From: Heliocidaris erythrogramma
Taxonomy: Eukaryota > Echinodermata > Echinoidea > Camarodonta > Echinometridae
NCBI GenBank assembly: GCA_025617745.1
Contig: CM046856.1
Location: 37,318,208 to 37,382,207 of the forward strand
DNA: 64,000 bases
Direction of reading: 5' to 3'
The notes below the pieces were generated by a model that made no database searches, had not been told where the DNA came from, and was given only the letters and a program-made list of their open reading frames with translations. Made by a program: the position numbers and the translations under genes. This document shows positions 1 through 64,000 of this stretch, piece by piece (within the stretch, counting starts at the first letter, position 1; each line of letters opens with the position of its first letter).

Positions 1-427
1 TTAAAAAAAAAAATGGCGGCCATCTTGGAAAAATAGCCCTGGTCGGTTGTTTTGGAAAAAAAAAAAAAAAAAGGCCTCCTTCCTTTTTTCCAAAGGCAGG
101 ATGCTAAACATGTATTTTTTTTTATTTGGCCTTTAAAACTGAAGGAGAATTACTAATTTGAGTGTAATATATTCTTTCTAAAGGGTCATCCAGGCAGAGG
201 TTTGAAATAGCCTTTTAATCTTTTTGATTCGTTGGGTGAGCTGTTTTATGATGATAATTTGTCAGTGTCGGGGCGGGGGGGGGGGGGGGGAATATTTGTT
301 CATTTGTATGTATCACCTCAAATAACATATTACAAATTCAAACAATAAGAACCTGAATAACTTATAAGTGGCATTTGAATATATATCCAGTACTCTTACA
401 CATTGTTCTTTCTATTCTTCCATGCAG
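1..427. other. Intron of the PABP gene, 5' part cut off
   Basis: No coding exon seen. The stretch is AT-rich with poly-A and poly-G runs (about 14 G near 275-290) and ends in a pyrimidine-rich acceptor with CAG at 425-427. Confidence 0.7.
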
Positions 428-7378
<6,951 letters not shown>

Positions 7379-8950
7379 ACCCCTACACCACCCCCTTAGT
7401 AAAGTCCGATCGGTCGCCCTTCTCATCCCGTTCATGAATTGTCCCAGTCTTCACATGTTCAAATTTTCAGCAGAAAATGCTGTTTATTTGTACTGTTACT
7501 TGATAATGCGCTCAATCTCACTGGCATTATCATTTTAATCTTCACGGCAAACAAACTATGAAGTTGTGGTCCTTGAAATTCACAAGGAAGATTGTATACT
7601 GATAGACACTGTTTTAAACAGTGCCACTGCTTGTAACCTAAAGCAGTTATTCAAAACAGCGTTGTCTGGTGATGCATTTCACAGGCAACTGCACTATGGG
7701 AATGGTTTAGGTTTTAAATTTCGCCAAATTGGTTACCCATAGTCATCCTATAAATATTGCCCCAATGCTAGTAGGACCTTACCCACCCACTGATTTTAGA
7801 AAAAACAACAACATCATTATTGTAAAAAAAAATGCAAAAAAGGAATGTACTTTTTAGAGTACAGATTGACATAAAAAATGGAAAAACGGGTCTATGTATA
7901 TTCTCTTTTAAACAAAACGATGGAAAAAATTGAAAAAAAAAGGAAGTCATAGTACTTGACAAATTTTGAATGAAACTTATGAACGCAAAAAATTTCACTC
8001 CAAAAAATAAAAAATAAAAAAAAACTGAAAAACATTGAAAATATGAAATGTGGAAAGGGGGTTTGAAAATGCAACCTTGTAATAAAAGATTCTTCTAGTT
8101 CACCATTGAGTGGACTTGAAGAGAAAAAATTGAAAAAAGAGAAAAAAAAAAGCAAAACGTGAAAAAAGTCAACTTAATGTCTGGTTGATGTGCATTTAAT
8201 GTTAGTGTACTGCGTTCATGGTTTGTGTGTTGCGACCTTTACAGTATTTTATTTCATTTATTCATGATCAGAAGTAACACTTGTCTTAGATGTACCCTTC
8301 AATACATTTCACCTTACAATGAAATAGTAATATCTGCTAGAAATTAGTTTGTGATACGTGCTTATTTGAAGAAAACATTTAGATTTGATTTCATCTGTTT
8401 TTCTTGTAACCTGATCAGAAATTTTGGTTTTGCATGTTGTCAGTATTATAAGATTGGGAATCAATTTTTTTCTTTTTCATTGATGATTGTTAGATTACTG
8501 TCAATTTTGATTATCTTCTATAGTTTGGATGAAGTGCCTTTCTCGATGAGCTAGTGTTTCCTTTCATGTACATAGGTTTTCCTTTTTAGAAAATTTCTTT
8601 TATTTCCTTTTATGCTGTTATTTCTTTTATTTGCTTGTTAATTTTCGCATGCTTTGCATTGTAGCCTAAAGTTGATCAAGTCGAAAGCGCTATAACAATA
8701 ATATGCGATTCAATAGTTAAAACCGGACGTGTAATTCATGCTGAATATCTTTTCAAAATTACCTGAAATCCCATAGATATCGCCAGAAAAAAAAAGTTGA
8801 CTGACACATAAAAATATTCAAAATACATGAAAAAATATGAGTGAACACCAAACTGGGCGCATTCGGTAATTTGCTGATCTTATTCACAGAAGAGATTTCC
8901 AGTTGTGTGTTTCCTTAAAAACTACAAAATAAACTTTGGTTCTTACTCTA
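7379..8950 (+). other. Probable 3' UTR of the PABP gene
   Basis: Non-coding stretch after the stop. An A-rich block at 7798-8165 contains many A5-A10 runs separated by short spacers. AATAAA at 8928-8933 is a plausible polyadenylation signal; no transcript evidence is available here. Confidence 0.5.
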
Positions 8951-10190
8951 AAAACAAGTTTCTTTGTTTTTTTATGTAATAAGTTTCCTAAAATGTGTGA
9001 TTGAGAAGAATCCTGTGCAAAAGATTATGAGAAAAAAGAGCAAGCGTTGACCCTTATTGTATTGGGGGGGGGCACAGAGGCCCCCTTACACAAATTTTGC
9101 GGTGCATTTCACGCTGTGCCACTTTCTGATTTTTTTCTCTCAGAAGTATTTATCATAATCCTAAAATCATAAAAGTATTGATGAAAATTGAAAGTGAGTG
9201 AAAATGTAGGACAGAAAAATGTGAGAATGGAGAGATGAACGTGCGGACTCTCATTGTAATACATTGGTATTAGTTTTAAGGTCCGACTTGTAAGAGAATG
9301 GATGAACATGAAGGAGTGAGTAAAGCAACTTTAATATTGCAGAAGATTGATTTTGGATCTGAATTGATCCCGAGGCCCCTTTGCAGAAGATTGTCGAGAT
9401 TTAACAGAACTCCATAATTCAAATGCAAATCAACTCTCAACCAATCACAATCTTGTATTTGGGACTTGAATCCTATCTTTCAAGTGTTTACTAAGTGATT
9501 CAAATTTATGGACGTTTCTTTCCTGGGGACCTAGTAACGAGGTATCCATTAACCTGTTATTAATGAATGGACTACAATACTTGGAATCCAGTTTGCATAC
9601 ATTACTTGTTGCTGTCTGACAAGCCTCTGGCAAGCTTTCAGGTGGTCAAGAACAACCTTTGTTTCAAAAGTATGCATAAATTTGAATAACTTAGTAAACA
9701 GGTCTATTGAGGGAAGAAGGTGGTGAAAGTTTGAACAAAGTTGGTCAGTCGACTGTGACATAATAAATTGGACTGCTCTTTCATCTGTAAGATATCGTGA
9801 AATTCAAGTTGCCTCCTTGGCACATTTTCCTCGCGATATTGTTACAGGTCCTCCAAAGACAGAAGGATCATACAAGGTCATAATTTTTTTTATTGATTTT
9901 AGTTATTCTGTGTGTTAGAACAAATGAGAAAATTAGCAGACACTACATTCAGGTAGCATCACTGATTCACAAATTTAAAATTTCAACTTTCAACGATGAA
10001 TACCTTTCTTTATAGTCGATTTTGTTAAAACTGTCAGCAATCTGTTCCTTTAATTGTTCTGCTTTCCTTCAAAGAAACTTGGCCCTTAATTGTAATGTTA
10101 TGCCCAAGGCCCCAGGTACAATAAAAAATAAGACGAGACAGCAGTTTGACACATGAACATATTAAGATAACAGAACAATGAAATATTGAG
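8951..10190. other. Intergenic stretch between convergent PABP and DNALI1
   Basis: No coding exon recognised. It holds a poly-G run near 9063 and, at about 9830-10085, a decayed fragment of the TTAA-target MITE (ACAGGTCCTCCAAAG, then GTGTGTTAGAACAAATG). AATAAA on the minus strand at 10204-10209 could end a long DNALI1 transcript. Confidence 0.45.
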
Positions 10191-11919
10191 AATAATTTAC
10201 AAATTTATTGATACAAAGAAGTACACTTTCCCTTAAATCAGGCATCAAGATCAAGGTGTAATATATGCTGAAGAATCAAACATGAGGAATGCATAGAAAT
10301 ACCACAAGGATACAGGTTTCACTGGATGGAATAGTAATGGCATAGTACACTGTGTGAGCTCCAGTATGACTTGCATGTTCTTGTACATGTCCATGTGAGA
10401 AGAATTTTTCTACAAGTGCTGGTCGGAAATATATAGCTGTTGATCTGTCCATCTGTTTCACCTGTTGCCTAGCATTAGATAAACCTTTCATTATCCAATC
10501 ATCCAAGAGCATGCAATTACATGTATTTCAATCAAGTGTAGCTTACTTGTACTTCATCACTATTGTCTATGAAATCCGAATGATTAAGTACTGTACACAC
10601 AGCATTTTGAGTGCAAAGATAAATAAAGAAGACTCCACTTGACATAAACCAGTGATGGTAGTCGAGACTAGGGATCTTGAGACCAAGACTAGGAGGAAAA
10701 CTTATGATTACGTTCATTTAATGCGAGGTCTTCGGGTCGAGACCAGACCAAGACCAATATCTACCGGGGGGGGGGGGCCCATCACTGAGAGATGTATAAA
10801 CATATAGCACATAGCAGTACAAGCAGCAAATATATAATACACGTACATGTGCCGCTATTCTGAGACAAGATCCTTTAGCTCAATGAAATTGAAATTATTC
10901 AACAGCACTTTGTTGCATAACTGTAGTAAATAAATGTATGTAATCATACAAACCCATCTGAGAAAACTTCATTTATGATTGGGAGAGGTGGAACTCTCGT
11001 TATTCATTTCTTGTTTTCATTGCTGCAAAACATTCCATAGCATTTTGTAAATCAAATCTATTGAAATCAAATCTATTTGATATTTTGTAAGAACAATTCT
11101 CTCCCCAAGTCCCTCCCCTCAAATAAAATAATATTCAAGCAGAAGAAGTGATCCATTCTCCACCCCCACCCCCGATACTGTTACAAGTAGTAAGAAAAGA
11201 AAAAAAGTTAACAAATACCACATACAGATAGGTCATGCACTGTGACACACTTGCCATATTTGAAGAAAACAAAAAGGCACAAAGTACAAAGGAAATGTGA
11301 GGTGGAATATGAATCAATTACATTCAAACGAGTAACTATGTGCATGCCTGGACGGTTCATATCATATATCAGCTACACATGAATTGAAAAATCACACACA
11401 AATAGTTTCATCTCCACAGAAAATAAAAATATTTTGATGGAGGGAATCCACATCTTGATTTCCAAACAAATTGATGTGGCACTCACATCTACTCCAGAAA
11501 GTGCATTACTATAAGACATGGTAAAAAAAAAGTAACAAACTTCTAAATGTCAGTATCACTTACTCATTCATCTACAGAGAGATCCATCAGAGTACCGGGT
11601 AAGACAAAAATATAATGTGACATGTCTTCATCTTTACAAAGATAAGATTCCTCTTCGGACTTCATGGGAAAATTCACATAAAGTCTCTTTGAAGATGTAA
11701 AAGGTAAATGCCATAATACAAGAACAATCTAATTATTTTGTATTTATTGCAGGGTAGTGGATACTTTTTTTAAAAATTCCTTTTCAATTCAATACATACT
11801 AATTCTACTCAACAAATATATATGTATATACAAGGCAGTATTCATGAATACGTAGTTCTACATATGTAACTTTGTACAAGTATACAGAGAAGAGTCCACT
11901 CTAGGGATCGCCCGCCATC

Positions 11920-13413
11920 CTACTTCTTGTTCGGAGCAATTATACCTTCCAGTTGTGTCTGTGGAAAATAAAGAGAGAGGAAAAGGAACTTGATTAGCAC
12001 TGTAGTTAAACTCTGAAAGATAAGCTTCTGAGGGAACCAAGGACACAAAACAATATTTTGGTCTGTAGGTTTGGTGTTCTATGCGAGTGTACTATATTCA
12101 AACCATGAGCTTCAAATATTACTTCTACAAAGAGCAAGTCTAAATACACTATGAATAAGGGTAAAAGTGACTCGTGAGTAGACTATTCGATGCATACGTA
12201 CGGGGAACGACGACAACATCATCAACAACAACAAATCTGGATTGATATAACACTGAAAATGAAATAGAATCTCATTATTATCTAGTAGCTGCGTTCTGTG
12301 TGGCCCGACCTTGATATGAATTAAATTTCCCCCCGTGTGCTCACTGATCCATCAGTCCTTCCCAAGCATACACCAATACATATATATATCTTATAATATA
12401 ATACACTAAGGATTTCGGACTCTTTTTTTTGGTTCAAATAGGCTCCTCCCCTGGCCCTTTCGGTCCCCGCCTTTTGGTACCCACGGGTGGGGAAGGGTTC
12501 TTAGGGTGGTGGGAGGCACTTCTTGAGGGCTGACGTCCCGTCCATATTTCATAAATTCATTTTTAAACATTGAATTTCCGCAGGGAGTAGGCCTAATAAT
12601 TCCACCAACCCATGAAGCGGGTTTGTAGCTTCAGGCCCAGCCAACCCATATACCTTTCCCTGTGAAGGGGAGCTATGCCAAAGAACAGGATGGCCATATA
12701 TCCGCATGGCTTCAGTGTACAGTACAGTATTATACACACGTGTTAGATCGTTCGCACGTACGTGTACAGGTCATCATACAGGTATAGAGTTACATCATTT
12801 GAAGCTTCATGGTCACACACACAGTTTAGTGTGTGTGTTTCACGACGTTCGCTACCGGTAATTTGACACTTTATCAGAAAATCTGATAAGAAGAAAATTC
12901 CTTCAAAAATATTTCCATAATGATTATGGATACGTATAATGATATTAATCCCTTCTCCCCTCGCCCTGGGGGTGATGGGATGACAATGGAATGGGGGGAG
13001 CTGGAGGGGGGGGGGGGGTAGTAGGGGGGGAAGTCAATCCGTCGGTCCTCCCAAGACCCATATAAGGGGGCCATAATCCCCTGAAAATAAAATGACAAAT
13101 TCATTTTTTCTCATTATTGCATCCTTTACAGGGGACGTACCGCTAATCATGGATGTTACTCTGAGTATTAATAAACCACAGAAACATGGCAAGATCAAAT
13201 CGCTCCCTCTAGGTCTATGCATGGATATTCTACTCGAACATTATTATATCCATATCATCAATTTTCATCAAGATTAAAAGGAATTTTCTTCAGAACTCAT
13301 GCAAGCTTTGGATAAATAAGACATATTCACATGATCAGGGGCGGATCCAGAATTTAGTATAAGGCGGGGAAAACAAGTGCAAGTTTGTCAACTTTTGGAA
13401 AAGGCAGACCGGT

Positions 13414-13461
<48 letters not shown>

Positions 13462-16400
13462 GGCGAGAATTTTTTTTTTGTCAGACCTAGAAAATTCGCT
13501 CAGGAGGGGGTGGTTATGGGGGTCCCTCCATAATTCTCTGACAAGCAAAAAAAAGAAGGTTTCATTCTAAAAGGGGGCGGGGGCACAATCAACAAAAGGG
13601 CGGATCGTCTATGGTCAAAATGCATACTTTCCTGCCATTGAACGGGGGTGGGGATGGCACGGGCCAGAAGCACCCCCCCCCCCCCCCCCGGTCCGCCAAT
13701 GGACATGTTGTAAATACTTCTTGGTAAAAATAACTTTACGCGACTTTTTTATTTATTCACTTGATTATTGTAACAAATATACGGTACGGTGATTAATCAT
13801 AAACACAGCTAGCGCCCGTGGATGTCCACGGGCTGCTTCTGCTAGTATATATAGGTTACTCAAAGAAGAACCCCAACATAAATTGATACACAAATTAATG
13901 GCCGGACTTCTTAAAAGTGTACAAGTCTAGGCATATTTAGTCCTCTGATTTAGAGGAGACAGAAAGTCGGGCTCGGACAATGGCAGTGGGGGGGGGGGGA
14001 CCTTATGTTTGGAGGACAAAATGTGCCCCCCCGCCACTTCCATTGTCCGAGCCCGACGTTCTGTCCCCTCTACTCTGATTTTTGGAGCAACAAGCGTCAA
14101 CTGCCTCATCCTTTTAATAAGAGTCACCACACTTCTGTAACTACATGAACTTATAAATATCATGTCAACATGAAAGCAATTTCTTGTGTTCACTTCATAG
14201 CTGGATTCATTTTGTTACAGACTTGCAGTAATTTGTACAGAATAAAGAGCTTGAAATTTCTTGCTCCATAAATTAAACTAAGTTTAACCAGGTTTAACTT
14301 GGTCAAGCTCTATGAATACACAAGCCCTTAAGACTATACCTTAAGCTGTTGGTTGGTCCTCTTCAGGAACTGGATCTCCTCTGCGTGTTTCTTCTCCTCT
14401 ACCTGTCTCCTCTCTGCTTCTCTCTTCTCGATGGCCTCACACTTGGCTTTGAGTTCATTAACCTGTCGTTCCAGCTCACGCTTCTCCTGTTCTAGGTCTG
14501 TGATCTATTCAACAAAATTACACATTCAAATAAAAATTTATGTCCAAATATAGTATAACGATATGCATGCAGGTTTAATACATTTTTTCCTTCATATCCA
14601 ATTGATTGAATGCTTCCAGCAATTTCAAATACATGTCAGAATGTAATTATTTGCATCAAGGCTTAGCACCAGCGCAAGGACAGCAATAGCATCAGCATTT
14701 ATTTTGGCTAAGACACTAGAGCAAATATATTCTTAGTCCATGTTTGAACACGATGAACATATTACGGGTTATATGAATATTTAGGAGGCTATTAATTCTG
14801 GTAAAATATTCCCAGTCAAGAGCCAGAAAGGCACTGATGCTGTGTTAAATGATAAAAAGTGACCTCCTGGCTTTGAGCAGAGGAAATTCCTGTAATCATA
14901 ATCATAATAATATGCTCTTCTTTAGCAAGGGTAGCCTCATCAGCACTAATACTGCTCTTCCTGAGGGCCCTGCTATTAATATTAGCCCATCATCGCTAGG
15001 TACCCATTTAAAACACTGGGTCAGGAGGGATAAATGTGGGTAAAACATCAAGCAAAGATGGACCCAAAGACCTTGTGTATGAGAATCATGAGCCTAAATT
15101 CACCAATATACCACTCCCACTAAGATTATTAAGATTCTTGACCTTTTTCTCCATATCTGACTTGCCCTGCTCAGCCTGCAGTGCCTTGCGCATACCGAAG
15201 GCTACACTGCTCTCATAGAGGGTCTGGTAAGCAGCTATGGTCATCCTGATCTCATCTCGAACTCTTAGAAGGAGCAGACCACGCTCGGCACATTCAATGG
15301 TCACTTGACGAATCAACTCATCTACAAAATGAACAAGAGCAGACATGTTTAGCATTGTTGATCTGTATTAAAGTGCCACCAAGTTTACAAACGGGTATAA
15401 AAAGATACTTTTCATGATACAATTTTTCAATAATTTTTTTTGTTTCTATTGTTCATCTTTAGTTCCTAATGAGGACCAAATATAAATCTGTGTTATGATG
15501 TCTAACTACCGGTATTCATGAACTGATTTTAAATTTCAAAAAGAAAAGAGTAACTTTTTTTTGATGATTTTTTAAAATTCTGCTGTGCTTGTTTTGCTTT
15601 CTAAAAAGCAGTTTAACTTGTCATGGTTGAACGCATATGACAGCACTTACCAAAGCACTGTGAATAAAGCTCTCTCCTGACGGGACAGATGCCCGTCTCC
15701 CTGGCCTGCCTCTGCTGGAGCCTCATGTCCAGCTGCTCCTGTAGGTTGACCACATCTAGTCTAGTGGCTGGAGTGCTGGACACCTGCTGGACCCACAGCT
15801 GACCAGACTCTGTCCATTCCCTGTGGACAAAAGAAAGGTGTGAATTTTAAGACCTTGTTTCAAATCTCAAACAAATGAAGAAAAAAATCTTTCAAGAGAA
15901 ATCATTCGTAGTCTCATACCTAATAATCTCATCATGTGAAACATGGTATTGAATTCATTCACTTCAAAAAATTTGGTGGTTCAAATCCAGCCTGGTAATT
16001 GCGTCCTTTGGCAATATATAAATCTATATTGCCATTCTCAACCCAGGTGTGGATATGAAATACCAAATTCCATATTACATTAAAGCATGAACGTGGTATG
16101 CATCACTCAACTTCAACAAAATTCTCAATGGAAGATCATTCACATCTTTTGATTTCCTATTATTTTTCATTCCCTTTTAAAACTCTCTGAAAATTCTGCA
16201 TTATAGAATATAAATTTTAAAAAAGTTTGATAAAGCATAAACTGATAAATTGATCCCATATTATTTGATGCTACCCTAAGTTGTATGACTCATGCTCTGG
16301 AAACATTTACTCTGCCGTCAATACCCCACGCTGACCACACTAACCAAATCCTTAATTTCAACCCTGGACCAAACACTAGATTCTTGATCCCAACCCTAAT

Positions 16401-16989
16401 CCTAACCCTAATTGCAATTCTATACCTGTATGTAACCCTACAACTACAAGTATATTGTGGAAGGAAAATCCCAAAGCATATATGTGGGAGCACCAGGCCC
16501 TCTCTTCCTTTCATTATATCACTGGTACTCCCTCCATAGACCATACTATATCTCTTAAACATGTCTTACCTGGGAGGCAGGATGGAGTTGAGGATTTCAT
16601 CTGTCTGCTGTGCTTTCTGGGATTCTACTGGTGGAAGTTTGCTACCTCCCTTTGGAGGGGGGTTGGGTACAGGGCCGGCGTTGGTTGGCTGTTGAGGCGA
16701 TGTTTTCAGTGCTCTTGCCTGCAATCAAGTGACAACAACAACAACAAAAATAGGAGCGATTGATAAAAATATGGCATACAACATACCACTATCTATTTCA
16801 ATTGTAGAATAGACTTGGTAAAACTATGGAAAAACATGATGAAACCATTGAGATTTGGGTGCCAGAGAGAGTGGGCAATGAAGGGGTCAATAGGAACAAA
16901 GAAGATGAACAAGATAGTTTGATGAGGTAGAAAAAGGAAGAGGCAGAGGAAGGGAGAGGAAGAGAGAGAAAGAAAGAGAAAGAGGGAGG

Positions 16990-17020
<31 letters not shown>

Positions 17021-17449
17021 GGAGAGAGAGAAAAGTAGGAGGAGAAGGAGGAGGAGAAGGAGAAGGAGGTGCACTAGGAGAAGGAAAAGGAGAGGGAGAA
17101 GGAGAAGGAGAGACTGATCTCTACTCAATAACACATTCTCATTTTATTTTCGAATTACTCAGCAAAACTTGTCTTGGTTCACGCACATGCATGACATGCC
17201 CGCCTTTGACCGGGTCTGCGACAGCAACAGCAGCTAGATAGGGGCCTACTTACTGACTTATAGCTAATCATAATGTTAGAGGGCCGGTCCCCCGTCTTCT
17301 CTGTCCGTGATGCCGTCCAGCACGATTGCTGCTAAACTTCACAAATATATTTCAATTTCACAACTTACCCGAGGTGTTTTCTTCTCCGTATTTCTGCTGA
17401 CAAGGACTGGGTTATCATATTTGACCAGTGATGCGTTTGGAGGAATCAT
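11920..17449 (-). CDS. DNALI1: Axonemal dynein light intermediate polypeptide 1 (inner-arm p28)
   Basis: Light chain of single-headed inner-arm dyneins in motile cilia and flagella. Six exons on the minus strand: 17369-17449 (start), 16570-16718, 15651-15820, 15143-15321, 14340-14504, 11920-11958 (stop TAG at 11920-11922). All junctions are GT/AG and all phases agree, giving 260 residues, close to the human length. The protein begins MIPPNASLVKYDNPVLVSR, has a Pro-rich N-terminal third ending ILPPREW, then the highly conserved block containing TGICPVRRELYSQCFDELIR and RVRDEIRMTIAAYQTLYES, then a C-terminal coiled coil of Glu/Lys/Arg heptads ending TNQQLK and GIIAPNKK. It is head-to-head with EMC2, the start codons being 170 bp apart, with an X-box-like site between, which fits RFX/FOXJ1 control of a ciliary gene. 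AATAAA 170 bases after the stop (minus strand, 11743-11748) could end the mRNA. Confidence 0.96.
13336..13697. mobile_element. hAT-like MITE with internal poly-G tract
   Basis: The left end CAGGGGCGGATCCAG and right end GTCCGCCAATG form short inverted repeats. A run of nearly 50 G lies at about 13413-13460. A second copy at 36669-36993 shares AAAATTCGCTCAG, GGTTATGGGGGTCC, CTGACAAGCAA and CACGGGCCAGAAG in order. Termini starting CAGGG suggest hAT; no intact 8-bp target duplication was confirmed. Confidence 0.65.
13951..14072. repeat. 122-bp foldback element
   Basis: TAGAGGAGACAGAA...GTCGGGCTCGGACAATGG pairs with CCATTGTCCGAGCCCGAC...TTCTGTCCCCTCTA. The stem is about 45 bp with few mismatches, and the loop side holds poly-G facing poly-C. 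Confidence 0.75.
16919..17110. repeat. Purine-only tract in DNALI1 intron 1
   Basis: Nearly 190 bases of A/G on the plus strand, including (GA)n around 16990-17015 and (GGAGAA)n. On the minus, transcribed, strand it is a pyrimidine tract. Such mirror-like tracts can form triplex DNA. Confidence 0.8.
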
Positions 17450-17619
17450 TATGTCGAGTTGTAAGTATCAGAATCCGAGAGAATGCAGAAAAACCGTGGG
17501 TTTTTAGACAATATTCATAAAAATCGCAGATAAGGACGGAGGTTGTTGTCAAGGGAAACCCATGGAAACATTTCCCAAGGTGCAAAGCGATTCCTTCCCA
17601 TCATGCTTCATTTATCAAG
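17450..17619. promoter_or_regulatory. Shared divergent promoter of DNALI1 and EMC2
   Basis: Only 170 bp separate the two start codons, which point away from each other. The interval has no TATA box and contains an X-box-like motif. The EMC2 start codon is embedded in AAGATGGCGAC, a YY1-type motif often found across translation starts of housekeeping genes. Confidence 0.75.
17545..17559. promoter_or_regulatory. X-box-like (RFX) site upstream of DNALI1
   Basis: GTTGTCAAGGGAAAC resembles the RFX palindrome (GTTGCC, 1-3 bases, GGYAAC) with one change in each half. It sits about 100 bp upstream of the DNALI1 start, a usual place for X-boxes in ciliary genes. Inferred from motif and gene class only. 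Confidence 0.5.
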
Positions 17620-20600
17620 ATGGCGACTTACACAAACTGGCAAGGTATGAGGAATATTTTTATTTGGATAGTATTTTCCTATTTAAGCGTGTATATTGGT
17701 GTGATTTGGTTGGTAAATCCGTGTAAGGAATAAATTGAATATTATTTTGAGTTCGCGTTTCTTGTACATTGTGAACATTTTAACGTCAAATATGCTTTGA
17801 AATCGAAGGTTATAAAATCGGCTTTGTCACTGCACTGCTGCCAGCAGTGCAGTGACTGAGTGCTGGTCTGGAGTGCATGAAGGGGCGTACCGTATGATGA
17901 TGGGGAGCCCCATGTCTAACAGTTAGCCAGGATTGGCTTCGTGAATGTAAAAAAAGAAATTGGCTATACGCCTTCTACATCACGAAGCCAGGCGTTCTTA
18001 CCCAGCAATTTAATTGCGCACGGGTTAGCAGGACTGGAAAATGCCCTGAAATAAAACTTTTCTGATAACTCCCGCGACCGACAGCTCCTTCACCACACAC
18101 CACGAATAGTGGTCATATTGACCACCTGACCACTACGAATACAAAATGCAAAAATAGTTGGTATTTTCTGTCGCGTGTAGTAAAAGTATGGGAGGAAAAT
18201 AAGATAAATATTTTAAATACTTGCTTTCAAATTCAGCCCTTAAAAATCTCACTCCTACCTCAAATGGCCGTTAGAAAGAACTTTTGATATTTTCAGCAAA
18301 ATCCAAAGTCAAAATCTTGTCCAAAACCAGAGAAATCCCCGCCGATTTGTTTCGCGATCGCGTGTTGTTTACATGCTGCCGATGACTAAAATCGGCCAAT
18401 AAAATTTTTGTCCACGAAGAAACTCGGGATCGCAAGCGCACATCGATCTTTACGATCACGCACACAGAAAATCGGGACTTTCCGTGTATGCCACATAGGG
18501 ACCGAATTTTTAAGGACAAAACTCTTTTGGGGAGGTGTCAGCGCCCGCGGCGACCAGGAAATGTACACAATGACTCCGATAGCTCGTTTCGCGAGAATCA
18601 ACAGTAAATTACAGATTTGATTTTTGGAAATATCTTTTCCAACATCGGTGAGTTGAATTTATTGTATTTCTTGGATATTTAGTGGTCGGTTTTTGTAAAT
18701 TAAATGCCGATTTTGAGTGAATGTTTGTGACTTTTGTGCAGTGGTGTTTTAAAAAGTTGAGGTGTATGACTGCCTACATTATACACACGAAGTATAGGAA
18801 TGTAGCTATGAGTGCTTCACCACAGCGTTTCACCACAGCGTTTCACCACAGCGTTTCCTCCTGGGAAAACGTTTAGTCTATTAGAATGTCTTTTTGATCG
18901 TACGTATTTTTCCAAAAAAATCCAAAAAAGTTCATAAGAAATTTCCGAGAACTCGCCAGTGTTTGTGTGTATCCATGCCTCCTCTTGTCATGCAGATATG
19001 GCATGACAATGGATACACACAAACACTGGCGGGTTCTCGGAAATTTCTTATGAACTTTTTTGGATTTTTTGGTAAAATTACGTACGATCAAAAAGACATT
19101 CTAATAGACTAAACGTTTTCCCAGGAGGAAACGCTGTGGTGAAGGAGCTGTCGGTCGCGGGAGTTATCAGAAAAGTTTTATTTCAGGGCATTTTCCAGTC
19201 CTGCTAACCCGTGCACAATTAGATTGCTGGGTAAGAACGCCTGGCTTCGTGATGTAGAAGGCGTAGCCATTTTTTTTTTTTTTTACATTCACGAAGCCAA
19301 TCCTGGCTACCCATGTCTGCGCATCTAAGGTTTTGATCTGAAAATGAACAAGAATTTCTTTAATATTCCTCTAAAGCTTAATTTTATATTATTCCTGATA
19401 TTCAAAAGAGTAAGTCTGCAAAATATCTCATCAAATTTAGAGCAAGAACAATGCCATTTTCACAAGAAACGGTGGTCGTGTCATATCAACATTGAAAAAA
19501 ACAATGGTGCCCATGTCTGCGCACTCATTCATTTTACACGCAGTTCGGGAGTTTTGACGTGAAAGACAACATTTTAAGGCTTGTGAATAAAATGTCTGAA
19601 ATAGGACCCTTTTTCATTATTTTGACCGTTTTATGCATGAATTACCTATCGCTATGATAAAGATGAAAAGTTTGTGTTCGTTGCGTGTTTTGTTTTATCA
19701 GAATCGCGCAGTTACGCGTGTGCGCAGACTTGGGCACTCTAGCCATACTACTATGATGGGGTGACCATATTTCGCGCACATTCAAATTTTTATTAGAAAT
19801 GTGATATTCGATACTTGATTTCTCATATTCTACAATAATTTATTTATAAAGTTTTATACCAAACGGAAAGCAAAATTCTGGACTAAAACTTGATTCAACA
19901 AGAACATTAATCGACGAAGAATTTCGGAAATATCGCGATCTCAAAACCCAGTGTCGGATCGCAACACACTGAAAAAAAAAGGGCATAAAAACCACGTAAA
20001 TTAACATCTAAGTTATCCAACGTAGCGGTCCAGCAAAGGGAAGGTAATTGCATTATTTGTAAGACAAAATATCATACAATCATTTGGTATCACGTTTTAC
20101 CTACAACTTTGATGACATCTATCAAAATGAGGATTTTTGGACCGTTGTCGGTAACTTCATATTTTTCGGAAACTGACGCAAAAAGTAGCAAAATTGCCGA
20201 TATTTTGTCAATATCTTCATAATTTCTCACCCAACTTAAAAGAAAATATAGTCCATATGTAATTTTAGCTTCCTCTATCTAATAGCGCTATCAGATTTTC
20301 GAAATCTTTTGTAGTTTTTTAGATATTGCCCTGTGCGCGAACTTAGGTCATGTGCGAAATATGGTCACACCACCATACTACTAGTACTAGTTAGTACAAG
20401 CAACTTAGCTTCACTCCGCGCTCCGCCGACGTCCGACCGGGCCGAGCAGAGGCCCACGGATTACGTTACTCCTTACTCTCTGCCTCTGGTTCCGCTCAGC
20501 ACAGCTCCGTAGGCGTAGAGTTTTCTTTTGTTGTTACATTAAAACGAGCTGCATGCGCGGTGTCATGCCTGCATGCGGTGATGTCACATTTGACTGCGCC

Positions 20601-23600
20601 TGGTCCTGGAAAGTGAGAGAGAGAGAGAGAGAGCCTGTGGCTGTTGGTTGTCTGTTGAATCGTCCTGTTTTCAAAGATAATTTTAAGTTCTTCTGCAAGT
20701 TCTGGTAACTAGTCGGCCAAAAATATATTCTCCAACTGACATGATGAACAGGATGACTGATTGATGAATGCAACAAAAGTCATGACTTTTGAAGTATCAC
20801 CACACAATCTGCCAAATGAGAGAGAGAGAGAGAGAGAAAGGTGCGGAGAAAGGGAGCAATGGTGGGGAAGGGGGGTGAAAATTAATCTTAGGAAAATAAA
20901 ATGCATGCCAAGCATGACAAGGTTTTTGGTGGAAATATGCAGGAATTCTTTTCATCAGAAAGGATCCTAGGACATAACAAATAGGTCTAGGTAAGTAGGT
21001 TATCCCCCTGATAAATATAATTGTTTATTGTTTTCTTTTCTTTAGGCTCTTCTCGGTTTGGAACGTACATTTTTTAATAGTTTTGGACTCTTTTTTTTTC
21101 TTTCATTTTCTTGAAATTACTAGAACACTTAAAAAAAATTAGGCCAAAGGAAAAAATTACATCTTTAGCGTCCCCGCGTGCTTCCTTTTTGGAGGCTGTC
21201 TGCTTTTTTTTGCTTTTTTTTTGGTGTAAAACCCCCAAAAAGTGTAAATTTCATGATTTTTTTCAGAGAAAAGGATTTTTAAAAAGTTGTAGATTTTATA
21301 TACCCAGTTGTCACTGTATTTATAAGGCAGTGGAAATTGTCTATTCGTACGTGTCTTCGAGCGCAATGTAATTCGGCAAGCCGTGCATGCTGTAGTTCAG
21401 TGTCTGCTGCTCTGATCTCCACACAATGATCAGTGTGCTGTAAATCGCGAGTGAAAGCATGATGCGCCAGTAATATTGCGTAGCATATATAATTACATAA
21501 TAAGCATGCATGTGCGTATAGTGCTATGCATATCCCTCAGCCATATGCACAGCATGCTCGCATTCGCTACGTACGGTATACCATTACATACGTTATACGT
21601 TAGGGCTATTCATTGCGAGCGAGTCGCTCCCTTAAGTAGTCGTACATGATTTGTGATTTGGTTCGATTTCGGTTGAAAATCTGTCAAAATAAAAGCAACC
21701 ATGAGTGGAACAGTGAAAGCCAGAGGCCCTGAGGCAGGCTGAACCCCTTACTCCAGGGTGCTCCACCGCCACCTGGACCCCTTGCGAATATCAATATGTG
21801 CGTTCAGTTTTTTGAATTTCTAATGTTGGGAAGTATGTTATTGTGATAAAAATTAAGTTATTTTTCATTTATTTTTATTCATTATTTTTTATTAACTTTT
21901 TTTTTAACAGAGGCAAGAGATACACTGAAGAAATGGAGAGAGGAAAATACAAGGAACAGCAGTGAGACTGTTAAGCTGGGACAGTATTTGCTGGAAAACT
22001 ATCGCAGAAGACTTGGGGACGAAGGTAGGAACCATTCCTTTGTTTGACCCATTTTGACTTGTTGCTTACTTGTAGTAAAGCAGGCCCCCTTTCTATCATA
22101 ATGTATTGGCCAAGTTTTGTAGTTGAATACATGACAGGAGGAAGGGTCCAAGTCCATCCAAACTTTTTTTTTTTTTTGGGGGGGGGGGGGGGGTCGTTTT
22201 CATTTTTATCTATCAGATAATGTATTTTCAATTATTAAAGGTTCCCTACAAAGATGAAAATAGTCTCTTAATCTTTAAAAAGTAAGCTGCATATGTATAA
22301 GTTTCCAAGATCATGTTACAACAATAGTTTGTTATGAAAATCCAGCATGCTGCAGGGTCCGATTTTGTCCTAGTGATTTGACCTCAAATTCCCAAACAAC
22401 ATTTTCACCGTCAATTTTTTTCTTCAGATTCACCATTGCTGTGAAAAATGACCTGATCAACTGTTTACAAACTTGTAAACGTTGTTGTAATGTGATTAAA
22501 AAGTATTAACAAATGGTAATGGGGGGGGGGGGGGGGGAGGCAGGGGATGTTTGCAAATGTTCTATTTACATGTGTACCATTAATATACCTTTAGATCCTT
22601 TGTGTAGATAGTTGGCATATCATACTTTAATTTGTGCCTACAGTTTGGACAATCTATGAACAAGTATGCATAGCAGCACTGGACTGTGGGGACCAGGATT
22701 TGGCAACAGACATCATCGATATAGTGGAACAGAACTTTCCTAGCAGTATAAGAGGCAAGAGGTTAGAGGGTCTACAGCTGGAGAGTCTTGGAGAGTGAGT
22801 ACAGTGTTATAGAAGTAGAACTGTGGTAATTGCCTTGGAAATGGGGAGTGGTCTAATTTGTTCGTCCATTTGTAGATATCATAAATAGTGTAAACAAATG
22901 AAGTACAAGAATACTTGAATGACATCTAGTGCAGGGCTCAACACTAGCCTGGAAGGGAAGGCAAATTATACTCAAAATTTAGAATTGTTTTGTACTGAGA
23001 AAAATAAAAAATATCCCTCTTCATGGCTGTTGATATCAGAACATATCTCTTTCATGAGGATTGATTTCTAGAAACATATACTAATTATCAAATGCACAGG
23101 TACTATGAAATAGTTCGGGGAAGAAAAATGAGATTTGTGAAGTTTTTAGTTAAAAACACATTTACATGTTGGAGTACTCACAAGGGAAAACACAGAGTTG
23201 CGTGGTCAAGTACAACATGAAACTTCATAACTTCCTTATCCTGAATCAGATTTTTCTCAAAATTCCACTGATCTCTTTCTCTAAGATTTATGCATTTATT
23301 TATGTCAGTTTAGATGCCATGATGAAGTTCGCCTTTAGAAAGTAAATCATTTATTATTGAAAATAGTGTAATGTAGGTAGATTTTTGATGTTGAACTGTC
23401 ACAGTTATTAATAATATTCCTGCCTCAATTGTTCTATTTCATATAGGTATGATGCAGCCAAAGAGCACTATGAATCTCTGTTGCAGGAGGATCCTTCAAA
23501 TGCTGTGAGTAAAATCTTTCCCACATGTGTGTGTATCAGGTGATATGTTATCGTATGTTCCAATGCAAATTATTTTTTCCATCCCCCATTTCATGTCATT

Positions 23601-26600
23601 ACATTTCATCTAAACCAAATTCAAATATTCTTCATGAGGTCTAATGGTCATCATCAGCCCTGGTTTAAAATAAATCTGACTCATAAAAATCACTCATTAA
23701 TGTGTAAAATTTGTCCTTTAATGATTCTGGAATTTGATACCCCTTCAGGGAAAAAAGTCAGGTAATTTTGTGTTGTAAAATACCAACTGGCTAGAATGTT
23801 TGTGGAGTAGAGATTATGTTACATTTGCAGTTGTGGTAGTGATACTCTGTAAAGCAGTTTGATGAGTTGCTTGGAACTGGAAAGATAATAATAAATAATT
23901 AATAATTAACAATTCTTATATAGCGCATAACACTTTGCGGAGCATGTCTCTATGCGCTTAAAAGATACTATTTGATACTATTTGATACTATTTGATAAAC
24001 AGTAATTATCTGTATGTAAATGTTGTTCTAATAACTGATTTGAGAACCTTCTCTCTGTTACCAACAGATGGTGAGGAAAAGGCTGATCGCGATTTTGAAA
24101 GTCCAGAATAAAATAGGTGAAGCAATCAAGGAGTTAAATGAATACCTCAAAAAGTAAGTAATTCTTTAAAAATGAACGTAACAAATTCATATGTTTTAAA
24201 ACTATCTGGAAATGTTTTAACAGTATGAAAATTTGAGTTTACTCAATTTAATTATTAAAGGGTAACCTTACCCCAAATCAAGAATCACACTTCCTTATCA
24301 CCACAACTTATCATTCTTTTAATAATTTGTTTTCTCTGTATGTTATGACAGTAGAGCATGGTAGTGTTTATACTATTGATTATTTCAGGCTATGACTGAA
24401 AGTTTTACCCTTTTTATGGGTAGCAAGAACACTTGCCTAGTAAAATTTACCTTCGATTCAAATGACTGAGGCGCATATGAGGACTATGATTCTAGTAGTA
24501 TCATTATTTTTCTTTCAATGTTTGCAGGTTTATGAGTGACCATGAGGCTTGGATGGAGTTAGCAGATTTATATATTTCAGAACAAAAGTAAGTACATATG
24601 TTACCATACTCAAGACTGTAAGATATTTTAGGAAATTCAATGTTAGTGAAAATAAAGAATACATCTATACATTTAGTACAACATGTATTTAAGCTAGATT
24701 AATTTGATTATATTAGCATAGGTTGTCTATGTGTAGAATTTTTCTTACTTCTTGATGCAGATTAGGCCAAATATTTTTCTCTAGTGGATAACTGCAGTGG
24801 AACCTCAGGATAAAGATCAATCTCTTAAGCTAAAGTTTTTAGAATTTGAACAAGCTTGGTCTAAAGTATATTTTAGTGAGGGAAGTGAGACTGAGGTCTC
24901 CTTTGTTTAACATGACTTAGATTGTGTTTGGGGTTTAACTGAATTGGTGGAATACTGCCAATGCAATTTTTGTAATGCGATTCCAATATATATATCTTGA
25001 TAATGATGACTCTTAAAATATGATATGATTACGAAACTGTTTCTCCACGTTTTCTCCCTAATCGTCTCATCATTTCATTCTTCATTTCCCTCCCCTATTG
25101 TTCTGTGTTTATCTCTTTCTTTCTTATTCCTTCCCCTCTCCTTTATCCTGTGTCTACAGCTATAATAAAGCCTGTTTTTGCTTCGAGGAACTCATCATGT
25201 CAAATCCACACAACCATTTGTACCATCAGAAATATGCAGAGGTAAGTGCCTACAATTTCTTGAGAGTGATGCTTGATTCGTCATGGAGTATGGTCATGAA
25301 TAGGAAGCTGTGAATTGGCCCTACTTGCCTATATTCCTGCAGGAACTTAAATATGATTTGCCATGCAAATGAAAATCAAATGTGCCCATTTGGGGAAATA
25401 ATAAGTACCCTAAAAGTGGAAATTTTTGCGCGATTAATTTTTCGCGCTCGGCTGAGTAAAGAGAATTTCGCATGTTTTTAATTTCGCCGACGCGCTAGGC
25501 GCATGGAGAAAAGAAGACATAAACAAAAATATTTGCATGTTTTTATTTTCGCGCACATTTCATGCTGCGCGAAATGCGCGAAAATTTCCACACCGCGAAA
25601 ATATTCCACGTTTACAGTAGTCTGCTGCACCCTTGGAATAATAATATACAATCCATAAAATGTATAGCAACTTCTTAAAGTTACAATGCACTTTACGATA
25701 TATAGCAATAGAAAAAAACAACAAAAAAACAACGTCCGTTAGTGAAGGACAGTGTTGTATTCGAGGCCGAATACGTTTGCAACTGTCTTGTGCAATATCA
25801 GATTCAGAATCTGTGCACAGTAGCTTATCTGAGGTGTGCTTGAATATGAAAAATAATTAGAAAACATGCAAATTTATTTGTCACATGTGTACCTTAGACC
25901 CACACCAAACACAATGTCCCCTATTGTCATAATGATTATTCTCCCTTTATATATCTCTTTTCCGCTCATTTTAGATCCAGTATACCCAAGGAGGGACAGA
26001 GTGTATGGAGATAGCTCGGAAGTACTTTGCTCATGCTGTTAAATTGAATGGCAACAACATGAGGGCACTCTATGGCATGTTTATGGTAAGAATTTCTCCT
26101 CCTTTTTTGTGTTTCTCTGAAATTATGGTCAACATAAAGGTCTCTAAAATGTTCATGCTAACTAACAGTGGCCACTTATACAGGAATATACGATTGTCAA
26201 TACATTCAGCCTTAGGCAGGCCTCATTTACTTTCTTTCATGAGAATTTATGCAGTTATTAGTTGTGCTCACTTGATCTTTAAACAGATGTAGGGGGTGGG
26301 GAGCTGTAATTGCGCCGCCCACGTCTCCCTGGAGACATATTGCAGGGCTTAACACTAACTGAAAATTTTGGTGGTCCAGTTGGTCCACCAAATTTGACTT
26401 ATTTTCATTTTTGGTGGACCACACTTAATTTTGGTGGTCCACGTTAAATAATAAATTGAATAAGATTTTTTTTCAAATGTTTAGAATTATTGTTTGCGGT
26501 ATTGTTTTCAATTTTATGACATGCGCTTAACTTTTCACTGCTGTTGTTGTTTAATATTGTGGCGTTCATTCATATGATAAGAATATTTACGCCTTTTACT

Positions 26601-28631
26601 CTAATTATGTTATTATCAATGTAATGCATCTGTGGTTTATGCTCTTTATAAATTATGTACATCAGTTTCTATTTTTTCCCTTCTTAATTATTTGTATGGT
26701 CTATTTATTTTGGTAATAAGAAGGAGTACATGTATAATCATTTTCACACAGCACTTAATATGTACATAAATTTTACGACGTAAATGTTGGTTAGACACTT
26801 CAAAACTTGGCTTGAATTTCTCTTTTATTCTAGCTCAGAGCTAAAATCTCATGCCTCCATTATTTTTCCATTTAAAGACGCAAAGGTTTGTGAAATGTAA
26901 AAGACAATATTTTGAAGTGTCTCACCAACTTTTACATGGCTGAGTTTATGTTCAAATTAAATGCAAGACTTTGTATACCAACGTACCATACCGTACTTGA
27001 AAATAGCAATTCAAATAGACATGCTAAATGTAAAACCTTATGTGCAATATTCTTGGTCACTTGGCAAACCGCGAAAACAACAATCGTCCGAGACATTGCC
27101 ATTCGCGGAAATATCTGTACCCGAAAATAACAGCTTTTACAATACAATACAATTCACACACTGCCATGCCATGGCTACATACATACCGTGTGTCATGCAG
27201 CAACTACACATACACATACAACATGTGTTTCACATTAACACACATTGAATCACGTCACATGCACATCACTCGCTGTTTATCAACACGCGAAGGTTTGTGA
27301 AAATGTTTGAGTTCTTTCCTTGTTTTTGAGGGGATCAGGGATTTAAAATTTTTGGTGGTCACGATGGGACTGCCATTTCCTTGCTTTTTTCAAATTTGGT
27401 GGTCCAATACATCATTTTGGTGGACTTTGACCTCCGGACCACCGCTAGTGTCGAGCCCTGCATATTTGAGTGTTTTACTGTTGACCAAATGGCACAGTTT
27501 GAGCATATTTTCAAATTTATTTTGTAGTACAGTTAACTTTGCATAAATCAAATCTGTTGAGACCACAAAAATAGTTTGACTTATGCAAAATTGGACTTGA
27601 GAAATGTAAATAAAGCACGTTTTGCATATTTTGGTCAAAAAATTTGATACGACATAGGGAAAGGTCGAGTTATGCAAGGTTAACTGTACTTATAAATTCA
27701 TTGTACCATAGGTCATATTTAGAAATTGTTTTTTTCACATACCCCTTGAAGTGGAATAATATTTCATCCTAATGTTCAGGCTTTGGAAAGCTGAGTGAAT
27801 ACAATACTGAAATTATGCATTTTGGAAAAATAAAATAATTTTCATTGATATTTTCATTGATCCATTTAGGCTGCCACAAATATTGCATCCTCACCTAAGG
27901 CCTCAGGAAAGATAAAGAAAGACAACATGAAATATGCAGCATGGGCAGGTCAGCAGATTGCTTACAAATATAAGGTAGGAATGGACGTGATAATATGAAT
28001 ACTGTCCAACCAGAATTGTTTGCAATTTTTTTAACCATCAATAGCATGAAACTTTCACATGTGAAATTAAAAAAATGATGTGTATGTGAAAGTTTCTAGT
28101 TTTTTCATTACCATTTGAAAGTTACATTGATTGATACAAAGTGTAAGCAATTTTTGTGTGTGTATTTTATGGCTGACCTTTACTTGCATGCATTCTGGAT
28201 CTCAACCAGAGAGAGTGCAAAGTCTGTTGTAATGCAGCATTAATTTTAAAAGCAGGTAAGCATGTTTTGCCATATATATCGCTGCTAGGGAGACTTTAAA
28301 ATGTCTTTAGCTTTCAGATGAAAGTTTTAATAGTGGCCTTCTCAAAATGAATCTCCTTTTAATATCTTTGTATTTTTATCCATTTTTCCTTCATTTGCAC
28401 TAACTCTCATATTTTTGCTCTCTTTCTTTCCATTCCTGATTATTTTTCTCTCTGCATCTTCTTCTCTTACTTCTTCACTGCATCTTTCATTACATCCTCT
28501 ATCCTTATATCTCTTTATCTCCTTCTTTCACCCTTTCTGTATACCAGGTTGCACAAGGAAAGGATACTGAGGGGAAAATGCAACATTTAGAAAAGATGCT
28601 GGACTGTTTACAGATTACCGCTGCACCATAG
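17620..28631 (+). CDS. EMC2: ER membrane protein complex subunit 2
   Basis: EMC2 is the soluble cytosolic TPR subunit that scaffolds the EMC, the insertase for tail-anchored and multipass membrane proteins in the endoplasmic reticulum. Ten exons: 17620-17644, 21911-22024, 22644-22794, 23447-23504, 24068-24153, 24528-24587, 25160-25241, 25975-26085, 27870-27974, 28548-28631 (stop TAG). All borders are GT/AG with matching phases, giving 291 residues against 297 in human. The first exon encodes only eight residues (MATYTNWQ) plus one base. This start is chosen because the joined reading gives [19 protein letters not shown], which aligns with the human N-terminus. Conserved blocks follow: [72 protein letters not shown], and [15 protein letters not shown] near the C-terminus. 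The first intron is 4.3 kb and holds several MITEs. Confidence 0.96.
17918..19309. mobile_element. MULE-like foldback element with 9-bp target duplication
   Basis: CCCATGTCT occurs at 17909-17917 and 19310-19318, a 9-bp direct repeat typical of Mutator-like elements. Inside are long inverted arms: TAGCCAGGATTGGCTTCGTG at 17924 pairs with 19290-19309, and pairing continues for about 170 bp to the GAGCTGTCGGTCGCGG region at 19144. A second, inner inverted repeat at about 18862-19118 forms a near-perfect palindrome of about 125-bp arms. No transposase is seen. A right-half copy lies at 54113-54435. Confidence 0.75.
19509..19735. mobile_element. Short MITE in EMC2 intron 1
   Basis: Ends GCCCATGTCTGCGCAC and GTGCGCAGACTTGGGC are inverted repeats with one mismatch. 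227 bp, no coding capacity. The terminal phrase CCCATGTCTGCGCA also occurs at 19310, just outside the neighbouring foldback element. Confidence 0.6.
19761..20368. mobile_element. 608-bp MITE in EMC2 intron 1
   Basis: GTGACCATATTTCGCGCACA at the left end is inverted at the right end as TGTGCGAAATATGGTCAC, with small indels. CCATACTACTA is present shortly outside both ends (19743 and 20374), which may be a remnant of the target. No coding capacity. Confidence 0.65.
20369..21910. other. Rest of EMC2 intron 1
   Basis: No exon recognised. It includes a GC-rich patch at 20410-20520, a (GA)n run at 20611-20630, and another at 20819-20836. The intron ends in a poly-T acceptor with CAG at 21908-21910. 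Confidence 0.5.
22931..22950. mobile_element. Solo end of hAT-like element
   Basis: GTGCAGGGCTCAACACTAGC matches the terminal repeat of the 26343-27460 element. No partner end was found nearby. Confidence 0.4.
23885..23970. repeat. Fragment of a widespread 'TTATATAGCGC' interspersed repeat
   Basis: AATAATTAATAATTAACAATTCT then TTATATAGCGCATA and CTATGCGCTTA are the hallmark phrases of a short interspersed repeat tail common in marine invertebrate genomes. Recognised from memory; not checked against a library. It is followed by three TTTGATACTA direct repeats. Confidence 0.45.
25408..25617. mobile_element. TA-target MITE, longer form
   Basis: TA at 25406-25407 and 25618-25619 flank ends CCCTAAAAGTGGAAAT and ATATTCCACGTTTACAG. 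The inside is rich in CGCGAAA. A 59-bp form of the same family, keeping only the ends, is at 62180-62238. Confidence 0.75.
26343..27460. mobile_element. hAT-like element in EMC2 intron 8
   Basis: Ends CAGGGCTTAACACTA and TAGTGTCGAGCCCTG. The subterminal regions repeat TTTGGTGGTCCA/TTTGGTGGACC several times on both sides. CATATTG before and CATATTTG after fit an 8-bp target duplication with one lost base. No transposase reading frame. The inner part is AT-rich with CACATACAC-type runs. Confidence 0.7.
27530..27686. mobile_element. 157-bp pogo-like MITE
   Basis: TA-flanked; ends CAGTTAACTTTGCATAA and TTATGCAAGGTTAACTG. The CAGT start and TA target are typical of pogo/Tigger-type Tc1-mariner elements. 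Confidence 0.75.
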
Positions 28632-29150
28632 GAACATTTTGATACACCACATCAAATTTTATGTGTCATCTCACGGACATTTGACAATGGTGCTATATGA
28701 ACAGGTGCCCTTTCTGAGGAGCATCAATATATCAAGAACTTGAAAGGACAGAAGACAGTGTACACACATTTATACTGTGTTCTGCTTGTTTGTACATATG
28801 TGGAAGGCACCATGACCAAGGGGATATATGGACAAGACATCTGTGCTCCTCTGGAATAGATCTGATGGTTACAAAAGGTTACAGCGGAATTCAAGAAAGG
28901 TGATAGAAGTTGCAGATTTGTAGCAACACTTCCCATGAGAAAAGATCTACCATACTCAACCAAAGTAAAGGGATATTTATGAACAGACCATGTGCAGGAC
29001 TTGACGCTGAGAGGGATTTGGTACATGTGGACCTCGCCTTCACTCTGGACCTGGTTTCCAAATGTTAACACGGGCCCGATGTACATAAGAGACCAAAAGT
29101 GTCACTCGGGGACCCCCAGAGAAATAAAGGTAGTGTTGACCCCTGCCAAG
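28632..29150 (+). other. Probable 3' UTR of EMC2
   Basis: Non-coding DNA after the EMC2 stop, with AATAAA at 29123-29128. A further AATAAA follows near 29206. No other gene is seen before the repeat at 29347. Confidence 0.55.
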
Positions 29151-29346
29151 TGCGAGTAAAGCTTGTATAGATTCAAGAATTATTTTCTCGTGAAAGAGTT
29201 CATGCAAAATAAATCCAGTAATACTGCACGGCCAGTTTTACAGTAAAAAATATAGCTCACTGTTTGTCCTTCCCCTCTTCCATGTCTCATTTTCCCTTTT
29301 TATGTTCTACATTTCCTAAATTTGATGGTTCAATATAAAGAAAATA

Positions 29347-29373
29347 CAGTCAACTTCGTTTAACCCTAATAGG

Positions 29374-29406
<33 letters not shown>

Positions 29407-30777
29407 CGGATTCCGCCCCCCCCTCGACGTTTCGCGTAATATGTTCGCATCGCGAAAAGCAGTCACCACGCCGCTTCACTACTTTTTTCTTTCAAGTCTT
29501 GCGCAACTTTTGAGACCAAATTTGTGATGTCCGCGCGTGCGGTTCCGGAGTTACGCAACATTTCGTAAGTGCATGTCAGACCCAAAATTGCTCAAAAACG
29601 TGATTTTGTGTACAAATCCAATGCAAATTGTGTTTCCAGCTAAAATTCATAAATGTTTCATTATTTTTACTTTTACTGTTTAAAAACAATTAATTTTATG
29701 TTGTTTATGATTAAAATAGTGTCGCCGACGAATTCCACCGAAAAAACAATAAAATACATAAGAAAAAAAGGATTTTACCGAATTTTTTTTTTGGTTTATT
29801 TGATCAGAATCTGACAAAGAGTCTCTATACAAAAAATTAGCAGTTTTGGGGCTTTATTTAATTAATTAGAGCAAACCATTAATTTTATGCATAAATTAGC
29901 ATAATTAATTAGTTGTGACATTTTTTGGAGAAATTGACTATACAGTTTTGTAGATTACGTGGTCGGCGACGTGTGTGCCGATTTTCGTTGCGAATGCGCG
30001 TTGGACGGCCGAGATCTTAGGGGGGGGCGGAATCAGCCCCCCCCCCGGCTGTGAGATGGGTCTAAATAACCCGGCTCTATTAGGGTTAAGTCGATCTTGA
30101 CAGGACTTGTGAAATACATTGACTTAGGCGATTTTCGACTTATACGGAAGTCAAAGAAAATTCAACTTATGTGTTGTCCCCGCCCTATCATATCTCGGGG
30201 ACGCCACGCAGCGCGGCTGATGGCTTCATTGTGATTACACTACAGTTCTTATCCCATGCATGCCGTGGTTTTGTTGTGCAAACATCCAGAAAATGAGAAC
30301 ATCCGAGGCCTGAGCCTATATGCTTTTGTGTTTTTTCACATCAGCCGATGCAGTTCCCGATATCCAGTATAAAGAAAAATAAAACAAAATGCGTTTAAAG
30401 TACATTTTCTTTTAAGAGAGGAGGTATGTTTTCTTATTATCAAAATGTGTACATTCCGACGGCCTATTTTCGGGTCGTTGTGAGCGATATGAATTTTCAA
30501 AAAGTTCCTTTTCACTCTGATGATCATAATTTATCAGATGCATGCTTTTTGATCATATCTTAAATGGTGTTTGAAAATCAGTGTTCATATTAAAGGACTG
30601 AAATTTATTGCGATGTGTCTCTGTTAAAATACAATTTCTATGCTTCTCACAACGAAGCATATCATTCTCCAAACATCGACTTATACAGAGAATTAACACA
30701 TGAGGATAAATTTGGACTTTTTTTCGACTGAAGTGACTATTCGAAACATGCGACATGGACTTAAGCGAGGTTGACTG
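29347..30777. mobile_element. pogo-like TA-target MITE carrying a nested element
   Basis: TA at 29345-29346 and 30778-30779; ends CAGTCAACTTCG and CGAGGTTGACTG. The host element is split at a TTAA by the element at 29364-30085. It includes repeated GACTTA and TCGACTTATAC phrases. No transposase is seen. Confidence 0.75.
29364..30085. mobile_element. piggyBac-like 722-bp element nested in a pogo-like MITE
   Basis: TTAA at 29360-29363 and 30086-30089; ends CCCTAATAGGACCGGGG and CCCGGCTCTATTAGGG. CCCT termini with a TTAA duplication are the piggyBac signature. G-runs lie just inside both ends (28 or more G near 29379-29406, and C/G runs near 30020-30050). No coding capacity. Confidence 0.8.
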
Positions 30778-31563
30778 TATTGGTGATGTGTACAAAGTCC
30801 TTAGAAACACAGACTCAAAGTAACATTTTTTCAAATTGAAATGTACCCATTTTGTTAAAAATAGTTGGAATGTTTTTGTTTTAAATATTAATATAATATC
30901 ATAATAAATAATTGAATCAATGTAATCTTGGGTGCAATATGAAGCTGTATGTAGGCATAAATTGAATTATGCTTATCAACATTCATGTATGTGTATGAGA
31001 ACGTCACTGTAAAAAAAAAAAACCAACCTTTTTGTACTAAGTTTAGTATCCAGAAAGTCACCCTGCCTGTGAAATTTGTATTTAATTTATTTTGGGCAAT
31101 GACGTAGAATACATGTACAGTATATGCCAAATGATATGAGTGGCAAAATATCAAAAAGAAAATAGTGGATAATAACCCAAATCCTGTGTATTGAACCCAG
31201 AAAACAACCAAGGGAAAGGTAAATTTCCCCTTGATCATTTTTACCCCAAAGCATTTTAGAATAAATTCATGCACAAAGGAAATACTTTTTATACACTGGA
31301 ACATTAGAAAAAATTTGGGGTGGCTTACATCTAGGCAGGCAAACCATTCTGAAAGTTTAGCTTTGTGAACAAAAAGTTCCTTGTTATTTCTGTATGTGTT
31401 TTAATTTTAGGTGAATATGAAATGTTTATGGTTCATACACTCATTATTTAATAATTTGTTATACATGGGCATGATTGTGTAAATGAATGGAAGTTTCTGG
31501 GAGAGGAGTACCATATGAGTAAAATGATTTGCTAGAGCTGAACATCTTTTGCAAAGTGTTATA

Positions 31564-31735
31564 CAATGGAACCTCGTTCAACAAACTCCTTGGGACCAAG
31601 GAAATTACCAGTTTATATTGAAATCTTGTTATATCAGGGCTGAAAAAACAATAGAATGCAAAGAAAGGGGACTGGCACAATTACCTTGTAACGAGAGTTT
31701 GTTATAACAGTGTTCTTTATAACGAGGTTCCATTG
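31564..31735. mobile_element. pogo-like MITE, 172 bp
   Basis: TA-flanked; ends CAATGGAACCTCGTT and AACGAGGTTCCATTG. The same family is at 32780-32957 and 61365-61539. Confidence 0.8.
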
Positions 31736-32779
31736 TATTGTAGATAATAATGAAGGAACAAATTATGTCCTTTACTATTTATGTTTTGTTAAGTCAGTGT
31801 ATTTGAAAACTAGTAGATACACCATGATCACTTATTATTTTACTTGACAAGTGCTTCAGAAGAGAAAGAATGTAAAACATGGTCAGTGTACATGTGATAC
31901 CAAGATATGATTGATGTCTGCTTATGTACAACCAGGAACTTTGCACTTTCTTTGAGTGATGCAGATTGGTAAATCCATTGTGCTATGGTTACTATTAAAA
32001 TGCGCGTACATGCAATTCCATTGTGCTTTGTTTTGTGGATCAGCTAGTGGATCAGCGGTGTGCACAATTATTTTTTTTATTTACAGTTTGTCTGTAATGA
32101 TCACTCCCTTGCATTTTGGCAATTCAGGAAAGTTTGTTGCTGCTCTAATAACTGACAAAGTTTCTGGTTTTAGAGCATTCCGTTTGGTATTCATTCATTT
32201 CTGAACACAGGGTCTCTGATAGGGTCTCTGATAAGTTCAGCAAGTACTCTTGTACTGTGTTATGAGGAGTTTCTGTTAATAATATATGTTTTGTACCTAT
32301 GTATGCCTTGTCTGTAATAATATGACATAGAATATTTCAACATTATATGAGAAATTGTAGTTTCAAGAACAGTAATTAAAATGTATTTCAAATCACAAAC
32401 TGTTTATTGGTATGTTTTTATTGCTTTATTCTTTATTTCTTTGAGATGTATTATTTACTCTATAGGTCCATCCTGATATCAAGTTGAATTACATATATAT
32501 ATAAATTTATGCAGAAAAATGAGAGAAAAGGTTTAGTGAAAGTGTGAGAAATCTGATTAAAGTAAGATTTGGTTTTGGTTTCATTCAACCCTGATATATA
32601 ACAAGACTGATATATTACACAGTAAATTTCTTGGTCCCAAAGAGTTTGTTATTCAGATTTCACTGTCTTTCAAATAACTTTTGAGTAAATAATTGATATC
32701 TTGCATCATGAATGGTGATTACTATCAATACTTAATGTGTAACATAATGCCCATTGCAGCACATATATACAACCCAATA

Positions 32780-32957
32780 CAGTGGGACCTTGTTATAACG
32801 AACTCCTTGGGACCAAGGATATTACCTCTTTATATTGAAACATTGTTATATCATGGCTAAAAAACAATAAAATACAAAGAAGTAGGATCAGCAAAATGAC
32901 CTTGCTAGAATAAGAGTTAGTTATAAATGAACTGTTCTTTATAATGAGGTTCCACTG
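32780..32957. mobile_element. pogo-like MITE, 178 bp
   Basis: Ends CAGTGGGACCTTGTTATAAC and ATAATGAGGTTCCACTG; TA precedes the left end. The inner sequence (CTCCTTGGGACCAAGGA) matches the other copies. Confidence 0.8.
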
Positions 32958-33371
32958 CGCTGCCTTTAATTTCCAGTGATGACAGCTGAAGAAAAGCTTC
33001 CAAACAAACTTTCTCACATGTCCTGAACCAACAATAGTATATTTCCAAGACATCATAATTCTTTTAGGAGTTGGAAGTAGATGCCGCAGGTTTCTGAATC
33101 ATTCCATGTTGCATGTTGGGTATGTAAATGCATTAAACGGAAATTCTGCGCTGAGAGAGGGAGGGCATACATTAACATGAAGTCCATCTATGCGAGAAAT
33201 TCAAATCACCTGCTGGTTTTACTCAATTTACCTAAAATAAGTTCCAGACACAGAGGAGCTCCCTATTTTCTATTACAATGTAAAGCCTGAAAAAAGCCTG
33301 AAACTAAGAAGTGGCAGGACCTGAAGCAGAAGTCCATAGTCTGTTCCTTGATGATCACTGGCCATCTGGTG

Positions 33372-35144
33372 TTATTTGAAGAGTTTGAATTTCTTGAAGT
33401 ACTTCTGCACCTCCTCTTTGGGATATGGTTTGACAGCAAGACAAGTGGCATAGTCCTCAGGCTGTTCAATCCACAGTTTATGATCAATGTTATTCTCTTT
33501 CAGCTTCTCTGATAAAGTCCTCACATCTGCTTCACTCTTGGCCTGAAAACCCAAAGAAAGAAAGAAACAACTAAGTAAACAGCTTGCTTGAGGCTGGATA
33601 TAAGCATATATATATATATATATAAACATATAATTCTAACAAATGATTATTTAAAATTATGAATTTTGATTACAGCTCCAAATGTTTTCATGTTTCTGAT
33701 TGGGCTTAAGTTGAAAATTGAGAGAAATAGTTCCCTCAGACTATCTTTGTGATAACTCAATCAATTCAAGACAGATATTGCTCTTCCTTATCTCTTGTTA
33801 TTCTTCAAAAGAGGAACATCATAAGATTGACTTTATCATGGGTATTCTAATTCAACAAACTGTGCATTGACAAAGATCACAGAATCTGTGCAGAAACAAG
33901 TAGAATTCATGTCAATATTCTGCTTACCTCAAGAACAACCTTGTGCATGTTGTCCAGATCTGAAGTGTATTTAATTACATTCTCATCCTCCTTGAAAAAA
34001 TGTATCACAGCAGTACAAGCATGGCATGCCTTCATGTAAATAAGAGAGAGTGAGAGCGCAACAAAAAAGTGACCTTGGCCAATTATACCTTAATCAATTA
34101 CATGTGTCATGGTCAGAAAATTTACATTAACATTATAAATTCATAGTCCAATAAATATTTTAATGATATTACACTTAAATGCAACAAATTAATAACAAGA
34201 GAACAAGTAAACTGTAAATAGGATATTCAGATCCTTTCGTTTATTTGTTTAATATTTTTTTTTGGAGAAAAAAATAACCTGGAATTAATCTGTTAACATA
34301 GAGACATGGAGACCATGTACATGTATGTACCGTCTTTATAGGTATCAAATAATCAAATAGGCCTTGTCTCAAAATAACTTTTGTCAGCTTTTCTAAAAAC
34401 CTTTTGTCAGCACTGTAAATCTCGATCATGGAAAATATATGACTTTCTAGTTGTTTCTTTTGTGCAATGTTCCTGGCCAAGTCAGAAGTAAGGAAATTAT
34501 TCCACTTTAAGTTTTATATAACTAAATTGTCTTCCATCTGATTTTTTCCCCTTTTGTCTTGAGTTTTATACTCGAATACATGAAGGGCCTACAGTAAGTC
34601 AGTAGTACAGGTACAGCACACTGAATTTAATATGAAAATTGAAATCTTTTATTCTTCAGCCTTTCAGGGAAGTTCAGACTTCAATTTTTTAATTTTGGAT
34701 TACAAAATTATATTCATGATTTGACATAAATTAACAATGAATAATCACTGATAAAGTTATAGTACAAATAAAAAACAATTTAATTACAAATCAACTAAAG
34801 AAAGAAACAAACAGTCAAACAAAAACAGGAAAGTCACTGGCAATTGGCATGGCAACACTCTCCATGCATTCCGATCGACTAAAAAGTAAAATTATTAAAA
34901 AACGAGTCACACGATTTTAAGTATGTGGAACAACGTTAATGTTACTCTTTGTCACAAATTTTACATTCTTATTTTACAGATAGTCTCTTCAATAAATAAA
35001 GTTATCGGTCCAATTATAAAATTACTATATTACAATCACCTGCGCGATAACAGCACCTGTAGGCCATTTCAAAGCATGTAAAAGATCGCCCCTGACGACT
35101 ACGTATTGCACCATACTGTCGGCTAGCGACAGACGGGTTGCCAT
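33372..35144 (-). CDS. PTRHD1: Peptidyl-tRNA hydrolase domain-containing protein 1
   Basis: Small Pth2-fold protein related to peptidyl-tRNA hydrolase 2; its activity in animals is little characterised. Three minus-strand exons: 35040-35144, 33928-34029, 33372-33542 (stop TAA 33372-33374), all with GT/AG borders and phase 0, giving 125 residues. The reading VQYVVVRGDL, WPTGAVIAQ|ACHACTAV, KVVLE|AKSEADVRTL, then NIDHKLWIEQPEDYATCLAV and KPYPKEEVQKYFKKFKLFK aligns along the whole human protein. The start at 35142-35144 is chosen because it gives MATRLSLADSM, the same eleven residues before VQY as the human MAAS start. An inner ATG at 35112-35114 is the alternative. The first ten codons and the whole upstream promoter lie in the left arm of the long inverted repeat (35115-35757), so this start region exists twice in the window. 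Confidence 0.95.
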
Positions 35145-35757
35145 TCTCTGATTGGTCAGTTAAGACAGTGCGATGTACGTGTACTGTGCGCTGTGTGTGT
35201 GTACGTGAGCCGTGCGTGGTGTGTGCTACGGTACATGCTCTACATATATATGAGCATAGACTAGACCCCAGTCGTTTTATTCGTTTATATACTGACCACG
35301 GACCACGGAGTTATGTTCTGACCAGAACACGCATTCGGCTATGAAAGAGATGTATAATGTTTTTGTGAAGTTTCTTCAAACTCTTTGACTCTGCCAGTTT
35401 GTTGCTGTTTGTATAGAAAAGGCCTCTTTCTAATCATATGTTATCTCTTATGTTTTCTCTGTTTATTGGTTCTCCCATCATTTCTGTCTCTAGAAAAAAA
35501 TTCTCTCCCTTGCTCCCTCGATCTCTCTTGATCTCTCAATCTCTCTGCCTCTCTCAAAATCTCTCTCTCTCTCTCTCTTGATCTCTTGATCTCTCAATAT
35601 CCCCCTCTCTCTCTCTTGGTCTCTCAATCCCCGGTCTCAATCTCTCTCCATCTCACCATCTCTCGATTTTTCTATCTCTAATGATTTAGATGCCAATCAA
35701 TTAATAGACCCTATCTACTTGTATATAGTGAAAATGGCAACATGCCGGTCAATATAC
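35115..35757. repeat. Left arm of the long inverted repeat (PTRHD1 side)
   Basis: Matches 52711-53273 in reverse orientation with small indels. The outermost bases form a hairpin (CTGTCG, 5 bases, CGACAG). Then come, inward: a CCAAT box (TGATTGGTCAG at 35149), CA/GT-rich DNA, CTCTCC-rich DNA, the phrase ATAGACCCTATCTAC, and one unit of the 40-bp minisatellite. Left and right flanks give no obvious target duplication. Confidence 0.9.
35145..35260 (-). promoter_or_regulatory. Probable PTRHD1 promoter with CCAAT box
   Basis: Reading on the minus strand, CTGACCAATCAG lies just upstream of the first start codon. The same promoter is duplicated next to CENPO in the right arm. No TATA box at a usual distance. 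Confidence 0.5.
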
Positions 35758-36668
35758 CTATCCATCCAGGATTAAGAATAAATGAAAAATTAAAATATTG
35801 GAGTAAAAGTGTGATTGTAAACCGGCAAAACAATGGTTCCATATATATGCGACCCACGGTAAACATTTTAATTTTATGGCCCTCGCTATAGTTTCCTGTA
35901 GTATGATTATAATTACAACATGATTTATAAAATATCTGGAATGTTCAAAAATTATTCTGAAGATAAGTATGACTTATATATTCCTTATTGAAGTATTTTA
36001 TTTATGTATGTAAATTTAAGAAAAACTCTCAAGATTTATAATTCTAGGGCATATTTGAATATCAATAGAGAGACAGAATATGAGTGGCAAAAAAGAAGGG
36101 GAAATGGAAATTAAGGCAACATTTTACAACATTTATTTGTGATTTGTCTTTCGGAATGTTGCTGTATAATGTTACTCTTGCTGCACTTTTCATGTTTATT
36201 TTTAATGAATGATTGTTTTGTAATTCCTGGGGTTTTCTGGCATACTCGTGATACAGGCCCCGCTAGTTTGCAAGTGTAATCGATCATACCTTTGTATTAG
36301 GGTTCTAACTTCAGCCAGCTCACTAGTTATACTCGTGATCCAGGCCCCGCTGCATGTCCTACAGTGCCCAAATGGGGCCTGTTTCACGACCATACTAGTT
36401 ATAATCGTTATCGACGCCCCGCGCTACGGAATTTCAAGCCACAGAACACAGCAGCGGGGCCTCGATATTGAGGACTGTTGTTCCATATCTACTCGTGAAA
36501 ATGCCTGGGGGGGGGGGGGGGGGGTGGGATTCAACTACATTGTAAATTGCTGTACAATAAAACAAAAGTAGGGAACGCAGTGAGCATTTCAAATCTAACC
36601 AAGGGTGTGACATTTTAAAGGACACTATGTACTGGTGGTGCCGGGGGGGGCGCGTTGAAATGTACATG

Positions 36669-36993
36669 CAGGGGCGGATCCAGGATTGAGTAAAAGAGGG
36701 GGCACAAAAATGAAAGTTTGTTAAATGGGTGTCCCGTATTTTTTTGGTCTCGGCAGCTTCTCGAAAAGTTGTTCAGTGGGGGAGTGGGGGGGGGGGGGGG
36801 GGGGGGGTTGCGACAAAATTTCTTTTTTTCGCCAAACCTTTAAAATTCGCTCAGTAGGGGGTTATGGGGGTCCAGTTGCCCTCCATAATTCCCTGACAAG
36901 CAACAAAAAAAAAAAAAAAAAAAAAAGGTCTTCATTCCAAAAAAAAGGGGGGGGGGGGAGGCACGGGCCAGAAGTGCCCCCCTGGGTCCGCCA
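36669..36993. mobile_element. Second copy of the hAT-like poly-G MITE
   Basis: Ends CAGGGGCGGATCCAG and CTGGGTCCGCCAATG. Collinear with the 13336-13697 copy, including the central G run and the CACGGGCCAGAAG phrase. Confidence 0.7.
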
Positions 36994-37589
36994 ATGTGTA
37001 CATGTATTCATATATTATTGATTTATTTATTTGTGGTCGTACCCCCCACCAAAAAAAAAAAAAAGAACAAAAAAAGAAATCCCAATTTTTCTTTCTTAAA
37101 TCATTGTATTTTTTCAGCATTGTCATTACAATGAGTTTCCTTGAGTGTATTCTACCTTTCATTTTTATTGTTATTTTGCTCAACCCCTCTTTTGTTCCTG
37201 AGGGCACCCCCACCTTTTTTTTTTGGCTTTGCTTTTCAGTTGGACCCCCTTTTAATTTAATTTTTATCTGTCACTTCAGCGCTATACCCCCCCCCCCAAA
37301 AAAAAAAAAAAACAAGTTTAAATATTGGGGGAAAGTATCCCCTTATATATCGTAACCCCGCCCTTGCAATCCCCCCCCCCAAAAAAAAGAGGAAATTATT
37401 TTATTGTGTAGTTAAGGCATGCCACTTGGATTGCAATAACCCCTCCCTTGCAATCCCCCAACACCCCCCCCAAAAAAAAAAGGAAATTTTTTTTTGTGTA
37501 GTTAAGGCATGCCACTTGGATTTTAAGGGGGCACGGCCGCTTTAGCCCCTGCATCCGCCCATGCCTTTATCCCCTCCCTTGCAATTACC

Positions 37590-38130
37590 CCCCCCCCCCT
37601 TGCCATTACCCCCTCAAAAATGTACATTGAGGGAGTCCCCCATTAAAAAAATTGTTTAGATATTGGGGGAAAGTATCCCCTTATATCCCTTTAACCCCTC
37701 CCTTGCAATTACCCCCTCCGCCCCCAATGAATTAAGGAGGCAATTTGTTTTATTGTGTACTTAAACTCCCTTGCAATTACCCACCCCCCCCCCCCTTGAA
37801 AATATACATTGGGGGAGTCCCCCATTAAAAAAATTGTTTAGATATTGGGGGAAAGTATCCCCTTATATCCCTTTAACCCCTCCCTTGCAATTCCCCCCTC
37901 CGCCCCCAATGAATTAAGGAGGCAATTTGTTTTATTGCGTACTTAAACTCCCTTGCAATTACCCCCCCCCCCCTTGAAAATATACATTGGGGGAGTCCCC
38001 CATTTAAAAAATTGTTTAGATATTGGGGGAAAGTATCCCTTTATATCCCTTTAACCCTTCCCTTGCAATTCCCCCTCCGCCCCCAATAAATTAAGGAGGC
38101 AATTTGTTTTATTGTGTACTTAAGGGTTTC
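37590..38130. repeat. ~185-bp tandem repeat, three units
   Basis: Units contain TTGGGGGAGTCCCCCATT, TTGTTTAGATATTGGGGGAAA, TATCCCTTTAACCC, and AATTAAGGAGGCAATTTG. More decayed related DNA starts near 37300. Flanking CGGATCCGCCC phrases at 37550 and 38166 suggest the array sits in another poly-G-type MITE. Confidence 0.75.
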
Positions 38131-38626
38131 AAAGGGGGGGGGGGGGAGGGGCCGCGGCCGATTCGGATCCGCCCTGCCTTTATCCCCTCCCTTGCAACTA
38201 TGCCCTTATATGTAATCTTGAAGCCCCACTACCGTGTTGTCTGTCTTCATTTTGCATAGGATGGGGCCTTGTTCACGAGTTTATAATGTTAATCGTGATA
38301 CAGGCCCCATTTCCGTTTTGTAAGCTGTTCAACGTGGTTGCGCGGGGCCTGTAACACGAGTATAACTAGTGAGTTGGCTGAAGTTAGACGTCTAAGAAGA
38401 TGATTAGTAATCGATTACAAGACGGGTAAGTTGCGGGGCCTATATCACGATATTGCCGGTTTTTTTCAATAAAAACGGGGGGGGGGGTTAATAAAATAAT
38501 TACAACATAATATTTTCTTTGCCATGTTCATACCATGCATACCGATACTGAATGTTGTATAATGCAGTGCTGAGTGTGCTGAGTTCATCCGGCCTAGCTG
38601 GGAGTTCATCAAGTTCAGTCACTTTA

Positions 38627-38768
38627 CTGGGAAGCGTTTCATCAAGTGTTCTGTCAGTGATTTTTACCGACAAATTCGCTCTCAGCCAATCAGATGCAAG
38701 GATTTCAGTAGCTTATAACAGTTGTCGGTAAAAATCACTGACAAAACGCTTGATGAAATGCTCCCCAG
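38627..38768. mobile_element. 142-bp foldback MITE
   Basis: CTGGGAAGCGTTTCATCAAG pairs with CTTGATGAAATGCTCCCCAG, and pairing continues through GTCAGTGATTTTTACCGACA. Arms are about 48 bp. Confidence 0.8.
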
Positions 38769-39454
38769 GTCTCGGGGCGGCCGGGGCGGCCGGGGCCGGT
38801 CAGGTGACGATGCCGGCTTTGATCTTGGCTTGTTCACTTTATTAGCGGCCTGCAGTAAGATGCCGGCGAGAGGCAGAGTCATTCGTATTTACATTGGTCG
38901 GGATGCCAAAGCAAAGGGATGCTTTGTGCCGGGGCTTTGTGTTGCGTAAGAACAAAGATGTAGCGAACGTGGTGTACCGTAGACGCCGAATCCACCTGGT
39001 AATGAGTACGTTAATCACCCGATAATCTCTTTTCTTTTGAAGCACTTAATGGAGCTTATTCAGCTTCAGGCAGGAAGGCTACGGCCCCGCCCCCAGCGCG
39101 GCGGATCAAAGACTCAACTATGGACTCAAGATCATTATCGTATTGCATATAAAGATGGCCATCCTACTGCTAGCTGTATAGTTTCGCTTAAATTTGCCAT
39201 TGCTAACTTAGTGCCGTCGCTCCGCGAGTAACTGCAGTCGCGATTTGGTATAGCGTTGCGCAGCTTTTGCCTTAAAGTTTAAATTTGGACGCTTGTCGTT
39301 ATCATTCAACTCATTCATGTGATATTTTTATTTTAACTTCACTGCTTATCGCGATTGGACCTTGGGCCTCAACATTTAATAGACGAGTGTGAAACTGAAA
39401 GGATTGATTTTAATTAGGATTCAGACTGCTAATTATTTTTGTTTTTTATTTTAG

Positions 39455-42400
39455 GTCATATTTGGATGACTTTGGTTGGATCCCAGACGTCATCATGCAA
39501 CAAGCTAGTGCTGCAGGAGAAGCTAGTAGTGCTGCAGGAGGAGCTAGGTAAGACAGCTTGTAATAATTAAATCTTGACCAGATCTCGATCATCTTATTTC
39601 AAGCTCATTTTATTTTCAATCTGATTTTATTTTCAATCTGATTTAAGCGTAAACAGTAAACCCATAGACCTGTCGAACATTGTCGTAACGAGTGCAAACT
39701 TTTTTTTAAAAAGCCAAAGTTCAACCCCCCACTAAACTCTAAAAAAGAAAGTAAAATAGATTGGCTGCTGCCATCGGAATGGTGTAGTGCTGTAGTGTAA
39801 TGTGTGACTGATTGAAAATACTTTACAAGATGGTTTTATTAAATATTAGTTTGTTTATTAGCTTGATTATTTCGGTCATCTCGTACAATAATTTAATATA
39901 TTGTTTTGAAAATTTGAACCTGAGTGACAATGATGGCTGATGCTTAGCTACTAGTAGTATTACATGTACATGTGTGTACAGTAGGTGAGTGGAATGATTT
40001 CAAGCATACAATTTTTAATAAAGGGCTGTGCATAGTGTTGGTACTGGTAGGGTCAACAAATCAATTGCGTTCACTTTTTGTTACTATACTACGTTTGGGG
40101 TACACAATAATCAATATAACCTCCAAACCATTCGGATTTAAATTTTGTTGTATTATCAAGATATTAATTTCTTATCATATTTTATCAGGCCCCTGATAAA
40201 AATTCTGACCCTACCTCCAAATCACAAAAATTTTCATCGGCCGATCTCCATGAAATTTTCAGAGTATTTTCCTTTGACACCCCTTTAAGTTATAATCTTT
40301 CCCCTAAATAATTGTATGTTTATGTTTAACAATTAAAACATAATTAGGAATACTAGAAAATGGAAATGCCTTGTGTTAAAAGTCATATCACATCAACCTA
40401 ATCATTGTTCAATAGCAACAATTTTTCAATTACATTAGAATTCAAGTATAGATACAAAGTTCAAACTATTTAATTATAGTGGCAATTTTGAATATCTAGA
40501 TGCCAACAGATCAAAAGGATGTGAAATTGAAAATAATGATTAATGAGAATGTAGACCTCCTTAACATGCTTTTCTTCCAAAATTTAAGCATTCTACATGC
40601 TTTGAAACCCAGGATATCAAACTATACAACTATTTTTTTCTGTTTAGTTTTATTTTTGTATTTTATTTATTTATTTTTTATGTTGACCAACATATGTACC
40701 GGAGCAAGTTTTGTGAAAATGGCATGGCATTTAACCTTGGGGACATCATTAAACGAAGATAATACAACGGGTGCTTTAATGAATATTCATTTGACATATT
40801 ATTCTAGTCTTCTGGTATAAGAGATGATTTTCTTCTTTGAGGTTGACTACTATTTCTGATTATGCATGTGGAAATTTAAAAAGACAATCCAAAAACAAAA
40901 TACATATAATGCAATCTTCTCTGTTTTTCTTTTTTGCAGGTCTGAATTTAGTTGTCAACATTGTGAGAGCGTGTACCGCAATAGATCAAGCCTTTTCAAG
41001 CATCGTCGCAGTAAGCATCCTCATGCAGCTGGAGCTGGTGCAGTGCGATGCTTGGAGGCTGGATGTAACTTCTCTTCACACTCCCGAAAGAGCCTTCGTT
41101 GCCACCTTGCATCTACCCATCACATTCCCATGGAGGAGGTTGAACTGTCCTTTGACTCGAGAGAAGGTAAACTGTTTAACAAAAACATATTTTTCTTTTA
41201 TGTTAATTTGGGGGGGGGGCAACTAATAAAATGGCTGCTTGTTATTTGCATTAGTGCTCATATCTGGCACATTGTGATATTGGGAGCTCGTGTTTGCAGT
41301 GTGATCCTTTGTGTATGTATTTGACGTTGCTCATGCAATTTGTAAGAGATAAGACCTTTGAGAGGCTTGTAAAACTACAAAAGGGGAAAAAATCAAGACG
41401 CATCAACGACATTGACAGCAGGCATCGGTTAAGTCTTAAACTCAATTGTGCTGCTGTGAAAGAGGTATGCGCGAACAAGTGGGAAGTTAGTTCTTCGGAT
41501 AGAAAGCATGTTTACATAGTTGAAAGAAATGATGTGGCCTGTGCTGTTACTTGTCCTCTTGTATGCAAGGAGTGCCAAGTATGTGTACATGAATTTTCTT
41601 GTACCTGTATAGATGGAGTTGTTAGGGGAACACTATGTAAACATGTACACCTAGTATCGAGGGTAGTTGGGAAAAGGCAGGATGGGGTAGTAGGAAATGC
41701 AGCACAACCAGCAGTGCGGCCTCCTGCAGAAGACAAAATAATGCAAGAGTTATCCTCAGGAAACAAGAATTTGACTGCCAAAACCAAAACACATGTCAAG
41801 TCAAAAATGCAAGAACTGCAAACACTGCTGAGTGAAGTTCAAGATGATGTGCAGTTAGATGCTGTTTATAAGAATTTAGAGGCAGCAGTGCAATTAGTGA
41901 AAGTTTGCAAGCCAGATCAAGTTCAGTGCTTTCAGGGGAATGCCTCTAGTGTACCTCAAAGGGTGACACCACAGAGAAATAAATTCAAATCTACTAAAAA
42001 GGCTAGGAAGACTCGCCAACCACTTGAAAAGCCAACTACAGAAGAAAGGGATAGCATTGTGCGGAATTTGGGAGAAGTTGAGGTTGTTGTGCATCAAGGA
42101 AATGATCATGATTATGTTACCTCACAAGTTTCATCAACTGCAAATGAAAGTTTGAATAGAACTGATGTAGAATATTTGGAACTGTTTGTAAATGACAAAG
42201 TAATAAAGGCGGTGAAGCGCGGTATTAAGATAAAGGAATGCGAAATTGAAGTACTGCCTGAAAATGTTCCGGATAGTGTGATAGATATTGCTTCAGACCA
42301 ACTACACAATTTGCAGCAATATTTTGAGGATGATGCTTGGTTAATTATTCTTGATGTCGTTGCGAGAAAACATAGGGAATGGAAATGTATTTTATGTACA

Positions 42401-42526
42401 ACAACGAACACTTCTCTCAACATGATCGAATGTGAATTATGTAAACGCTGGTTTCATTGGAAATGCTGCAATATTAAGAAAAATCCAAAGCAAATGTGGT
42501 GTTGCAATTTTTGCACAAAGATATGA
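39455..42526 (+). CDS. C2H2-SWIM-PHD zinc-finger protein, MULE transposase-derived
   Basis: Three exons are supported: 39455-39547, 40940-41166, 41349-42526 (stop TGA), with GT/AG borders and matching phases. The last acceptor (41347-41348) is chosen because it alone keeps frame. From the ATG at 39495 the protein has 485 residues; upstream exons are possible. Domains: two C2H2 fingers (C23, C26, H39, H44 and C55, C60, H73, H78); a SWIM finger (C178, C180, C190, H192) in the context CVHEFSCTCIDG...GTLCKHVHLV; a Lys/Gln-rich linker; and a C-terminal PHD finger (C440, C443, C455, C458, H463, C466, C479, C482, with W477). The segment KTFERLVKLQKGKKSRR before SWIM resembles the end of MULE-type transposases, which usually carry a DDE domain between C2H2 and SWIM. 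That domain is absent here. It is the only sizeable gene inside the inverted-repeat-bounded insertion. Function unknown; it may be DNA- or chromatin-binding. Confidence 0.75.
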
Positions 42527-42649
42527 CCTCTTTCACAGCACACATGTTTTATTTTCCATTTTTTATCTCTTTATTTATATATTATTTTTATTTTTTGGTG
42601 TTCAGTAGAATAGTGTTCAGTAGAATAGATGTAGTTAAGTTGTAGAATA

Positions 42650-43300
42650 GTTTCCTGCTTGATGGTTGTAGGAGGAAACTGTAAGTCTCCATCAGTCCTT
42701 TACCCCAGTCCCATTTTACTGAGGCAAGGTGTTGCGATTGCAAGCAGCCTCTCCCCTTTTTGACTTGATTGGAGCAGGGAGTACACTGACCATCAACGCA
42801 TTGACCATACAACCGGATTGGACACTATTTCTCAGTTGGTGTGTGAAACTAGGTTTTAACTTACTCATAACTAGTAGTAACCCCAACTAAGTATTTGCAT
42901 GCGTGGGAAATCGTAAGTCTCTAAGTGTTCCTAACTTGAAATGAGGCAAAATATTGCCATTGAGGGTAAAGCCTCATTCTTAGTGAATATCTTACAGCAG
43001 AGAGTACCCACAACTTCAACTTCTTCATGAGGAAAATCGTAAGACTCCATCAGTCTTTCTACTTTACAATGAGGTAAGATATTGTTATAGTGAGTATAGG
43101 GCTCATTCAAACAAGTAATTGACTTGAGCAGAAAGTGCCCGCAACTTAAATAATTTTACCTGATTGGTGTGGGAAACTATAATGCTCTAACAGCCCTTCT
43201 TCCCCTCTAACGAGACAGCTTCCCCAAATTAGTCTCATTCCTCTATTGGGGCTTAATAAGAGAAGAGTACCCCAACTAGGTACCTGCTACCTTGGGATAT
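42650..43300. repeat. Degenerate ~130-bp tandem repeats after the zinc-finger gene
   Basis: Loose copies of GGAAAATCGTAAGTCTCCATCAG, here given in parts: TCGTAAGTCTC at 42911, TCGTAAGACTCC at 43035, and ACTATAATGCTC at 43174. Each is followed by TGAGGCAAGAT-like and AGAGTACCC-like phrases. Old and diverged. Confidence 0.55.
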
Positions 43301-43359
43301 TTGTGGTAGTAATGTTTACTCTCACTCAATCTCCATTATTTGGTTATCTCTCTGTCAAA

Positions 43360-43500
43360 TACCAAGGCAAGGTGGTGCCATAGGTGACAGCCGCTTGTCA
43401 AACAGGGAACTGATAGGAGATCGCAATGATGTGATATTGGGGATATTTGTGGTAGTAATGTTTACCATCACTCATAATCTCCATTGGTTACATGTACATG
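43360..43500. repeat. First copy of a ~140-bp direct repeat
   Basis: ATACCAAGGCAAGG, GGTGACAGCC, AACTGATAGGAGATC, and GATATTTGTGGTAGTAATG recur in the same order at 48037-48175. The two copies flank the MITE at 43515-48032, which inserted at the junction. Confidence 0.8.
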
Positions 43501-43925
43501 TATCTCTCTGTTAAAGGGGAAGTCCAGCCTAAAAATAACTTGCTTTTAAGAGAAGCAGAAAAATCAGACAAACATATCAAAATAGTTTGAGAAAAATCGG
43601 ACAACTAGTAAGAAAGTTATGAATATATCAAGATATGAAGAACTGGGAAGACCAGTTGTCAAATTGGCAACTTGATTATGAATATGTGACGTCATGGATA
43701 CACTAATAGCCATTAAGTATTTGTTAATATGAATACTACAAATTTTCATTTTTGGTCAAAAAATATGATTTCCACAAAACTTAAACCAAGATATATGTAT
43801 AGTAAACATATTTTTTATACGGACCTAATATTTTTCTTTAAAAATGTGGAAGAATATGAATTTCTAACAAAATATTCACAAGAATATAATAATGAAACTA
43901 GAATTTAATTCGTCATGAGGACGAA

Positions 43926-45755
43926 TTAGGTGGTCTGTCTTTCAATTTGTACGATCATGATTGTAATCAGGATGATCATAATAATGGGGAAATACTAAAC
44001 TGAAAGGATGTCAAGAATGCAATGAATGGAGATGCTTCTTGAGGAGAGGAATGTAGCAAAATGTGTAACGGTCATTGTAAAATGATTATGGTGATGATGA
44101 TAATGGTGACTATGATGATTATAGTGATAATTTCAGATAATTGACTAAGCCAATTTTCAGAAATTGTGATATCAAACAGGACTATTTGATATTGCAGGAT
44201 ACTTGGGAGATAAACCCCGTAGCTCTAATACACGATAGGGAATCAAAATTTCCATAGGGTTGTACACAAACTACTGCACACTACTTTCTAATAGACATAA
44301 CATGCAAAATAAGGCATTTTATTACATGGTTTGTGATTCTTTATGTTATAATAGTCGAAGAGGATGGTAAAATGACAAGCAAAAAGAAGCAAAAAAAAAA
44401 AAAAAATCGGCCCCGGGGATCGAACCAGGTACCTTGACCATGGTAGTCATGTGCTTTACCGATAGACCAGAATATTTCCCATAGAGATAACACGTAAACG
44501 AAAACGGGATTCTCAAATCACATTTTGTACTGAAAAATTGGGCATGATCCCGACATCTGATCAAAAATTGGAGACCACACTTGTAAAAGCTTATAGTCTC
44601 AGCTACAACATATTAAAATCTGGAAGGAAATAGACCAAAAATAACTGAGATACTGCTCAGAGAACGATGTCATGTAGATTCATGATTCGAAAAAAAATCA
44701 TCTTCCATAGACATAACACGCAAATAGGGAAAAATCTGACATGTCGTCTTTAATTGAAGATTTCAGTGTGATGACGTCATCAAAATGAAAAATGGTGGTG
44801 ACTGATCTTGTAGAGAATTGTCTCAGCTATAACATATCAAAATTTGGAAGAAAATTGATCACCTATTACTGAAATATTAGCAAATGAATACAAAAATGAT
44901 GACGTCATTTTTTCAAAATCATTTTTTTGAGTTCGTATGCAAATATGATGACGTTAGAACATGCGATCGGCAAAATTTCTGCATGAATTCCAATCTACAA
45001 CTCACAGGCTTTCATAATATGTACAGAAATTGGGGGGTTTCCTCGCGTTCTGACGAGCTATGGCGGATTCTAGATAGGCATGTTTTTACCACTTTTTACA
45101 TTAGAATGCCCATTGACGTGCGCACGAATTTGAAAGTTTGACGCGCGCGTACGACATTATGGAAGGTCGAGATTGACTGTAAATAGTTGGAAATTGTCAA
45201 GAATAGTGTCAGGAAGACAAAATATGCGAACAACGGCGTTTTTACGTTCTCTACGCGCTGTGTGCGCGCATAATGCGCGCACGGACGCGCACGGACAGAA
45301 AAATTCAAAATGCTTAAAATGTCCTGGACAATACTCTAATTTGATTAAAAAGTGATTTTAAGCATTTCTAAATTTTGACGCGCGCGTACGTGCGCGTCAT
45401 GATGCGCGCGCGGATTTTGATGACATTTTATGTTGACCCTTGACCTGAAGTTCATGTGTGTCAATTATGGTTCATTTTGGATGACTCGTTATGAAGATAT
45501 GATTGATAATGTGATTTCACAAAATGGCGCCTGGATGACGTCACGATGACCTGATGACCTTGATAATTATAGGGGCACTTGATCTGCTATGGCCTGATAA
45601 TTGACGAAAATCTGAAGAAAATTGATCGAGTTGATTTTGAGAATTCACGGTCACAAGAAATAAGTTGAAAATAAAGAATAAATAATAATAATAATAAATC
45701 AAGAAAATTCTGACGAAATTAAGAGGTGATCTGTCGATACCGACAGACCACCTAA
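43926..45755. mobile_element. 1.83-kb element with 14-bp perfect inverted ends
   Basis: TTAGGTGGTCTGTC at 43926-43939 is inverted at 45742-45755. The right end is a hairpin (AGGTGATCTGTCG, ATAC, CGACAGACCACCT). Inside are repeated ATGACGTCAT and CATAGACATAACACGCAAAT phrases, a run of GCGCGCG-type blocks at 45110-45420, and a tRNA-like segment. No protein is recognised. Confidence 0.65.
44405..44480 (-). repeat. tRNA-like segment (SINE head or tRNA pseudogene)
   Basis: On the minus strand an A-box-like TCTATCGGTAAAGCAC (44451-44466) is followed 25 bases later by a perfect B box GGTTCGATCC (44417-44426), then CCCGGGGC and a T-run. The spacing fits a tRNA, but the anticodon arm is poor, so this is a tRNA-derived repeat and not a working tRNA gene. 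Confidence 0.6.
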
Positions 45756-46097
45756 ATATGAAATATTGTATAACTCAAGATATCTATTTCATGAAATATT
45801 TTGTGAAGGTGTATTCAAGTAAAACTAGAAATGTGCATTGCTGGGGCCGCGCAATGCTAAATGTATCCCCCGGCCCTGGCAGCGATTTGAAGGAGGGACA
45901 AAGACCCTCCCCCATCCCCTCCCTCAAACAAAAGGATGGTGTAGAAATTAGATGTGTAGGTTTCACTAAGACACATCTTCATATAAAATTTGAAAGAAAT
46001 GTGTTGAGAGATATACCAAGATACATCTCCATACAAAATTTGAAAGAAATCCATCAAGAAATGTGGCCTGCAGAGTGCACTCACGCCATGCCCTGAA

Positions 46098-47650
46098 GTA
46101 TGACCTTTGACCCTATAAAAGACGGAACACTGGTGGCAGCATCACCAAAAACTATAGGTTTTTAGATTACACCAAGAGACACCTTCATGCAAAATTTGAA
46201 CGAAATCCGTCAAGAAATGCAGAAGTAAGAGTGCAAGAAATGGAAAAATGACCTTTGACCCTATAAAGGACGGAACAATGAGGGCAGCATCACCAAAAAT
46301 TAAATATGTGTAGATTATACCAAGATACATCTCCATACAAAATTTGAATGAAATCCGTCAAGAAATGCAGAAGTAAGATTGCACAAAAGGGACAAATGAG
46401 CTTTGACCCTATAAAGGACGGAACAATGAGGGCAGCATCACCAAAAATTAAATATGTGTAGATTATACCAAGATACATCTCCATACAAAATTTGAATGAA
46501 ATCCGTCAAGAAATGCAGAAGTAAGATTGCACAAAAGGGACAAATGAGCTTTGAACCTATAAAGGACGGAACAATGAGGGCAGCATCACCAACCAGTAAA
46601 GATGTGTAGATTATACCAAGATACATCTCCATACAAAATTTGAAAGAAATCCATCAAGAAATGTGGCCTGCAGAGTGAAATCACGCCATCCCTTGAAGTA
46701 TGACCTTTGACCCTATAAAAGACGGGACACTGGTGGCAGCATCACCAAAAAGTACAGATTTTTAGATTACACCAAGGGACACCTTCATGCAAAATTTGAA
46801 CGAAATCCGTTGAGAAATGTGACCGCCAGAGCGCACACAAGAGTACACACAAGACATCTATCAAAATATGACCTTTGACCCTATAAAAGACGGAACACTG
46901 GGGGCAGCATCACCAAAATCTATAGGGTTCCAGATTTTACCAAGATTACATTTTACATCTCCATACAAAATTTGAATGAAATCCGTCAAGAAATGCAGAA
47001 GTAAGAGTGCAAGAAATGGAAAAATGACCTTTGACCCTATAAAGGACGGAACAATGAGGGCAGCATCACCAAAAATTAAACATGGGTAGATTATACCAAG
47101 ATACATCTCCATACAAAATTTGAACAAAATCCGTTGAGAAATGTGGCCTGCAGAGTGCACTCACGCCATGCCCTGAAGTATGACCTTTGACCCTATAAAA
47201 GACGGAACACTGGTGGCAGCATCACCAAACACTATAGGTTTTTAAATTACACCAAGAGACACCTTCATGCAAAATTTGAACGAAATCCGTTGAGAAATGT
47301 GACCGCCAGAGCGCACACAAGAGTACACACAAGACATCTATCAAAATATGACCTTTGACCCTATAAAAGACGGAACACTGGGGGCAGCATCACCAAAATC
47401 TATAGGGTTCCAGATTTTACCAAGAGACACCTCCATACAAAATTTGAACAAAATCCGTTGAGAAATGTGACCGCTAGAGCGCACACAAACTATCCAAAAA
47501 AATATGGCCTTTTACCCTATAAAAGACGGAACACTGGGGGCAGCATCACCAGAAACTATAGGGGTCCAGATTTTACCAAGATACACATCCACAGGAAGTT
47601 TGAAAAAAATTCGTCGAGAAATGCGACCGCTAGAGCGCACACAAGAATGT
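46098..47650. repeat. ~148-bp tandem array in the Helentron-like element
   Basis: About ten units. Each has TGACCTTTGACCCTATAAAAGACGG (given here in two parts: TGACCTTTGACCC and TATAAAAGACGG), GGCAGCATCACCAAAA, CAAGATACATCTCCAT, and AATTTGAACGAAATCCGT. Start points step by 147-157 bases (for example 46102, 46249, 46397, 46545). Confidence 0.9.
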
Positions 47651-47653
47651 GAC

Positions 47654-47683
<30 letters not shown>
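47654..47683. repeat. (CGG)n microsatellite
   Basis: About ten CGG/GCG triplets between the last tandem unit and the terminal hairpin. Confidence 0.95.
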
Positions 47684-47684
<1 letters not shown>

Positions 47685-48308
47685 AACGCTGCTGAATCCA
47701 AAGTATCCTCCGGCATACTGCCGGGGGATACAAATATATAACTAAAGATATAACTTGCTTCAAGTTCTGAGGAAATAATATTACTGTAAATGAAATTGTG
47801 TAGTAATAGTATAAACACAATAAATGGTTGAGTGTACCCATGACGTCACAACCTCATAATCAAGTTGGCAATTTGTCTAATGATTTTCATTGTTTTCCCC
47901 TGTTCTTCATGTTATTAAATATTCATAACTTTCTTATTAGTTGTCCGATTTTCCTCAAACTTTTTTTGATCTGTTTGTCTGATTTTTCCTGCTTCTGTTG
48001 AAAGCCAGTTAATTTATGGCTGGACTTCCCCTTTAAATACCAAGACAAGGTTCTGTGATAGGTGACAGCCCCTTGTCAAACAAGGAACTGATAGGAGATC
48101 ACAATGATGTGATATTGGGGATATTTGTGGTAGTAATGTTTACCATCACTCAGAATCTCCATTGGTTATCTCTCTAATCTTGTGCTAATTTATTGTATGT
48201 AAAAAGCACATTACATTTTCATCACGCTTTGTAAGGATCAATATTCCAACACGACCTTTATTAATATTTTTTCTGGTATATCTCAATAGTTCCATAAGCA
48301 TACCCACG

Positions 48309-48402
48309 GGCGTAGACACGCATAATAATCCATTGTTAGTGGGGGGATGATCTATTCATCATCCCCCCCACTAACAATAGAAAGCGTGTTCGTGTCTACG
48401 CC
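48309..48402. repeat. Compact foldback element
   Basis: GGCGTAGACACG and CGTGTCTACGCC ends with inner arms ATTGTTAGTGGGGGGATGAT and ATCATCCCCCCCACTAACAAT around a short loop. Almost the whole 94 bp forms one stem. Confidence 0.85.
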
Positions 48403-49383
48403 GCTGAGCATACCTGTTTCCATGGATTTAGTATAAAGAAAACAACAGTAAAAGTTAGGGATTTTGGCCTATTCACATTTATTTATTTCAGCAAAAAAAT
48501 TTTTACGGCTATCCTTTGTCCTTACTCTGAGTTTACATTGTCATATTGTAAACTGATGAAGATGGAGAATCACCATTTTTAGTGAAATAAATAAAAGTTA
48601 TAGGCCAACATGGATTAACTGGTCATGTTTTCTTATTTTGTTGGAGCCAATGATATTGTTAATTGAATTATGATTTTTTTTTTCACTATTCTTTTATATG
48701 TAGGTGCAGTCTTACATTCAACATGCAACATATCACAGTTACACAAGTGCCCCATGGCTTCGATACAATGGACATGTGGCATACTAAGAAGAAATGGTTA
48801 GCAAGATGTCAGTAGTTACCATTTCCAAAGTAAGCAGGAATGTTTTTCAAAAGCTGTTCATACACGCATAAATGACTTTTCACATTAACTTCTGATAAAA
48901 TGTGCAAAGCTCTATTATTAAGACGGTTAACATTTATACTGGCCCATGAATGCAATAGAAACATTTCTTTGTATTCTGATTAATAATACTGAAAATGGGG
49001 TCAGATTATCAGAACTTATAGAGAATACCATTGGCTAACATGTTGGCCTTTAAATATTCCAGTCATTGGAGTATTGCATAATATTATGAACAGCTTTATG
49101 AAAACACGTATGTTATAGCTGTAGCATTGTGACAATTTTGTATTTATAATACTAATGTGCATGTAGTTCATATGGATTGACTTAACTATTATGAACAGAT
49201 CTTGTCAATAAATTGAAAAGTTCAGTAACTCAATACATTGACTTTGATCAGAGTATTTTGTCTGTCTTTTTCTCTGTGTAGAAAGAGAGTGTGAGAGAGA
49301 GAGAGAGAGAAAGAGCAGGAATACTAAATGCGAGAGAAGAAACAACAATTTTATCCATAAAGAAATTTAAGAAAATCTTGTGT

Positions 49384-49922
49384 AAAAGGATGGTTTCTGT
49401 CAAGTCCACCCCAAAATAAAATTGATTTTAATAAATAGAGGCAAATTTTAAGCATAATGCTGAAAATGTCATCAGAATCGGATGCAAAAAACAAGTTCCA
49501 ACATTTTAAAATTCTGCTTATCCCGGTATTTTCACAAGTTATGTGCAAAACAAGGGTGATATGCAAATGAGAGAGGCAATGATGTCACACACTCATATTG
49601 ATGTCTTACATTATTACTTGTGTATTTTATTATATGAATTATAGAAAATTGAATCACGATTCAAAAATGGCACTTCCACTCGTTCAGGGAGGACTCAAAC
49701 CTTGTTTCACATTCATATTTTATTTAATGAAATACACTTTACAAAATGTCATCAGTTCCCTCATTTTCATACCGACCAGGATGTGCATGTTTTGTGAAAT
49801 TAAGTAAAACTTCAGAATGTCATTTTTATATTTTCCAGTCGATTTTGATAAAAGTTTCATTGTTATGCTTGTTTGATTTTTCTGTATTCATATCAGCTTT
49901 TCTGTTGGTTTGGACTTGTCCT
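49384..49922. mobile_element. Another TTAA-target MITE copy
   Basis: The right end GGTTTGGACTTGTCCT is followed by TTAA at 49923-49926. The left end AAAGGATGGTTTCTGTCAAGT is more decayed. Inner phrases (ATGCAAATGAGAGAGGCAATGATGTCA) show the same arrangement as the other copies. Confidence 0.55.
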
Positions 49923-50065
49923 TTAATAAGTGTTAATGTTGTTGGATTGGTGGTAAGAGAGAGATTTAGAATCGGTTAAAAAGGGCGAATAATTTAAATT
50001 TTCTACATACAAAGAAATATAATCACAAATCCATGATACACTCTTCATGCCAACTTTTATTTATT

Positions 50066-52752
50066 AAGGTAGAATTGACCAGCATGTTGCCATTTTCAGT
50101 ACATACAGGTAGAATTGACCGGCATGTTGCCATTTTCAGTATATACAGGTAGAATTGACCGGCATGTTGCCATTATCAGTATATACAGGTAGATAGGTAT
50201 ACTGACCGGCATGTTGCCATTTTCAGTACATACAGGTAGAATTGACCGGCATGTTGCCATTTTCAGTATATACAGGTATACTGACCGGCATGTTGCCATT
50301 TTCAGTATATACAGGTAGAATTGACCGGCATGTTGCCATTATCAGTATATACAGGTAGAATTGACCGGCATGTTGCCATTATCAGTATATACAGGTAGAA
50401 TTGCCCGGCATGTTGCCATTTTCAGTATATACAGGTAGAATTGACCGGCATGTTGCCATTATCAGTATATACAGGTAGATAGGTATACTGACCGGCATGT
50501 TGCCATTTTCAGTACATACAGGTAGAATTGACCGGCATGTTGCCATTTTCAGTATATACAGGTATACTGACCGGCATGTTGCCATTTTCAGTATATACAG
50601 GTAGAATTGACCGGCCTGTTGCCATTTTCAGTATATACAGGTAGATACATGTAGGTGTACTGACCGGCATGTTGCCATTTTCAGTATATACAGGTAGAAT
50701 TGACCGGCATGTTGCCATTATCAGTATATACAGGTAGAAATGACCGGCATGTTGCCATTATCAGTATATACAGGTAGAATTGACCGGCATGTTGCCATTT
50801 TCAGTATATACAGGTAGAATTGACCGGCATGTTGCCATTATCAGTATATACAGGTAGAATTGCCCGGCATGTTGCCATTTTCAGTATATACAGGTAGAAT
50901 TGACCGGCATGTTGCCATTATCAGTATATACAGGTAGATAGGTATACTGACCGGCATGTTGCCATTTTCAGTACATACAGGTAGAATTGACCGGCATGTT
51001 GCCATTTTCAGTATATACAGGTATACTGACCGGCATGTTGCCATTTTCAGTATATACAGGTAGAATTGACCGGCATGTTGCCATTTTCAGTATATACAGG
51101 TAGATACATGTCGGTGTACTGACCGGCATGTTGCCATTTTCAGTATATACAGGTAGACTTGACCGGCATGTTGCCATTATCAGTATATACAGGTAGAATT
51201 GACCGGCATGTTGCCATTATCAGTATATACAGGTAGAATTGACCGGCATGTTGCCATTTTCAGTATATACAGGTAGATAGGTGTACTGACCGGCATGTTG
51301 CCATTTTCAGTACATACAGGTAGACTTGACCGGCATGTTGCCATTTTCAGTATATACAGGTAGAATTGACCGGCATGTTGCCATTATCAGTATATACAGG
51401 TAGAATTGACCGGCATGTTGCCATTTTCAGTATATACAGGTAGATAGGTGTACTGACCGGCATGTTGCCATTTTCAGTACATACAGGTAGAATTGACCGG
51501 CATGTTGCCATTTTCAGTATATACAGGTAGAATTGACCGGCATGTTGCCATTATCAGTATATACAGGTAGAATTGACCGGCATGTTGCCATTATCAGTAT
51601 ATACAGGTAGAATTGACCGGCATGTTGCCATTTTCAGTATATACAGGTAGATAGGTGTACTGACCGGCATGTTGCCATTTTCAGTACATACAGGTAGACT
51701 TGACCGGCATGTTGCCATTTTCAGTATATACAGGTAGAATTGACCGGCATGTTGCCATTATCAGTATATACAGGTAGAATTGACCGGCATGTTGCCATTT
51801 TCAGTATATACAGGTAGATAGGTGTACTGACCGGCATGTTGCCATTTTCAGTACATACAGGTAGAATTGACCGGCATGTTGCCATTTTCAGTATATACAG
51901 GTAGAATTGACCGGCATGTTGCCATTATCAGTATATACAGGTAGAAATGACCGGCATGTTGCCATTATCAGTATATACAGGTAGAATTGACCGGCATGTT
52001 GCCATTTTCAGTATATACAGGTAGAATTGACCGGCATGTTGCCATTTTCAGTATATACAGGTAGATAGGTGTACTGACCGGCATGTTGCCATTTTCAGTA
52101 CATACAGGTAGACTTGACCGGCATGTTGCCATTATCAGTATATACAGGTAGAATTGACCGGCATGTTGCCATTTTCAGTATATACAGGTAGAATTGACCG
52201 GCATGTTGCCATTTTCAGTATATACAGGTATACTGACCGGCATGTTGCCATTTTCAGTATATACAGGTAGAATTGACCGGCATGTTGCCATTATCAGTAT
52301 ATACAGGTAGAATTGACCGGCATGTTGCCATTATCAGTATATACAGGTAGAATTGCCCGGCATGTTGCCATTTTCAGTATATACAGGTAGAATTGACCGG
52401 CATGTTGCCATTTTCAGTATATACAGGTAGTGTATATTGACCGGCATGTTGCCATTTTCAGGTAGATATTGACCCGCATGTTGCCATTTTCACTATATAC
52501 AGGTAGACTTGACCGGCATGTTGCCATTATCAGTATATACAGGTAGATAGGTATACTGACCGGCATGTTGCCATTTTCAGTATATACAGGTAGAATTGAC
52601 CGGCATGTTGCCATTTTCAGTATATACAGGTAGTGTATATTGACCGGCATGTTGCCATTTTCAGGTAGATATTGACCGGCATGTTGCCATTTTCACTGTA
52701 TACAGGTAGAATTGACCGGCATGTTGCCATTTTCACTATATACAGGTAGATA
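50066..52752. repeat. 40-bp minisatellite, about 65 units
   Basis: The unit is GTAGAATTGACCGGCATGTT followed by GCCATTTTCAGTATATACAG. Variants have GTAGATAGGTATACTGACC or GTATACTGACC at the start, and TTTTCACTATATACA at the outer (right) end. A higher-order pattern repeats: the same block appears at about 50096, 50382 and 50841, the last two 459 bp apart. The array is continuous with the right arm of the long inverted repeat; the left arm has a single unit. Confidence 0.97.
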
Positions 52753-53273
52753 GGGTCTATTAATAGATAGAAAAATCGAAAGATGGTGAGATGGAGAGAG
52801 ATTGAGGGATCAAGAGATCAAGAGAGAGCGAGAGAGAGCAAGGGAGAAAATATTCTAGAGACAGAAATGAAGAGTAATTTAGATCTGAGATTTTGATGGG
52901 AGAACCAATAAACAGAGATAACATATGATTAGAAAGAGGCTTTTCTATACATACAGCAACAAACTGGCAGAGACAGAGTTTGAAGAAACTTCACAAAAAC
53001 AACATTATACAACATCTCTTTCATAGCCGGATGCGTGTTCTGGTCAGAACAAAACTCCGTGGTCAGTATAAACAAATAAAACGACTGGGAGTCTAGTCTA
53101 TGCTCACATATACGTCTCAATGAATGCACAGCGTGCAGAGCATGTACGTAAATATATCATAGCACACACCTCGCACGGCTCACGTACACACACACAGCGC
53201 ACAGTACACGTACATCGCACTGTCTTAACTGACCAATCAGAGAATGGCAACCCGTCTGTCGCTAGCCGACAGT
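52711..53273. repeat. Right arm of the long inverted repeat (CENPO side)
   Basis: Reverse-complement copy of 35115-35757. It keeps the CCAAT box, the first ten PTRHD1 codons (53244-53273), the CTCTC-rich block, and the ATAGACCCTATCTA phrase. It ends outward at CCGACAGT, exactly where similarity to the left arm stops. Confidence 0.9.
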
Positions 53274-53357
53274 GTGCTTACCATGGAGGCTGCCATTTTG
53301 AATTATATTAAGCTTGGTCAAGTATATGTTTTTAATTATATATTATTATACAGATAA
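53244..53357 (+). CDS. Chimeric short reading frame started by the copied PTRHD1 start
   Basis: The duplicated first ten PTRHD1 codons (MATRLSLADS) run on in frame into local DNA (VLTMEAAILNY...) for 37 residues, then TAA at 53355-53357. It points toward CENPO and has a CCAAT box just upstream, so it could be transcribed. No homology is seen in its second half; it is more likely an untranslated or regulatory upstream frame than a real protein. Confidence 0.25.
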   Translation: MATRLSLADSVLTMEAAILNYIKLGQVYVFNYILLYR

Positions 53358-53612
53358 ACTTTTTATGACATATGATTTTCTCGCTAGTATATAATCAAAT
53401 ACAAATATTTTGTTTTAAATATTGTAATTTGATTAGAAAATATATTTTTACCAAACAAATTCAACATTAATTATCGACACAGCATTGCATCAGCGGCGGT
53501 TCGTATGAATTTTTTGGCCAAACAGGAAGTAGATGTATGTGAATTGTGATGTATCACTGCTGAGTGCTGTTAGTGTTATTCAGCCTTTATTTGAATAAAA
53601 GCTCTGCTAACT
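53274..53612 (+). promoter_or_regulatory. CENPO upstream region
   Basis: Between the right arm and the CENPO start. It contains GGCTGCCATTTTG (a YY1-type motif on the minus strand, 53288-53300) and ACAGGAAGTAG (ETS-type, about 53522). AT-rich DNA separates the two. Confidence 0.4.
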
Positions 53613-55638
53613 ATGGAAGTTTTAACAGAAAGATTGTCCAGAGGTGAGTATACTTTACTGTACTTTAAATTCGACATTCGTAAGTACATTATAAGTTAGA
53701 ACAGGAACGTAGATCTGTGTATGTTGAAACTTGAAATGAATGCTGGACGTGAGGACAGCGGAGCTCCGCTGGCTAGCTGGCCGCCGTCGCCGCCCCCGGC
53801 CTGGGCCGGCGGAGCTCCGTGGAATTCGTGCTAGTGACCGATGACGCATGACGTTGATGCGGTACTGATTGAGTGAAGTGCATGCTTGACTGTGACTGAT
53901 ATATCATGATACTGTTGATTCGGCATTATTGAGAAATAAGAAACCACCATACATGCCATACATGATATGACCATTCACTCCACGTACAGACATGGCACTA
54001 TAAAATATAAAAAATAATTATAAAATGGCGGTGTGTGCGACGGCGCGCGATACAACCATAATTGAAACTATACGTCGCCGACAGCGCGCGCCGTCGCACG
54101 CAGCCGCCATTTTATATCTGCATGACAAGAGGAGGCATGGATACACAAACACTAGTGAGTTCTCAGAAATTTCTTATGATCTTTTTTTGGATTTTTTTGT
54201 AAAAATACGTACGATCAAAAAGACATTCTAATTCCAAACGTTTCCCTAGGAGGAAACGCTGTGGGGAATGGCCTGTCGGTCGCGGGAGTTATCAGAAAAG
54301 TGTTATTTCAGGGCATTTTCATGTCCTGCTAACCCGTGCGCAATTAGATTGCTGGGGATAAACGCCTGGCTTCGTGATGTAAAAGGCGTATAGCCAATTT
54401 TTTTTTTTTTTTACACTCACGAAGCTAATCCTGGCTACCCCACCCACTCACCATCCTACTCCTAGGTCAAGTCTTTGCACACATGTGTGTGCGTGCAAAC
54501 AAATGAGTGGTTTCCTTTGAGCATGCTAAGTTACGTTTATAGCCGTTATTTCACTGTTTGCAATTGGCGTTTGGAATTTTGGCTGACTTGGCTGGTGTTG
54601 GAAAGTGATCATGGTCATGATCATATATGAATCAACATGATTGATGGTGAGCTTGATTGTGCAACAAAAAAAGAAGATATAATAGAAGGAAGAAGAACAA
54701 GAAAAAGAAGAAAGGAAGGAAGAAAGAAAGTACGGAAGGAATTAGTGGGAGGTGGAAGAGGAGCTAGGAGAGAAAGAAAAAGAAAGAAGGAAGAGTAGGA
54801 GATGGAGGAGGAAACGAGAAGAAGGAGGATGAGAGTATAAAAGAAAATGAAGAGTGAATGAACATAATGACGGCTGACAAAAGTCATGACTGATGATTAC
54901 ATTGCAATCAGCCTCTTGTACAGAGGAAATCCTCCAATGTATAATATGTAGAATAAACAAACAGTAATAGATCTCCATGTAGTGTAACGTTAAATATGGA
55001 TTCATGCTCCATGAGGAACAAAGCAGAAATTGTTCTGGGACCACTTACGATTTAATACAAATCAACAAAAAAAATTAACGGAAAGAACTTTTCTAGGTTC
55101 ATAAAATGTGAAGTTGACTAATTAATGCCATCCAGAAAGGGTTAAACTATTACTATTACCTGAATTTGGCCCTTTTATTGCATGGATACAGGAACTTTGC
55201 AGCATCTCCAGAAGTTGGAGCAGCAAGCCCAGGACTTGAAACATGGCTCCAAGACCAGGGCCAAGCAAGAGAGGATGCTGAGGGCCCTTCAGAAGGCTGT
55301 ACACCAGCTCCAAGAGAGGAGGGACCTTCTCAAGATCCAGATTGCAAATTCGCCAAACAAGGTTCATTAATGTCTCTTTATGTCAGCTGGTATTAAAAAT
55401 GAGCATAAGAAATTTAGTTCAGGTTTAATTGGGCAGAGCACCAAGTATTGACCTCTTCATTCCAATAAAAGGTACCAGAATTTAATAAAAAATGATGTCA
55501 TGAAATGAATTTCCTTTTGCCATTCCATTACTAAATTAATCTATTGAAAAATGTATATAGCACTACCAGTGCTGATATGATTAGTTATGACTTCAATGAG
55601 TAAATCGATCTCTTTCACCTCTCTCTCTCTTCTATTGG

Positions 55639-55689
<51 letters not shown>

Positions 55690-58095
55690 TCTCCCTTTCC
55701 CCTGTGTTTGTCTCCCTCCCTCCATCCTCTCTCTGCCTTGCTCACTCATTCCCATCCCTGTTACTCTCTTCCCCTTTCTCTTTCCTCTGTGTGTGCAGGT
55801 TTTGGGTCCTATCTTGCAGAATGCTGATACTGATGACGAGGAAGCCTTGGTGAAGGCCATAAAGGAAACCATGAAGACAACAGATAAGAAGACTCTTAGA
55901 GGTGCTGTGACAGAAGCAACCAAGCTTAAACAGAGAGAGTTATCTGTCTCATATAGACTCACAGGTATGAAAAGAGTAGATGATAAAAATACACTGTGTA
56001 TTGGTTGTAACCCAAGTATGTTTAATTAGCAGACAATTAACATATACTTAACAAACCAAAGGAAGGTTGGAAAATACATTGGAAGAAAATGTTATGCCTG
56101 CATTTTATATTTAATGAAATAGTAGATGGTAAGGGTATAGGAAATGGAGATGGAGCAAAGATTAAGAGTTAGAAATTAATTTTACTCTGTCTTACCGGTA
56201 TGCAGCAGTCAGTCAAAAATACTAGAACAATTCATATAGACTGTTCAGGAATTTTACTATGTTTGGGGAACCAATGATCAGAGCCAGACATATCCTGGAA
56301 TCAACTCAAAACCTCTAAATGACATTACTGCAACTAAACAGTCATAAGGCTGACAGCAGACCAACAGCAGACCCTGAATGGCCCAGGTTATGTCAAGTTG
56401 CTGTTGGTTTGGAGTCAGTGTGACTGGGTTATTGCTTATGTTAATGTCCTGGTTTTGTATGCAAAATGTTCTCTGTGTTCACATTCCATCCAGGCTGCAC
56501 GGTGCACAAGACAGACGGTAACAGCTTGCGGGTAAGGTGGGACACCTTTGACCAAGGGCAGTACTTCCAGCCTTACTACGCAGTAATATCCCTCAACTCT
56601 GCCAAGAATCTGCAGCTTGTGAAGCACAACCTGCCCTACTTCTTACCCATCAAGGACTTGGAGTCTGACCATCTCAACACTGACATGCATGCTTTTGTGC
56701 AGGTGGTGGGCGACAGTCTCAACGCGTTTGTTTCAAGACGGCAACAAGTGGAGGAAGCACAAGTGAGAGAATTACATGATTCCGAGGGCATTTTTTTGAA
56801 GTCACTAATGAGAATGATTGCACTAGTATATTATGTACCGCAGTCAGATTCTAAAACTAATAAAATTCCTAACTTCAACCATGAACCCAGTCCTCTGACT
56901 AAACTTAACCTAAATCCAAATAACGAGCATAACCTAACCCTGCATCTTTGAGAAAAAAAAATTTCCAGAGCAAATTTCAAGTTACCACAAGAAAAAGTCA
57001 AGAATCAGGCTGGCAAGGGATGTACTTGTATGGGGATTTACAGAAAGTATTTATTAAAATGTATTCAAATTTATGGCGTGTTATCACAATATTTTATATC
57101 TACAGTACTGTTAATTCCAGGTTTTCTTGCAATGTGTGACACAAACATCGATTGTAATGTAATTACAAAATAAATATAGATGTCAAAATTACCCTTCTTT
57201 TTTTTTCAGGAGGAGTGCAAGAAATTCATCAGAGGGGAGATCACTTCTAGCAATGCTTTCAACAACATTGGGCTGACCTTATTAAACTCCAGAGAGATGT
57301 CTTTAGATGTGCAGCTCATATATGATGACCTCAAAGAAAGTATACCCACTGATGTTATAATTCATGCACATGGTGAGCATTTACAGCAGTTAATTTCAAT
57401 ATTGGTGGTTATAGATTGTTGTTAGCTCTGGGGCCTTAACATAAAGAGATAAATCAATCTTACGATTGATATCAATCGTAAGTCTATGGCAAACCATGTA
57501 CTGAGGAGTTACAATTGATCGTAAGATTGATTGTATCTCTTTATGTTACAGGCCCCTGGTTTTAGAGATATACAGTGCATATCATTATTTTTTTTTACAG
57601 ATTACTCAATTCAAATGAACACAGATTCTTTTTTTCAGATCTGTGCCTTTGTCCATTGTTCAAGTTATCATGTCATAATTTGGTTTTACTTATTTGTAGA
57701 TTAAAATTTTATATTCAGATTTGTAGTATTTATTCATTTATTATTTGTTTATATTTTATTTTATTTTTTTAGTTTATTTTTTTTTTTTTTTGGGGGGGGA
57801 GGGGGTTTGCTGTGATAATGAATTTGATTTGCAATATTAGATTGACTTTGATGGTTCAATGTATATTAAACTTCCATTTTATGTTAGAAGTGATTCTCTG
57901 GTTGTGATCATTTTGTGTGTATGATTTGTGTATGTGGGTGTTATATTCCATGTCTTTGGATATATATCCATTCAGTATGTTCTTCATATCTCTTGTGATG
58001 CAGGAGCCTTTTCAAAAGCAAAGATTGCGAACATCAAAGAAGTCTTCGCTGAACACCGGATTGCTGAAGCCATACAACAAGTCTGCTACTTGTAG
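53613..58095 (+). CDS. CENPO: Centromere protein O
   Basis: Subunit of the CENP-O/P/Q/U part of the constitutive centromere-associated network (yeast Mcm21), acting at the inner kinetochore. Six exons: 53613-53643, 55192-55361, 55799-55964, 56494-56762, 57210-57372, 58004-58095 (stop TAG). Borders are GT/AG with agreeing phases, giving 296 residues against 300 in human. N-terminal coiled coil (HLQKLEQQAQDLK, then LRALQKAVHQLQERRDLL), a Lys/Glu-rich middle (to about residue 122), then the RWD-type region with FDQGQYFQPYYAVISL, LPYFLPIKDLE, LNTDMHAFVQVVGDSLNAFV, and SIPTDVIIHAHG. These align in order with human CENP-O (for example LQTNIQHFLFSL and TLPTDVTVTCQG). The C-terminus diverges. The first exon is short and its start is set by frame and a good splice donor. 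Divergent from PTRHD1, as in human. Confidence 0.92.
54019..54115. repeat. 97-bp foldback with GC-rich stem, CENPO intron 1
   Basis: TATAAAATGGCGG, GTGCGACGGCGCGCG pairs with CGCGCGCCGTCGCAC, CCGCCATTTTATA, with two or three mismatches and a 35-base loop. It abuts the MULE-like half copy at 54113. Confidence 0.75.
54113..54435. mobile_element. Right-half copy of the MULE-like foldback element
   Basis: Collinear with the right half of 17918-19309, from the centre of its inner palindrome (ATATCTGCATGACAAGAGG) to the terminal AATCCTGGCTA. Shared phrases: CGTACGATCAAAAAGACATT, AGGAGGAAACGCTGTGG, and TGTCGGTCGCGGGAG. The left half is missing. Confidence 0.8.
54650..54860. repeat. Purine-rich tract in CENPO intron 1
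   Basis: About 200 bases almost entirely A/G on the plus strand (AAGAAGGAAGAAAG-type runs), starting near the first GAAGAAG block and ending before ATGAACATAATG. Confidence 0.75.
55616..55686. repeat. (CT)n microsatellite before CENPO exon 3
   Basis: More than 20 CT units in the intron, about 110 bases upstream of the acceptor at 55798. It extends the polypyrimidine tract. Confidence 0.9.
57431..57556. mobile_element. 126-bp MITE in CENPO intron 5
   Basis: GGGCCTTAACATAAAGAGAT pairs with ATCTCTTTATGTTACAGGCCC, and CAATCTTACGAT pairs with ATCGTAAGATTG. Confidence 0.8.
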
Positions 58096-58214
58096 GAAGA
58101 CGCTGCTGCCCTATGAAACATCACGGGTGTCACCTTCCTTCCAGTGGTTTCAACGCTCGACTGAAGATGCAAATTTACATTTGCTATTCCATACTCGGGA
58201 AAGAAATGGGGACC

Positions 58215-58327
58215 TGGGGAATGTTTCATGAAAGGAAGTTGTCAGATATTTTATCCAACAACTGATATACCCTACCGAAATTTGTCGGATAAAATACCTG
58301 ACAATCCTTTCATGAAACGCCCCCCTG
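58215..58327. mobile_element. 113-bp foldback MITE
   Basis: CTGGGGAATGTTTCATGAAA pairs with TTTCATGAAACGCCCCCCTG; the inner TTGTCAG, ATTTTATCC and ACAA also pair. Similar in plan to 38627-38768. Confidence 0.75.
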
Positions 58328-58429
58328 GTAGGATGCTGGAAGCCATTATGAATGAAATTGATTTATGTTCTCACAGTGGCCATATGGTTGGGATACTCCC
58401 CAAAGAGTGGAGATGCACACTGTGTTAAC

Positions 58430-58690
58430 GTGCCCCCTCTCTTGTTTCATAGACGCAGGCTATTTTACAGTGGAAAACACTCCGTCCCTCAGATAGGACG
58501 TTAACTGGAGGCCCCATGTAGAGGAAAGTCACCACCTTTGCACGTTAAGAACCCACTGCACTATTCGAATAAGAGTAGGGGAAACCCCAGTGTAGTGGTA
58601 AACCTGCACATCCCAATCTTCGTGATAGTTCATCTTCGTGATAGGCTGTAAAGCCCTTTGAAGATTATGGAAGAAGTGTGCTAGAATGAA
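58430..58690. repeat. SINE-like interspersed repeat
   Basis: Contains GGACGTTAACTGGAGGCC, GCACGTTAAGAACCCACTGCA, and TGTAAAGCCCTTTGAAG. These phrases are common in short interspersed repeats of marine invertebrates. Recognised from memory, without a library search; no A/B boxes located. Confidence 0.45.
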
Positions 58691-59868
58691 TTCAAGGACC
58701 AGTGTAACAATGCCTGTAAACTGCTAATAGAGATGTAGATTGGCTAGAATAATTCAGATTATTGTGAAAAGTATGTGCTGCTGGAGTAGCGGAGAATTGG
58801 GATCAACATTTTCTTTTATTTATTTTAGAGATAAAAAGCATGTTCTGTCCTCTGAATTGTATTTAATATTTAGAGACCTAGAAATTAATAGAGCTTAATC
58901 TTCGTAAGTACGGTGCAATATGTACAAAACCAGGATGGGCTTACAAAGGTGCTTTGATGGCTCGTCATTAAATTTCCATGCCAGAGGATTTGAAAGATAT
59001 AGTTTAAGCCCGTTTTGGGCCACATTCACACACAAAAAAAGGTTTGCCATACGAACCGTTGGGACCACTCCGGATGGGGCTGTAGGTTAAATTTACAGCT
59101 TCCTAAGTTACTTCAGCTGCAGTCACCCTGTGTTCATGTACCAAATTGTAGCCAATGTGAAGGGGGTAGGGTTTGAATTTTTAAAAGAGTAAAAAGATAA
59201 AAAGAAAGAGAAAAGAAAAAGGAGGTGATTTAATTCTGAATGACCCTCACACCCTTTGCACGGTTTTTAGTGAAAGGTATTTGGGTTGATTACTGGTAGG
59301 GTGAAATTCATGAAATATGTATGATGTATGATGTATGTATTATTGTGTATTGCTTGTGTAAATAGGCATGTGAATTTACAGTGGTATTACATGTAAATGA
59401 ATATAAATATATATCTCTGTATTGCTTATGTATATTCTTGTCAGTTGTTAATTTCTTTTGGAAAGTCATTCATCTTTGTCACTTTATTTTATCACCATCA
59501 CTATCCTCTTCATCGAGGGCTATAGCCCACGAGACAGACAGACAGACAATGTCAGTCTTCTGGGATGTCCCGTCATCAACACTTCTGTCATTATTGCCTC
59601 TATGATCATGCTTATCACCAGACATATCAATAATCAATATACAATCTACTTGTCAAATTTGTCAGCATCAACATCTTAAAGTAGACATTCAAAGAAAATC
59701 ACAAATATGGCAATTAATGTATCACTAGAAACCGGGAAGCTTACAGATGGCAATCTTATAAGTTTTATGTCAACTGCGTATCTGGTGATTATAAAAACAA
59801 CACAAATAAAATCTCTTCTCAGCATCTGGAATATCCGAGGATTCGCCAGAAATATAGCGATATTTTGA

Positions 59869-60424
59869 TGTCGTCACACTCGGGATCGATCCTGCTTAAG
59901 CAGACGACGTCCTATAATGAATGAACGTAATTGCAATGCAATTATTTATCAAATTATAAAGAGTTTCGTGTATTTAAACATGACCTTATTTCACACCATT
60001 ATAAAGGGAAAGTGAAACTGTTTCTGATAGCTAAAACCGTTTGATTGTAAATACATAGGAGAAGGGTCAATGATCAATGAAATAAACCCCACTTTCAAAT
60101 TGAAAAGCCCTCCGAATAATAGGATGGTATTCGTTCCCTCTTGAAACGCCGAACATGCCCTGGTGCAAGCAGCTGAAAATACAATGGCGTCTTATTTTGT
60201 TTACAAGTGACTGATTCCTTTATTTTGTTAACGCTGCATTTTTCATCAAAATAATACCATACACGAAGTTAAGAGTGAGGCAACAGACTAACATTAAGAC
60301 TGACGCTAGTGAAGGAAGAGGAATAAGTGAAGAGGAGATGACAAAATAGGCTCTGAAAAATGTGTAAGATGTTATGGGACATCGTCTGCTTAGACAGGAC
60401 TGGTCCAGGGTGTGTCGTCACATA
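59869..60424. mobile_element. ~555-bp inverted-repeat element
   Basis: Left GTCGTCACACTCGGGATCGA and GCTTAAGCAGACGACGTCC are mirrored on the right by GGGACATCGTCTGCTTAGAC and CAGGGTGTGTCGTCAC with indels. No coding capacity. Confidence 0.6.
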
Positions 60425-61320
60425 TCTCAGCAGCGTTCGAGGAGCTCTTCAGCTGATATATCGGGGGCTGTATTTTACCGTTTTATAATTGATAATAATC
60501 ATTACTTCAAATGTTTCCAAGCGTTGAATTTGGATAACCTTGTTTAATTTATGCCATCTATGCAATAATAAGTATTAAGCCAATATTTAAAATCATTAAC
60601 GTTCTACTTTAATCATTACTTATCAGATATGGACAAAAGTCTTATTATTGACTTCACTAATAACTGTCTAAAAACAATGTTTAGTTATGTTTCATATTTA
60701 TTCTCATGGAAGATCATAGGCATTCAAATATTTTGAAATTGATTATTATATTAATATTAGCAATGCAGTTCATTAAATTAGATCAATGTACATGTATTGT
60801 GCACAGAAAAACAGGAAGGAAAATAAAATTCAATTGACCATAGGACAGGGGGGAGAATCATAAATTTGGGGACTTGTTTCACAGACATAGGCCGTCTCTT
60901 TACATGACAAAATTTCACAAGAAAATAAATTTTGATGCAAAAACAGTAAACTCATAAAATACCCTCAATAAATAATAATGAATACAACACATGTTTCAGT
61001 GGCAGAGTCCAACAATAACAATGTATACCTGAATTGTCTACCCAGTACGCAAAAATGAACAGAAGGATGTTGGAGTGTCAATCAAGGCAGGGCAAACCAA
61101 TTTCCCTTCATTATTTAACATCATTGTCAGTATCATAAGGGAAATGAAACATACAATGTACCATGACATGAACCTTTACATGACATAAACATAACACAAT
61201 ATGCTGGCATAAAAATAACTGAATGGTGAGCTATACTTGTAGTATTGACTAGTTTACAATGACAATTTTTGGTATTTAAAGAAAACAAAGAATAGATTTA
61301 AAAATACATAAAAAAAAGAT
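60425..61320. other. AT-rich intergenic stretch
   Basis: No gene, tandem repeat or inverted repeat was recognised in this interval. Confidence 0.5.
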
Positions 61321-61322
61321 CA

Positions 61323-61623
61323 GGGCCCCGTTTCATAAAACCTCTTATTGTGCAATAGCTGTTACAGTAGAACCTCGTTATAAAAAACTCCTTGGGATCA
61401 AGGAAGTTACCTCTTTATATCGAAACCTTGTTATATCAGTGCTAAAAAACAAAGAAATACAGAGTAGTGTGACCAGCAAAATAACCTTGTTATAACAAGA
61501 GTTTGTTATAACAACATTCTATATAACAAGGTTCCACTGTATAAGCTATTGAAATCCTGAGAGCAAATTTGTCATAGAAATATGGCAGTTGTTACTGATA
61601 ACAATTTTTATGAAACCGGACCT
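61323..61623. mobile_element. MITE with a pogo-like MITE nested inside
   Basis: GGGCCCCGTTTCATAAAA at the left and TTTTTATGAAACCGGACC at the right are inverted. Inside, 61365-61539 is a TA-flanked pogo-like MITE (CAGTAGAACCTCGTTATAA ... ATAACAAGGTTCCACTG) of the same family as 31564-31735. Confidence 0.75.
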
Positions 61624-62179
61624 AGAAGTAAAGAAATGGTACATTGTTTTCATTCCTTGTTCGAGTTAGGTATTCGTGTACCAGGCTATCCAATTTTCAA
61701 TTGGAGTTGTCAATAGTGAATCCTCATGCAATGAAGAATCAAAATTTGCTCAAATGAAAACAAAACACATTAGTATACATATTTACACATTGTACTGTGT
61801 TCCACCAAATAACAAACCAAAAATGGAAAAGAGGGGGGGGGGGGGGGGGGGGGGTACATGAACAATGTACTTGCATTCTATAAATGCTCTGAGTTAATAC
61901 AATTGTATACAAAAAATATATTTTCGTATATAATTGTATTAACTCACAGCTGAGCTTTGATAAGATATTTGAAGCAAACAGGATCAAGAATTATGCCATT
62001 ACTGAAAGCAGTGACTCTCAGTAATATATTGAAGTTAGAGAACACTTATTTCCCCCCTCACAATATCAACGAAGGGCAGATTTACTGTTGATTTTTTAAG
62101 TACAATTGCACTGAATAATAGCTTCCTGATATGAAGACAATACTTAAAGAGACAATGTAAGTTTCAAACTTTCACCCTA

Positions 62180-62238
62180 CTGTAAAAGTGGAAATATGCG
62201 CGAAAATTTCCACACCGCGAAATATTCCACGTTTACAG
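62180..62238. mobile_element. 59-bp short form of a TA-target MITE
   Basis: CTGTAAAAGTGGAAAT and ATATTCCACGTTTACAG ends flanked by TA. Same family as 25408-25617 with almost the whole centre deleted. Confidence 0.75.
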
Positions 62239-63169
62239 TATCTAGCAAAAGACGACATCTAATGGGGCACTCTGATTCTCTGAAATTTTTGGAATTGGAA
62301 AGGACTACGTACCGGTAATACAATAATACTGAATGATCTTCATGTTATGTCTCTTTGCAACGGGCAACATGAAATACCTCAATTAAGAAGGTACTTTGTA
62401 TATATCATAAGACAAAGTCTCTGTCCCATGAATGCAAAATTGACAAAAACTAATCATGTATATGAAGGCGAATGACATGCCTAAAGCATTCATTTTGTTT
62501 ACTCTCATTTGCACGTGAGGATGGCATGATTAGTGAAAATAAAAACCCCTCAAACCCTTGTTGAAGAATGCAATGGTCCTCAACTTATACAGGGTGGTAT
62601 GGGATAATGGCACCATGTGAAAGAGACAACAAAATGCCCAGTTCATCAGTGAAAATAAGTATACAGTTTAGTGGCACAATCGTTTTAAGTAGGCTTCACT
62701 GATATTTCCTGACAAAAACAGCAATCTATATATAGGAGGGTGGGAAATTGCATAAGGCATATCCGCTTTTGAACAGAAAAAGATTTGGTATCCTTTCCCT
62801 TGGTTCATGAAGTTCTATAATTGGAAGCACTGGTCACATGCACTGAATGAGATGTTATTCAATGGCAGCTAGGAAGTAAACATGTAAAGACAAGATTGAG
62901 TTGGGAAAAGTGAAAAATAATTTTGTGAGCTATCTCATTTCTATTATGTCAATTTGGAAGAACATCATAGTAGAAATGTCTCCTGAAAAGGAATCCTCTT
63001 CAAATGCCCTCGTATTCAAAATATGTGGAGACAAGATGAATGAAACTGCGTCTCTTATATGCCTCCACTTAAATTCAGTTGATGGCTCAAACTGTTCTTG
63101 AAATATTGTGATAACCAGAATAAAAAGCCTCTAATTACATGTTAACTGACCTCTTTGACATTTGACCTT

Positions 63170-64000
63170 ACACCTTATAACCCCAAAGTCTGATCACTTT
63201 ATCTCCTAGTCATGACTACAAAATAGTTGAGATAAGGTGATAACAAAGGCAAAAAACCATTAATTTCACATACACCTGTATAATGACCTCTATGACCCGT
63301 CACCTTTGACCTACGTGAACAAAAATCTAATTAGTTCGTCTCACTATGGTGATGCATACTACTTCCAAGTTTGAAGTTAATGGATCAAATGGTTCTTGAG
63401 GTATCACGTTAACAAATCAAACCTGCAATTTCAGAATTGACCTTTATGACCTTTGACATACGTATCCCAAAATCTAATCAGATCGTCTTTCTATGTTGAT
63501 ACATACTAGTACCAAGTTTGAAGTTCATACCTCAATGGTTCTTGAGTTATCGCGAGAACGAGGCTAACAGCTGAAATGTCAGAAATTGGCCTCTGTGACC
63601 TGTGACCTTTGTCCTATGTCCTCCAAAATCTAATCAGATCGTCTTCCTATGGTGATACATACTAGCACCAAGTTTGAAGTTCATACCTCACATGGTTCTT
63701 GAGTTATCACGAGAACGAGGCTAACACCTGCAATTTCAGAAATTGACCTCTGTGACATTTGACCTACGTACCCCAAAATCTAATCAGATCGTCTTTCTAT
63801 GGTGATACATACTAGCACCAAGTTTGAAGTTCATACCTCACATGGTTCTTGAGTTATCGCGAGAACGAGGCTAACACCTGCAATTTCAGAAATTGACCTC
63901 TGTGACATTTGACATACGTATCCCAAAATCTAATCAGATCGTCTTTCTATGTTGATACATACTAGTACCAAGTTTGAAGTTCATACCTCAATGGTTCTTG
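63170..64000. repeat. ~150-bp tandem repeat running off the right edge
   Basis: Units contain TGACCTTTGACCTACGTA-like, AAAATCTAATCAGATCGTCT, CTAGCACCAAGTTTGAAGTT, and GGTTCTTGAGTTATCGCGAG. AATCTAATCA recurs at 63471, 63627, 63777 and 63927 (steps 156, 150, 150). Reverse orientation of the pair of units at 5085-5420. Confidence 0.92.

Follow-up and report, generated by a model that had tools for sequence, protein, structure and literature searches.

What occupies the 18.2 kb between PTRHD1 and CENPO in the sea urchin Heliocidaris erythrogramma, a Mutator-like transposon or host promoter DNA duplicated in inverted orientation? The window, the whole stretch of 64,000 nucleotides analyzed here, covers positions 37,318,208–37,382,207 of contig CM046856.1 (GCA_025617745.1). 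The insert has long inverted arms, a gene with C2H2, SWIM-type and PHD motifs in that order, a satellite array whose unit is common to the arm, and nested elements, and it lies beside PTRHD1. It is most probably a DNA transposon of the MULE superfamily with Rehavkus-like architecture, inserted in the first coding exon of PTRHD1 (probability about 0.8). Feature coordinates are reported in Table 1.

Table 1. Features of the insert and its flanks (window coordinates)
Feature	Position	Strand	Details
PTRHD1 exon 1 remainder	35040–35114	−	MVQYVVVRGDLLHALKWPTGAVIAQ; abuts left arm
Left (5′) terminal inverted repeat	35115–35757	+	Self-BLAST, realignment
Palindromic tip of left arm	35116–35132		17 bp
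Inverted CCAAT box, left arm	35151–35155		Read by eye
TATATAT, left arm	35245–35251		Read by eye
Nested element N1	36243–38455		Inverted arms 36246–36469 and 38214–38450, 69%; 182-bp tandem array
Element gene exon 1	38860–38945	+	ATG, donor GTAAGA; prediction only
Element gene exon 2	39455–39547	+	Prediction only
Element gene exon 3, predicted	40940–41166	+	Two C2H2-type fingers; donor AAG/GTAAAC, phase 1
Element gene last exon	41300–42526	+	SWIM-type motif, C-terminal PHD finger; open frame from 41255
Nested element N2	43515–48032		~300-bp inverted arms, 77.5%; own 156/480-bp tandem array
Minisatellite	50067–52750	+	64 unit-core copies counted; overlaps inner end of right arm
Right (3′) terminal inverted repeat	52711–53273	−	Self-BLAST, realignment
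Probable original PTRHD1 start	53274–53296	−	ATG GCA GCC TCC ATG GTA AGC AC
Probable CENPO first coding exon	53613–53643	+	MEVLTERLSR

Inverted arms and insertion site

The two arms named in the original prediction are real. Self-BLAST of the window aligned 35112–35753 with 53276–52711 in inverted orientation (E = 1.7e-124; 681 columns, 154 of them gaps, with 72.5% identity when gaps are counted). When the arms were realigned alone, 481 columns matched and 44 mismatched, with 156 gap columns spread over 13 gap events. Most mismatches (29 of 44) fall within columns 400–499 counted from the outer end, apparently a GA-rich stretch in which the alignment is doubtful. Identity runs 101 bp inward from CTGTCG and 1 bp outward, and the 102 outermost bases are thus identical. 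The expected terminal hairpin is present in the arm tip, a 17-base palindrome (CTGTCG-gctag-CGACAG). Counting the one matching base beyond this palindrome, the element spans 35115–53273 (18,159 bp) and has the long terminal inverted repeats of a MULE (0.56–0.64 kb). The CCAAT box and TATATAT of the left arm form a possible inward promoter.

The flanking genes were correctly named as PTRHD1 and CENPO, which we take to be divergent neighbors in human too. Pfam matches support both: PTH2 in PTRHD1 exon 3 (E = 2.1e-11), with a match below cut-off in the exon 1 piece (E = 0.0054), and CENP-O at 56445–56948 (E = 3.4e-12), downstream of the probable first coding exon of CENPO. A sequence search of the PDB with the joined PTRHD1 product gave no match at E 0.001. 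Contrary to the original prediction, the arm holds no PTRHD1 coding sequence beyond its tip; identity stops at 35115 and, on the minus strand, ATG GTG CAA TAC of exon 1 follows immediately after the left arm. The right flank reads AAA ATG GCA GCC TCC ATG GTA AGC AC up to the arm (MAASMVS), and human PTRHD1 presumably has MAAS at the corresponding place. The probable CENPO start codon is 317 bp from the MAAS ATG. Because the MAAS start and CENPO share the far flank, the insertion probably falls within exon 1 of PTRHD1, and CENPO probably retained the old bidirectional promoter. The insertion seems to separate PTRHD1 by 18 kb from the promoter it formerly shared. Among the papers retrieved for PTRHD1 with CENPO, no title or abstract opening concerned their promoter.

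No exact target duplication of 8–11 bp is present at the element flanks, as had been noted before, and hence none of the 9-bp type described for Rehavkus. This is a real weakness of the Mutator reading. The candidate duplications ATGGTAAGCAC and ATGGTGCAATA have only their first five bases (ATGGT) in common when ungapped; with a 2-base gap they also share GCA, giving an imperfect ATGGT(aa)GCA echo. Random host pairs aligned as well with gaps in 625 of 20,000 cases and shared a 5-mer in 1,467 of 20,000, and as a target duplication the echo is suggestive at most. When the flanks were joined with 0–12 bases removed, removal of 2, 5, 8 or 11 restored an open PTRHD1 frame; excision with an 11-base duplication gives MAASMVQYVVVR. 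Decay of a perfect duplication is unlikely because the arm tips are identical. Arm-to-arm gene conversion or a damaged flank could possibly account for the missing clean duplication.

Element gene, minisatellite and nested elements

The original prediction that the arms enclose a zinc-finger/SWIM-type/PHD gene, a minisatellite and nested elements was borne out, with the SWIM motif recognized by eye. Predicted exons 1–3 join in frame to encode 135 residues with two C2H2-type fingers, the first of which has a sub-threshold Pfam match (E = 0.0069; 17.2 bits, cut-off 25.2). The PHD finger in the last exon matches PF00628 (E = 3.9e-5) at 24 bits, exactly its cut-off, and PDB PHD chains (best E = 0.00029). 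The element's protein, a putative transposase, thus carries the finger type that helps to set Rehavkus apart. The SWIM-type motif (CxC-x9-CxH) in the same exon has no Pfam match to SWIM and is one of four such patterns in window open stretches of at least 60 aa. Six-frame Pfam scans of 35115–50066, in which stops were read as X (E limit 0.1 in one scan and 1 in the others), returned PHD and no further family; neither a DDE nor a MULE family was among the matches. NCBIfam gave one weak, unrelated match, and for the last exon single-sequence AlphaFold modeling gave no usable structure (mean pLDDT 35.7).

Exon 3 ends in a phase-1 donor, whereas the acceptor GTTTGCAG at 41299 is in phase 0, so the two do not fit. 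None of the 69 in-frame donor/acceptor pairs listed joins these two sites, and the other pairs are weaker by eye. In such proteins the DDE domain sits between the N-terminal finger and SWIM, and it is at this position, between the C2H2 finger and SWIM, that exons seem to be missing. Because the DDE domain was not found and the best C2H2 and SWIM-PHD splice sites are out of phase, the copy is probably non-autonomous. Reading by eye also showed a short inverted repeat at 38640–38770, around TTGTCGGTAAAAATCACTGACA, which resembles a small palindromic insertion and lies immediately 5′ of the gene.

The minisatellite has a 40-bp unit within a 167-bp higher unit. It is present as predicted but is not independent of the arm, whose inner end constitutes the repeat unit. 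We counted 64 copies of the unit core on the right against a single one at the left arm's inner end, and the array therefore seems to have grown on one side only, out of the inner end of the right arm. By overlapping that end, it also provides the minisatellite before the 3′ TIR that is described for Rehavkus. The motif GTTGCCATTYTCWG, common to arm tip and minisatellite and picked only after being noticed, has 44 exact matches in the window, of which 42 lie in the array and each arm holds one. Shuffled arm tips rarely reached the same score (156 of 5,000 gapped and 9 of 1,000 ungapped comparisons), but other window stretches often did (863 of 4,597 gapped and 55 of 1,170 ungapped). That the GTTGCCATTYTCWG copies in the array are amplified transposase binding sites is a suggestion only. 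With an array at one arm and a single unit at the other, the element is a useful case of transposon ends possibly seeding satellites.

Nested element N2 has an exact TTAA on each side (43511–48036 including these sites) and, by target site only, we take it to be Kolobok/piggyBac-like. Its termini are AGGGGAAGTCC, it also holds a GCG run, and a 134-bp direct repeat flanks it (43357–43490 and 48035–48168, 93%). The outer bounds of nested element N1 are approximate and its length was taken as 2,213 bp. Besides its diverged arms and tandem array, N1 contains repeated TCGTGAT-CAGGCCCCGC-like motifs. Subtraction of N1, N2 with one TTAA (4,522 bp) and the array outside the arm (2,644 bp) leaves a core of 8,780 of the 18,159 bp. 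Nested elements and satellite array thus make up ~9.4 of the 18.2 kb, about half, and calling the insert a giant element is misleading. Giant size as a family trait was rejected, given a core of ~8.8 kb.

Other repeats are present in the window. A MITE-like repeat of ~300 bp occurs at 19009–19312 and 54137–54440 (89% alike), with inverted partial copies at 17924–18097 and 18842–18999. Related 150/171-bp tandem repeats lie in inverted orientation near both window ends (5081–5452 and 63031–64000).

Identity of the element

What sets Rehavkus apart from MULEs is a PHD finger together with a minisatellite preceding the 3′ TIR, and both main-text mentions of PHD in that source concern Rehavkus (PMC6446971). 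The same source describes 9-bp duplications, TIRs of 26–400 bp, and arthropod and annelid hosts for Rehavkus, lists SWIM and C2H2 fingers for other MULE groups, and gives insertion in or near genes as typical of MULEs. In the account of a 2019 survey, very few Rehavkus elements have been identified, in Repbase only and from insect and annelid hosts. Rehavkus-1_TC is described as 9.5 kb long, its inverted termini containing a satellite with a 164-bp unit. Arthropod MULEs are given as 1.9–10 kb with TIRs of 13–1,193 bp (PMC13359780). Muta1, an active mosquito MULE, is described as ending in a palindromic motif with subterminal tandem repeats behind it (PMC5225508), and descriptions of Mutator-type foldback elements include tandem repeats inside the arms (PMC3169594, PMC4079207). 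Judged by its sequence, the window element has these published structural features except the target duplication. It is filed here by structure as MULE-type and as a candidate Rehavkus-like member.

Scans of viral and prokaryote collections, in which animal sequences are scarce, turned up no relative. The palindromic 17-mer had two matches in viral contigs, taken as chance because the likeness ends at the 17-mer. None of eight pattern stretches was confirmed as a protein relative in viral contigs, the SWIM-spacing pattern had no match in viral or prokaryote collections, and the 28-base arm tip had none in prokaryote collections.

The original prediction left the Mutator-like reading and an inverted promoter duplication side by side. 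The Mutator reading gains support because the architecture matches MULE/Rehavkus and arm identity ends at the palindromic tip. For the arms to be host promoter DNA, the region upstream of PTRHD1 would have undergone an inverted duplication through rearrangement, with capture of the sequence now lying between them. The missing clean target duplication, the CCAAT box seen by eye in the arm, and an arm tip whose open frame continues into PTRHD1 and supplies an ATG are consistent with such an event, and no further arm copy is known. Nevertheless, arm identity ends one base past the tip without entering either host gene, the minisatellite unit at both inner arm ends and the zinc-finger gene between the arms are transposon-like, and the other flank already has a plausible PTRHD1 start (MAAS) facing CENPO. 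Promoter duplication is therefore improbable. An origin from Polinton/Maverick, Zisupton or a further kind of large DNA transposon would suit the ~18-kb length and long arms, but about half of that length is nested elements and satellite, and the six-frame Pfam scans of 35115–50066 gave PHD and no other family. This origin is highly improbable.

A closer competitor is a MULE outside Rehavkus, for example a Phantom-like element, in which a minisatellite follows the transposase gene and a PHD finger was acquired independently. Phantom is listed with TIRs of 18–613 bp, with no finger, FLYWCH or SWIM, and in aphids with a minisatellite after the ORF, and SWIM is absent from the Rehavkus row of the same source (PMC6446971); against this stand its two main-text PHD mentions, which are confined to Rehavkus. 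With no DDE match in the Pfam scans, the window copy may belong to either MULE branch. A non-Rehavkus MULE is a substantial possibility, somewhat short of an even chance, and it overlaps the preferred reading, which commits to MULE-type and to Rehavkus only by architecture.

Proposed history and comparison with known elements

Transposition is the origin that we infer for the insert. In an intact family member, the left-arm promoter would transcribe one gene, and in the encoded protein the zinc fingers would bind the arms and the DDE domain would cut, giving cut-and-paste movement. The window copy would have lost the DDE exons and kept the C2H2, SWIM-type and PHD parts, and would be mobile only with enzyme supplied from elsewhere. 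The minisatellite would have grown out of the inner end of the right arm, and the element would have received insertions of two unrelated elements, of which one has TTAA target sites. These additions may have arisen before or after arrival at PTRHD1, and together they about double the length.

The PTRHD1 frame stays open when followed back into the left arm tip, where an ATG (35144–35142) would give MATRLSLADS-MVQYVVV(R). A candidate splice worked out by hand, from ATG/GTAAGC to an AG in the arm, gives in-frame MAASM-RMATRLSLADS-MVQYVVV. Other PTRHD1 exons appear open. PTRHD1 today may start in the arm, be spliced across the element, or be dead. A takeover of its 5′ end by the element, whether through arm promoter and start codon or through MAASM spliced over 18 kb, is rather unlikely. 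If a takeover did occur, a single insertion uncoupled the old divergent PTRHD1–CENPO pair with neither gene lost. An element at the PTRHD1 start makes survival of a gene after loss of a shared promoter testable.

As published, Tetris, a foldback element of Drosophila virilis placed in the Mutator superfamily by its authors, likewise has tandem arrays expanded inside a TIR and no transposase found. It differs in its ~220-bp units, lack of protein-coding capacity and 8–10 bp duplications. Muta1 and the Phantom group of Aedes aegypti resemble the window element in the palindromic terminal motif followed by subterminal tandem repeats, and are described with many non-autonomous derivatives, as the window copy probably is. 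Muta1 differs in length (3,198 bp), 145-bp TIRs, 12-bp repeats and 8–9 bp duplications.

Going by descriptions, Rehavkus and the window element have in common the PHD finger, the minisatellite before the 3′ TIR and long TIRs. The window element differs in arms of ~0.6 kb against the listed 26–400 bp, in no DDE domain or clean 9-bp duplication having been detected, and in C2H2 and SWIM-type motifs that are absent from the Rehavkus listing. Rehavkus-1_TC (9.5 kb, 164-bp unit) is close to the ~8.8-kb core and 167-bp higher unit of the window element, but its termini carry arrays of mostly 5 and 8 units, whereas in the window element only one arm has a long array. Rehavkus-type elements have been little characterized, and the window copy unites PHD, SWIM-type and C2H2 motifs.
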